Below are positions 1-64,000 of a DNA stretch of 64,000 bases, one piece after another. Each line of letters opens with the position of its first letter. The stretch's first letter is position 1. This stretch comes from Cladopsammia gracilis (lineage: Eukaryota; Cnidaria; Anthozoa; Scleractinia; Dendrophylliidae). The position numbers and the translations under genes are program-made. The stretch covers positions 248,001 through 312,000 of the forward strand of contig JAJGOT010000437.1 of assembly GCA_022457155.1 (NCBI GenBank). The letters run 5' to 3'. The notes below the pieces were generated by a model. The model ran no database searches and had not been told where the DNA came from. It saw nothing but the letters and a program-made list of their open reading frames with translations.

Positions 1-2
1 TG

Positions 3-305
3 GCCATATCTGGCCACCGAAATGAGTCAAGCTTGCAAAGCTATCACAATCAGCCATCAGTGAACCAGCTTCGAAGGTGCAGCGACGTCCTGACAGTGGC
101 TCTTGGCGCAGATGAAGTTCAGCAAAGTTCACCAGCAAGACGTCCATTTCAGCAGCTACCCTGTACGAGCTCCTCTGCTAACAGCATTTCGACAAATATA
201 AATAATCAGAGCACAGCTGCGACGGCCTACACAGCTAGCGCTGCCTACAGCAATATGTTCAATTCTTGCTCAATCGGCGCCGTAAACGTCACTTTCAACC
301 GCTAA
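3..305 (+). CDS. 3'-terminal coding exon of an unidentified gene
   Basis: The frame is open from base 3 to a TAA ending at 305, so this is probably the last exon, or part of it, of a gene that starts outside the window. About 100 residues are visible. They are rich in Ser, Gln, Asn, Thr and Ala, with a low-complexity middle (SSSANSIST, STAATAYTASAAYS), and end in a more ordered stretch (SCSIGAVNVTFNR). No family was recognised. An AATAAA at about 492 could be the polyadenylation signal, giving a 3' UTR of about 200 bp. The composition would also fit a disordered C-terminal tail. No splice acceptor can be seen because the window starts here. Confidence 0.45.
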   Translation, partial: AISGHRNESSLQSYHNQPSVNQLRRCSDVLTVALGADEVQQSSPARRPFQQLPCTSSSANSISTNINNQSTAATAYTASAAYSNMFNSCSIGAVNVTFNR

Positions 306-557
306 CTGCCAACTGTTGATTTAAAGTCATTTGTTTCCCGAGGCATTATCCTTTTCACTCACATTGTTTGAGATTTAGAGCCATGTAATTTCAAGTAAAA
401 GCATTTTTCATTCATTAATTCTTTACAACCTCGGCGATTCAACAGATTTGTGCTTAATATATCCCTATTTGTGATTGATGAATTCAGAGAGAATAAAGAA
501 GTTGATCAGAATAAGCGCGTCTTTTTTGTCTCTTTTATCTCAGCAGCAATTTCATAA
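306..557. other. Probable 3' UTR and intergenic sequence
   Basis: AT-rich sequence after the stop codon with an AATAAA hexamer near 492. No other gene signal is seen. Confidence 0.35.
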
Positions 558-746
558 AAGCAATAGAACACATTTTCTATGACTTTACCGGCGTAATAGA
601 ATCACTTGGGATGTTGGGAGAACACTCGAAAAGCTTGTAAACCACTCGCCTACGGCTCGTGGTTTACAAGCTTTTCTCGTGTTCTCCCAACATCCCGCGT
701 GGTTCTATTACGCCGGTAAAGTCATAGAAAATGTGTTCTATTGCTT
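558..746. repeat. Foldback MITE, copy 1 (near-perfect palindrome)
   Basis: Two arms of about 85 bp are inverted copies around a short centre (ACTCGCCTACGGCTCG). The arms start AAGCAATAGAACACATTTTC and the motif ACGCCGGTAA occurs in both. A nearly identical copy in the same orientation lies at 10,029-10,217, differing by only a few bases, which implies recent movement or gene conversion. Confidence 0.85.
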
Positions 747-969
747 AAAGAAAATTAGAACACAAAAGAACGACAATACAATGCCCTTCTTTGTTGTTTA
801 ATTGCCGCCAAGCTTAAGCAACCTGGTTTGGTGGCTTAAATTTAATGAGAATTCTATTGTAGTTCGCCGACTCTCGTAACTTTAAGCGAGTTGGACAAGC
901 AACTGTTTTCACGAGATTTCCGACTGTCACTCGCTCAGCGACTTGAAAAATCGCTCGTGAAAACACGGC
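747..969. repeat. Partial MITE related to the element at 35,751-35,925
   Basis: The block around TTAGAACACAAAAGAACGAC and CTTTGTTGTTTAATTGCCG is the reverse complement of sequence inside 35,751-35,925. It ends with the same terminus (CTCGTGAAAACACGGCC). Its other end is unclear because the foldback at 558-746 abuts it. Confidence 0.55.
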
Positions 970-2819
970 CAGTATCATTGTTGTCAAGCGTGTTCAAGTT
1001 TTAAATCTACAACTCCACTTACCAAAAGTGATTTTATAATCTATGAAATAATCGCTTGTAATAAGGAAGCTACTATGTAGGGCAAAAACATTTCGCTAGA
1101 GATAGTTTCAGTCCTTTCATATTGTTGACATCGGCGCAAAGAGAAGAAGGTCAGCACGACACTTGACCTATTCGTTTGCGATCAGTTATCACCTACTCGA
1201 TAATTGATTTTTATCACTAGATTTTGTTTCCGAACAAGGAATTTTGTTTGCCACAAACTAAATTATTTGATGTTTACTTGTGCTTGCGTGACTGACTTTC
1301 TCAACTTTTGAAGAAAATTCATGAAGATTGCAGCTGTGCGTCTACGTCTCTCAACGGGTGGCTTTTCAATTACTCAAGCTAGATTTTCGATATGTAGCAG
1401 TACAGTAACATAGCTTTCTGCTAGTATAACTTTCATTGTAAAATTCGATGTAAAAGGACAAGATTTATGCCAGAGAAGTTTCCTCATTTTCAAGTGTTTA
1501 CCAAAGTGCTGAAAGTAGGAATGTTCGGGCTATTTAAAAAGACTTGTAAAATTGTATCTTCTTCCAATATTTTTACATTTCTACGCTCTCAAAGGGTTGC
1601 TCTACTTAACTGCAAAGAATCATTTTCATATGTTTAAGGTGTCTTTCTTCCCGAGCGATTTAAAGATACAGCAAATCTCGACTAAATTTAATGGCGGCTG
1701 CGACCTGAATACGGCATTTTAGTTTTTGAGGGATTTCTCGAAAACGAAAAGTCTTTGGAAAGTTTGAATGTAATTTTCGCAAAAAGGTCACCAAAGGGTT
1801 TCTCCTGACGAAATATGAAGAAATTCGAAAATTCAGTTTTGATGGCGAGATCTCGATATTTATAGACAGCCGCTCTTAATATATAGCTTTGCTTATATTT
1901 CATAGACAAAATGTTGCTGAAAGGTTGAAGTTGTGGCTTATGATATAATCAACATTTAATATGAGCAACAGCATAAAAAAAAAACTGCTGATCAGCAGTC
2001 AATTAAGTGTTTTCACCAAAGTCATATCAAAATTCAGAAGCATTAAAAAGCAGATTTAGATTATAAAATGTTTATAGCATTGCAGAGCGTTTAAAACTAC
2101 ACATCTGGCGAAATTTTAAAAGCGCAAAAATATTTCGTTCAAGAGTTATAGGCAAACGAGTATCATAATTTTTGGTTGAGAAATGTATGTAGCAGCCATC
2201 TTGGTGCCCCATTTAGGAGCACCAATATGGCGGCCAAAACTACACCCAAAATCTCATCACAAAATATTGAATGCACTATAAGTTCCATTAAATCGTCTTA
2301 TAAGCAACGATAATGCAAAAATGACTTTCAACGGCTTTAATTTTGTTTATTTTCACGGGTTATCTGAAATAGCGTGACAAAATATTAATTGCGTGACACA
2401 TTTAAAATATTTTAAATTTGGAAGCAAAACATCGTTAAAACCGAAACGTTTTCCGAGGGATTGTAACATTGGCTTTGTAGCTTTGTAGGATGTGTAGTTT
2501 AGATCTTTTTTTTTAATGACGTCATGTGCAAACCCACAATACTGATATAATGGTACAGACATTCCTTCACCTTCAGGGTATTATAACAACCGTGAGAGCT
2601 GTTTTGGATCTCTAAGATCAGAATAATTTGAAAAGTATTTTGGAGTTAAGCCCAATTCTTGTTTATCACTTTTATGTTGAGCAAGTTGGCTTGAAAAGAT
2701 ATGAGCTTATCCAAAAGCAAAATTGTAACTGCATACAAATGTAATTAAGTTTTAAGCCTACTTAAAATGGTGAAGATGTGTTATTGAGAAGGACTCTCGC
2801 TTACAGCATCAACTTATAG
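970..2819. other. Intergenic AT-rich sequence, no gene seen
   Basis: Only short chance open frames are found, with no splice-consistent exon. No strong tandem or inverted repeat was seen. Confidence 0.4.
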
Positions 2820-3330
2820 CCCTTACCAAACCAAGTGTATTTTAAAAGTGATTTAAAGGTACTTTTAATGTATTTGAACGATTTTAACTATATTTTGAGC
2901 TCATCATGGTGTATTGTTATTATATTTTAACAAAAATTCTAAAATAGTGGTAAGAGCTTGAAATGTATTCGAGGTATAGTTAAATGCTATTTAATAAACC
3001 GGATAGGCTTTTCCATGTATTTGTAAGCTATTTGTCGCCAAAACTACATTTCAAATAGAGTATTTGAACACTATTTTGACAACATGGCTGCCGAAGTGTT
3101 ACTCTAAATTGTTTTAAATAGACTATTTGAACACTGTTTGGAAAAGAATCATAAAATGTTGTCGATATATTATGTAGTTGTAACAAGTAAAAAATAAAAA
3201 AAATACGTTTTAAATATGAAGTTTAAATACTATTTGAAATGGACATTCATTACTACGCTTCTAAATAGCTCATAAATAGTCTATTTAAAACATGATTGAA
3301 GTTGAATTCACATGTCAGAGCTATTTGAAG
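2820..3330. repeat. Degenerate repeat built on CTATTTGAA/TTCAAATAG motifs
   Basis: The motif CTATTTGAA, its complement and close variants (TAGTCTATTTAAAAC, AATAGACTATTTGAAC) recur many times in both orientations across about 500 bp. Weak inverted ends (GTATTTTAAAAGTGATTTAAA and GCGATTTTAAAATAC) suggest an old non-autonomous element with internal iterons. Confidence 0.4.
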
Positions 3331-3427
3331 GGCGATTTTAAAATACAGAAACCAGGAACTGTTTCCAAACAGTAACAAACTATCGCATGGAAGGATAAGA
3401 GCAATACCCTTTGACTCTAAATAGGCA

Positions 3428-3553
3428 CGAAAACCCCTATAATGAGAAACAACTCTTCACGGTCGCGCTAGCCCTTGACGATAACAACTGTCATACAATC
3501 CTTTCTCTCTGCGTCCGGCGCACCTTGCCCCAGGACGAAGCCTTCAACAAATC
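3428..3553 (-). pseudogene. Possible start of DIRS tyrosine recombinase exon, decayed
   Basis: On the minus strand a pyrimidine-rich tract ending TTTCCCAG is followed by a frame reading DLLKASSWGKVRRTQRERIV, a stop (TGA where TGG is plausible), then QLLSSRASATVK and a second stop. A tyrosine recombinase gene is expected downstream of RT-RNase H in DIRS elements, and this stretch resembles the N-terminal core-binding part as I recall it. The homology ends near 3,380, so the catalytic part is missing. The identification is tentative and rests largely on position. Confidence 0.3.
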
Positions 3554-3844
3554 CTGGGAAAGAAAAAAGACGAAAAAAGACAAACATAGTAAAAAGGAAA
3601 AGAAAACAAAAAATATCGATATCTGCAAACAGAAGCATGCACACACAAACAAATGGAAAAAACCAACCTCTATGCAAGGTTGGACATATAGAGAGAAAAT
3701 CCAACAACATTGGCCTAAAACCGGCCGAGAAAAAACTGTCAACCGACGTGATAAAGCCACCCGGCTAAAAAACAGGGGCCAACATGGGCGAAAAAACTAC
3801 AAAGCCATCCGGCAACAAACAAACAAGGCCATCCGCAAAAATAA

Positions 3845-5932
3845 CTAAAAAACAAGCCGAACAGCAACAACGTGGCCATTCCATGACGGGGAGCCCAAAA
3901 GGGAATTGGTGTTACGCCCCTGCCGTAGGGCCGAGGTGCCTTTGAAAAACTGGTAACCAACCACAAAACCCCAAAACTCCCTAACCAAAAGGGGCCAAAA
4001 AGGGGAAGAAGGCCAATATGGCAAGACTAATGTACCCTGAGCCTTGGAGAGGAACATAAACCTAAGCACCTTAGAAAGGAGAACGACTGGGGGTACCACC
4101 CAACAGTTTTCATTCTGCCATGCCTGAAAAAATGCATCCACCCCGGAGGAGCCAGGATTCCAAAACCTAGAATTAAATCTAGGAACCTTGTTGTTGTAAA
4201 AAGTGGCAAAACAGTCTATGGTGTGGGGCCCCCAACGAGTGTCCAATAAACGGAAAATCTCAGGCGCAACCTCCCAATAATCGTAATCAATAACCTTACT
4301 CAAATAGTCCGCCTTCTCATTCAAGGAGCGTGGGACCCACTCAATCTCCAGGCAAATGTGATGGTTAAAACAAAAAGAGAAAATGTCAGAAGCCATTTCA
4401 TGAAGGTCAAACTTCATACTCCCAACCTGAACAATCCTTGCCGCTGCTTGACTGTCGGTGAACCATTTCACCCTGGAATTGAAAAGAGACGTACTCAGTG
4501 AACGCAAAACAAAACGGATGGCCGCTAATTCCCGATAGGTTGAACTCTGAGCTCGTTCCGCAGAAGTGAGCATCCTATGAGCATAAATGTCTTGTCCAAG
4601 GACATGACCGCCACAGGCAAAGTCACTGGCATCCGAGAAAACTGAAATAAACGAAGAATTACAAGAGGAGAAGCTCCTGGCGTTAACATGACGAATATTA
4701 TCCCTCCAAAATTGAAGCTCCACAATACAGTATCTGTCTAGTGGAAAAAGAGTATCCCAATCTTGCGCTGCTGCAACGGACATCTGACAATGTTTAGTCA
4801 TAATATTGCTGAGGTTCATCAAAACAGGGCCCATGGAAATAATTTGGCCCACAAGAGAGGCCAGAGCCCTCGCGGACAAATGAGGGTCTGACAGAGCTAC
4901 AAACCCTTTTGAAGCCGGGGTTCTGTGATGCTAATGGCTCCCCGGGTCCCATCCCAAACGATGCCCAACCATGTGATAACCTGAACGGGATCCCAAACAC
5001 TTTTGCTCAAGTTTGCAAGAAAACCCGCCGAAGACAGATCAGACCTCATGACACGAGAACTAACGCTACATAAGGCTTCGCTCCGTTCCACGCCCAGGCC
5101 ATCGTCCAGATAAACAACCGAACGTATCCCTTGAGATCGCCAGTGTTTGACCAGCGGCCTAAAGAGCTTGGTAAAAATATAGGGGGCCGAAGATAAGCCA
5201 AACGGCAGCACGGTAAACATGAAAAATTCCGCAGTCCCCGCAGACGTAGCCCAGCTAAAGCCAAGGTAGGGCTGGTGCTCGGGAAAAATATCCAAATGAT
5301 GATAACCACTTTTGAGATCAAATTTAATAAAGCAACAACCCTTATCAAAATAATCCAGGGCTACCCTCCAGTCCTCAAACTTAAACCTCTGCTTATACAC
5401 ATGCCTGTTGACATATCTTCAATCTAAGATCAAACGCCTCTTCCCACAGCTTTGCACGGAGACGGAGAGAGGATTAACAACCTTAAGGCAGGACCCGGGA
5501 ACGCGAACCACCCGCTTGCTGGAAAGTAACTCCAAGATAGACTCACTAACAAACTCCGAGTTATCCAAAGAAGAACGATTGTTCTTAAAAAAGGCGTAAA
5601 CAGGAGTAACGTAAAAAGGTATCTTATAACCCTCCGTAATACAATCAATAATGAAAAGAGGAGCATGGATCCCCTCCCAAAAACCCACATGGGCCTTAAG
5701 TCTACCCTTAACGTTCAAGTTGGCACGAGAATCTGACTTCTCAGATTCTATCTCAAACACCTCAAGAGAACTATCTACCTCAACAAAATCGTCATAAGGT
5801 CCAGGCGCAACATCGGCATGGGGAAATTCGACATCGTCAATTCGATTTGCTGCTTGACTGATTTCCTTGGGAACTGACAAAGGTACTTTTGACTGAAGGC
5901 CTGAAGCTTGCAGGCTTGTATCCACCCCCGAA
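3845..5932 (-). pseudogene. DIRS-type reverse transcriptase-RNase H, disrupted
   Basis: This is the polymerase part of a DIRS-like (tyrosine-recombinase) retroelement, read on the minus strand in three pieces. Piece 5,925-5,419 ends in the first RT block (GKRRLILD). A TGA then replaces an expected Leu codon, and the RT continues through KFDLKSGYHHLDI, LPFGLSSAPYIF and the catalytic YLDD (bases 5,101-5,112). A one-base frameshift near 4,900 leads into the thumb and RNase H part (SARALASLVGQIISMGP, FSDASDFACGG, RELAAIRF, WFTDSQAA) and the tryptophan-rich tail usual for DIRS. The upstream end is the target site of the 13-kb insertion at 5,933. Its gag portion lies beyond that insertion at 19,000-20,091. 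The element is inactive. Confidence 0.85.
5926..5932. repeat. Target site duplication, left copy (CCCCGAA)
   Basis: The same seven bases follow the other end of the element at 19,000-19,006, and both copies lie in the DIRS gag-pol region. This marks the insertion as transposition rather than rearrangement. Confidence 0.8.
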
Positions 5933-6109
5933 TATGGCGTGCCATTGGTGCCAAAATTAACATTCGTTTTTTTTGTATAAACGTTTTATTTTTCATAGAA
6001 ATTTGGGCTGATACCGGTACATTTTTATTTGAGTAGAGTTTTAATCGTCTTCACTCATTTTCAAAATTGGATACAAAATTTTTATTTTGGTCGACTGTCT
6101 ATATTTGGA

Positions 6110-6416
6110 TCGATTTTGCATCATGGTAGACTTTTTATTCGGTCGATTTTTTTATTTGGGTCAACTTTTTATTCGGGTCGACTTTTATTTGGGAAGACTT
6201 TTTATTCGGGTCGACTTTTATTTGGGTCGACTTTTTATTCGGGTCGACTTTTTATTTGGGTCGACTTTTTATTTGGGTTGACTTTTTATTTGGGTTAACT
6301 TTTTATTCGGGTCGACTTTTTATTTGGGTCGACTTTTTATTCGGGTCGACTTTTTATTCGGTCAACTTTTTATTCAGGTCGACTTTTTATTTGGGTTAAC
6401 TTTTTATTTGGGTCGA
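6110..6416 (+). repeat. 17-bp tandem array in left inverted repeat
   Basis: About 18 copies of GGGTCGACTTTTTATTT. The core alternates between two palindromes, GTCGAC and GTTAAC, and the third A/T block between TTTG and TTCG. The array is open in several frames, but those products (repeats of GRLFIWVDFLF) are a by-product of the repeat. Subterminal iterons like these are often transposase-binding sites; that role is inferred. Confidence 0.88.
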
Positions 6417-6434
6417 GTCTACGGGCTTCTCAAC

Positions 6435-6465
6435 CAGCGGTTGGTCGCCAGGAAACCAACCGCTG
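6435..6465 (+). promoter_or_regulatory. Inner hairpin of left inverted repeat, upstream of HECT start
   Basis: CAGCGGTTGGT and ACCAACCGCTG form a perfect 11-bp stem around a 9-base loop. The inverted repeat homology stops one base after the hairpin. It lies 63 bp before the HECT start codon, so it is in the promoter or 5' UTR. An identical stem precedes the integrase gene at 18,157-18,187. Confidence 0.6.
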
Positions 6466-6528
6466 AGCCACATATTGGGGACGTTGTGCTGACGTTGCTG
6501 CTTTACACGTGGGTGGACGTGGGTAGCA

Positions 6529-9500
6529 ATGGCGGAACACTCGACGGAAGAAACTCAGCGAGTTCTTCGGCAGTGCGCAAGCACACTGCTATCAGCAGTT
6601 TCAAGATTAGGACGGCCTTCTTCTTCTTCTACGGCTTCACCTGCCTCAACACCGCTCAGACCAGTGTCATCAGCAGTTTCAAGATTAGGGCAGCCTTCTA
6701 CTTCTACGGCTTCACCTGCCTCAACACCACTCAGACCAGTCTCAACGGCACTGCAAGAACATCGAAGGCTGTTTGGCTTTCAGCCGCCAACTTCAGCGAA
6801 ATCCTCGAATTCTGATGGCCGGGGAAAGCGGCGGAAAATTGCGAAGCCGCAGTGGTCTCACACTTTCGTTTGTTTGTTAAAGGTGGATGATTTAACTGTG
6901 CCTTCCTTTATTGAGAAAGGAACATTAGCTATTGCAGGGCTTGGTGAGACGAAAATTGCTTTCCCGGCGGGAAAAGGTTGCAGGGTGTTCATAGATACTA
7001 TCGAAAGTGAGTTTCCTAAACTGAAAGACGGTGGGGGATTCGAAATTTTGCGCGCCGATGGCAAAAATCTGCTAGTGGTTCCTTCACCTCCTGGTGGTTA
7101 CACTGTAGAATACTTGCAAGGAGTGCTCAACCAGGCCAAGGGATATATCCGGCCATTGCAAAAGAATCTATCGGCAGAAGCTTTTCCTACAGCGGAGGTA
7201 AGGTTGCCAATCTTAAATTTTAAAATAAGAACGACAGAAAATTTTCTACTTCCAGTGCATAGTTCCTGACCTAGTCATCCAAATAATGACCATCCCCCTG
7301 AAAGGCATCAATAAATACTGACCCAATACCTTTATTGAAAAAAAAATGAGCATCCTATCCTGTAACTGAGTGAAAATACCTGTGAACTCTCTCCCCCATG
7401 CCCTTTCCTTCACCCCCCATCCAGAAATAATTGCTAATGCCTAAACTTCTAGACTTCAGTTGCCCAGGGAGCAGGCCCCTGCTATGCAGTTTGTGCTACT
7501 GGATTGGATCAGGTTTCTTACCTTCTAAGATGCTCTGAGTTGGAGAGTCCTGTTTCAGTTTAATTTGAAGTGTTGTTGCTTGCATTTTCCTCATGGTAAA
7601 AGTTCCTTTCTTGATTGTGATGGGAAAATATAAGGGCAGTATAAGGCCCCGAGGACCCAAAAATCCTCTCACCTCCTTAGTTCAGCAAGGAAAAGCCAAA
7701 TTTCACTTGCCCTCCCCCTCTCCATTTTATGTTTCTATGGATAGAGTATGAAAAAGTAGATATTTCTAATTTGTGGTTTCAGAAGAGTTGGGTATAGTAT
7801 CATTATACCCTACTCTCATTACTACTTGCAAAGTAATACATCCCAATATACATGACAATGAAGGTTCTTGCTACTTTTCAGCTGAGAATGGGAAGGGGTG
7901 AAGAGGTAAATAGTCAAATAGTGGCAGCATTATGATAAACTGTTGTACTTAGTGTATGTAGCCTTTTTAAGGAAACATAAAAACTACAATTTCCTAGGGA
8001 TGGAATATTTGGTGAGTTTTCTTGGAATTCAATTAGTATGGTCAGCCACCCAAAAACTGGTTTCTTCCTATGCCAGCCTTTCCCATGTGTCTTTCAGTCA
8101 CCTCAGAAATTTAGAACTGTCTATAAAACAGTATCCAGTAGCTATGGAGGTTTTGCACGGAAGCCATGTTGCATGGCAGGAACAATAGATTCTTTTCCCT
8201 ATGGGAAAGAATGTTCTTGCTAATGCAAAACATTTTCATTGTTCCTTCCATGCAACATGGCTGTCGTGCAAAACCACTATAGGCATTTTATATAGCCCCA
8301 CTTCCCAAAGGTCAACTGAGATCAATTTCTGCTTAACACTAAAAATGCTGTGCTACTCCCCATGGCCATGTAAACCCTGTGAATGGGTTGACAGTCAATT
8401 CTTTACTATCATTGTTTTTTTTTATTTCAGTCAGACGATTCTTATACAGTAGAATGCTTGAATTGTTTTGAAGACATTCCTTGCAGCAAATTTAGAGACC
8501 ATCAGAACAGCTGCTGTACAAAAGGTATAGGGTCTATTTAGAAAAGTCCATATTACAACTACCAGTAGTAGAACTAGGGTGATATCTTATATTATAAAAT
8601 AACTGAGATACTACGCGCGTTCTGATTGGCCAAAGACCTATTAACTATTGTGCCGGTAAACTCATAGAAAACCGCGCAAGCGAAACTGTAAAGTAAACAA
8701 AGTTCAATTTCCCACTGCATCAACACAAGCGTGAGGAAAAAGAATTTCACAACTCGAGCCGGTTTAGTGTCTTATTACATATTGCGGTCTGTTAGAAGAT
8801 GAGAAGAGAAGATATGTTTCTTGTAAACGATAAGTTGCTGCTCAAACCTACAAAATAAAAAAAAAAATTCACACGCTCGCAAACAAAAAACGGCTTAACG
8901 ACAAAGAACACTAAGCTTTAATATTTTAAAACTGATATCAACAACAGGAATATATTTTCATTTAACATTGGCTTTGAAAGGCTTACATGCAGCGATCAAT
9001 GACAATCAAAACAACCTCGATACGTACTTTGTGAAGTTCACTGAACTGAAGGTTTAGCTATTAGTGGAAAGCTCAAAAATTATGGATCCCAAAGAGAAAA
9101 CAATGGCTTTCAAACTGAGGAATTTTCGATTGAAATTCACTGAACTGAAGTTTATAAATGTTCCTACAAATCCTAAGATAACTTCTAAATAAGACGGATT
9201 TTCACAGTGGAATTAAAAAGCAAGGCTTAAGCTTATAGCTTTGTTGTTTAGGATAAGCTTAATTATTTTACGCCGATTCCATTTATCTTACGCTTTATCG
9301 TGTTTTGTTTTTGAGATTTTTTCATTGAATACTTTTGTACCCGATGCAGTTTAAATTCTGATTATGTGTCCAAGCAAGGATGATCAATTAGCAAAAAGAA
9401 AATGAAGCTAACAAAAATTATAGGTTTATGGTTAAACAAATTATTTGCATGGAATGATCAAACAATTCAACTGTAGGCTTAAAAAACAATGAGCTTAGTT

Positions 9501-12111
9501 TTCATTCAGAACTTAAAATGTAGAGAAGTACGGGCTTCATTGTACACTTCAAAGTAAGTGGATAAAGTCGAAAACATTTTCAGAAGCTGAGTTTCTGGAA
9601 CTAACCTTTATTCCAATTGAAAAATTCTTGACAAGAAGGCAATCTTTGAATCCAACATAACTTACGCCATAAAAATTTTAGGCTTTCAAACTTTCCTCGT
9701 ACATTCATGTTTGCGGCGGCAGATTCCGGACACAATTTTCTGGATTTCCCATTCAAAGAACTTTTGAATCATTGAATATATTTTCTTCTTTCAGCTGATA
9801 AATTCCAACTGACGAATTTCAAAGCGCTAAAACTTTTCATCACTTTCGTTGAACCCGTGAATTTGTCAGTGCAGCTTTGTCAGTGGCATCGTGTAAAGTT
9901 CATTCTTTCAGCGGCTCTGATTGGTTTTCCCGGTCATATGATGAATGTTGTGAGAACAAGCTACTTGATCGGCACAAAACTACAACAAATTTCTCTCTTT
10001 CCAAACGCTTTTCATAGTTATTTCATAAAAGCAATAGAACACATTTTCTATGACTTTACCGGCGTAATAGAACCACTTGGGATGTTGGGAGAACACTCGA
10101 AAAGCTTGTAAACCACTCGCCTACGGCTCGTGGTTTACAAGCTTTTCTCGTGCTCTCCCAACATCCCGCGTGGTTCTATTACGCCGGTAAAGTCATAGAA
10201 AATGTGTTCTATTGCTTAAATAAATTATGTGGATTCAAAAAGAAACATCGCCACAGAGTGTACCATATTGTATTGGTGTGATTCTCTCCCTAACAGCAAA
10301 ATATCCTTCCAGGATCAATTCTTGATCTTAACCTAAGTTTCCCAGGATCCCACCGGGCATTGCATTGCTTATATGGTTGTAAATTCTAATCCGAACGTAT
10401 TCCTCAAGATCATAATCAATGAAGAAGTCTAAAGAGCACCATTGCTAGAGGAATTAAATCACTTATGTCTGCCACAAGGAAAACTAAATTGTGTTCAGTT
10501 GTTTCATATACATGTTGAATGCACGTGAACCAAAGGATTTTAGTATGTGTATTTCCAAATGCTGCCGCCAAAATGGGAAACCTACCAACAGGCACAGAAA
10601 GAAAAATCCATTGCCTACATTGAGGAAAGATTTGGGTGTTGGCCTTTTGTATTTATGTGCCTGAGATATTGGTATACCTTAAAAATGCCTGAATACCTGT
10701 ACAGTATGGTAGGAGTGTTATGTTAAAATAAATATCACAAACTTCTCTTATAAGAAAAGAGGAAATTTTCAACTATTTTTCTTTTGCAATTTGTTTACAT
10801 GTAGTTTCACAAGAAATCATAGTTGCAGACCAGATCGAACGTGACCATGAGTTTGCTGTACAACTGCAGAATGACGAAGATGCTGACATTCTTGTCAGTT
10901 CCGTAGAAAAGTCTGCATCTGTCCCCCATCCCTGTACACTGAAAGAGGCCTTACTGCAGATCAAGAAGTCAGTAACCTCTTCTAGTAAGTCCAAGGAGCT
11001 TAGCTTTTTTGTCCAGCGATCAAGAGTTTGGAAGAACATTTTGGAAGAGCTTAAAACCATTGAACTATCAACATGTAACATGTGTGTTGAATTTGTTGGA
11101 GAGATTGCCGTGGATACAGGAGGGCCAACTAGAGAGTTGTTTTCTTTGGTTTATCAGCAAGTCATGACTGGTAAACTGACAAGAGGCTCACCTCCTAATC
11201 TGACATTCATGCATGACCAGGGTGCTCTAATGGCTGGTGAATATAAAGCTCTGGGACAAGTGATTGCCCTCTCATTTCTGAATGAAGCTAACGGGCCACA
11301 TTTCTTCAGTCCTACTGTTGCACAGTACATCTTGGGTATAAATTCCAATACCGACCCGTCCAGCATGGTGGATGAAATTCCAGATGACCAATGGGAGATT
11401 AAAAATAGATTAAAGGCCCTATTACAGTGCGAAGATCCCAACACTTGGGATGAAACCATCCTAAATTTTGAAGAGCGATTTGACATGGGGATTACAAAAG
11501 CAAAGATCCCAATAGAGGAGAAAAATGAAGTGATTAAAGCCACCAACAGGCACATCATGGTAAGCAGTGTAGCAGAGGAAATTTTCAGTTTCCAAGAAGG
11601 GCTAGCGGCTTTTGGGGTGTTGGATGCCTTGAAAGAATTCCCAGACGAAAGTGTGAAGCAGTTCATTTATGCACAGGTGACCGTTGATGATATCATGAAA
11701 ACATTTCATCCAATGTTTTCTATTACTGGGTCATCCAAACGTCAATTTGAAGAGACAATAGTTTTCAACTTCTACCAGTTCCTGAAGCAGTGTGACAAAG
11801 GAAGTGTCAAAAGAACATTTATTGATGTTACCTCTTTGGAATCGGAGGAGGTCCAGGAAATGGAACAGTCACTGACCCTGCAAGATGTCCTGCAGTTTCT
11901 GACAGGAGCAAGAAATGTACCTCTGGGTGGCATTGACGGAAGCATTGAATTTGTGCATGATGCTCTCAGAGGTGTCAGAGTTAAGGCGAATACCTGTGCT
12001 TTACAACTCACTATCCCAATTAATGAAAGATATCTTAGTGAAGAGTCTGCAACATTCACATCAAATTTTGCAGATGACATTTTTGATGGGCAAGGCTATG
12101 GCCGTGTTTAG
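6529..12111 (+). CDS. HECT-type E3 ubiquitin ligase with UBZ-like finger (G2E3-like), three exons
   Basis: Exons are 6,529-7,197, 8,431-8,524 and 10,805-12,111, joined at GAG|gtaagg, ttatttcag|TC, AAAG|gtatag and gtttacatgtag|TT. The frame stays open and gives 689 residues. The first ATG is used. Residues 20-75 hold two tandem copies of a Ser/Pro-rich 26-mer. Residues about 107-215 form a domain (WSHTFVCLLK, FPKLKDGGGFEIL) seen in G2E3-like HECT proteins of fish and corals. Exon 2 is a C-x2-C-x11-H-x3-C finger (C232, C235, H247, C251), like Rad18-type UBZ ubiquitin-binding fingers. Exon 3 is the HECT domain: DTGGPTRELFSL at its start, GGIDGSIEF, and the catalytic cysteine in ANTCALQLTIP (Cys652, bases 11,995-11,997). 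It should form a thioester with ubiquitin and pass it to substrates. All key residues are present and no disruption is seen. It lies inside a transposon, which suggests mobile cargo. Confidence 0.88.
6588..6741 (+). repeat. Two-copy 78-bp coding repeat in HECT exon 1
   Basis: Two adjacent, nearly identical units encode SAVSRLG(R/Q)PSSSTASPASTPLRPVS. The in-frame duplication lengthens a Ser/Pro-rich linker before the first folded domain. Confidence 0.75.
7198..8430 (+). other. Intron 1 of the HECT gene
   Basis: GT-AG intron in phase 0. It contains a foldback hairpin (8,149-8,274) and otherwise unremarkable sequence. Confidence 0.8.
8149..8274. repeat. Short foldback MITE in HECT intron 1
   Basis: GGTTTTGCACGGAAGCCATG at the left is matched by the inverted CATGGCTGTCGTGCAAAACC at the right, with arms of about 40 bp (including GTTGCATGG and AACAAT) around a 45-bp centre. 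Confidence 0.75.
8525..10804 (+). other. Intron 2 of the HECT gene
   Basis: GT-AG intron in phase 1, 2,280 bp. It contains AT-rich sequence and the second copy of the 190-bp palindrome (10,029-10,217). No additional exon was recognised. Confidence 0.75.
10029..10217. repeat. Foldback MITE, copy 2
   Basis: Nearly identical to 558-746 in sequence and orientation. Sequence similarity does not extend clearly beyond the palindrome. This copy lies within the 13-kb transposon, while copy 1 lies outside it. Confidence 0.85.
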
Positions 12112-13187
12112 ACCTTGATCTTGTACTGCAATCAAAAGAATAACTCTTGCTGATGGTAAGTAGTGTGCAGAGTTATTTCCTGTAACTCTGATCACAAGGT
12201 TATTGTTTAATCTGAAAATGTTTATTTTCTATTATCAGTAAAGTTAAAGTCACAGGACAGAACAAATCCGTGCAATTTTGTAAACATAAATACCCAGCTT
12301 CCTTTGTTTGAACCTGGTTTCATTGCCACTCTTAGAATTGTGTAAAAAAATGTAAATATTGGGCAACGCAAGAGTATTGTTTTTAAAAATCTAGCTAGAC
12401 ACAGGATTTGCTTTGTTGTGCCTTGTTACTGTCAATGCATAGAAAACAGCGAGGGATTCTGGTTAATATGGTATATTTTTAAGGCTGTTTCTGTAATTGT
12501 TGTTGTAAAGCAAACCCAAAGGAGTTACTAATGCAATGAATCAATTCAGAACACACAGTAATTTTCTAAATATTGCTTTTTTGTGTGTGTGGCCTGATTG
12601 GCTGAAATTAACAAAAAACCTGACATGGACATGTTCATGTTCATGTTCATGTATGTTCTGATTGGTTAGAGCACAATGCACGAGATTGTTGTTATCTGAA
12701 ACAAAGAAGTATAGTCGAAAACCTGTTACTACGATCATTGATCATTACTATTATAATTAATGATCATACATAGTTAATTAGTTTATTTTTTCTGTTCATG
12801 ACATCCATCTATTTAAGGTCAACACACATGACAAGTCCTGGGGCAAGTGCTATTTTTGTCAAAAACATATAGTCGCACGGACCAAATGTGTCCCTGCGAC
12901 TTGTCTCAAAAATTCAAACTGGTTTGCAATGTATTTAATTATTTAAATGTCCATTTATGTGTATTGTACTGAAAAAATACCAACCAAAGACCAAATTGGA
13001 CTGTCCCTGCAACAAGTCCCTTTGTGTCTGCTCAAGGGACCTGTCTCATGACACAATATTGTCACAAGTCCATGCAACCAATCTCCTTGTGTACATGTTA
13101 CAAGGAACTTGTCCCTTTATATCTGCTGACGTTTACATTGTTAATGGTGTTTTCACTAAAATTGTTATTTCTATAGTTGTTGTATAG
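12112..13187 (+). other. 3' UTR of HECT gene and intergenic sequence
   Basis: No coding signal. A short CATGTT microsatellite occurs at 12,630-12,655. The 12,830-13,140 part repeats CAAGTCC, TTGTCTC and GGGACTTGTC-like motifs in both orientations and may be an old MITE. No clear AATAAA close to the stop codon was seen. Confidence 0.45.
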
Positions 13188-13839
13188 CTCAAGCATGTTA
13201 AGGCATGGTTCAGAGCCTAATTTGCATAAAATCTGAAAACGATCGTAACTTTGAGGTGATTTACCTAAACAAGCTCAAACTTAGCAGCAGGATAAAACTT
13301 GATAACCTTAAACCACTGTTTACGCTAAATGTCCAATATTTACATCACGTGACCTGTTATCATTGTTTTATTACACAAAAAGAAAATTGAAAATGGGGTG
13401 ACAAGATGGCATATGATGGATATAAATTGAACCATTAATGTATTTGTATGATTCTTCCTTATATAAATCTGGCCGGAATAGTTGACTATGATTTACAGTT
13501 AAAGGGTTATTTCGTAAAAGAGGTCATGTGACATATTTTGTCTCTTAACATCTTAATAAAATAAAAAAGTCGTCCATTCAGGGCACGGATAGGCTTTATG
13601 CATGAAGGCAAAAAATTCTGTATGATTTTCTCTTAGCCAAAGTTAACCATCCATTGTCGAAAGTATGACGTCATCAGACACAATAATTAAACCTTACGGA
13701 ATTTAAGAACGCTAAATCCAGTTTGATGTTTACTTTTTGTGATTGTAAGGGCTAAAAAAACATTACTTCTAAAGTGAAAAAGATGTTACTTCGCGGGGGG
13801 TCTACACCAAGGGATGAACCATGCCTTAACATGCTTGAG
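13188..13839. repeat. MITE with 25-bp terminal inverted repeats
   Basis: The left end CTCAAGCATGTTAAGGCATG is matched by the complement of CATGCCTTAACATGCTTGAG at the right. The 650-bp interior has no coding capacity. Confidence 0.7.
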
Positions 13840-13849
13840 TGCTTTACTG

Positions 13850-13989
13850 TTAAGGCTGTTTTTCCATTTATAAATTGATATTCTTCCTGTTTTACTGTTA
13901 AGGCTGTTTTTTCATTTCACCGCCTACTGTTTAGCTCAGTTGATAGAGCACCGGTCTGCAGAGCGGGAGGTCTTGGGTTCGAACCCCGG

Positions 13990-14025
<36 letters not shown>

Positions 14026-14430
14026 TGAAGGTGCTGCCTTTGCTATGACATCGGCAAATGGTTAGACCTTCACGTGGCTCGGATGACCACGTAGAAATGG
14101 CGGTCCCGTCTCCCATGGGGACGTAAAAGAACCACTGAGGACGTAACAAACCCTGGCTGTGACCACCCTCATTGTCACTTGTTCATGGGTGGGGTGGGTG
14201 TGATTGATTGTGAAGCGCATTTGAATATGTATATAGAATTTGCGCTATACAAATGCATAAATTTATTTATTTATTTTTATTTATAAATTGATATTCTTCC
14301 TGTTTTACTGTTAAGGCTGTTTTTTTTTTTCATTTATAAATTGATATCCTTCCTGTTTTACTGTTAAGGCTGTTTTTCCATTTATAAATTGATATCCTTC
14401 CTGTTTTACTGTTACGGCTATTTTCCCAAT
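13850..14430. repeat. Satellite of about 50-bp units, split by a SINE
   Basis: Units of the form TTTATAAATTGATATCCTTC followed by CTGTTTTACTGTTAAGGCTG are repeated about five times. The SINE at 13,927-14,280 lies between the second and third units. Confidence 0.75.
13927..14280 (+). mobile_element. tRNA-derived SINE
   Basis: The head has RNA polymerase III boxes: box A (TAGCTCAGTTG) and box B (GGTTCGAACCC). The tRNA-like part has an anticodon loop reading CTGCAGA (GCA, Cys-like). It is followed by a body of about 270 bp and a tail (GCGCTATACAAATGCATAAA then TTTATTTATT). The body and tail show it is a SINE and not a functional tRNA gene. Confidence 0.75.
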
Positions 14431-14431
14431 G

Positions 14432-14785
14432 TTACAGCCATGCTCCGTCATGCGTGACCAGTAATCTAGAGAATGAAATGAACATTTGAATATTTCTTTG
14501 TAACGTCCGAGATTTGAATGAAACCTTTAAGATCTCTGTGGAAAACACTTTGAAAGTCACGAATTAACGGAAAATAACTTCGCTGCACGCATAGAAAACC
14601 TAATAATGTTCGGATATGTAACATTTCAAACAAAATGATATTTTGTTGCTCTTTGTTTCCGAAAATGTGGTAAAATTCTCACGGGAATTCCGAATCTCGG
14701 AATGAATTTTCAAAACCGACGCTTAATCTTAAACGCCATTCAATTTTCAAAAATACTGGTCATGCATGACGGAGCATGGCTGTAA
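14432..14785. repeat. MITE with about 32-bp inverted ends
   Basis: The left end TTACAGCCATGCTCCGTCAT is matched by the inverted ATGACGGAGCATGGCTGTAA at the right. Both ends sit next to AATGTTA, a possible target duplication. Confidence 0.75.
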
Positions 14786-16800
14786 TGTTATGTACTTTCC
14801 GTTTTTACTGGAAAGTCAACTTTGTCATTGATAATTTTATGTGTTGTAACCCAGTACTATTGATGTTGACAATCAATGTGTAACTCTCTAAACTTATCTA
14901 TGGCAAAGTTTGAAATAAAAAAACAATGTTAATTACTAGAAAAAATATCGCCAGAGGAATGTCTCACTTTTTCTCTGCTGGTAATTGTCAGTGTTACTGA
15001 GTTACGTAATATCACATTCTCTCTGTTGTTTAAAATATGTTCCATGTACTTAACCAGTTTTCCATAGTTTCCATAAACTATTCTGGCTAATAAAGGTGTA
15101 AGCATCAACAATTCCATGTGAATTACAACAATATTATGGCAAGGTAGAGTTGCACATAGAATCAACAAGCAATTGAAAATAGCTGCTGAAGCATTAAGAG
15201 ACAGATCAACATACCCTAATTACGAATAACAGATGAAACAAACTGAAGGGTTTCGATGTAGATAACAATGCCATGGACATTACTTTCCCTAAGAGGATCA
15301 ATTTGCCTTTGCAATTCTTCTTCGTCATCAGGACTTAGTACTTGTGTTATGACAGGCACTTCAACAGCTTCATTTGTTTCAGCTTCCTGAGGAAGTGGTC
15401 CATCCCAGTCTATACCATACTCGTCAATCTCTTCCTGAAAGAAAAAACGGTGAAGTAATAGTGCGGAGGGTTGTTTTTAAGAGAAAGAGCATGGAGTGGA
15501 AACCAGGTTAAAATTCCTGGTCATTGTACAGTGTCTATAAGTTGAAAGTACATGGAATTGTTAAGTTTTCAATAGATGGTATAGGTTTGCTATCTCTGCT
15601 AGAATTATTGTGATATATTTCTCTTAGTTTTGCCCAAGCATATACCGACTGTATGATTGATGGTGCAGTTTTGACCCAAAAATAGCTAAACCCTTGTGAC
15701 AGCACCCCTTTTAGAAAACCATTCTACAATGCTTTAAAAAAAAAGCCAACAACCCTGATTTGCCAGATCTATTTATGACGTACCAGTGATAGACATGTCA
15801 TTTCGTGTAGCAAGATAACAAAAGTTTGCCCTGGTACTGGTGCATGTATTATGTTCTTACATGTATGACAGGTAATTATGCTCAACAGTTACTGACAACT
15901 ATTTCTTTTTGTTCAAAACAATTTTATTTGGACAATACATTGTTTATATTACTACATTGCAATATTATACAAGACAACTATTGTTGTCATGGCAAGTGCT
16001 TTACCTGGCGTAGTGGCTCATAAATCTCCTGTGATGTTCTGTGAACAGAATTTGCATTTCCAAGCACCCCCATTATGTAAAACTGCATTGGTGTCCGATT
16101 TCCTGCAGTACTTATCTTATGGTGTATCCAACCATCTTTCCATGTTTGCAAATGCCTATTGATCCGCGGAATAAATACAAAATGCAAACAGTACAAGTGA
16201 ATTTCGTCAGCGGGTTGAAGCATCCCACAATCTTCCAAGGGGTAAAAGAGTTCATAGTAAGTGCTGGCCACTCCTTCGTAGACATCACGCCACAAACGCT
16301 CAATCCTTTGATTGTGAACGCTCCGTCCACAAATCATACTCCCACGTCCTGGACCTCGCAAAGGATGCTGGAGCATAAACATCGAAACTCCCACATTAAT
16401 TTTCTCCCCCTCTATCCGACCTCACACGAGACGGAAGACCATACTCTCTGACAGCAGCTTGGAATAAGGATAAAACAGTGTCAGCGCGATTGTTATTTGA
16501 GCAGCACAGAAACACTGGTATTCTTGTATGCCCATCACATCCTCCATGTATCACAAACCTTCACCTAATATGATTTTATAAAACAAAGTGTTAAATAAAA
16601 ATGTTGTTAACATCAAGTTGAATTGTAGTTTTCACTAGTCCCAATAAAGAGCAAGATCTGTTAGGAAATAAGAATTAATCTTCGCACTCGTTTTGTTCAT
16701 GTGACAATATTATGTAAAATTTTAATGCATAGACCCACTGTTTTTCTACTGCTTTGTAATTATATAGCTTTTTATACAACACCTCAATCAGCATTTTATT

Positions 16801-17164
16801 TACCATAAATCCTCTATTAAGCCCTCCCCTCTTCTCAATTAAGTCCTCTTCCTTTTGGAGCGATAAATTTATTAAGCCCCCCTTTTTTAAAGCCCCCTCC
16901 CCTTTCCCTTCACAACCAGACAGACTGTATTACCGGTACATTTGTCAGTTCCAATCAGGACACAAATTCGCATACACACAGTACTCGCGAGCTACTGATA
17001 CTTGTACTAAATATAATCATAATTAAAGTACTCGATGAGTGGTCAACTGCTGGTGTTTCATTACATTCAGTTTCAATAAGCCCCCCCCCCCCCCCCCCTC
17101 TCAAATGCATTTGGAATAAAGCCCCCACCCCAGCCCCCGTGGCTTAATGGAGGATTTAGGGTAT
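16801..17164. repeat. MITE with AAATCC..TTAAGCC ends in integrase intron 1
   Basis: The left end CATAAATCCTCTATTAAGCC is the imperfect inverse of the right end GGCTTAATGGAGGATTTAGG. The interior is full of TAAGCCCCC motifs and a C homopolymer near 17,080. Confidence 0.6.
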
Positions 17165-17221
17165 GAGGGGGACTTATTCAGGAATCTCCCCATTCCCTTA
17201 ATCTTTCAGTACTTCAGCCTA

Positions 17222-17306
17222 GTCTGCGTCGCAGACGTAATTCAACCCTTGGTTAAGCGCTGATTCACAGATGATCTTAACCAAGGGTTTAATTAGGTCT
17301 GCGACA
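17222..17306. repeat. Small foldback hairpin
   Basis: GTCTGCG..GCAGACGTAATTCAACCCTTGGTTAAG is answered by CTTAACCAAGGGTTTAATTAGGTCTGCGAC as an imperfect inverted repeat within 85 bp. Confidence 0.6.
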
Positions 17307-18156
17307 AGGGCTACTCTCGCCCCTCCCACTCCCTCTCGTACTAAGGACCTCATCGAAGTCAGCTGTTGGCCGTCTTAAGTAATAATAATAAAACTGAATA
17401 ACGCGTAGCTGTAACACATTACCTTATCAACTTATGATTGCCGTCGATGTGCCAAAGAGCCAGTGGTCCATAAACTCTGTATTTTCGTCTTCGACAAAGG
17501 GATCCCCATCTCTGCACCACACCTATTGGGTCCACTCTTCTCAGAGACTCCCTGTATCGAGACCGTGCGACAACTACGCCTCTTCTTCGAAGTTCGCCTT
17601 CTAAGCGACGGTATCCGATCCTTGGAAACTGACGGGCTATTTCCATAACTACTACGTCAAGTTCGATATCCGATATGTTTGAACGTAACATATTCGAGAA
17701 AAGCCTGTTGTCCTCAATTCTCCTACGAACAGTCCTGAGGGAAACGCCAAGCATAACTGCGATATCCGGCCCCCTAAAGCCATTCAGAAGGAAGTATTCT
17801 AGCTGACGTTTCGAAATTTCATATCTTGGCCTTCCTCTTCTTCCAAGTCGTTGGAGAGGTGCTCGATAACCTAAATCGTTCGTCATTTCTTCCCACTGGC
17901 GAAGCAGTGCAATGGCGCTACTAATGCTCGACAACACATCTTCGAGGATAGCATTTACTTGAGAAAGTTGAAACACTTCTCTCCACATTTGATCAAGACG
18001 ACGATGAACATAATCAGCGTCTTCAACACTGAATTCTCTATCATTTTTCTCGAGTATAATAACTATTTCATTAATTTGCCTTTCCAATTCCCTGCTTAGA
18101 ACGGACGAGTCGTCGGCGACGTCCATATTGAAACGGGGCACAACGGGTTCTTGTGT

Positions 18157-18187
18157 CAGCGGTTGGTTTCCTGGCGACCAACCGCTG
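18157..18187 (-). promoter_or_regulatory. Inner hairpin of right inverted repeat, upstream of integrase start
   Basis: The same 11-bp stem as at 6,435-6,465. It is 30 bp from the integrase ATG, so it lies in that gene's promoter or leader. Confidence 0.6.
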
Positions 18188-18196
18188 GTTGAGAAG

Positions 18197-18830
18197 CCCG
18201 TAGACTCGACCCAAATAAAAAGTTAACCCAAATAAAAAGTCGACCCGAATAAAAAGTCGACCCAAATAAAAAGTCGACCCGAATAAAAAGTTAACCCAAA
18301 TAAAAAGTCGACCCGAATAAAAAGTCGACCCAAATAAAAAGTCGACCCAAATAAAAAGTTAACCCGAATAAAAAGTCGACCCAAATAAAAAGTCGACCCA
18401 AATAAAAAGTTAACCCGAATAAAAAGTCGACCCAAATAAAAAGTCGACCCAAATAAAAAGTCGACCCAAATAAAAAGTTAACCCAAATAAAAAGTCGACC
18501 CAAATAAAAAGTCGACCCGAATAAAAAGTTAACCCAAATAAAAAGTCGACCCAAATAAAAAGTCGACCCGAATGAAAAGTCGACCCAAATAAAAAGTTAA
18601 CCCAAATAAAAAGTCGACCCAAATAAAAAGTCGACCCAAATAAAAAGTCGACCCGAATAAAAAGTTAACCCAAACAAAAAGTCGACCCAAATAAAAAGTC
18701 GACCCAAATAAAAAGTCGACCCAAATAAAAAGTCGACCCGAATGAAAAGTCGACCCAAATAAAAAGTCGACCCAAATAAAAAATCGACCGAATAAAAAGT
18801 CTACCATGATGAAAAATCGATCCAAATATA
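18197..18830 (-). repeat. 17-bp tandem array in right inverted repeat
   Basis: About 37 units of the complement of GGGTCGACTTTTTATTT, with the same GTCGAC/GTTAAC alternation as the left array but twice as many copies. Long open frames here are artefacts of the repeat. Confidence 0.88.
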
Positions 18831-18999
18831 GACAGTCAACCAAAATAAAAATTGTGTATCCAATTTTGAAAAATGAGTGAAGACGAGTAAAACTCTACTC
18901 AAATAAAAAATGTACCTGCATCAGCCCAAATTTCTATATAAAAAAAAGGTCTATACAAAAAAAAACGAATGTTAATTTTGGCACCAATGGCACGCCATA

Positions 19000-19006
19000 C
19001 CCCGAA
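19000..19006. repeat. Target site duplication, right copy (CCCCGAA)
   Basis: Matches 5,926-5,932. The sequence beyond it is the DIRS gag zinc-knuckle exon. Confidence 0.8.
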
Positions 19007-19083
19007 ACGTCCACATTCGGCACTCCAATGCCCCTGTCTTCCGCAGCGAAAGCAGGTGTCAGTTGAAGAAGGGAGTCGACGGC
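19000..19083 (-). pseudogene. DIRS gag zinc-knuckle exon, cut by the 13-kb insertion
   Basis: On the minus strand an acceptor (TCTGTTTCTTTTTTCAG) is followed by a frame with a CCHC knuckle, CFRCGRQGHWSAEC (C-x2-C-x4-H-x4-C), typical of nucleic-acid-binding gag proteins. The frame runs into the transposon end at 18,999. With the transposon and one duplication copy removed, sequence continues into the RT region at 5,925. The RT frame stays open back through this exon, so gag and pol overlapped in different frames here, or one G of the G run was gained. The pyrimidine-rich stretch before the exon looks intronic. Confidence 0.7.
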
Positions 19084-19199
19084 CTGAAAAAAGAAACAGA
19101 ATAAAAAAAGGGGGAAGAAGGAAAAGTAGTAAAAGGACTAAAAAACATAAAACAGATAAAAATATACAAAATCTATTAAATATACACACAAATAAAGCT

Positions 19200-19380
19200 T
19201 AAAAAAGCCAAACTACCGTCGAGTAGTGCACGTGCACGTGATGACAACCTTGACGCTAAAACCTCCTTATATCCCTTAGTGGGGTCTCAAGAGACCCCAC
19301 GCGCTAACGGCGCTAACACAATGTGTTAGCTGGCATGCATAGCATGCTCACGCTGAACTTCCGAAGGAAAATACATTTTC
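19200..19380. repeat. Direct repeat A (about 180 bp) beside DIRS gag
   Basis: About 97% identical to 20,108-20,284, in the same orientation. It contains a perfect hairpin, GTGGGGTCTC-AA-GAGACCCCAC, and two smaller inverted motifs (GCTAACACAATGTGTTAGC and GCATGCATAGCATGC). It may be a split direct repeat or terminal repeat of the retroelement. Confidence 0.75.
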
Positions 19381-19562
19381 ATTCTACCTCGCCAAGCTCG
19401 TACGAAGGAAAATCATTTTCCTTCTACAGAACGCTGAAGCATAAACACACGCTACAACAATGTAAAGGCAGGCAGTGTGCGAACACTTGCCTACAACGTG
19501 ACATTCAAATAGGGGGAACGAAATACCTCGAAAAAGCTGCCTATCGTCATTAAAAGTACTAG

Positions 19563-20091
19563 CACGCACCCGAGAAGCGCCAAACGACGAGCTTCTATCT
19601 CTGTCCGCCCTCTTCGGAACATTTTCCTTCTTTTTGAGCGCTCGCTGCTGTGCTTTTCTGATCCACTTTTCGTCTTCGGAATCGCTAGCTAGCTCCTCGG
19701 CCTGATACTCTTTAACTGCAAGCTAACCCGCCTCGCTTTTGTCGGCAAGTTTGATGATTTTCTGTCGACGCTTGAGACTCTTGTCCAAGTCTGCTAGCTT
19801 CTCCTGCGCTCGGTCGACGTGTTGGGCTGCCAAGAAGTTTTTAGCTTCGTCCAGAGTACCTGCAAGTTCTGAATTAAACAGAAATTGGTCCTTGTTTCCA
19901 GCAAACTTGAGTTTCTCCGCTTCAGCGACTCTGGTTAGCTTTTGCGTCTCCGACGAAGAACGGGAAACGAGCCCGGACGAAATAGATTCCACCTTCTCGT
20001 CAAGATAACTCTTGAATCGCTGGAATACTGCGTCCACCGGAGCACTATCGGCGCTTTTAGAAGACGAATCCCGTTCCGGCGAAGACGGCAT
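19563..20091 (-). pseudogene. DIRS gag-like N-terminal region, one stop codon
   Basis: The minus-strand ATG at 20,091 opens 122 residues: a Ser-rich start, then SYLDEKVESISSGL, KFAGNKDQFLFNSELAG and a Lys-rich coiled-coil-like end (DKSLKRRQKIIKLADKSEAG). A TAG at 19,723-19,725 follows, but the same frame continues with plausible protein (LAVKEYQAEELASDSEDEKW, then a basic stretch) to about 19,563. TGG to TAG is the simplest explanation. This gag type accompanies DIRS-like RT genes in coral genomes as I recall it. It is flanked by the two 180-bp direct repeats. Confidence 0.65.
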
Positions 20092-20107
20092 AACGAAACC
20101 AGCAAAC

Positions 20108-20284
20108 TAAAAAAGCCAAACTACCGTCGAGTAGTGATGCACGTGATGACAACCTTGACGCTAAAACCTCCTTATATCCCTTAGTGGGGTCTCAAGAGAC
20201 CCCACGCGCTAACGGCGCTAACACAATGTGTTAGCTGGCATGCATAGCATGCTCACGCTGAACTTCCGAAGGAAAATACATTTC
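20108..20284. repeat. Direct repeat B (about 177 bp) upstream of DIRS gag
   Basis: Partner of 19,200-19,380, lacking a small CGTGCA repeat. It lies just before the gag start codon and marks the probable outer end of the retroelement. Confidence 0.75.
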
Positions 20285-21170
20285 CAGTTTGGCAAAAATT
20301 CGAGCAAAAGTATTGGTGTACGGTGTGTTGCCCAGTTTCCGGCCAAAAAAATTACGTCGGTTATGTTCGTTGGAGATTTAAATTTTCGTCCACCGAAGCA
20401 TTCCGAAAGAAAGACGAACATTTCCGCTATACGTTGGTGGTTTTTGCGCTCTTTTTGAACAAGAAACGGTCGAGGAAGGACGTGTTTCGTTCAGGTGAGT
20501 AAACGTTTGGCGATTAGTTTTGGCTCGCTTCACTGCACAGCAAAACTACCGTAGACAAACAAATAGTTCGTTTCACAGGAAATATCTCAAGACGGAAGGG
20601 CGACACCTTTTCGAGACAATAAACCTGGGAATAAATGGTTTCGCTTTTTAGTTAAGCGAAACCACAAGTGAAATTACGAAAGGCCCGCACACTTGAGAAG
20701 AAAAGGGCTAAGATCTCTAAAGAGGATGTAGACGCCTGGTTTGATAGATTTGAAGCATTTTTGGTCGGAAAAAATCTTTTAAATAAACCATCACAAATTT
20801 TGAACTGTGATGAAACCGGTTTCTATATGGGAGGCAGACCTGGGAACATTATTGGCCCATCTGACAGGAAGCAAGCACCGTATCGCATCCTTCCAGGAAA
20901 CCGAGAACATGTAACTTTGTTACCTTGTTTTAACGCTTGCGGTCAGTGGATTCCCCCATATTTTCTTAAACAAGGTAAGCGCATTCCCGCAACTGACAAT
21001 CTGCTGCAAGGAGGCATCGAAGGCAGTGTCTTTTCAATGACGGATTCTGGTTATATGGACACACAAACGTTTTACATGTGGTTTGCAAATCACTTGTGAC
21101 AAAGTTGCCTCCAGCAAGGCCTGTTGTCCTACTTATTGACGGTCATGATTCTCATCTTAATCTGGAGTTA

Positions 21171-21353
21171 TACACCTTATTCCAAAATGGCGGCCATTTT
21201 ATTATTCTTTTATATTCACGTAAATTAGCCCTCTTGGACTCGTCAGCATAGGGAAAATGCAAAAGAATTTTCAAGCGAAAATGAGGCCAAGAGGGCTAAT
21301 TAACATACATATAAAATAATAATAAATTGTACGCCATTTTGGAATAAGGTGTA
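21171..21353. mobile_element. MITE inserted in the pogo-like transposase
   Basis: The ends are TACACCTTATTCCAAAATGG and its inverse, with TA at both borders as in Tc1/mariner/pogo insertions. The transposase frame resumes after it (LAEKNGIYLY), so it interrupts the gene. Confidence 0.8.
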
Positions 21354-21884
21354 TTCCAATTGGCAGAGAAGAATGGAATATATCTATATTTACTTCTACA
21401 AAATGCGACTCATCTCGTCCAGCCCGCTGATGTCGGTCTTTTCGGTCCAATGAAGAAGAGTTGGTACAAAGAAGTACGAAACTTTGCTCAAAGGAATCCA
21501 AATTCAGAAATCAATAAAAAGAACTTTTGTGTTCATAGCATCGTGGAAAGAAGTTATGAACCCCTTAGTCCTTATCAGCGCTTTTCGCAAATCGAAAATT
21601 TATCCTTTGGACCGAAACCAAATATCGAATGAACAACTGGTTTGTACTACGCCGTTCTCTTCCGAGACAGCTCTCCCGCCAGTGTCCACTAGTGGAAGCT
21701 CATCGGGTGTAGTTCAAGCTTTTGAAGCTCTAGAGGCAGCGTTAACAACACCTTTTAAGACGAAATACAGGCGAAAATGGCACAAAGCTATGATATTGAA
21801 GGAAGTCCAACCTTCTCTGCTTGGAAGAAACTGTACTGCTCATAAGTGAAGTCCAAAACAGAGGAAATTCAACAGCAAAAGCAA

Positions 21885-22150
21885 CGTCTTCAACAAGTGT
21901 AGCACCTACAACACCTCCAGCGCCTTCAACAAGTGCAGCCTCTTCAGCACGTTCAGCGCCTTTAATAACTGTAGCGTCTTCGTCAGGTGTAGAGTCTTCG
22001 GCAAGTGTAGTGCCTTCAGCAAGTATAACGTCTTCAACAAGTGTAGCGCCTTTAACAAGTGTAGCGCCTTCAACAAGTGCAGCGCCTTTAACAAATGTAG
22101 CGCCTTTAACAAGTGCCGGACACAAGTGTAACACCTTCAACAAGTGCAGC
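21885..22150 (+). repeat. 18-bp coding minisatellite
   Basis: About 14 degenerate units of TTCAACAAGTGTAGCGCC encode Ser/Thr/Val/Ala/Pro-rich hexapeptides such as STSVAP in the C-terminal half of the pogo-like protein. Confidence 0.75.
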
Positions 22151-22569
22151 CACTGCAGAAGGTGTAAAACAAAGAGCAAGTGCAGAGCCATATTTAGGTC
22201 AGATCAACTCCTCCGCTACGGTACTTCGAAAGATTTTAACATGTCCCACCTTAGAAGTTAATGGTCCTGCTAAACGTAATAATGCTAAACGAATAATCCC
22301 CAATTTTGTTAGCGGGCCAGAGTCGATGAAAATTATCCTGGATGAAAAGCTGAAGAAAGCTTGGCAGCTGGCGGAAAAGCAAAAAATGTTCCAGGAAATG
22401 GAAAAGAAAAAGGAAGAGAGAGGTAGGGAACTAGAAGAGAAATATTAAGAAAAGAGCAAAGGAAAAAGGAAATAGCTGACAGAAAGAAGAAAGATCAAGA
22501 AAAACCTGGAAGTAAGAGAACGAGGAAGTCGACGAAGAGCAAGGCTCGAGGAAATAGGGGAAAGACATG

Positions 22570-22575
22570 GCGAGA
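22570..22575. repeat. Target site duplication, left copy (GCGAGA)
   Basis: Repeated at 28,694-28,699 on the far side of the 6.1-kb element. Confidence 0.65.
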
Positions 22576-22689
22576 GAGTTTGGCACACGCCGGGCTAGCG
22601 CGCGCCACAAAGCTGCATTGCAATGTTTTCAAAAATGGCGGGCCGAATTCGGAATTTCCGAGAGAAGACTGGGGACGAGTAAGGTTTGG

Positions 22690-22697
22690 TATAAATA
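22690..22697 (+). promoter_or_regulatory. TATA box of the small coiled-coil gene
   Basis: TATAAATA lies about 115 bp inside the element and 30 bp before a plausible transcription start in a leader exon that ends at the donor CAAAG|gtaagt (22,875). Confidence 0.5.
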
Positions 22698-23067
22698 ACG
22701 GGTCCTCACGCCTTCTGGGAAATCTGTTCTGCTTCATTCACAACAAAAAATGGTAGCTTGTTCTTTTAGCTTTCAGAAGATAACAAACACATGCCATCGC
22801 AGAGAGTCCGTCCTTCGATAGCAAAACCAGTGACTTCTTCGGTCTAATGGCGTAGGTTTTCTCGACATTACAAAGGTAAGTTTTTGGCTCCGAAAGAATT
22901 TAACAGTTTTCCAAACAACAGCATTTGAAATATTTTTTTTTTAAATCTTTAAAGCATAGAGAAGAATCGTATCGTTTTTGTTTTGCTGAATTTTAGCTTA
23001 TATGTGAATACCCGGGTTAAACGCATAACAGTGTCTTGTGTATTGCACTAGGTGAACTTGTAGCATT

Positions 23068-24907
23068 ATGCCACACACTAAGAACAGTCGCTTCGATGTT
23101 AATGCCTTTATGAAGGCCCGAAAGGAAGCGAGGCAGACAGCAGTGGAACAGTCAGAACATTGTAGAAGTTTGAAGGCAGAGCTTAGCTCAAACACGAGGA
23201 AAATTAATAGACTAAAATCAAAGGCTAGTTAGGCCAGTCAGTGAGGACTTTCATGTAATTATTGAGTTATATTTAACTTATATAGTTAACTGATAAAATA
23301 CTGATACATGCTGGTTATAAGCAACAAGATATTCTGTGCTGTGTTGTGTTGTGGCTTAAATTGATAGATTACATGTAGTTAGTTATTTAGGTAGCCCAAT
23401 GTAGTCAATTGAACGAATCCAAACCAAAAACCAATCGAACCCAATGGAACTCAATGGTTCGATTGGAGTTTGATTGGTTCAGCAATCGAACAAAATCGAA
23501 ATTGAACTTTTCGGTGAGTTGGATTAAGTTCGATTACCGAACACAATCAAACTCAATCGATGCGATTGGTTCGATTTTGTTCGGTCAGGGAAAAAAACGG
23601 TAATCAAAAATGATAAGCATTCAGTCTCAGTAGAATTACACTCTTTAACTGATTTTTTACTAGAGGAGCAATTGTGAGAGATATTAACACATTTCAATTA
23701 ACTAAAACCTTTATTGCGATTCAAGTAGTGTTGATCTTAAATTGGCTTGAGTTTTTGAAAGCGGCTTTGTTTCTACCCTTGCTCACTGGAACATTAGTTC
23801 TGCCACCAGGCCTCCATCTTCCTCTCGGATCATCTTTGGGGCTATCAGTCACAAACCTTAGACCATAAACAAGGAAATTTTATCAGACCTTTGTACATAT
23901 CAGCGAGTGCTTCACGTTAGCGTGAATGAGACTAACAACTTTTTCCATCAGCCGCCATACTGAGCACAGTCACCAGTTCAATTAATAACTTATTTGACCA
24001 CAACGCTTTGTTTCAGACCGAATGAAACTGTAGGTTATTTCCAATAATTATTGTTGAAGTGTTCGATTATGTTCGATTGATTGACTTCGATTAATTTTAT
24101 GTTCGATTGTTGAAGCGTTTGATTACCGAACGTTCGATTGTGTTCGATTGGCAAAATTTTTCGGTGAATTCGATTAAATTCGATTACCGAACCCAATCGA
24201 TCAATTGGGTTCGATTAGGTTCGATTACCGAACGTTCGATTGACTACGTCGGGAGGTAGGTAGTTATTTTGCTTGCGATATATAATAAGCTTAAGTTAAT
24301 TAGTTTTTACAGTAGTTAACCTGAAGATATTAGCATTAAACAAGCTACTCTGTCAGTTTGAGATTAATGAAAGTTTATTTTTCTTTCTACATGTATGTAT
24401 TGAGATACTTCTGATTTGTTCATCATTTCTGAAAAATGCTACACCTATAAATAGCCAGTTATGATAATTTATTAATTAATTGCTGTTAGCTTTTGTTTTA
24501 TTTGTGGAACGAACATTTTGGAAGTGAATGATTAATTTCATTTTTTGTTACCTAAAGGTCAGTGATTCCGGGGAAATATTGAGAGACTTGACTTGTGAAA
24601 CTCAAAATGTTCAGGTTGGTATAATGTTCTTACTATGAGATGATTTTTTTAGTGCCATACTGCAGAAGGAGGTAATGAAGTATTTGCTTTGCAGTTACAA
24701 CCAGTTCACACTGATATTAGTTCACGAACAAGATCCCCAACTAGTTTGGTGGATGGCAAATCAAATATGCCACCAAGAACAGCATCAAAAAGACGGCAAG
24801 AAACAATGAAAACTGCTTCCACAATCCATGGAGGTTCTGAGAATAACCTAACACCAGCCTTTGATGGAATGTTTGACACCTTAGCAAAAAGATGTAAAGT
24901 AGACTAA
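23068..24907 (+). CDS. Small basic coiled-coil protein, three exons, unknown function
   Basis: A leader exon (to 22,875) is followed by an acceptor at 23,051. Coding exons are 23,068-23,223, 24,558-24,614 and 24,695-24,907, giving 141 residues. The first intron would use a GC donor (AAG|gctagt); reading straight on instead gives a stop three codons later (54 residues). The other junctions are standard (cctaaag|GT, TTCAG|gttggt, ctttgcag|TT), and all are phase 0. Exon 1 is helical and charged (NAFMKARKEARQTAVEQSEHCRSL then KINRLKSK). The last exon is Ser/Thr/Lys/Arg-rich and ends AKRCKVD, like a nuclear signal. An AATAAA overlaps the stop codon. No family was recognised. Its position suggests a regulatory or accessory protein of the 6.1-kb element. 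Confidence 0.5.
23400..24248. repeat. Foldback element filled with TTCGATT iterons
   Basis: The ends TGTAGTCAATTGAACG and its inverse CGTTCGATTGACTACG bound about 850 bp. The first and last 180 bp carry many copies of TTCGATTACCGAAC and GTTCGATT in both orientations. It lies in the GC-AG intron of the small coiled-coil gene. Confidence 0.65.
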
Positions 24908-24949
24908 ATAAAAGATTATGTTTTAAGTCATAAAATCCTAACAAAGAAG

Positions 24950-25389
24950 GTAGTCTCAGCTGAATTTAAGAAAAATTCAAAAGCATTTGAAAGCTCACCA
25001 GAAAATGTAAAGAGAAGCATTGCAGTTTTCTATAGTAGTGGTGTAATGGGCAAGCGAAAATATAAGTCTGTAAGACTTGCATTATCTATGAAAAAAAAAA
25101 ACAAAGCAATGGGAAACAGGAGGTCAGCTATTACAAAACCTATCTAATCACTTGGCCATTAGACTACTCAGCCAATCTTAAACCATGGAGAAATCAAAAC
25201 CAAAGTTATTGATTGTTGCAGGCATTAGGGATGTATCAGGGATTTTTAGTACCATGAAAGTTGTTGTTGTTTGCATTTTGGCACTTGGTTGAAAACTGCT
25301 CTAATAGACATACATTTATTTATTCATGATGACCCATAATGTTCACTTTCATAATTATTTTAATGAAATGTACCAAAATTTGTAACAGA
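24950..25389. other. Intergenic sequence within the 6.1-kb element
   Basis: AT-rich, with no exon recognised. Confidence 0.35.
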
Positions 25390-25655
25390 TAACACATTAA
25401 GTTGCCTTACATAAATTATTGTATTGTATTGTACATAAATTACATAATTTATTACATAAATTATTGTATTGTATTATGCTTACATAAATTATTGTAAACA
25501 TACATTTATTTATTTGCTAGAGTTGCCATTAAGTTGTCTTACATAAATTATTGTATTGTATTGTACATAAATTACATAATTTATTACATAAATTACATAA
25601 ATTACATAAATTATTGTATTGTATTATGCTTACATAAATTATTGTAAACAATGTA
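25390..25655. repeat. AT-rich tandem duplication (about 125-bp units)
   Basis: Two units, each made of TACATAAATTATTGTATTGT and ACATAATTTATTACATAAATT blocks, with a shorter internal periodicity. Confidence 0.65.
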
Positions 25656-26045
25656 ATGCTGCGGCTCATTCTGTTGATGTTTACATTAGCTAGGCAGTGA
25701 TCCATCTGCTTGCGTGAGACTGAAAATAGTCACAAATTGTGCGGTGTTTTTAAAAATAAGACCACCCTCCCACCCCCAGGCAAAAAAATTCACATACTGA
25801 ATAAATGTCGAAGTAGGAAGGTAAATTATAATCGTAGTAGGTCCAATTTATCAAATGATATTCAGTGTGAACATTTGATTTGTTTAGTTAGTGTTATTTT
25901 CACCGACATTGAGTTCCGTATATACATGTAGGTGAATTCGATATGTTTTTTTTTTTTTTGGGGGGGGGGGTATTATTATTGAAAAACATAACCATGCTGT
26001 ATTCACTCCACACATAGCCTTTACTCATGCACATGAGACTCTAAG

Positions 26046-26337
26046 GTAAAGTCGCACTCGGGCCACGATGGCCCACACGGCCGGAGCTTAACCCGGTTTC
26101 CGTAGCATGAAGCAACTAGGAATATTGCTACTCCCCCCGGATGGGATGCTAGTCCAACGCAGGGTTACCCCCTGCATTTTGTCACCGGCACCCATTTATA
26201 CACCTGGGTGGAGACAAACAGTGTGGAGTAAAGTTTCTTGTCTAAGGAAACAACACGACGGCAGAGACCAGGCTCGAACCACCGACCTTCAGGTTGAAAG
26301 TCCGACGTGCTAACCACTAGACCACCGTGCCGCCCAC
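26046..26337 (-). mobile_element. tRNA-derived SINE with target duplications
   Basis: On the minus strand the head reads GGCGGCACGGTGGTCTAGTGG (box A) to GGTGGTTCGAGCC (box B). It is followed by a body with TACACCTGGGTGGAGACAAA (as its complement) and a 3' end near 26,046. GAGACTCTAAG occurs at both borders (26,035-26,045 and 26,338-26,348), as expected for retrotransposition. Confidence 0.85.
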
Positions 26338-27221
26338 GAGACTCTAAGACGCGTTGTAATACTTCCCAAACGTTAACCGTGAATTATTTCTATTACATTG
26401 AATTGGGTTATTCCAGAAAGAATCCCCCCCCCCCCCCCCCCCCCCCCACCGACGGATGGCAAGATTGTTTGACCCTTCTCCTGCCCGGTTTCCAATAAAT
26501 TTTTGGAGGCCCTAAATTTACAGGTAATGAAAAAATACATGTAGTCGGATTCAGGAGATTATGCTTTCATAATGTCAAAACTGTGGTGATGAGTGCTATA
26601 AATTAGTGAAACATTTTAATAAAAATAAAGATTGCGTGACGCATCATGACCCCCCCCCCCCCCCGCCCCCTGTTTGATTTCAAGATTAAATCGAAATGAA
26701 ATTTTTCTATAAAGCTAGTTCTTTAAATAATTGCTTTGATTTTGCCATGTATTAGTTTTTTTCCAGGCTTTACAGTTTCTTCAAAGTGTTCTCGCAAATA
26801 CACTTCTTTCATATATGCAAATTTCGTGTGGAATGTAATTCGATCGCGCACGGTTTTTCCATGATCATGAATCCAAAATATTTGTTCTAAAGATCAAAAC
26901 GTTTTAATGAAACTCATATTTCCTTGAATGAAAATGTCTTTCCCTTGAATAAAAGAGTTAAACGCTTATCAGAATTCAGTGATTTTCTGCTTCCGGAAGG
27001 CTTGGCGATTTATTTATCCTAACTGCAGCGCGAAGCGCAACCGTCTGCGAATTATATTTACTAGCTTGCCTTTACCGTGATTATTGGCTTCACGAAGAAA
27101 ACATTCGAACAAGTTTAATCGCACTTTGCCTTTACCCAGGAAAAGGGTCAACGAATTCTCTTAGTTGAAAGTTTTATTCAAATATCCATATCTATTAGTT
27201 TAGTCTCAAGAGCAAAACCCC

Positions 27222-27625
27222 AGGGGGGTACTCCCTATAATGGGCTATACGGGGATGCTCCGCCCGAAAGGGGTACCTTTTTGAGGCTGGAGGTATATGA
27301 AAGGGTCGGGATTTTACGAGTTGAAGTATATGAAAGGGTAGGGATTTCACGAAGAATAGGAAAGGGTAGCGAAAACACGCCGTTAAAGAATAAAAAAGGT
27401 AGGGGAAACTGCCATTTAAGTACTATTAAAAGGGCCTTTCAAAATATATCAAAAAGACGTATGTAAAGGCTATGTGAAAGGGGTACCATTTTCAATGAAA
27501 GGTATATGAAAGGGGTACCTTTTCTGTCAAAAACGGTTTATGAAAGGGTAAGGGTTTGGACCTTGGGGCGGAGCATCCCCGTACAAAACTTTGTTGAGTA
27601 CCCCCCTCCCCCCCCCCCCCCCCCG
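27222..27625. repeat. MITE with GGGGGTACTCC ends and TATGAAAGGG iterons
   Basis: The ends carry GGGGATGCTCCGCCC and its inverse GGGGCGGAGCATCCCC plus GGGGGTACTC/GAGTACCCCC. Between them TATGAAAGGGT occurs about seven times in direct orientation. Confidence 0.7.
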
Positions 27626-27967
27626 GAGCAAAACGCGTTAAATTATCGCATCGTGATGGAAGAAACTATCGGAAACCCACACACATGTCAAAAATGCCGC
27701 AAAGAACTCTGGTAAAAAGTGTGGTTAAATGCAATGCATTCTGGTAAAAAGTGATGAATTCGAGAATTCGTCCCACCTTATATATCTCTCTTAAATCCTG
27801 ATTATGTTGCTGCTCACTCGCTGCGCTCGCTCCGCAGCAATGATGACCCACTTTCATAAGCTTGTTCAAAATTATTGGGTCATAAATTGTGACAGATTAC
27901 TCATTAAACAACAGATTTAAAACTTGAGCAATAAAGTGTCAGTCTATTAGTTTTACAACAGTCTAGT

Positions 27968-28607
27968 TCAACTTTCAAAGGTATATCCAAATGCATTTGT
28001 AAACTTGTAGTAGCATTTAATTACAACATATGACCCTTTCCTCGAGTAAGACAAGGTAAATGGCTTTTGAGCACTCACAACCACCCTTGCCTTTCCTTTC
28101 CTGGGACCCTGAAATGTCTTTGAAAAATAGTCCAGGATTGCTTCACGGTTGACGTCGCAAAGTCGAGATATATCTCTAACCAGTCGATTCTCCTCAGTGT
28201 AAACAATGATATCCATGAATCTGCTTTCCGAATGGCTGACTCCGTAAGTGGACCTTGCCTTCTTTACCATACGCAGAAGAAAAGCGAATATTTCCACTGG
28301 CAAATCCCTTGTAACTTGGACAGTCCAAGGATTATGGGCTTTTTTTCCGCGAAGTAAGTCGCCTATGCACTTTTTTCAGCAAGATGGTCATTTCCCCAGC
28401 AATGATCGACCCAACTTCGATGACAGAATTTCGCATTCTTTCAATCGAATTCTGATTATTTCGATGTTTTTCAAATAATCTCTTTAGGTTTTCCTCAACT
28501 TCGTTTTCAAACAGGACAAAGTTATCAACTTGATCACGCAGAGGCCGAAGAATCCTCGTGGCTTCATGAATTTCCACATTGGCCGCCATTATGAATTGGA
28601 ATTTCAT
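27968..28607 (-). pseudogene. Unknown gene of the 6.1-kb element, one frameshift
   Basis: The minus-strand ATG at 28,607 (or a second ATG six codons on, MAANVEIHEATRILRPL) opens a helical, charged protein (VENLKRLFEKHRNNQNSIERM-like). After about 85 residues a frameshift in an A6 run (near 28,375) moves the reading to a second frame that runs to a stop at 27,968 (PWTVQVTRDLPVEIFAFLLR, SESRFMDIIVYTEENRLVRD, ILDYFSKTFQGP). The repaired length would be about 205 residues. Both halves look coding, and the join is the simplest explanation. No family was recognised. It starts just inside the right inverted end and reads inward, mirroring the coiled-coil gene at the left end. Confidence 0.55.
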
Positions 28608-28693
28608 ATCAATACCGCTGGCTGAACAAGGAGCTGCAGCAGGCGCCTAAATGCAGCTTTGTGGCGCGCGCTGGCCCGGCGTGGCAAATTATC

Positions 28694-28699
28694 GCGAGA
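28694..28699. repeat. Target site duplication, right copy (GCGAGA)
   Basis: Matches 22,570-22,575. Confidence 0.65.
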
Positions 28700-28885
28700 A
28701 TGACGTCTGTAATATCTTAGTGCAATAGTACCAACTGATGACGAAAACAACCCTTGGGTCCTTTGCGAGGGATGCCAATCGTGGATGCAAATAGACTGCG
28801 TGCCATTATTTTTAAGTTCAGTGTTCCTTCAAAGGTGTGAAACGCAAGTTAATTTAGATAAGTTTCTAATTGGAGATTCAAGAAA
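28700..28885 (+). pseudogene. PHD-type finger, C-terminal remnant of the pogo-like protein
   Basis: The frame reads TDDENNPWVLCEGCQSWMQIDCVP, a PHD-like metal-binding core with C-x2-C, the conserved Trp, and a Gln where the PHD histidine is expected. Just upstream, DVCNI in another frame supplies a likely first cysteine, with a 2-base indel between them. It follows directly on the pogo-like frame once the 6.1-kb element is taken out. A C-terminal PHD finger after a Lys-rich linker is known in some pogo/jerky-like transposases of corals, as far as I recall. Confidence 0.55.
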
Positions 28886-30310
28886 ATTTATACATTAGTA
28901 CACAATCGCTTTTTGAGAACATGCGGAAGTACCCTGTCTTCGCTGTCTTTTCCCAAGTCCAGACCGAAACGCTTTAAACTTCTATTGAATTCTGGTAAAA
29001 AAATGTTAGCATAGAAATATAAATAAAATACTTCGCGTTTTTGTCTTCCTTTTACACAGCGACATTAATCTTTTCGTGCTTTTGCGAATATAAAACGCGC
29101 ATTATGCAAATAAGGTTGTTTAACAATTCAGAGTGCTTTAAAGAGAGGCGATTCTTTTATTTATATCTCACGACGTTTCGTCATAAATACAGTAGAGAAC
29201 ACATAAATTAACGCATTGAATTGTTTAATGGCTATAACTACAATAGGCGACAATATTGTTGACACATTGTCATTTTGAACCCCATTTTGTTCGGGACGAG
29301 AGGCATTTCAGCCCCACCCTCCTAATTCCCCACCCCCACCCCCCCCCCCCCCCCCCAGACAATGCTGTGTATCGTTTCGTCAGGTCTGTCGCTACAATCC
29401 TACAACATTGGATGGGGGGACGGGGGTTAATGCGGCAGAGTGTAGTAAAAGGAAAGATACAGTGATAAATATGTCACGAAAACTGTTTTTGTTATAGAGT
29501 GTGACAACTATTTTTGTCGCCTGTTGTAGCTAATTATAAAGTCCCGATCTTCGGTTCCTTTGGGGAAAATGTGGTGAATATTATGCAAATTAGGTTGTCT
29601 TCAAAGTTAGTCCAGTGACAAGAAACATTTCTAACTTAGTTTGATTTTTTCTTTTAAAGATTTTAGAAAACACAGATATCGGTAATAACGTGTTGATCAA
29701 GCATAGCCAATGAGGGAAATGCAGTTTGAGGGCTTAAATCCAGCATTCTATAACTACTCACCTTTCGAATTACCGTGGCCAGGAATGCAAGGATGAAAGT
29801 GGCTTACCGTTCATCAAATTTGATTTCTTGACCGCTTGCCAAGTAATCGAAATTGTCAATCTTTTTAGCCATCATTTTTTCTCTTTGGTTTATATTTCTT
29901 TGCTATTTTTTTTATAAAAGCCTAATTATGTTGGCAATAGCCACATCATAGTATTTGTCCCTAATACTGAAAGGGGATTCTGAAGGGTCATTGCTTCACT
30001 GCAATTTGAAAATAACTGTAACTGCTTTCATCACTTCTCGCGACTTTTCCTTCCCATTTCAAGATAATAAAGCAAGCTTTAAACAAGCTACCGACCACAA
30101 TCGTGAAATGACGATATAACAGACGGGACAGTGTCCCTTTAATCTTTAATACAAGTGTAATTCGAGAGTTACTTTATTTTTAGTTTAACTTCTCCTCATG
30201 TTTACTTACACAAGTTTAATGAGCGCGATCACCGTCACTTATGTTGCTTTAACCTCTATTTTAACTAATATCAGATTTATGTAAAGACACACGACTATCA
30301 TAGTGCTTCA
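28886..30310. other. Intergenic sequence, no gene seen
   Basis: Includes a long C homopolymer (29,336-29,358). Only short chance open frames are found. Confidence 0.4.
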
Positions 30311-33023
30311 CTAATTGTACTCTATGTTTTCAGCCATCTTTCCCAATTTCCCACTTTTTTGCTCCAGGTGTTTCTGGAACGCTTTCAGAATGGCAATAAA
30401 ATGATCCAGCATATTTGCGTCACAATTGGAACCCGCCTCTTCAATACAGCCAATATAATCTGAAAACGAAGTCCCAAGGTTGTTTTCCAGCCCTATCTTA
30501 GCTAGGGTCACATCTCGTGTTATGCATTTGCGCACGGCATCTCCAACACACGTTTTGTAGCTGTCCTTCTCTGTCGACAGAAAAAAAATAAATCAATATA
30601 AATTATTATTATATTATTTTTTATACCCTACGGAAAGCTGGAGCTGGCCAAGATTCTACAGCACGGACTTGATTGGCGTTAATTAGATGATATTTATCAA
30701 ATTCTACCATTGGCAACATGTCAACCATGCTTGTCACTTTCGGTGCGTTGTTATTGAAAAATTCGGCACTAGGGTTTCTGGGATCGTTTGGGTACTCAGC
30801 GTTCGTTACTGTGGTTTTCTAAAGCAACGCTTTAACCATTCATGGCTCGTATTGGTTACCCAAACGATACCAGAAATCTCAAAACAGCTGGTACTTAGTA
30901 TTCCTAAAGTTTCTCGTAAAGCGAATTATCTAAGAAGATGAGATTTTTTTTTTTCTGACTAATTTCGGTTAAAGTCTAATACTTCAGGGATGGAAGATGT
31001 GTGTATTTAAGTTTCTAGCATAGTAAATCTATAAATTTCCTTTTTACCTTGGTTTGGTTAATATTTTCACGATCTAAAGGTTTTTTAGGCAAGGTTGGTA
31101 GCTGTGCTCAATTTATAAGAATAAAAATAGATAAATTGCTTTTCATTGTTCAGTTCAATTCTGGCATATCCTTCGAATGTTCCATACGAATATGCTCTTA
31201 AAACAGTAAATTACTTACCAACATTCGGCAATTTCTCTTTTTTCATTATGCCTAGAATAAATCAGAACCATGGACATCAAAATTGCATCTCGGATAGTAA
31301 TTTTACATTTTCTTAACAAGCAATTGTTAATATATATAGTACAACTTTCCGTCCTTATATTTGTATTTTGCTCTGCATATCTATGCATAGAGCACTCATA
31401 GAACAAGTAAAACATCCTATACATTGTTTAATATTACATTGGAACAACAGGCTCGCAAATTGAAATTCAGACTAAGTTCAAGAAATTTCAAGAGAATACA
31501 CCTACTTATGTACAATCAAAGGGCTCTAAGATCCATGGGAATATGAAACAACGTAAGAATAGTTTTAATTGTCCGTTATGTTTTGTTATTAGCGGCGTTT
31601 ATTTGTAGTAAATAAATACATCCATTTTGTGAATCGAGACAGCTGGATAAAGTAGTACACTGGGTAATTATTAGTAAATAAATACATCCATTTTGTGAAT
31701 TGAGACAGCTGGATAAAGTAGTACACTGGGTAATTACCAACAACGGTTTACAGCCGAGTTAGCGAGCGAAGACAGCGATCGAGTGACATTTCACTCATCG
31801 CAACGAAAGAAACGGGATCATGAATTTTCCATAAGACAGGGCAAAACCTGAAAATATACCTGTAGCCATTATGATTTTCTTCAGTTCATCGGTCTGCATG
31901 TCTTTGCAAAGTCCTGCTCTCTTCATAATTAACATGAGCTGCCAATCATAAGCGAGCATGAAGTGGAGCATATCGGGGACCGGTGATGTGTAGTCAGCAG
32001 GGTCTGTGTCTATAATGCACTGAACGAATTCCTGTAGACGAGTAAAGAAAAGTTTAGTGAGACAGAAAGGAAGGTTGATGGTACCAGGTCTCTGGCTACC
32101 TCCTGAACTGAACTGAACTGAACTGAACTGAAGTAGTTTCATCATGGACCTGCGTTCAACGTTTTGCAAAGAGTTGTAAATTAGTGGCTGGTCTAGGATT
32201 CTTAAACTTGTACAAAACAGTCGAAAAAAAAAAAGGAAAATATATATACAATTGACACCTTAAAAGCTGCCAAGGAACAAAAAAAGTTTATTTATAACAA
32301 GTTTATGTTCTCCACGCTCGTAAAGTTTTAATAAGGTGGATAATTTTCTTTTGGCGACACAACATAAACGTTAAACAGGTGATAGTTTACTGCATGAGCT
32401 GGGTGAACAGACAAGCTCCCTTCATATACTTATGATGAAATTAAAGTCGATTTGATTGATAGAAGTGTTATTATAATACCGATCTGAGGACGTCAATGTT
32501 TTTGCATATTAACATTTTTCTCTAAACTTTTTAATTTTGTTAAATTGCTGCAAGAAAACAATTTTGGAACTGGAAAGTGCCTTTTGAAAATGACTTTTGT
32601 GGAACTTATGAATATTTAATTGCACAGCCTGCAATGCAAACATTGACTGAGTGCCCGCGCAGTTAACTTCCTTTTGAAGTTTTGAACAAAATATAAATAT
32701 GTCGAAGACAGCTCATTTTCAGTTGGACAAAATTGTATCACCCCTTCCTTTCTTATAAAAAGATTGAGGAGTCTTAATTGGTTCATCTTGTCTACAGAGA
32801 GCGTACCCAACAAAAGTTACTTCAGATTAAGCCTTACCTTTAAACATTTGCAGGTTTGTTCCATCAGCTCATCCTCGTTGTTGGGATCAGTAACGACTGC
32901 ACGCCAATTTGATCCAGCACACTTAAGTGCTGCATTATTAGCAACTTGGCGATCTAAGGCATGTCCGCTCACAAAGGAAATGAAAGAAACAGCAACAATA
33001 ACGGAGACTGTCGTTGAAAACAT
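30311..33023 (-). CDS. Secreted cysteine-containing protein, four exons, unknown family
   Basis: Exons on the minus strand are 33,023-32,838, 32,031-31,860, 31,251-31,219 and 30,570-30,311. Junctions are standard: TTAAAG|gtaagg, ctacag|GA, ACAG|gtatat, attctag|GC, GTTG|gtaagt and gtcgacag|AG. Phases agree throughout, giving 216 residues. Residues 1-22 (MFSTTVSVIVAVSFISFVSG) are a clear signal peptide and no membrane segment follows, so it should be secreted. Nine cysteines are spread over the mature chain (KCAGSNW, TCKC, FVQC, GLCKD, KTCVGD, RKCITRD, IGCIEE, SNCDAN), suggesting disulfides in a mostly helical protein. The third exon is only 33 nt (11 residues). No family was recognised. The gene looks intact. 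Confidence 0.65.
31219..31251 (-). other. 33-nt microexon of the secreted protein gene
   Basis: Bounded by TTATTCTAG and GTAAGTAA. It keeps the phase (1 to 1) and adds IMKKEKLPNV. Skipping it would also leave the frame intact. Confidence 0.5.
31607..31737. repeat. 66-bp tandem duplication in an intron
   Basis: Two nearly identical copies of AGTAAATAAATACATCCATT through GTACACTGGGTAATTA. Confidence 0.85.
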
Positions 33024-33286
33024 ATTTGACAAACCAAGGACTCCTAAAATGAACTGGGCAAAAAACAGAGAGGTCGATTGACATGTGCAGAAAAAATAGT
33101 ATTTTGTAAAAGATGTAATTTTTGGTGGAGATGTTAAAACGAGATGGTTGCACAATACAGAAATAGGGATAAATTTTTTTTTTTTCATCTTAAAGTGAAG
33201 TTCAAGGCGACTTGTTTTGATTAAACTACGGAAATCGGCATGTTAAAATATATTGTGCTCCATTCTTTCTTATCTCGTGAATAAAC

Positions 33287-33430
33287 CTAATTCAGTAAAG
33301 GTTAACGTTGCTTTGGGCATTTGGCAGTTGTTGTTTGGCGGTCACTAAAGCAAAGCATTGCATTGTGTTCCGTATGCGGAAAAGCCGATGCCCAATTACC
33401 AATTGGCAAAGCAACATTTATTGAATTAGG
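33287..33430. repeat. Foldback MITE, family also at 59,093-59,241
   Basis: The ends CCTAATTCAGTAAAGGTTAA and CAACATTTATTGAATTAGG are inverted copies. The same family, better preserved, occurs at 59,093. Confidence 0.7.
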
Positions 33431-33637
33431 TATACCCAAAGCTTTGAACGAGATATAGTATCTTTATCTCGTTTCTTCCTTCCCTTTATCCATCCATCCA
33501 TGGGCTGTCAACGTTTATCGGTAGTTCCTTTTTTCCCCAAATGCAAAGAAATATATTAGGAATACTCGTCCACAGAAAAAGACATTACATTATCAACACG
33601 ATAAACCGACGCTTCGCGTTTAAAGCCCTTTGATGGC

Positions 33638-33816
33638 AAAAGACTATTTTGCTAATGTTGTGTTCCCAGTGCATCTTGGGTAGTTCTAGTCCTTTGTGGG
33701 GGCAAACGGCCAAAATTAAAATTTTAAATTACCTGCCAAACTGGTCGTTTCCCCCCACAAAGGACTGGAACTACCCAAGATGCACTGGGAACACAACATT
33801 AGCAAAATAGTCTTTT
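33638..33816. repeat. Foldback MITE adjoining the large inverted duplication
   Basis: Arms of about 75 bp (AAAAGACTATTTTGCTAATG, TTCCCAGTGCATCTTGGGTA, TCCTTTGTGGGGG) are near-perfect inverted copies. Its right end lies 11 bp from the start of the left arm of the large inverted duplication. Confidence 0.85.
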
Positions 33817-34747
33817 AAAACCGAAAGATTTCATATGGATCTTTCAACATAACAAGAATATTTAAAGATTTGATCACGTTTTCTCAACAAACGACACCGG
33901 GAATTGTTTGCCCGCGTTCAAATCCAGGTAAAGACGTTTAATTTTTATTATTTTTGTTACCTTTCTCTTCTTAATTGAAACGGAAATTTGATGAAGGCAT
34001 CGAAATTAAAAACTGACGTACTAAAATTAATAAAAGTGCGATCCAAAACACTCGGCTTCAATAATCTGTGGCGAATTTTTTACGATCCCATTTCCACGGT
34101 GACACCGATGAAAGGAAACTTCGACATGGAATTGTTGTTCAAGTGTATACCTTAATACATCATGAATGTTTGAGCAAAGAATCATTTCTTTACAGACTTT
34201 CGTATTTCTTTTGGCTTTTGGCGTTTGAAGTCATTCAATTTTCAAAAATCCTATCGAACCGTGTTAACCTCACTATATCGATTTAGTTGTGCAGTTATCT
34301 TGATATCATAACTTATATTTTAAAATCAAACACAACTAGCGGTGTCCTGGAGTGAAGTGTTGACAAACCTGTTTCAAGCACCTTACAAATATATTGTTAT
34401 TTCCCTTAAAACAAGCAATATTTGGGCCTGTTTACGGCGAAATCAAGCCTTTACCTTTTTTTCGAACAATATAGCGCATTTCGGCGCATTAACTAAACTG
34501 GAAAGTTTGGTTTTGAGAAGCACGAAGATTCGTGTTTTGCCCAATCTTTCAGATAAGAGAATTAACACAGAGCATATGTTAAAAGGTGCTTTGGTAGTTA
34601 AAAGAATAATTTTCATGTTCTATTCAAAGTGGCCTAAATGCGGAGTACATTGCTTTTTTGCGTAAAGTTTGTGATTAGTGATTGTTTCAAAATCGGAATC
34701 GGATAATTAAAACAAACAAATTTGTCTACTACAGAACACACATTTGT

Positions 34748-34980
34748 TCAATCTTTTTTAGGCTTTCCACTCAACTCACTGCCCTTTGTCGCTTTTTCTA
34801 CCGTACCAATCAACTTTGCTATAGCATTTTCCAGGAGAATATCTTCACCTCATAACTTTAAATTCACAACTTTTTCGAGGGCAGACAAGATGCCATACCC
34901 ACAAGCAAAAACAGTTGGTGCATTTGGCACATTTGTGGAATGCCAATCGGTCTACTTGTTTCTTTTTGTATGCTACTCTC
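34748..34980 (-). pseudogene. Coding remnant, left-arm copy
   Basis: On the minus strand one frame reads STNVPNAPTVFACGYGILSA, a stop (TTA TGA), then GEDILLENAIAKLIGTVEKA and a Lys-rich end with TGA at 34,748. It looks protein-like and is preserved in the other arm (62,050-63,051) with few changes, but no family was recognised and no upstream exon was found. Confidence 0.3.
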
Positions 34981-35750
34981 CACTTTGCTCAAAAGCGCAC
35001 TTCCTTAACTTTCGTAGGGACGCATGAGGTATGTTTTTTAACTCCTTTTTCAAACAATACTTTAAATATTTCTAAAAGTAAATTTTATTATTGAGGCGTG
35101 TTTTTGGAGTACTGACAAACCTGACAGCCGAATGTTAAAATAAAACGTTTAAATCTTTGACGTATACTGGTTTACGATGTCAGTGTCTTAAATACTGCCG
35201 TGAGAAAAGTATCAAATTTAAACATTTAAATTTTAGAAAGCAATATTTCAGCCAACAAACGTAAAAATGGTTTAAAAAAAGATGTCTGGATTTGGAATTA
35301 AGTTTGAGTTTGGAATACAGTATCAATACAGTACAGAGCACATTTCGTCAAGTTCGACGGAAAACACATACTAGTTTTGTCTCAAGAGATTAGCGAATCG
35401 TCTTGTAACAATGCGAAGAAGGAAAGACACCCGCTTGTTATTATGAGAACATTTGTTCCTGCTGAATTGATGACCAAACAAAAGTTTTCTTTACTGTATG
35501 GCTTGCGTTGACAGAGTAAGCCGAGAAATCGGCATGTGTATACGGTATATGGCGAGATCCTTTTGCTGTTCAAGACAGTACGAGTACACCAGCGTGAAGT
35601 ATAACGATTTTTTTTTTTAACTTTTCCATAAAGAACCACTAACATCTTGTTATATCATAAGGATAAATTCTGACTTGCGAAAAGCCACAACAAATTAAAA
35701 AAAATAAAAATACTTCTTCCATTCACAGAATTCCCGAATGAAGTGACATC

Positions 35751-35925
35751 GGCCGTGTTTTCACGAGCGAGCAAACCAGGTCGCTTAAGCTTGTCGGCAA
35801 TTAAACAACAAAGAAGGGCATTGTATTGTCGTTCTTTTGTGTTCTAATTTTCTATTGTCTTAACAAAAGAAAATATATCTACAGGAATGTTAAGCGAGAA
35901 AAAACCGCCTCGTGAAAACACAGCC
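35751..35925. mobile_element. MITE with 3-bp duplication (ATC), absent from the right arm
   Basis: The ends GGCCGTGTTTTCACGAG and CTCGTGAAAACACAGCC are inverted. ATC flanks both sides (35,748-35,750 and 35,926-35,928). The right arm has the undivided site near 61,290. Confidence 0.85.
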
Positions 35926-36477
35926 ATCATGCCTCATTAAGCAATTACCTTTGCGCGTCTTTGCGCATTTATATTGTTCTTTTCCGCGGCCAGGAACATT
36001 TTGTTTGTCGCGGTTAATATTTATCATTGCTCTAAACTGCCTAAAAATTTAAATGAGTGGAGAGGTAGACGTTGTCTTCCTGCTCACTGTTCTAATTGTC
36101 TGTACGGAATTGTCTAACTTCCAATGGCGAATATATCCTTCACAGATTAGTCCTAGTATTTTTTTCGCTATGCAGCAAAGCTCTAGACTTTGGATTGGAC
36201 TTAGATTATTTGAAATTTTTGTAAAATATATGGCTCTTTTACACAGAGAACTTACGTACCTTTAATTCTGCTTCGATTCTCGTCTTCAAATGGAATGAAG
36301 AACAGAGGAAACCGTTTTCATTTTATTTCAAAACTCATTAATAATTAATAGAATATCAACCTATCACACAAATGCAAAAACCCATAATGTCAATCTGAAA
36401 ATCCTAGAGAGGGATTTGATATTAGTCTCAGGGGGAAGGCAGGGTTCAATGTTCAGACAATGAAATTATTGGCAATT

Positions 36478-36478
36478 T

Positions 36479-36509
<31 letters not shown>

Positions 36510-36512
36510 TTT
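36478..36512. repeat. TTTA microsatellite
   Basis: About eight TTTA units. The counterpart in the right arm is at 60,718-60,750. Confidence 0.8.
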
Positions 36513-37499
36513 TCATGAAAACGATTTTGAATCGTCGCCGTGATTTTTGTCAAAGTCGTTTTATCCACCATACCAGTCACCTTCAGTATAACTTTTTTCA
36601 GGAGATTATTTTTACCTCCGTATCAAGAAATTGTCTATTGCACCGGTTCGCATTCACACTTTAAGAATTAAACAATAGGCCTTTTGTAGTAAGTGACGCT
36701 GCCGAAACCACGCCGAAACATTCGTGAATTATCGTTAAATCTTCAGCTTGGCAACCCGAGCGCGCGCAACTTTGAGCTCACAAAGACCTCTTTCTGGAAT
36801 AGTCTCATAAAACTGCAGCTTCAGTCTTAGATTTTCATGTCATTCTTTTTGAGTGGTGCACATAAAAGCAGACTTAAGTGCAAAGGTGTGACTTTTTTCG
36901 GGAGGTGAGATTACGTCTTGATTCAAAACACCATGTGTATTCATGAATAAAGATAAACACATATTTGCATAACTGAATTATTTCCGTAGTAAAACAAAAG
37001 TTACAAACAAAGCGATTTAAGTGCTTTGCTTCTTTGTTATCCGATGAACGTAGCTGCCGTTAGCCTGGCAAAATAGACTTTCAGACAAGACGTCATCGAA
37101 TAAAGCAACGCATATTTATGCTTTAAAAATGGACGAGTAACCAGGTGATAAGACATATTTACAAACTTGAAAAACGTTCTCTGGTTAAAAAGTTTTAAAT
37201 ATGTGGTTTCGATTGCCAGTTTACAATACCTCGTTTTTTATCCATTATTACGTTAATCTTATGTGTTGAATCTTTTTATGGAATATTCATAGACTGCTAA
37301 GCCATTGTTGCTGATATATCTGGAAAGGGACTCTGACGAATAATGAATAAAAAGGGCGAACATGGAAATACATACGGTAAAAAGTTTAAGTGACACGGAA
37401 AACTTTCGCGTAACGAAACACTGGAATCTTGGCCTACCGCAGTTACAAGCGAAGCAGACAATAACTCGAAACAAGTACCTAGGTAATATTCAATTCTTT

Positions 37500-37633
37500 T
37501 GGGTGTTTCTTGGTGTTTCGGAAGCCATCGTTGGTTAGCTTTTGTGTTGTGGTGTGGATATTGTTCAGTGTCTTTTGAATCTTTTGTTTTACTTCATTTG
37601 GTGATCACACCATCCGCAACACCAAGAAAATAC
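37500..37633. repeat. MITE with TTCTTGGTGTT ends (left arm)
   Basis: Inverted ends GTGTTTCTTGGTGTTTCGGA and TCCGCAACACCAAGAAAATA. Its duplicate in the other arm is at 58,441-58,572. A third copy is at 55,671-55,802. Confidence 0.7.
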
Positions 37634-37814
37634 CATTCTTTTAAAGACATTGAATTAGCATTTTATTCCCCCAAAAGTATTTTTATTGTTTCTATCGGTA
37701 TTTTTCTACTTCACACTTTTTACCGTATATATTTCCATGTTCGCGCATTTCATTCTTTATCATTTGTCAAAGATTGCAGACTGGCAATCCAAAGCTCATA
37801 CATTCTAAACTTTT

Positions 37815-38262
37815 TAACCAGAGAACGTTTTTTTTAATTTGTTAGCATTTATGCGGCTACAAGATTCGAATGATTTATAACTCAGAACGAACTTCGTTCA
37901 ACCAATACGTTGCTGTTAAAGAAACTTTTATGACTCTGTTATTAGTTATTAGTTAATTTGTAGTGTCAGTTGTAACTCAAAACCTCCACCGCGGATGAAC
38001 TTGCCACTCAGCTTGCCCCGCCAAAAAGATAAATGATTTAACCAGAGAACGTTTTTTAAATTTGTTAGCATTTATGCGGCTACAAGATTCGAATGATTTA
38101 TAAATCAGAACGAACTTCGTTCAACCAATACGTTGCTGTTAAAGAAACGTTTATGACTCTCTGTTATTAGTTAATTTGTAGTGTCAGTTATAACTCAAAA
38201 CCTCCACCGCGGATGAACTTGCCACTCAGCACGACCCCGCCAAAAAAGATAAATTATTTTTG
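37815..38262. repeat. 224-bp tandem duplication, left arm only
   Basis: Two copies starting TTAACCAGAGAACGTTTTTT and ending CGCCAAAAAGATAAAT. The right arm has one copy (58,030-58,262). Confidence 0.85.
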
Positions 38263-38714
38263 AAGTCGTTCAAAAACAAATTGCAGCAAATGTTTCATCG
38301 GGTGTAAAATTCTCGGCTACTACTGCTCAGTTTTCAAACAGTACTTTGAATAGTTTTACAAGGCGCTGATATTAATACATGTATTAGTGAAGCGTGCTTT
38401 GGAGCACGAACTGAAATGACAGCCTATAGGTGGTTTGCATCTTACGTCACGGCGGCCATGTTGGATGACAGTCATCAAAAGATTTCTCATTGGATCTATT
38501 GTTGTGTCATCCAACATGGCCGCCATGTCTTTTGTTCGTTAATTCCTTTGGGAATGGTTGCAAACCATCAATTCCGGAATCGCGCCCATTGAAACACGTC
38601 GATCGAAGACGCAAATTTTGCTGTCAATCAAATGTCCCCCTGTGTATTATGAGGTGTGATTATCGCCAAGATTATGTTTGGGATTTAGTTATGCTGTTTG
38701 CCAATGTTTTTTTT

Positions 38715-39236
38715 GTTTACTGTTATCACTGGTGTTTTTGATGTTACGAATTGTTTTTTACGTATTCTCAATTATGTTCGACAAAACATCGCTGTTGTTT
38801 TCGTTGTCCTTGCATTCGATTATTCTTTGCGAATTATGTTTTCTGCGTTAACAATTCTCTTCTGTATTTACGCATTCTGTTATTCCATATTATGTTATGC
38901 GAACTGTGATTCGATTATTCGTGTTTCGAACGAAACACAGACTTTGTTTTCAAATGAGTGGCCATATCTCCAAAAACATACAACCAATGTTTTCCGGTCG
39001 TAATACTATTTCAAAGTACCAAACTGACTTCACAACATTGCACGAGAAACTGTTGTTCCATTTTCGCGGATTTAATCCGCTAAATCGGAAAGTCCTAATC
39101 CATTTTCGCGGATTTAATCCGCTAAATCGGAAAGCTCTAATCTCAAGGTAGAAAGAACATTCTTCTCTGCAATTGTATGTGCTTATTACTGGTTTTTCGT
39201 TACTTTTTGCTCTCGATTCACCTATCGTGTTTATTG
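38715..39236. repeat. Left-arm-specific segment with 40-bp tandem repeat
   Basis: Absent between the matching flanks of the right arm (near 57,590). It contains two copies of CCATTTTCGCGGATTTAATC plus CGCTAAATCGGAAAG (39,057-39,140) and repeated GCGAATTATG-like motifs. It could be an insertion or a right-arm deletion. Confidence 0.6.
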
Positions 39237-39537
39237 ACCTAACCAAAATCCGGGTAAGGTGGCTCCATGCACCCAATTCGCATATAATTAACCGCATATA
39301 AGCGAGTCTAATTTACATCAAATTACCGCATGCAAGAGAGTAAAATAGGTCCCATTTACCTAACAGCAGCATTCTTTATATTACTGATTTACACACAGAA
39401 CAGAGAGAAAAGAGCTTCAGTTTAGCACTGATCTGCAGTGTTTAGGGTTAAGCATTGACTTGAAAACGGTTAGCTCTTATTTATGGTTATGGGGAACACT
39501 ATAAATATGTTAAAAAATTACAATTCCTGTCAGCTAG

Positions 39538-39604
39538 CCCTCGTTGGTGTAGTGGATATGGATATTAGTATAAAGCAAACGACTCGGGTTCCGAGCAGAC
39601 ACGC
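39538..39604 (+). repeat. tRNA-like fossil (left arm)
   Basis: TTGGTGTAGTGG fits box A and GGTTCCGAGC is a degraded box B. The duplicate at 57,236-57,296 is also degraded. Probably a SINE head or tRNA pseudogene. Confidence 0.35.
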
Positions 39605-39862
39605 TTCTCTTCTTTTTTCCTTCTTTATTCTAAAACAAATAAGTTTTACTTTATGTAAAAGTTAATGTTCAAGTGAAAAAGAAAAGCCAGTTTCAGATCA
39701 GCTCTATTTTCGTTATTTCTCAGTAGCGGTGATTTCATGTTAATTAGACCCGCTTATATGCGGTGAATTATATGCGAATCGATTGATTGAATGAATGAAG
39801 GAAAACAATGTTTACATTTTTACGTTATTTAGCGTTTATTTATTGGTTTTGATTATATATAA

Positions 39863-40112
39863 TTTTGAGTCAATTTGGACGGTTTTTAAGAGGTTTAAAA
39901 AAAAAATTGCAAATCCAGGATGGCGGGTCCAAGATGGCGGCCGTATAACAAATTACTTAAAAACTTCGTCATATGACGTAATCGTTCTATTGTGCGGACC
40001 GCAAAGGACACAGTTTTGGACGTACTATGTACTCTCTAGGTTTCGTTGCCATAGCCTCGGTGTTCATGAAGTTACGAGTTACCTCTTAAAAACCGTCCAA
40101 ATTGACTCAAAA
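39863..40112. repeat. MITE with TTTTGAGTCAATTTGGACGG ends (left arm)
   Basis: The ends are inverted copies of about 32 bp (continuing TTTTTAAGAGGT). Duplicate in the right arm at 56,750-56,972. Confidence 0.8.
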
Positions 40113-41084
40113 TAAATAAATATTTTGAATTTATAGTACTGGTGTGCGTAGCACTTAAAAAAAGTGTTTGGGAATTCAAATAAGCGTTTGGCTCTGGGAA
40201 CACATGCAAGCACTGATGAAGGGGTTATCCCCGAAACACCTGACTGTCAAAATACAGTTTTCAGCGCTCGTAACATACAAATTGTATAATTGTGTATCAT
40301 AAGCAAAAGGTCAAATAATGTCTAAATCGACCTAAAAGGTTCCACCAAGTGTAGAGGGCGTGTCGAAACAGAGCGATAACCGTGGAAACATGGAACGAAA
40401 TACAGATGAAAATTGACAAAGTCAAACTTACCGTATTAAAACTTCGGAACTAGAGCGCCGTACAGAGTAAAGTGATGCTGTTGAAAGCTGTTTCACTCAT
40501 TAAATATCCTGGGTAACAAATTAACATTTGAAAGCCTACCGATAAGTCTTAACCTAATTTTGAATAAAGGTGATAGTAACAATAATAAAAAAAATAATCA
40601 TGGTAATAAATATAAAGAACATATTTGCTTGAAAGATTCGAGGTCGAGGTGATAATTAGAAGCAAACAGGGACTAAAACATTACGGCATTAAGCAGTAAT
40701 GAGGGTCTCCCAGGGGTTTTTGGGGAACAAGGGAACGTGGGAAATTTGGCAATGGGAACACGGGAACAAAGCAAAAAAATCGTAGGGAACAAGGGAACAT
40801 CAAATAGGTTAGGGAGCAGGGGAACAAACACAAAAAATTGCAAGGCCCTACGTTTTTTACATAAACATGGGGGTGATAGAAGATTTTCTGCTGTTTTCTG
40901 ATTTCTTTGGCAAGTTTTTGTTCCCATCTTTCGTGTCTACTCGTCTCTACCTCTGGCGCTGAAATCGTTCTTTTCCGACAAGTGCCGACAATTGGCTTAA
41001 TATTTAACTTAAACGATGTTATAGCGGTTTTCTAAAGACTATTGATAATCAATACGGCCCGGGAAAAGGTGCAATTGTCAACTG

Positions 41085-41265
41085 TGTCCAGGCGTGGAAA
41101 ACATGACCCAGTGCCAAGAGCTGAAAGAAAAAGGTGCAACTTAGTGGTGCCAAGCGCGGGAAAAAAAGGAAACAAGTGCTAAGCACGGGAAAGCGTATAA
41201 CTAGTGCCAAGCGCGGGAAAACATGCAACCGATGCCAAGCGCGGGAAAACGTGCAACCGATGCCT
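41085..41265 (+). repeat. Degenerate 36-bp tandem repeat upstream of the NHL gene
   Basis: About five units of GTGCCAAGCGCGGGAAAA plus GCAACCGA-like spacer. It overlaps the first codons of the long open frame, so the annotated ATG may not be the original start. Confidence 0.65.
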
Positions 41266-42722
41266 GGTCAATTTTGTCAATTTTGACAGCACATGTGCAG
41301 CTGGTGAATTCGAAAGTCCTGAGGATGGATGTGGTCGATCTTGGTAGAAACGTTGACCGTATGTTGCTGCCAGTATGGAACCCTGCAACCCGTGAATGCA
41401 GCACGTTTTCCGGAAATGGCAAAGGAACGAGAGATGGCAATTGTAGCCAATATGTCCAGCCAACGGGTGTATTTGCTGAAAGGAAAACAGTCTTTGTGGT
41501 CGACTCTTCAACAGGCTGCTTGAGAATGACAAGTGAAGTGCTTCCTTTGGTCAAGTATCTGAGTAATCTTCAGACGTTTGCTGTCACATTTGGCTTGCAC
41601 CAGAAGAAACAAATGTCAACGTCGTTCACTATCGACACAGCAATTGCCAGAATCCAAGAAGTATATAACTTTGATTGCCAGTGTATAGATCGAGTCAAAG
41701 CCTTCCTTGGGACAGAAGCCGAGACTCAAGGTCCGCAGGGAACCGTTTCGCCAGTCGTTGTGGAGGACGAAAGAAGGATCTTGCTTGCACTGGGAGAAAT
41801 TAGAGATCTTTTTCGAAAGTATGCCCCACAGCTTTTGGATGTGTTCAAACTTAAAAGCCTTTTGACACTGGTAGTGGAGAACTTTTTCTCCGAGATGAGG
41901 GCAGGTGCATCTGACATGCCAATGCAGTTGCAATTTGATTTCCGCTTCAGTCGAGCAATGAAGGAACATTTAAAGCAGATGTGCACAACCAGGTTTTCAT
42001 ACTACACAAATGCGACGTCTCATTACCCAAGGGTCAAATCTGACTTGAAATATTCAGCCCTACCTAAGATGTCACCCCCTTCTACAGCACAGTTGACAAA
42101 GCAACAAGTTCAGCAAATGAGAGACTGGCGCATAAAGTATGGTCAAAGTGTTCCACAGAAGACTGTGCGCAACATGAGCACCAAAGATAATCCGGGTACT
42201 CTGCCGATAAATCTTTATGCCCAGGTACAGCCTACAATAACGCCTTTGGATTTCTCGAAGGTCGCAGAAGATGGACAAGATGGTGCCAGAACAACTGCTC
42301 ATCATGACAACTCACACGAACTCCTTTATACCTCGGGAGATGTTGTTTTTCTTGCATCTGACGCCACATCTGGGCGGACAGTGGTATACGTACTAGAAGA
42401 AAGCATCACTGCCTCGACAAAGAAAGCAAAGGCCAGGTTATTTGAAGGTGACCCATTCAATCCTCTGATATTTTATACAGAAGGTGTTGTCGAGATCAAT
42501 GTTAAGGACATAGGTGGCTCATTGGAAGAAACTGTTAGAGGAGATAGCAGCATTGAACTGACAGAAAATGAGTTTATAAGGTATCAGTCAAGAATGATTG
42601 AATGCGTGGTTGCAGTGACTATTGAAGAGGCGAGGGAGATCAGTGAGGGCCTGGATACTGACCAAGATCGTGCAGAGGATGCGAGGCCACATACGGACGA
42701 TTTTCTGTGTTATGACGACTGA
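41223..42722 (+). CDS. NHL-repeat protein with transposase-like C-terminal domain
   Basis: An uninterrupted 499-codon frame from ATG to TGA. Residues about 35-135 resemble an NHL beta-propeller blade pair (STFSGNGKGTRDGN, YVQPTGVFAERKTVFVVDSS). Residues about 200-245 hold KLKSLLTLVVENFFSEMRAG, whose ENFFSEMR resembles the final acidic motif of RNase H-fold transposases (compare the LE-FFS-IR pattern of hAT/P-like enzymes). The rest, including the acidic end (EDARPHTDDFLCYDD), was not recognised. An acceptor-like ATTTTGACAG before codon 23 and the tandem repeat over the start suggest that upstream exons (perhaps RING/B-box as in TRIM-NHL proteins) were lost. It is the only gene of a 2.4-kb transposon. 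Function as transposase is inferred and the protein may be only part of it. Confidence 0.6.
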   Translation: MQPMPSAGKRATDAWSILSILTAHVQLVNSKVLRMDVVDLGRNVDRMLLPVWNPATRECSTFSGNGKGTRDGNCSQYVQPTGVFAERKTVFVVDSSTGCLRMTSEVLPLVKYLSNLQTFAVTFGLHQKKQMSTSFTIDTAIARIQEVYNFDCQCIDRVKAFLGTEAETQGPQGTVSPVVVEDERRILLALGEIRDLFRKYAPQLLDVFKLKSLLTLVVENFFSEMRAGASDMPMQLQFDFRFSRAMKEHLKQMCTTRFSYYTNATSHYPRVKSDLKYSALPKMSPPSTAQLTKQQVQQMRDWRIKYGQSVPQKTVRNMSTKDNPGTLPINLYAQVQPTITPLDFSKVAEDGQDGARTTAHHDNSHELLYTSGDVVFLASDATSGRTVVYVLEESITASTKKAKARLFEGDPFNPLIFYTEGVVEINVKDIGGSLEETVRGDSSIELTENEFIRYQSRMIECVVAVTIEEAREISEGLDTDQDRAEDARPHTDDFLCYDD

Positions 42723-43463
42723 AAAGGTGCATGAGGTCAGGATTCTTAGTATTTCCCAAGCATTATCTTCATTTGTTGGAAAAAAGTTGATTTAATTACA
42801 ACGATTTGTTTAAAATTTTGTTACGAAATACTTTCACAAAGTCAAAAATATCACAGAAATAATGATCAAAATTTATCAGCAACACTGTAGACCTTCAATC
42901 AGTTATTTTGTTTTGTTCAGTTTAGTTAATTAGGACGTATATGCAAAGAATAAGAGATAAATTACGTATATGCAAAGAATAAGAGATAAAATTTAATTTT
43001 GAAAGGGTAGCAAGGGAACAAGGTGAAATTTTAGACGGGAACAAGGGAACAGGGTTAAAATTTTGAAGGGAACACGGGAACACAGACCCCCCCTGGGGGA
43101 CTCTCAGTAATGAAACACTGGTTAAGGATGCTCTGTTAAAGAAGCATGCTTAGGATTGTAATGAGAAGAGCGATTTATCACAGGTTTACGTTAAATTTCA
43201 AAGTTGTCTCCTCGCATTTTTAGGAGTCTACCTAAAAGCTTATTTCTCGTGGAGGGAGCCAGTAAAATTTGGCTGTGGTGCCGGCTTTATTTCTTCGCGT
43301 CTTGCGCACATGGTATGATTTCGCCATGGTCCAAAAAATTGCCCCAAAGAATTTTTTTTGTTACATCGAAGGAAAGGCCTCATTTGTTTATGCATTCAAA
43401 TTTGACTAATACAACTAATATCAAAAGCCTTTGATGTACATTAATTTATAATACAGGGCATAC

Positions 43464-44400
43464 AATTAACAAATCGACCGCATTTTTCCATGGTCTATAC
43501 TCTCATCGACCATAGAAATGACGTCATAAAATGTTCAAAACTCAAGTGGAACCACGAGCCGTTAGGCGACTGGTTTCACTGCCAAGTTTTGAACATTTTA
43601 TGGCGTCATTTCTATGGTCGATGAGAGTATAGACCATGGAAAAATGCGGTCGATTTGTTTTTTACAATAACAAACTTGAATAACTGCGAGCGCTGAGCGA
43701 ACGAGTTTGCGGGAATCATTTTGGAAAATCAAGATAAACAACCTAACACTGACAAACTTCTGCAAAATGTTTTTGCGTGGGGAATAATTAAAGCTTTAAC
43801 TTTTTATGTGAATAAATTATGTAACGAAAAAGGCTCACTCAAATTCTCTTCAGCTTAAATCATCGCTAAAATCTTTTAATATAAATTTTAACACAGCAAA
43901 ACAAAGAGCCGTTATTGAGAACCGCGCTCGGTGATAATCGCAAAATAGAGCACAATAACCTCACACAAAGTCAAATATAAAATTACTAGGCACAGTTTAC
44001 AAAGCTAACCTTTTTCAAATTTGAAATATCTTCGAATAATCAGATGAATCTTTGCTCCAAGTTGTTTTCGGCTCAGTTTTAGTTCTTTCGGGCGCCGGCG
44101 ACTGATTCCGTGGATTTTCCCGTGAAACTACGACAAGTTGTTTGTCCTTTTTGCTTCGCACTTAATTCCAGGCAAGTTTAGCTGATTGTAAATTAAATTT
44201 AACTGACGAGAGAGCATTCTTTTCATTGAAGAATTCCAGTTTTAAGTGCATTTTTCACTGTTTGAAGAACCCGTAGCGCCAAAAGTTTGACAAAACTCAC
44301 CGCGTTGCGTTACCTGTTACGTCATTTTCATGGTCTATACTCTCATCGACCATAGAAATGAGCCAATCAGCGCGCGGGAATTCACACAGTTATTGTAAAA
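43464..44400. mobile_element. Left-arm-specific insertion containing a 195-bp palindrome
   Basis: The right arm reads straight across this point (near 55,283). The first 200 bp (43,466-43,661) form a near-perfect foldback with 75-bp arms (AACAAATCGACCGCATTTTT, CCATGGTCTATACTCTCATC). A third copy of CATGGTCTATACTCTCATCG lies near the other end (44,330). No coding capacity is seen. Confidence 0.65.
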
Positions 44401-44827
44401 TCAGTATTATACCGTTAATGAGCTATGCAAACGCCGAGGTGAAAATTGCCTAAGTAGAACAATTCCTTTGTGTTTCAAAGGCCTATCGACACTTTTTTAA
44501 ATGCATTGTTAAAAGATGGTACCTTAATTTCAAAGTTCTCTACCCATAGTTTTTGAAAAGTTCCCAATTCTTCTGTTACTAATTTAGAAGTGTTTGATTT
44601 TTGGGAATGAGGTCAGTAAACAGAGAGAAATGTCAAGCGAGCCGCTACAGCGATGTGCAGCGACAAGAGAATTATCGATGCGATCTGTTGAGGGATATCC
44701 ATATGCAAACATAATTTACTCACTTTGTGTTGTGTAATTATATTGCAGCCTATAGCTGAGTATTACTGATTATCGTTAAACCAGAAATAAAGCAGTTTGC
44801 CTTGCCGATCAAAACTGAAGCCGACAC

Positions 44828-47627
44828 AACCAAGGAGTCGGCGTCAAGCGTGAGAAAATGCGTGCGAGCAAGTCACGATTAGTTTTGGTTCTCAGTACTT
44901 CTGATTGGTTAAGAAAGTGGCGCGAGTGTCCTTTAGGTAATAACAATGCACAGCAATGGAAAACCAAAACAATAGTGAAGTTAATTTCGACACTCAACTG
45001 AAAACTAAACACCAATTATTTCAGAATGTGTTGCGTCATTGTATGACATTTTTACATACAGCTAATTATTTTCCCACTTTATGATGGAATACTATTAATA
45101 GTGCTTTATCTTTTTTCCTTTTTTAAAACTATGGAACTTATATTTATTTTCACATTCACGGCCCAGACAAAGCTCCTTCACAAAGACACTGTGAACAAAA
45201 GGCATTGTCCGTAATTAAAGGGTCTATGTCACCAGTTTTAGTGTTGCCTTAAAAAGCCGCCGGGGGTATTATTTTATATCGGTGAAAACTGAAAACCGAA
45301 AAATATTGGGTCCAGCTCTAAGAGTAATATATAGATAGATAGGCTCAGCCTAACAGCGTCGCTCCCTGAACAACCTTAACTAAGGTGAAACTTAACTAAG
45401 GTGAAAGGTCGGAAGCACACGATTGACGATCGCGCTATTTTTTAATTTTAGTAATTCTCAAAAACAGTATTACGCGACCGTCTGCACAGTACATTTAGAC
45501 CGTACAAAAGTTCACAAAAACAACTTTTTCCCCGTCTACAGTAACTAGTAAGGCTACTTTCCGAATAAAATACAGTTGTTGCTTGTCAAAAATTACCCGA
45601 GAAACTGATTTGGAAATCAAGATTGCAAAAATACACAAACATATTTGCATAAGGCAACGCGAGTGTAGATAGAACTATAAAATCGCTTTTCAATCTATGC
45701 AATGAATGAACAAACACATAAAAATGGACAACGCAATCTTAAAAATTGTTGTTGTTTGTTGTTGTTGTAAAAACCCCTAAGAAATCAGAACGCGGAAGAT
45801 TCTTTGTTCCATGGCATGAGAACCCGCAGGCGTTAGTTACCGAGTGTTCGGTCATTTCAAATGACCGAGTTAAATGCCCGGTAAAATATAAAACAATAGA
45901 ATGTGTTGATGGAATATGCAATATGATTCTCCAGGAGCGATAGCAAACTAATGTTATATATCAGTCACACTTCATCACTTGATAGTTTTTGTGAAATTTG
46001 AATCACAAATACCCTGCAAAAGCAGACCACATCTGCGGGATACGAAAATGACGCGACTATAATTCGATAATCAGAAAGGATAATGATTTTTATAAACAGA
46101 ATTCAGCGACGGTGCTTCTGCGCGCTTGTACATCAAAACTTGCGTTATTTTTGGAGTCCAAATAAGCTTATTATCTTATTACCGTCCTTTGTTGATCCAG
46201 TTAATTTTTTATCATTGTTTTGCGATAAGCCGCTGCCCATTCGAATTTGTTATTTCGGAGTATGGAATCGCGGGCACACACGGTTAAGCCGCAGGGGGAC
46301 CGATATAGTAGAGCTTTATATTAAGCGGGAATTGAGAGGAAAGCGCGCGCTTCGAAAGAGTGACCATACAACGATACTTTCCTGAAAAGCCAATCGAAGA
46401 AATACGTAGGATCGACATAATGCGACACGAAAAACTAACAAACAAAAGGAAACGGTTGTTGAGGGCTGCAAATGAACGGGAGACCAGAGAAATTGGAAAA
46501 CAAAATTGGTTCGTATTTATTTTGGCAAATGGAAGGAATTAGCCGAACAGCATAATAAAAGAAGGACCCTGGACAGAACCAAGGACCAAGGTACGACTCT
46601 CTTAGAGTAAAAATAGAGAAAGTTAGGTATCGAAGCAGAGAAATTGGCTGCAAGGCGACATTATTAAGTCCACGCTGAACATAAACATGGCTAACATGAT
46701 CTTGCAGTGTTCATCACGAGGGCATTAGTCCGGGGGGGGGGGGGGGGGGGGGGAGGGGGTCATTTCATTTATTCCTTATTTTTTAAAACGAAATGGGAAA
46801 ATCTATACACATTTTTAGACCGGAAGGCACAACATACCCATTATTTGACAAAAATTGCCAAATGCTACACCTAAAAAAAATGACCCCATACCAATATACA
46901 AGCTCTAAACACAGAGGGGAAATTTCTACTTTTATTTTTATTGTTTCTTTATTTCCTCCAGCAAAGAAGTGCACTGTTAACCATTGATGGTGGCTCACAT
47001 TGTTGCCAAAGTACTGAATAGTGCCATCTGTAGCAAAGCCAGTGATGTTGATTCCCTTTGCAAAATCTTGTATCGAGTAGATATGTTAAACCAATAATAT
47101 TTAGGATAAAATTGAACTACAACAGCCACATATAAAGCAATAAATTCCACTTTTACTAAATTATGCCAATGCTCAAAAGTGCTTGGATGCCAATCCTGCA
47201 AATAAACCAACAACAACAAGAGTTATCGAATCACTGACTTTTGTGATATGTACAGTTGCTGCTTGGGAAAATGGTCATAGCTGTTAGTGTACTAAAAAAA
47301 TCACCCTTTAAAGGGGGCTATTACTGGCCTGAAAATTTGTGATGAGACTTAAATGGTCAGTTTACTTTAAACAAGAAACTTAAGGGAACTTTAAACTGTT
47401 TTCTCCTGTTTTTACTCCTGATAGAGTGGAAACTTGATCATATACTTGGTATACCCTAAGCTATAGCTTATTTTGAAGCTCTAAATGCATAGAATAACAG
47501 AAGCACTCATGTTTTCTAGTACACAAAAAAGTGCAAAAAGTTGTAGGGGTGGTCAACCATATCACAGATATCAGAGGAGTACACATTTATTATCTCAATG
47601 AACAGATCTTTCCAAGACCACTTAAGG
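44828..47627. other. Spacer of the inverted duplication, part 1
   Basis: No convincing gene. Two adjacent plus-strand frames at 46,083-46,542 have charged, protein-like stretches (IEEIRRIDIMRHEKLTNKRK) but no splice support. A G homopolymer lies at 46,731-46,757. Confidence 0.35.
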
Positions 47628-48505
47628 ACTAATCATGCAGCCAGCTAGTTGCACTTAATATTATTGTTCATCTGAACTGGCGGGTGGCACGCCTCATACA
47701 GTTCGACCTAACATAAAAGTACTAATCATGCAGCCAGCTTGCACTTAATATTACTGTTTATCTGAAGTGGCGGGTGGCACGCCTCATACAGTTCAATGTA
47801 ACATAAAAGTACTAATCATTCAGCCAGCATGCACTTAATATTACTGTCCATCTGAAATGGTGGGTGGCACGCCTCATACAGTTCGATGTAACATAAAAGT
47901 ACTAATCATGCATCGAAATGTAACACGCATTTGCTAAGTTCAATGTTACATAAAAGTACTAAACATGCAGCCAACATGCACTTAATATTACTGTCCATCT
48001 GAACTGGCGGGTGGCACGCCTCATACAGTTCAATGTAACATAAAAGTACTGATCATGCAGCCAGCTTGCACTTAATTATTATTGTCCATCTGAACTGGCG
48101 GGTGGCACGCCTCATACAGTTCGATGTAACATAGAAGTACTAATCATTCAGCCAGCATGCACTTAATATTACTGTCCATATGAACTGGCGGGTGGCACGC
48201 CTCATACAGTTCGATGTAACATAAAAGTATTAATCATGCATCAAAATGTAACACGCATTTGCTAAGTTCAATGTTACATAAAAGTACTAAACATGCAGCC
48301 AACATGCACTTAATATTACTGTCCATCTGAACTGACGGGTGGCACGCCTCATACAGTTCAATGTAACATAAAAGTACTGATCATGCAGCCAGCTTGCACT
48401 TAATTATTATTGTCCATCTGAACTGGCGGGTGGCACGCCTCATACAGTTCGATGTAACATAGAAGTACTAATCATGCATCGAAATGTAACATGCATTTGC
48501 TAAGG
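47628..48505. repeat. Higher-order tandem array (89-bp and 58-bp units)
   Basis: About eight 89-bp units (ACTAATCATGCAGCCAGCTT .. TGGCGGGTGGCACGCCTCAT .. GTAACATAAAAGT) and three shorter units (ATGCATCGAAATGTAACACG .. TTTGCTAAGTTCAATG). Units repeat as a block: 47,958 and 48,285 start equivalent blocks about 327 bp apart, so the array is of higher order. GCGGGTGGCACGCC contains a GGCGTGCC/GGCACGCC-like palindromic core. Confidence 0.85.
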
Positions 48506-51500
48506 CCTACAGTGAATCATATTGCGTGAGCTATCAACACATCCATTGTTTTATATTGCATAATTGGCCAGTTTAGTTGACCGAAGATCGAGTATCTAAA
48601 GCTTGAGGGTTCTCATGAGTTTGATGTCAAAATTTCATTGAAATAAAATTAAGACCTTAAGGGGAGGGTTTCACGGTTCGGCGCATGTGCAAGCTATGAC
48701 GTAACTCATTGTTTAGGCCAATTTGAAGCGAGTAGATAACTCTGGAAAGGAAATTTGCCCATGAAAATGTCGCAGTCAGTTAGCTGATTGAATGGATGAT
48801 TATACACAGCCATGTGCACCATGAAAGCCACCAGAGCGTAGAATAAATCCTACGGGTCAAAGGTTTAAGTCAGTGTTGACTGTTGGTGCGATCCGTTGTA
48901 ATTTTCTGTGAATTTTGGTCATGGTTTGTTTGGACTAAATTATAATATGTGATTATTGAAGTTAATATGAGTGGTTTTTTAACTGATCAAATTGGTAAGA
49001 TAGCGAATAAAGCATTTTATTCTGTGCACATGCGCTGAACTGTGAAACTATCCCTATTATTATTAATCAGGGGCCCACTATAGTGGTTCTCAGGCAGGAA
49101 AGGGTTAATAAAAATGTCAGTGTCTTGAAATCAGTTGGTCAAAAGCCAAAACAAAAATAATTATCGCCCATGAGTAATAAATTAGTGAGAAGGCTGCGGT
49201 TAGAAACCCTACATATTTAAAGGGGCTTTGTCGCCATTTTTGGTATTACTTTAAAAAGCCAAAATACATCTATATTTCAGTGAAAATCCTAAAAAAAAAA
49301 TATCCAGTTTTGTTAAAAAATTTTCTGCCAGTGCTGTAAGAGTAAAAATTAGTGTCTTGGCCTGCAAATGGCCAGGATGGAAATGGATAGCATCTAGAAA
49401 AAATTGGGCACATTTTTCCAAGCTTATCACTTCTGTCTTAACATATATTAATTATGGTCAATTTTCTCTTCAAAAATTCACTTGATATCTTCCTCTTAGT
49501 GTTCTATAAGCATTCTGTGTACAACAAAGGTACTAAGTAGTTTTAATTTGGGCAGTTTTGACCCAAAAACCTCAAAATCACCATCACATAGCTCCTTTAA
49601 GTCAGCTCACTGCCAATGTTAGTGAAATCAGTCTGAAAACAAAATGCATAACCCAAACCTTTATGTAGATGGCCATGCTTGCAAATTAGAAAAGAATGGT
49701 CAAAGAAAAAAAAGGGTGTACCCACATGCCCGATACCATTAACATTAACTGAAGGCTAAATTTTCATGACGTTTCTGCAAAAAGATACTTTGATATAGTG
49801 GTTTTCAATTGTGTGTCAAAAGTAATTTTAAAATAAATTGATTTTGCATTGACACAATTTGTTATTAGCTCTGAAATCTTAAGCCACTTTCCTAACAGAT
49901 CAGTAGTAAAACCAGTTGCAACTTTTTTGCACACGTTTTTCCACTCTCGACTTGGCACTAGCCACATGTATTTGCATCAAGTTCTGATTGCTTTGGTGGT
50001 TGGTGGTTTGAGTGGTTTGGTTTCAGTGGTTTTACAACACTCAATTGAAAACTGCTGTATATTATAGTATTTTGTTTGGTAAAAATCACTGTGTCAGAAC
50101 AAATAAAAGAAGTTTAAACTTGGTGGGTTTTCCTGAGAACCCACCTAGTCTTGTGTGTTGATGATTAAGACCTTAACTATTAGTGTAATACTGAACAGTC
50201 TCTTCACACCAATACCATGGTGTGCATGTACATCCTATTGCTCAAAGCTCAAGAAAATGTTTGGATGCCAGAAGCCTGAAAAGAAGCCACCGTAAAGTGG
50301 CATTCTCAACAGTACGGTGTAACCCAGAGATACTGATAGAAATCACTTTAGGATTTTATTCAATCATACTGTATAGTGGCACACTCAAATCACATTAGGA
50401 TTTTATTCAATCATACTGTAAAGTGGTACCCTCAACCCTTTAATTCACATGCGCAAGCATCCTTTTGACAAATAAAAACATGTTAAGCTACCAGCTTCCT
50501 TAAGTGCTAAACCGATTATCAAGCAATATTTCACATGTAAAACAATGAATGTTTATTTTGGAACTCGGGAGAAGCATTTCGTAAGACCAACTGGATTAGT
50601 GAATAATATTGAGCAGTAATTTAGGGTCAAAATGTGTTATCATTAAATAAAAAGTGAGCTCTGCTAGATATAATGCTGTTAGATAAAACAGCTCGAAGCA
50701 TGAAAAAAATGACAATTAAGGAAGTTTTACTTGCACTGCCACAGCCTATGCAATTATACATGTATCTTATTATTCTTTCAAACATTTTCTCTTCTGCCCT
50801 GCAAGCAGAGTTGCTTTGATTGGCAGGTGAAACAAAATCCAACTGTGAGCATTGAAAATGGCAATCAAGATCAAATTCCCTTACACTCTATGACTGGAAA
50901 CGATTGACACTTAATTCCATTTTCAAAGATTTCATTTGGTCAATGTTAGTATTAATTAATTATGTAGCGACTATGCTAAGAGCCAACTTGTGAATAAGAA
51001 ATGCTAACACATAACGTAATATTGCGGTAAACTTATGTTTTCACACTGACACGGTTTGATATTTTTTTTAAAATTAAAATATAAGGATTTTTGACGAACA
51101 CAAAAAAACAACAACAGTACATCACTTTCACGATGTCCAATCCATAGAAAGAAAAAAGAAGGGTCCTGAATGTGACTTGAACTCGGGCCTCTCGATTGCA
51201 ATTCCCGACTCTAAACCACTCAACCATCGAGGAACATCAAGGTAGATTAATGCATCAAAACGTGTGTCTCAGTTGAAAAAGATATTCGTTTACAACAAAT
51301 TAATTATTTTTATCGCTGGATTCACGTTGTTACAAAATGCATTCGTAACAAAGCATTACGTCACTTAGTTTACAGCTGAGTGATGGAATGAGCCAGCGAG
51401 TAAGTGATTTAGCCACCGTTACCGATAACCTGTTAATTATGCTTGCGCATATTCACGGTTTAAAAAGGAAGAATAGAAACTCAGACTAATAAATAAAATA

Positions 51501-53590
51501 GATATACCGGTAATTATTTTGTTTTCATTGTGACAACAGCAAACCATTCCAGCTCTTAGGATTGCGCATCCTTTATTAGCAGAACTGCCAAAATGACACA
51601 TCTTTCAACGGTTTGTTTGCTCTTGTCACAAGAAATGAATGCTGGCATATTGTGATCAGTTGGTGAAAACAACAAAAACATAGGAACTTGTGAATATAAT
51701 AATTGGTGAGCTGGAAAACCTTTGTATTTGGACACTGTCTTGAAACCAGGCATTGAATTTTTAGGTTTTGTATTTTGAAGCATAGACTTTTAACCTTTTC
51801 CCCCTGTCAGCCCACTGGTCAGTGATGTGGTGGGAAAAATGGGGATGAAAGAGGATAATAATCAATCCAATGACTCACCTTACGGATGTGATCTTTCCAC
51901 GTGAATCTTTCTATAAACGGCCCCTCTTTGAGTTAATACGATTGCCAGTGTAGCAATGATGAATCCATGTAGGTTCTAAACAGTTATACCAAGCACGCAT
52001 CACGCCTTCGCTTTTGAGTTCAATAAAAGGAATTATGGAAACGAAAAAACTTTTTTCACGAAAACGAAGAGCGCGGTACAATCGTACAAATGTACAACTC
52101 GCCGGTGTCCTGTGAGATAGAGCATCGCAGGCACATCGAGTCCGGAGTCTTTATTAGCGGTAAACCTTCATGTAAGCTACATATACTGTCTTAAAATTAG
52201 TTTGTCGCAACAAAAAACTAATAAATTAATTTTTTTTTGACAAGGGAAAAGTGAGCATTCAAAACACAGAAATAAATATTTCGTCGACATTTTATTCTCC
52301 GTTGTTTCCCTTGGGGAGTTACACGATGCAACACAGTAGTAACTCCCTATAATAATTATAATAATATTCCCTACCGTATTATTATAATTATATTCAGTAC
52401 AAAACGGTGACAACCACATATCAGGACCACATATAAACAGGCAAGAAATACGCGCAGTTCGTCATTAAATACTAAATTAAAGTTAAGATCCGTGTAGAAT
52501 GTTTTTCTTTGGGGCTCACTGCAGTCCAGGAGAAGTTGTCCACGTCATCGTTCGGTGCTAAAAAGTACATTTACTAGAGAAAGAAGTTTAAAATTGAATA
52601 GAAATGTACCGGGTGGACAATGTCAGGTACAAAGAACTGGGATTGTATTGTTGAGCATGAACTTGTTGTGTTACACAGTACATGTGAAATGAAAAAAACA
52701 CGTATTATCCGTAGGTGTTATCTGAACGGAATCTGGTCGTTTTGGTCCCAGTCATATCGTCTCCAAGTTTGGGACCATAGAAGCGTTCTATTAAATTACG
52801 ATTTATATTCCTCAAATGTTTTCTCACGGCAATATTTGAATGCCTGGAACAACTACGTGAACAACGAATGAATTTGAATGGTGTGAACAACGAATGAAGT
52901 TTGTTTCACTTTTTATGTCTTGTGATGGATGAAACGCCGTTGATTTGTTATACACGAATTTTGATTCATTTCGGCTCGCCGAACAATTGACGCGAGCCGA
53001 ATGGAAATTTGCCACGAGGAATAAGCGCGCCCGAAATACAGATCACATTTGTATCCCTCTAATTTCCTGTTCGTGGGCAAGTGTTCCACTTTTACCGGCG
53101 TAAAAGGGTGATGTTTCTGGGCGAAATTAAAGCTGTTTTATTTTCTATCAACTTCGGCAGTCAATTGTTTACCCTAGTTAAATGTTTAAATATTGAAATG
53201 TTTTTAAAGTTTTAAAATCACTTTGTGTGCCGCGAAACGTGGTCTCTTTCGAAGAATTAGAAGGATCGTGAAGGAGATTAACGCGTTTTATAGCCGAAAA
53301 TAGCTTACTGGTCTTAATATACCTGTTTTACCTCGATTTTTTCATTACACGATCGCCGCGCCAGCGTTGACAAGTAACACAATATCAAATTCTCATACAC
53401 TCAATGATTGGCTCATAAGGGCGAAAAAAGTAATTATATTTCACACCAAAAAATTTCTCGATAATCTATTTAGCCTAGCGTCCGTGGCAACTACGGCTTC
53501 CAGCGGTGTCCAAAAAAAAAGTCCTTGAGGGTCCTCATGTTCCTAATTGTCTTTCTCGGACCAGTATTCCACAACGATGTTTGTATATAT
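48506..53590. other. Spacer of the inverted duplication, part 2
   Basis: No gene supported. It contains a 55-bp partial duplication (ATTTTATTCAATCATACTGT at about 50,355 and 50,400). A tRNA-like fossil lies at 51,172-51,240 on the minus strand, and short chance frames are scattered. A minus-strand frame at 51,556-51,783 (FKTVSKYKGFPAHQLLYSQV) is protein-like but isolated. Confidence 0.35.
51172..51240 (-). repeat. tRNA-like fossil or SINE head
   Basis: The complement reads GATGGTTGAGTGGTTTAGAG (box A), an anticodon-loop-like TTGCAAT and GAGTTCAAGTC (box B-like). The acceptor stem pairs poorly, so it is unlikely to be a functional tRNA gene. Confidence 0.35.
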
Positions 53591-53647
53591 GTAATCGCAT
53601 GGGGCCTAGTAAAATTAAGGATTAATATCACGCGTGCTTTTCTACAG

Positions 53648-53685
<38 letters not shown>

Positions 53686-53702
53686 GAGGGAACATGCGAT
53701 TA
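53591..53702. repeat. Foldback hairpin
   Basis: TAATCGCATGGGGCCTAGTA and AAATTAAGGATTAATATCAC recur inverted at the right end with a few mismatches. Confidence 0.75.
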
Positions 53703-54749
53703 CTTGTTTATAACATAGCGGGCAAAATTATAGGGAAAGCTTTTAGACTTTTTAAGAGTCACTCAGACTTGAAACTACCCGAAGTGAAAATACTCTCTCG
53801 CAAACTGACAAGAAAAACTTAAGCTTATCAACTCGCTGTGGTTAAATGAATTTCTAATCGGTCAAAGATACATTTGGCTGTTTATGTACATATAGAGAAC
53901 ATAGCCTAATTTTTATCGATAAAAGACACTTTACGACAAAAACAAAGCAAGTTTTATTTAAGCTCAAGCGTACCTGTGTTTGAAGTTTTTGCCGCTTTGA
54001 CAACAACAACAAATGGCGAGTTCAAACTTGCTTGCACGTTTGGCAATTTAATTGCCTTCTTCCACTTCTTTTAGCCTTATTCTTTCTCCTGTTGAACGTA
54101 TTTTTTCCCTTTCAGCAAAATCTGTCAAAGTTCTTTTCTTTAGGTCCGCAGAAATCCGCATTTTTTCAATGAAGTCCTTTTGTCGCCATGAATTAATGAA
54201 TTTCTACGAGGTCTTCAACGTCGCACACTGGCCTGCAAGCGCCTAGTTAATCCAAGATTTGACACAAATAATCGCTTCCTGTTTGGCGTAAAATGCTGTA
54301 ATTCACCTGTAGAATTCCTTTCTTAGGTGTCTTCCGATTTCATTCCTTTTTTTATAACAAAATTTCCGGCGAAACATGCGAGCGCACTGTTTGTAAATTT
54401 TCTTCAAAATCCCAATAAGCCAACTGAATGCAACGAGAACGACGCGCTCAACCAATCACGAGTGAGAAATTTTGATGCTCGACCAATCAGGAGCGACTAA
54501 TTTTGCCCTCAATTAAGAAAAAAATGCCCTCTTCGTCAGCCAATCAGCATCCAGTAATTTTGCCCTCTATATTATAAGAGGGTTAAATGCCTTACAGCTT
54601 TCCTACATACACTAAAAAAAAATCACACGAGTTTATTTTCTTTTTATAACATTAGCATAATTAATTAATTAGTTCATCAATTATGTTTCCTAATGCTGTG
54701 CATTGATTCTTTTCCACTAGTTTGCAATTAGTTTTTAACTTCATTTTAA
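53703..54749. other. Spacer of the inverted duplication, part 3
   Basis: A minus-strand frame near 54,060-54,205 reads NSWRQKDFIEKMRISADLKK and a charged end before a stop. It is protein-like but lacks exon support. Otherwise nothing is seen. Confidence 0.3.
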
Positions 54750-55670
54750 GTGTCGGCTTTAGTTTTGATCGGCAAGGCTAAGTGCTTTATTTTTGGTATA
54801 ACGATGATCATTAATACTCGGCTCTAGGCTGCAATACAATTACACAACACAAAGTGAACGATAATTAGCTGTCTGAAAAAATATTTTGCAATTGCATAAT
54901 ACACAAAGAAATATAATTAGCTGTCTGTAAAAATATCATACAAAGACACAACAAAAAGTGAGTAAATTATGTTTGCATATGGATATCCCTCAACAGATCG
55001 CATCGATAATTCTCTTGTCGCTGCACATCGCTGTAGCGGCTCGCTCGACATTTCTGTTTGTTTACTGACCTCATTCCCAAAAATCAAACACCTTTAAATT
55101 AGTAACAGACGAATTGGGAACTTTTCAAAAACTATGGGTAGAGAACTTTGAAATTAAGGTACCATCTTTTAACAATGCATTTAAAAAAGGGTCGATAGGC
55201 CTTTGAAAAACAAAGGAACTGTTCTACTCAGGCAATTTTCACCTCGGCGTTTGCATAGCTCATTAACGGTATAATACTGACTGTATGCCCTGTATTATAA
55301 ATTAATGTACATCAAAGGCTTTTGATATTAGTTGTATTAGTCAAATTTGAATGCATAAACAAAAGAGGCCTTTCTTTCGATCTAACAAAAAAATTCTTTC
55401 GGGCAATTTTTGGACCATGGCGAAGTCATACCATGTGCGCAAGATGCGAAGAAATAAAGCCAGCACCACAGCCAAATTGTACCGGCTCCCTCCACGAGAA
55501 ATAAGCTTTTAGGTAGACTCGTAAAAATGCGACCAGACAACTTTGAAATTTAACGTAAACCTGTGATAAATCGCTCTTGTCATTACATTCCTAAGCATGC
55601 TTCTTTAACAGAGCATCCTTAACCAGTGTTTCGTTACTGCTTAATACCGTAATGTATTAGTCCCTTTTTG

Positions 55671-55802
55671 GTAGTTTCTTGGTGTTGCGGATTGCGTGAT
55701 CAACAAATGACTTAAAAGAAAAGATTCAAAAGACACTGAACAATTCCCACACCACAACACAAAAGCTAACCAACAATGTCTTCCGCAACACCAAGAAACA
55801 CC
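55671..55802. repeat. MITE with TTCTTGGTGTT ends, third copy
   Basis: Same family as 37,500-37,633. Its right half plus flank (55,741-55,885) is duplicated in tandem at 55,903-56,048. Confidence 0.7.
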
Positions 55803-56356
55803 CCCGTTTTTGCTTCTAATTATCACCTCGACCTCGAATATTTCAAACAAATACGCTCTATATATTTATTATCATGATTATTTTATTTTATTATTGTATC
55901 CACAATACCCACACCACAACACAAAAGCTAACCAACAATGTCTTCCGCAACACCAAGAAACACCCCCGTTTTTGCTTCTAATTATCACCTCGACCTCGAA
56001 TATTTCAAACAAATACGCTTTATATATTTATTATCATGAACATTTTTTTATATTATTATTGTTACTATCACCTCTATTCAAAATTAGGTTAAGCCTTATC
56101 GGTAGGCTTTCAAATGTTAATTTATTACCCAGGATATTTAATGAGTGAAACAGCTTTCAACAGCATCAGTTTAGTTTGTCCGGCTCTCTTGTTCCGAAGT
56201 TTTAATACGGTAAGTTTGACTTTGTCAATTTTCATTTGTATTTCGTTCCATGTTTCCACGGTTATCGCTCTGTTTCGACACGCCCTGTACACTTGGTGGA
56301 ACCTGGTATATACTTCATTGTAACACACCATATAGGGATCCTATCATATAGGAATC

Positions 56357-56456
56357 CTAAAAACTCATTTTAAAATGGTTAGCTTTTATTTACTGTTATG
56401 GATAGTGATATCCATAACAGTAAATAAAAGCTAACCATTTTAAAATGAGTTTTTAG
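56357..56456. repeat. Perfect 100-bp foldback hairpin, right arm only
   Basis: CTAAAAACTCATTTTAAAAT through TTACTGTTATGGATA is answered by its full inverse. It is absent from the left arm. Confidence 0.85.
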
Positions 56457-56749
56457 CCCTAAGTAAGTGCCGGATTCTTTGACGTGCATAAATTAAGACT
56501 ACCATGAAGTATATACCTGGAACCTTTTAGGTCGATTTAGACATTATTTGACCTTTTGCTTATGATACACAATTATACAATTTGTATGTTACGAGCGCTG
56601 AAAACTGTATTTTAACAGTCAGGTGTTTCGGGGATAACCCCTTCATCAGTGCTTGCATGTGTTCCCAGAGCCAAACGCTTATTTGAATTCCCAAACACTG
56701 TTTTTAAGTGCTAGGCACACCAGTACTATAAATTCAACATATTTATTTA

Positions 56750-56972
56750 TTTTGAGTCAATTTGGACGGTTTTTTAGAGGTTATGGGAACGAAACCTAGA
56801 GGGTACATAGTACGTCCGAAACTGTCTCCCTTGCGGTCCGCACAATGGGACGATTACGTCATATGACGAAGTTTTTAAGCAATTTGTTATACGGCCGCCA
56901 TCTTGGATCCGCCATCCTGGATTTGCAAATTTTTTTTAAACCTCTTAAAAACCGTCCAAATTGACTCAAAAT
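56750..56972. repeat. MITE with TTTTGAGTCAATTTGGACGG ends (right arm)
   Basis: Duplicate of 39,863-40,112. Confidence 0.8.
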
Positions 56973-58440
56973 TATATATAATCAAAACCAATAAATAAAC
57001 GCTAAATGACGTAAAAAATGTAAACATTGTTTTCCTTCATTCATTCAATCAATCGATTCGCATATAATTCACCGCATATAAGCGGGTCTAACTAAAAAAA
57101 ATCACCGCTACTGAGAAATAACGAAAATTGAGCTGATTCCAAACTGGCTTTTGTTTTTCACTTGAACATTTTACATAAAGTAAATCTTATTTTTTTAGAA
57201 TAAAAGAACGAAAAAGAACAGAAGCGTGTATGCCCCTAACCCGAGTCGTTTGCTTCATAACTAATATGCATATCCACTACAACAACAAGGGCAAGCTGAC
57301 AGGAATTGTAATTTTTTAACATATTTATAGTGTTCCCCATAACCATAAATGAGAGCTAACCGTTTTCAAGTCAATGCTTAACCCTAAACACTGCAGATCA
57401 GTGCTAAACTGAAGCTCTTTTCTCTCCGTTCTGTGTGTAAGTCAGTAATATAAAGAATGCTACTTTTAGGTAAATGGGGCCTATTTTACTCGCTTGCATG
57501 CGGTAATTTGATGTAAATTAGACCGGCTTATATGCGGTTAATTATATGCGAATTGGGTGCATGGAGCCACCTTACTCGGATTATGGTTAGTAAAAAAAAA
57601 AACATTGGCAAACAGCATAACTAAATCCCAAACATAATCTTGGCGATAATCACACCTCATAATACACAGGGGAACATTTGATTGACAGCAAAATTTGCGT
57701 CTTCGATCGACGTGTTTCAATGGGCGCGATTCCGGAATTGATGGTTTGCAACCATTCCCAAAGGAATTAACGAACAAAAGACATGGCGGCCATGTTGGAT
57801 GATACAACAATAGAAGCCAATGAGAAATCTTTTGTTGACTGTCATCCAACATGGCCGCCGTGACGTAAGATGCAAACCACCTGTAGGCTGTCATTTCAGT
57901 TCGTGCTCCAAAGCACGCTTCAATAATACATGTATTAATATCAGCGCCTTGTAAAACTATTCAAAGTACTGTTTGAAAACTGAGCAGTAGTAGCCGAGAT
58001 AAAACACTTGCTGCAATTTGTTTTTGAACGACTTCAAAAATAATTTATCTTTTTGGCGGGGTCGTGCTGAGTGGCAAGTTCATCCGCGGTGGAGGTTTTG
58101 AGTTATAACTGACACTACAAATTAACTAATAACAGAGAGTCATAAAAGTTTCTTTAACAGCAACGTATTGGTTGAACGAAGTTCGTTCTGAGTTATAAAT
58201 CATTCGAATCTTGCAGCCGCATAAATGCTAACAAATTTTAAAAAACCTTCTCTGGTTAAAAAGTTTAGAATGTATGAGCTTTCGATTGCCAGTCTGCAAT
58301 CTATGACAAATGATAAAGAATGAAATGCGCGAACATGGAAATATATACGGTAAAAAGTGTGAAGTAGAAAAATACCGATAGAAACAATAAAAATACTTTT
58401 GGGGGAATAAAATGCTAATACAAAGTTTTTAAAAGAATGG

Positions 58441-58572
58441 TATTTTCTTGGTGTTGCGGATGGTGTGATCACCAAATGACGTAAAACAAAAGATTCAAAA
58501 GACAGTGAACAATACCCACACCACAACACAAAAGCTAACCAACAATGGCTTCCGCAACACCAAGAAACACCC
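58441..58572. repeat. MITE with TTCTTGGTGTT ends (right arm)
   Basis: Duplicate of 37,500-37,633. Confidence 0.7.
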
Positions 58573-58727
58573 AAAAGAATTGAATATTACCAAGGTACTT
58601 GTTTCGAGTTATTGTCTGCTTCGCTTATTCGTCAAAGAGTCCCTTTCCAGATATATCAACAACAATGGCTTAGCAGTCTATGAATATTCCATGAAACGAT
58701 TCAACACATAAGATTAACGTAGTAAGG

Positions 58728-58868
58728 GTTAGACAATGAACGCCAGTGTTCTATGGGATATAGCGCCTCGAGCATAGATAGAAGGCCACGAGGGCGTAGC
58801 CCAAGTGGCACTTCTATCTAATGCGAGAGGCGCTATATCCCATAGGACACGAGCGTTCATTGTCTAAC
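58728..58868. repeat. Foldback MITE
   Basis: GTTAGACAATGAACGCCAGT and GTTCTATGGGATATAGCGCC recur as a near-perfect inverse at the right end. It lies in the right-arm-specific segment. Confidence 0.85.
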
Positions 58869-59092
58869 CGTCTTAGAAAATGGTCATATCCGCGAAGAAA
58901 ACATATGTTATGCAGATTGTATTTAAGAGCGTATTTTAATTGTCTCATTCACACTTCGGAATCACGTTGCTATTTGTTTTGGATGTCGCCGTAATGTTGG
59001 TAGAATTTTACGAATAACAATGCTTTTCTTTCTTTGGAGCTTTGTTTATTCTTTGTTGTTTTGATGGCTCATTTGCTCCGGCTATGAGCCAG

Positions 59093-59241
59093 TATACCTA
59101 ATTCAATAAAGGTTGCTTTGGTCATTGGTAATTGGGCATACGGAACACAATGCAATGCTTTGCTTGAGTGACCGCCAAACAATAGCTTCCCAATGCCCAA
59201 TTACCAATGACCAAAGCAACCTTTATTGAATTAGGTGTATA
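59093..59241. repeat. Foldback MITE, same family as 33,287-33,430
   Basis: Ends TATACCTAATTCAATAAAGG and the inverse, with arms of about 50 bp. Confidence 0.8.
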
Positions 59242-62049
59242 CAGAGCTCGAGGAACTTGGGGCCGTCCTTGCCACTCAAGAGTTACTTGCTTTTGAGAGC
59301 GTAGACGTATCTGAGTGCTTGGGGGATGACATGAATTCCACAAAAGTGAACGTTTCCAAAAGCCGATGACAGTGAACGAAATTGAGCAAACAGAAAGAGT
59401 CAGAATTCCAAAGCACGGTGAGACCAGTCTTTCTGTTGTTTCGGTGTGTACCGGAGGACAGATGACGTAAACAAAAGGAACAAAGAACGACAATAATACA
59501 AATGCAAAACAAGACCAAAAATACAATACCACACAAACAATAGAAGACAATGAGTGCCGGTACACGCTGAAAGACCCAGTCTTTCGTTTAATTTTTCCTA
59601 AAAAATTGTTAAGTCGAATTTCGTTTTGTTATTTTGGCGATTAATCTCTTGCTTAAGTTATGTAAAGCGAAAACTTCAATAAAATTGACATTGTTGTTTT
59701 TGTCTAAATTAGCAGCCTGTAGTTCATTAGTATGCTCTATTTTCTCATTAGTATGTTCTATATAGAGCATACTAATTATGCTTTAAGACAAAGGAAAGCA
59801 AAATAATTCATTAGTATGTTCTATATAGAGCTTACTAATGAGTCGTTATTTTACTCCACAATTTCCCTGGGCTTCAAAGCCCCCGCCTCTTTACAAATTT
59901 GAGACAGTTTATGGGATATAGAGCACACAAATACTGGACACTGATTGGCTGAGTGGGTGTGACCATTTTGTAAATAATGAATAGAAAGAACGAGGTATTG
60001 CAAACTGGCAATCGAAACCACATATTTAAAACTTTTTTAACCAGAGAAGGTTTTTTAAGTTTGTAAATATGCCTTATCACCTGGTTACTCGCCCATTTTT
60101 AAAGCATAAATATGCGTTGCTTTATTCGATGACATCTTGTCTGAAAGTCTATTTTGCCAAGCTAACGGCAGCTACGTTCATCGGATAACAAAGAAGCAAA
60201 GCACTTCAATCGCTTTGTTTGTAACTTTTGTTTTACTACGGAAATAATTCAGTTATGCAAATATGTGTTTATCTTTATTCATGAATACACATTGGTGTTT
60301 TGAATCAAGACGTAATCACACCTCCCTAAAAAAGTCACACCTTTGCACTTTAGTGTGCTTTTATGTGCACACACTCTAGAAGAATGACATGAAAATCTAA
60401 GACTAAAGCTGCAGTTTTATGAGACTATTCGAAAAAGAGGTCTTTGCGAGCTCAAAGTTGCGCGCGCTCGGGTTGCCAAGCTGAAGATTTAACGATAATT
60501 CACGAATGTTTCGGCGTGGTTTCGGCAGCGTCACTTACTACAAAAGGCCTATTGTTTAATTCTTAAAGTGTGAATGCGAACCGGTACAATAGACCATTTC
60601 TTGATACGGAGGTAAAATAATCTCCTGAAAAAAGTTATACTGAAGATGACTGGTATGGTGGATAAAACGACTTTGACAAAAATCACGGCGACGATTCAAA
60701 ATCGTTTTCATGAAAAAAATAAATAAATAAATAAATAAATAAATAAAAATTGCCAATAATTTCATTGTCTGAACATTGAATCCCGCCTTCCCCCTGAGAC
60801 TAATATCAAATCCCGCTCTAGGATTTTCAGATTGACATTATGGGTTTTTGCACTCGTGTGATAGGTTGATATTCTATTAATTATTAATGAATTTTGAAAT
60901 AAAATGAAAACGGTTTCCTCTGTTCTTCATTCCATTTGAAGACGAGAATCGAAGCAGAATTAAAGGTACGTAAGTTCTCTGTGTAAAAGAGCCACATATT
61001 TTACAAAAAGTTCAAATAATCTAAGTCCAATCCAAAGTCTAGAGCTTTGCTGCATAGCAAAAAATACTAGGACTAATCTGTGAAGGATATATTCGCCATT
61101 GGAAGTTAGACAATTCCGTACAGGTCATGAGAACAGTGAGGAGCAAGACAATGTCTACCTCTCCACCCATTTAAATCTTAGGCAGTTTAGAGCAATGATA
61201 AATATTAACCGCGACAAACAAAATGTTCCTGGCCGCGGAAAAGAACAATATATATGCGCAAAGACGCGCAAAGGTAATTGCTTAATGAGGCATGATGTCA
61301 CTTCATTCGGGATTACTGTGAATGGAAGAAGTATTTTTTTCTAATTTGTTGTGGCTTTTCGCAAGTCAGAATTTATCCTGATGAAATAACAAGATGTTAA
61401 CGGTTCTTTATGGAAAAGTTTAAAAAAAAAATCGTTACTTCACGCTGGTGTACTCGTACTGTCTTGAATAGCAAAAGGATCTCGCCATATACCGTATACA
61501 CATGCCGATTTCTCGGCTTACTCTGTCAACGCAAGTCATACAGTAAAGGAAAGTTTTGTTTGATCAGCAATTCAGCAAGAACAAATGTTCTCATAATAAC
61601 AAGCGGGTGTCTTTTAACTTCACAAGACGATTCGCTAATGTCTCGAGATAAAACTATGTATTTTCCGTCAAACTTGACGAAATGTGCACTGTATATTCCA
61701 CACTCAAACTTAATTCCAAATCCAGACATCTTTTTTAAACCATTTTTACGTTTGTTCGCTGAAATATTGCTATCTAAAATTTAAATGTTTTAAAAATTTG
61801 ATACTTTTCTCACGGCAGTATTTAAGACACTGACATCGTAAACCAGTACGTCAAAGATTTAAACGTTTTATTTTAACATTCGACTGTCAGGTTTGTTGGT
61901 GCTCCAAAAACACGCCTCAATAATAAAATTTACTTGTAGAAATATTTAAAATATTGTTTGAAAAAGGAGTTAAAAAAACATTCCTCATTCGTCCCTACGA
62001 AAATTAAGGAAGTGCGCTTTTGAGCAAAGTGGAGAGTAGCATACAAAAA

Positions 62050-62279
62050 GAAACAAGTAGACTGATTGGCATTCCACAAATGTGCCAAATGCACCAACTG
62101 CTTCTGCTTGTGGGCATGGCATCTTGTCTGCCCTCAAAAATGCATCGCCAGAAATCAGGGACATTGGAGCAGCGAATTTTCGTGCGTCTTACACTGCGAC
62201 GTCGCTTCATTGGTATACACCGCTGTTCCACCCTACTGGCTCAAATTCGTTTGGTGCGGCTTCGGTGCGACAAAAATAG
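62050..62279 (+). pseudogene. Coding remnant, right-arm copy, part 1
   Basis: The frame reads STNVPNAPTASACGHGILSA and continues KNASPEIRDIGAANFRASYT to a stop at 62,279. The first half matches the left-arm remnant at 34,748-34,980. The second half is right-arm-specific (62,143 onward). No family was recognised. Confidence 0.3.
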
Positions 62280-62929
62280 TTGTGTTAAATAAAGCGTATT
62301 CAGGCCCATATAGAAACCACTGACCGAAATAATTCGCTCGCAGTTGAAAACAACAAGACTTTAGCTTTTGAATGAGGGATTTGCAGTAAAATTTGGAGCA
62401 TTCTGTGCCCAAATATCGCAGTTCGAAGACAGCGAACTTCAAGACTTTAGCGTGGACTGTTGGTGGAAATGATTTTTACAGCTCTGAACGATTTTTGAAA
62501 GCAAAAAGCAGGGGGAAAGAACCATCGTAGAAAGTGAAAATGCGATGATCGCCAGTTCAGTCGGTGCTTCTTCTCAGACGATTGCGGCAAGTTGGCTATA
62601 CCCCCATCACTTTACGAACTATGGTGCCTCGAAATCCCGTTTTGAATGAAAATCGGCATTAATGGCTTCTCAAATAGAGAGCATTGTATGAGCGAAGTTT
62701 CAGAGGTATGTTTTGTTGAAAAGCAGGGCCAGTAACAATTGTAGGGAAAATCAAGCTTACAAAAACACTTGAAAAGATATTCATAAATTTACCCGGAATG
62801 CGGCAAATATTCCAGGTAAGCTAAAAGCCAGCCAATTTGATTTTGTTTTATTTCTGCCATATAAAGCCTTCTAGTTTGCCACTGAAACTCGCGCACGCGC
62901 GGTGAACATGTCCGCTATTTCTGGCGATG
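62143..62929. repeat. Right-arm-specific segment with inverted ends
   Basis: CATCGCCAGAAAT at the left and ATTTCTGGCGATG at the right bound 787 bp that are missing from the left arm near 34,860. It could be a MITE insertion or, since the frame continues into it, a left-arm deletion. Confidence 0.5.
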
Positions 62930-62950
62930 TTGTGAATTTAAAGTTATGAG

Positions 62951-63051
62951 GTGAAGATATTCTCCTGGAAAATGCTAAAGCAAAGTTGATTGGTACGGTA
63001 GAAAAAGCGACAAAGGGCAGCGAGTTGAGTGGAAAGCCTAAAAAAGATTGA
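62951..63051 (+). pseudogene. Coding remnant, right-arm copy, part 2
   Basis: GEDILLENAKAKLIGTVEKA and a Lys-rich end to TGA. It differs from the left-arm copy by about two bases in 99. Confidence 0.3.
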
Positions 63052-64000
63052 ACAAATGTGTGTCCTGTAGTAGACAAATTTGTCGGTTTTAATTATCCGA
63101 TTCCGATTTTGAAACAATCACTTATCACAAACTTTGCGCAGAAAAGCAATGTACTCCGCATTTAGGCCACTTTGAATAGAACATGAAAATTGTTCTTTTT
63201 ACTATCAAAGCACCTTGAACATATGCTCTGTGTTAATTCTCTTATCTGAAAGATTGGGCAAAACACGAATCTTCGTGCTTCTCAAAACCAAACTTTCCAG
63301 TTTAGTTAATGGGGCGAAATGCGCTATATTGTTCGAAATAAAGGTAAGGGCTTGATTTCGCCGTAAACATGCCCAGATATTGCTTGTTTTAAGGAAAATA
63401 ACAATATATTTGTAAGGTGCTTGAAACAGGTTTGTCAACACTTCACTCCAGGACACCGCTGCGTTTGATTTTAAAATATAAGTTATGATATCAAGATAAC
63501 TGCACAACTAAATCGATATAGTGAGGTTAACACGGTTCGATAGGATTTTTTAAAATTGAATGACTTCAAACGCCAAAAGCCAAAAGAAATACGAAATTCT
63601 GTAAAGAAATGATTCTTTGCTCAAACATCCATGATGTATTAAGGTATACACTTGAACAACAATTCCATGTCGAAGTTTCCTTTCATCGGTGTCACCGTGG
63701 AAAGGGGATCGTAAAAAATTCGCCACAGCTTATTAAAGCCGAGTGTTTGGATCGCACTTTTATTAATTTCAGAACGTCAGTTTTTAATTTCGATGCCTTC
63801 ATCAAACTTCCGTTTCAATAAAGAAGAGAAAGGTAACAAAAATAGTAAAAATTAAACGTCTTTACCTGGATTCGAACGCGGGCAAGCGATTCCCGGTGTC
63901 GCTTGTTGAGAAAACGTGATTAAATCTTTAAATAGTTTAAACTTTTCTTGCTATGTTGAAAGATCCATATGAAATCCTTAGCTATAGATCGTTTTGAATA

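Follow-up and report, generated by a model that had tools for sequence, protein, structure and literature searches.

A two-gene element inserted into a DIRS-like copy

The window, a 64,000-nucleotide stretch of the Cladopsammia gracilis genome, contains an element of 13 kb, with exact borders at positions 5933 and 18999, that is inserted into a DIRS-like copy and encloses two convergent genes, one with a HECT domain and the other encoding a DDE integrase-type transposase. The target is divided into an RT/RNase H side (3848..5932, minus strand), recognized by Pfam matches to RVT_1 (2.6e-14) and RT_RNaseH (3e-5, just below the cut-off), and the remaining side of the same copy (19007..20106, minus strand), assigned from its translation and from the continuity of the flanks in related copies, which bears out the proposal of the first-pass annotation that one element lies split on either side. 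In the right side, a CCHC knuckle is visible by eye near 19050, and the segment 19726-20106 gave no Pfam match above the cut-off. The name DIRS comes from that annotation together with the RT, the RNase H and a Dam-like match that stayed below threshold.

A 300-nt query joining both flanks without the element yielded 20 matches in the source genome, 16 of which span at least 294 of the 300 bases at 89-99% identity; the other four comprise one match at 73% (69-240), one to the left flank only, and the two halves of the window itself. Eight related loci were fetched. In seven of them the site is unbroken, reading CCCCCGAAACG in five and CCCCCAAAACG in two; the word searched for could not be located in the eighth (L035). 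Because uninterrupted related copies show the empty site, where CCCCGAA is single-copy, the direct repeat noted earlier at the borders (5926..5932 and 19000..19006) is proven to be a 7-bp target site duplication (TSD). At least 93 HECT matches exist in the source genome, many of them far from any listed transposase, as would be expected if the gene were a host HECT locus surrounded by repeats, with no transposon present; however, the 16 near-full matches and the seven of eight sites read refute this explanation, to which practically no probability remains.

Aligned to each other in inverted orientation, the ends of the element are 92% identical (449/490 columns, 8 gaps, E=0.0), in agreement with the long terminal inverted repeats (TIRs) first described, and the termini, TATGG..CCATA, are abutted on both sides by CCCCGAA. 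The left TIR (5933..6466, plus strand) begins with TATGGCGTGCC and the right TIR (18156..18999, minus strand) ends with CCATA. Each contains a tandem array of a 17-bp unit, with 19.9 copies on the left (6079..6416, plus strand) and 37.9 on the right (18206..18851, minus strand), and the inner 67 bp of the left TIR (6400-6466) are identical to a stretch of the right TIR. Each gene begins just within one TIR, the HECT and transposase start codons lying ~62 and ~29 bp, respectively, inside this shared inner repeat. A scan for tRNAs in the element found none.

Nested and tandem repeats occupy the 3.1-kb stretch between the two genes and the second intron of the HECT gene, where a 205-bp MITE-like repeat (10020..10224) is 98.5% identical to window positions 549-753. 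Such repeats are compatible with a composite, in which an IS3EU element and another element bearing HECT came to be nested. Nevertheless, both genes begin just inside the halves of a single TIR pair with shared inner sequence, and the convergent order is repeated at 17 other places (see below); a nested composite is thus rejected as very improbable. Taken with the TSD and the empty sites, the ends corroborate the original claim that one transposon carries both genes.

The HECT gene

The splice-site gene model of the HECT gene, on the plus strand, consists of three exons with an open frame over 2,070 nt and a 689-aa product, in line with the intact gene of the first-pass annotation. Exon 1 (6529..7197, ATG at 6529) encodes a conserved N-terminal domain, 46.8% identical over 126 aa to P0004; exon 2 (8431..8524) encodes a small Cys/His segment; and exon 3 (10805..12111) encodes the N- and C-lobes, including a conserved Cys in the motif NTCALQLTIP that, by the HECT motif, is presumably the catalytic position. 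This Cys is present in all 17 rows that cover it (the window protein and 16 relatives). Pfam identifies the HECT domain at 1.3e-12 and, at E values up to 0.1, nothing else in the 689 aa, leaving the N-terminal domain without a match. According to a structure prediction from a 20-row alignment, which replaced a 4-row version (pLDDT 38.9), the modeled protein has the HECT fold with both lobes. A search for HECT relatives in viral contigs and genome contigs found none.

G2E3 carries N-terminal PHD/RING fingers and a C-terminal HECT domain. The HECT domain of the window protein is likewise C-terminal, as in G2E3-like animal proteins, but without a PHD/RING match in the 689 aa (Pfam, E up to 0.1) membership in G2E3 is rejected, and the label "G2E3-like" used in the first-pass annotation was not retained. 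Compared with HUWE1, Rsp5, UBR5 and E6AP, the window HECT shows ~14-20% identity and differs in its N-terminal domain, which has no Pfam match, and in the location of the gene within a transposon.

The transposase and its placement among known systems

The transposase gene, on the minus strand, has three exons totaling 1,483 nt. Exon 1 (17423..18126) encodes the first catalytic Asp and the N-terminal region, where helix-turn-helix matches stay below threshold; exon 2 (16005..16564) encodes the rva_4/DDE core; and exon 3 (15216..15434) is 48% identical to P0022. The open part of exon 2 matches Pfam rva_4 at 1.4e-39, and the second gene unit is therefore a DDE integrase as initially read, although, in contrast to the HECT gene, it is broken by two lesions, namely a stop codon where exon 2 begins and a shift of frame near 16398. 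The residues D-56-D-36-E are invariant in 15 aligned rows (D215, D272 and E309 in P0005), and HTH_21 scores above the cut-off in P0005. Pfam detects no integrase zinc domain (HHCC) ahead of the DDE core, exon 1 has no match in plasmids, and none of the 120 transposase relatives listed is named IS3EU/GingerRoot.

Judged by its ends and the architecture of its transposase, the element fits the IS3EU/GingerRoot superfamily. The earlier term "IS3-like" is better replaced by the name of this described eukaryotic superfamily; as IS3EU/GingerRoot is already known, the element type is not new. IS3EU elements are described with TAYGG..CCRTA ends and a 6-bp TSD (PMC12730594), and a second source gives IS3EU/GingerRoot TA..TA termini, a TSD that is usually 6 bp, and no HHCC domain (PMC10045372). 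The TATGG..CCATA ends of the window element fall within this pattern, its DDE core similarly lacks an upstream HHCC motif, and the first Asp of P0005 (D215) lies within the superfamily range of 100-300 residues from the N terminus. The TSD, compared with the usual 6 bp, is 7 bp in the window copy and 6 bp in a sister copy (C506/C315; termini TATGG..CCATA, duplication CTTTTT). Unlike IS3EU/GingerRoot, the window element has a HECT ligase as its accessory gene and TIRs of ~0.5-0.85 kb with 17-bp tandem arrays.

Ginger1, Ginger2 and Polinton possess a DDE core of the integrase type related to that of the window transposase, and their gene sets differ from that of the window element. Their TSDs are 4, 4-5 and 6 bp, respectively, and Ginger1 carries an HHCC domain (PMC10045372). 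Among the papers searched, none combines HECT and IS3EU; one contains IS3EU and a single mention of ubiquitin (PMC11645255).

Other copies of the element

Among the places with this TIR family, only the window locus shows both genes. At six other places with these TIRs, the tiles read matched neither the HECT domain nor the transposase, and decayed remnants of HECT exon 1 occur at four of them; these six places look like internal-deletion derivatives. The counter-evidence named in the first-pass annotation, inverted repeats elsewhere that do not enclose both genes, is thereby partly present. Capture of genes by DNA transposons is common, and the restriction of both genes to one locus of the TIR family would accord with a one-off event, in which a single element took a host HECT gene that is now a passenger without a role. 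Against this, the HECT frame is open over 2,070 nt, whereas the 1,483-nt transposase has two lesions, a distribution with a chance of ~0.06 if lesions fell evenly, and the recurrence of the pair, detailed in the next section, makes such a capture improbable.

An old and mostly inert passenger, co-inherited in the clade with no effect on transposition, is somewhat less improbable, if still unlikely. Copies without a HECT domain have persisted, and where HECT remnants survive in the TIR family the tiles covered show only decayed exon 1. Conversely, the window copy retains an open frame, the conserved Cys and, in the model, the HECT fold, and the Cys is retained in 16/16 relatives covering it.

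A separate lead comes from C444:26564-27790, a HECT relative with a 24-bp tandem array 1.9 kb downstream, beside an end reading ...CCACCGTA. On the other strand, 50 aa picked by eye resemble the helix-turn-helix of the transposase (hhalign probability 58%); their score of 56 was reached by 0/500 shuffles, the best of which scored 55. A matching duplication was not seen, and the transposase set gave no tblastn hit in the 6 kb there. This locus is treated as a lead only and is not counted as a further HECT-transposase element.

Pairing of HECT and transposase genes across the source genome

Across the source genome, 150 of 906 transposase candidates, a set from which the window's own transposase is missing, and 97 of 196 HECT candidates were scored. 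A HECT match lies within 12 kb of 17 of the 150 rva_4 matches, compared with 0.4 expected by chance; all 17 pairs are convergent, and their number is still 17 at a limit of 50 kb. The pairs are defined by gene matches and spacing alone, their HECT matches are weak (27-59 bits), and they are not independent, the spacings forming about nine groups. For the other 133 transposase matches the list contains no HECT inside 12 kb, and the same distance around the best 14 non-self HECT rows, which represent 13 loci at 27-40% identity, is likewise free of listed transposases. With 17 pairs among 150 matches, all convergent, where 0.4 would be expected, such elements seem to have HECT as a second gene time and again, rather than through a one-off capture, and a ubiquitin-attaching enzyme may regularly belong to them. 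These pairs support the earlier prediction that copies of HECT and integrase-core genes elsewhere belong together, whereas recurrence at 17 places is hard to square with "cargo" if the word means one captured host gene.

A possible role for the ligase

The element probably belongs to the DNA transposons of the IS3EU/GingerRoot kind and carries two genes that converge, its DDE transposase being read from the right TIR inward and a predicted HECT-type ubiquitin ligase from the left. The transposase would bind the TIRs, where the 17-bp arrays may serve as repeated binding sites, excise the element and rejoin it at a 6-7-bp stagger. Because the start codons lie so close to the shared inner repeat, each TIR may supply the promoter for the adjoining gene. 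The window copy would now depend on transposase from elsewhere. The first-pass annotation had suggested actions on host defence, the transposase or the cell cycle as candidate roles. For the ligase, the leading, still tentative, candidate role is to help transposition succeed by ubiquitinating a host protein, either one that keeps the element repressed or a competitor at its ends; a rather less likely second possibility is that it adjusts how much transposase is present or how it is cleared.

More broadly, it is conceivable, if short of an even chance, that a large animal branch of IS3EU/GingerRoot is a fixed two-gene machine, in which a DDE transposase faces a HECT ligase, one TIR drives each, and the ligase is needed for transposition, by removing a host repressor or timing the transposase; many HECT genes annotated as host would then be transposon parts. 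Activities published for fungal IS3EU include a TET/JBP dioxygenase and an alpha-kinase, the gene for the latter being oriented opposite to the transposase in TET-bearing elements (PMC12730594). If the pairing is general, protein ubiquitination would join the activities carried beside the transposase in this superfamily, a set of animal gene models now called HECT or "integrase core" would be relabeled as one transposon family, and whether a transposon needs its own ubiquitin ligase to move would become a testable question.

Insertion into a retroelement

The transposon occupies positions 5933-18999 (13,067 bp) of the window (C1095:248001-312000 of the 878-Mb assembly), beginning with TATGGCGTGCC and ending with GGCACGCCATA. 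As the first-pass annotation had read from the sequence, inverted repeats and a 7-bp direct repeat mark its borders: the two ends align in inverted orientation at 92% identity over 490 columns, and CCCCGAA abuts the element on either side. The terminal inverted repeats (TIRs) contain 17-bp tandem arrays, with 19.9 copies in one repeat and 37.9 in the other. The flanks, described there as halves of a split DIRS element, are indeed two parts of a single retroelement copy, with RT present, RNase H slightly below the cut-off, and a subthreshold Dam-like match; these domains are consistent with the name DIRS. When the joined flanks (300 bases) were searched against the genome, 16 of the 20 matches spanned at least 294 bases; the others were one at 73% (bases 69-240), one to the left flank only, and the window's own two halves. 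The proposed search for empty sites succeeded within the same genome: seven of eight fetched flank-related loci have a single, uninterrupted site (exact CCCCGAA in five, one change in two), and the eighth lacks the search word. These uninterrupted sites prove that the element was inserted with a 7-bp target duplication.

Two genes between the TIRs

Both genes start immediately inside the TIRs. Because the starts adjoin inner 67-bp segments that are identical in the left and right repeats (start codons ∼62 bp away for HECT and ∼29 bp for the transposase), the TIRs probably carry the promoters. The transposase exons lie on the minus strand (18126-17423, 16564-16005, and 15434-15216). The predicted DDE integrase gene is recognizable (rva_4 match of exon 2, 1.4e-39) but broken: at the start of exon 2, a stop codon replaces a residue conserved in relatives, and the frame changes near 16398, so that, by the gene model, this copy cannot encode a full transposase. 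Across 15 rows of relatives, D215, D272, and E309 (D-56-D-36-E, numbered in the relative P0005) are invariant. The search yielded 2,179 relatives among 7,989 scored candidates; named hosts among the 120 listed are corals, octocorals, anemones, medusozoans, sponges, hemichordates, molluscs, and fish.

Other repeats occur in the window. A 205-bp palindromic, MITE-like repeat is found at 549-753 and, 98.5% identical, at 10020-10224 within HECT intron 2. A 147-aa open frame (20656-21099), which by eye resembles a piece of a pogo/jerky-type DDE transposase, had no Pfam match at E 0.01. Positions 33824-44827 and 54750-63979 form a large inverted duplication (pieces 91-96% identical), one arm of which contains a 505-aa ORF (41205-42719) with a subthreshold match to a dynamin-like helical domain. 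Overlapping direct repeats at 47624-48504 (77-95% alike, offset by ∼90 to 420 bp) resemble a tandem array.

Other copies of the TIR family

The outer TIR has at least 12 matches and the inner TIR at least 11, all confined to seven places: the window (C1095) and contigs C315, C506, C1380 (two), C998, and C612. The proposed check of whether same-family TIRs elsewhere also enclose both genes detected neither a HECT domain nor a transposase at E 1e-6 in the sequence tiles examined at the six other places. Four of these (C506, C315, and C1380 twice) retain HECT exon-1 remnants with stops, frame changes, or inserts, and the family looks low-copy, with probable internal-deletion derivatives. On C998, two outer TIR ends point away from each other. 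Since C506 and C315 have common flanks and an identical 6-bp duplication, CTTTTT, they are a single insertion that is present on both contigs, either as alleles or through duplication. The internal content of the two (C506:136853-144775, L009; C315:1370764-1384587, L010/L011) differs; in C315, HECT exon 1 occurs a second time in inverted orientation, alongside additional TIR pieces.

Recurrence of the HECT-transposase pair

The HECT exon-3 protein has at least 93 matches in its own genome (97 of 196 candidates scored). The transposase domain (PF24764) was searched with 150 of 906 candidates scored and had matches in 0 of 14 control genomes. A HECT match lies within 12 kb of 17 of the 150 transposase matches (distances of 3.1-9.4 kb), compared with 0.40 expected under random placement, and all 17 pairs, as defined by domain matches, are convergent like that of the window. 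Extending the radius to 50 kb added no pairs, and 200 kb added one convergent and one divergent. The spacings cluster (3139-3157 bp [three], 3570-3603 [six], 3715, 3736-3739 [two], 3905, 4811, 5428, 5625, and 9413), suggesting that the pairs are not independent and form about nine groups. These pairs support co-occurrence beyond the window, as first surmised. The paired HECT matches are weak (27-59 bits, the level of distant HECTs). Against a general pairing, 133 of the 150 transposase matches lack a HECT among the matches listed, and no transposase is listed near any of the 14 top-ranking non-self HECT matches (C444 to C419, 13 loci, 27-40% identity). Because the window's own transposase is absent among the 150, incomplete listing may partly account for the unpaired matches.

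Downstream of the HECT relative on C444, 28501-31500 (L050) contains 13.7 tandem copies of a 24-bp unit beside the end ..CCACCGTA and, on the opposite strand, a weak transposase-like helix-turn-helix remnant. A 58-bp array (36 copies, 94% alike) follows at ∼31645-33752 (L051).

Relation to known transposons and possible role of the ligase

Published descriptions give IS3EU elements TA..TA ends, a usually 6-bp TSD, and no HHCC (PMC10045372), with termini TAYGG..CCRTA (PMC12730594). By these features the window element appears to fit IS3EU, except that its TSD is 7 bp. In TET-bearing fungal families, the TET gene is flanked by a transposase gene on one side and an alpha-kinase gene on the other, and these two are oppositely oriented (PMC12730594). 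Among the open-access papers searched, none combines "HECT" with "IS3EU", and none mentions HECT together with Repbase, terminal inverted repeats, and a transposase; Repbase itself may contain an entry with a HECT ORF.

The window holds a once-mobile, two-gene element of proven insertion. The DDE enzyme would move it by cut-and-paste, with the TIR arrays as putative binding sites. The ligase might be an inert passenger, which we consider rather unlikely and rank third. At the rate of two lesions in the 1,483-nt transposase, 2.8 would be predicted in the 2,070-nt HECT gene, and the chance of finding none under an even spread is ∼0.06. Constraint on the HECT frame is only hinted at. A role in controlling the transposase is a weaker possibility than our first choice, tentatively held, that the ligase may serve to remove a host repressor.
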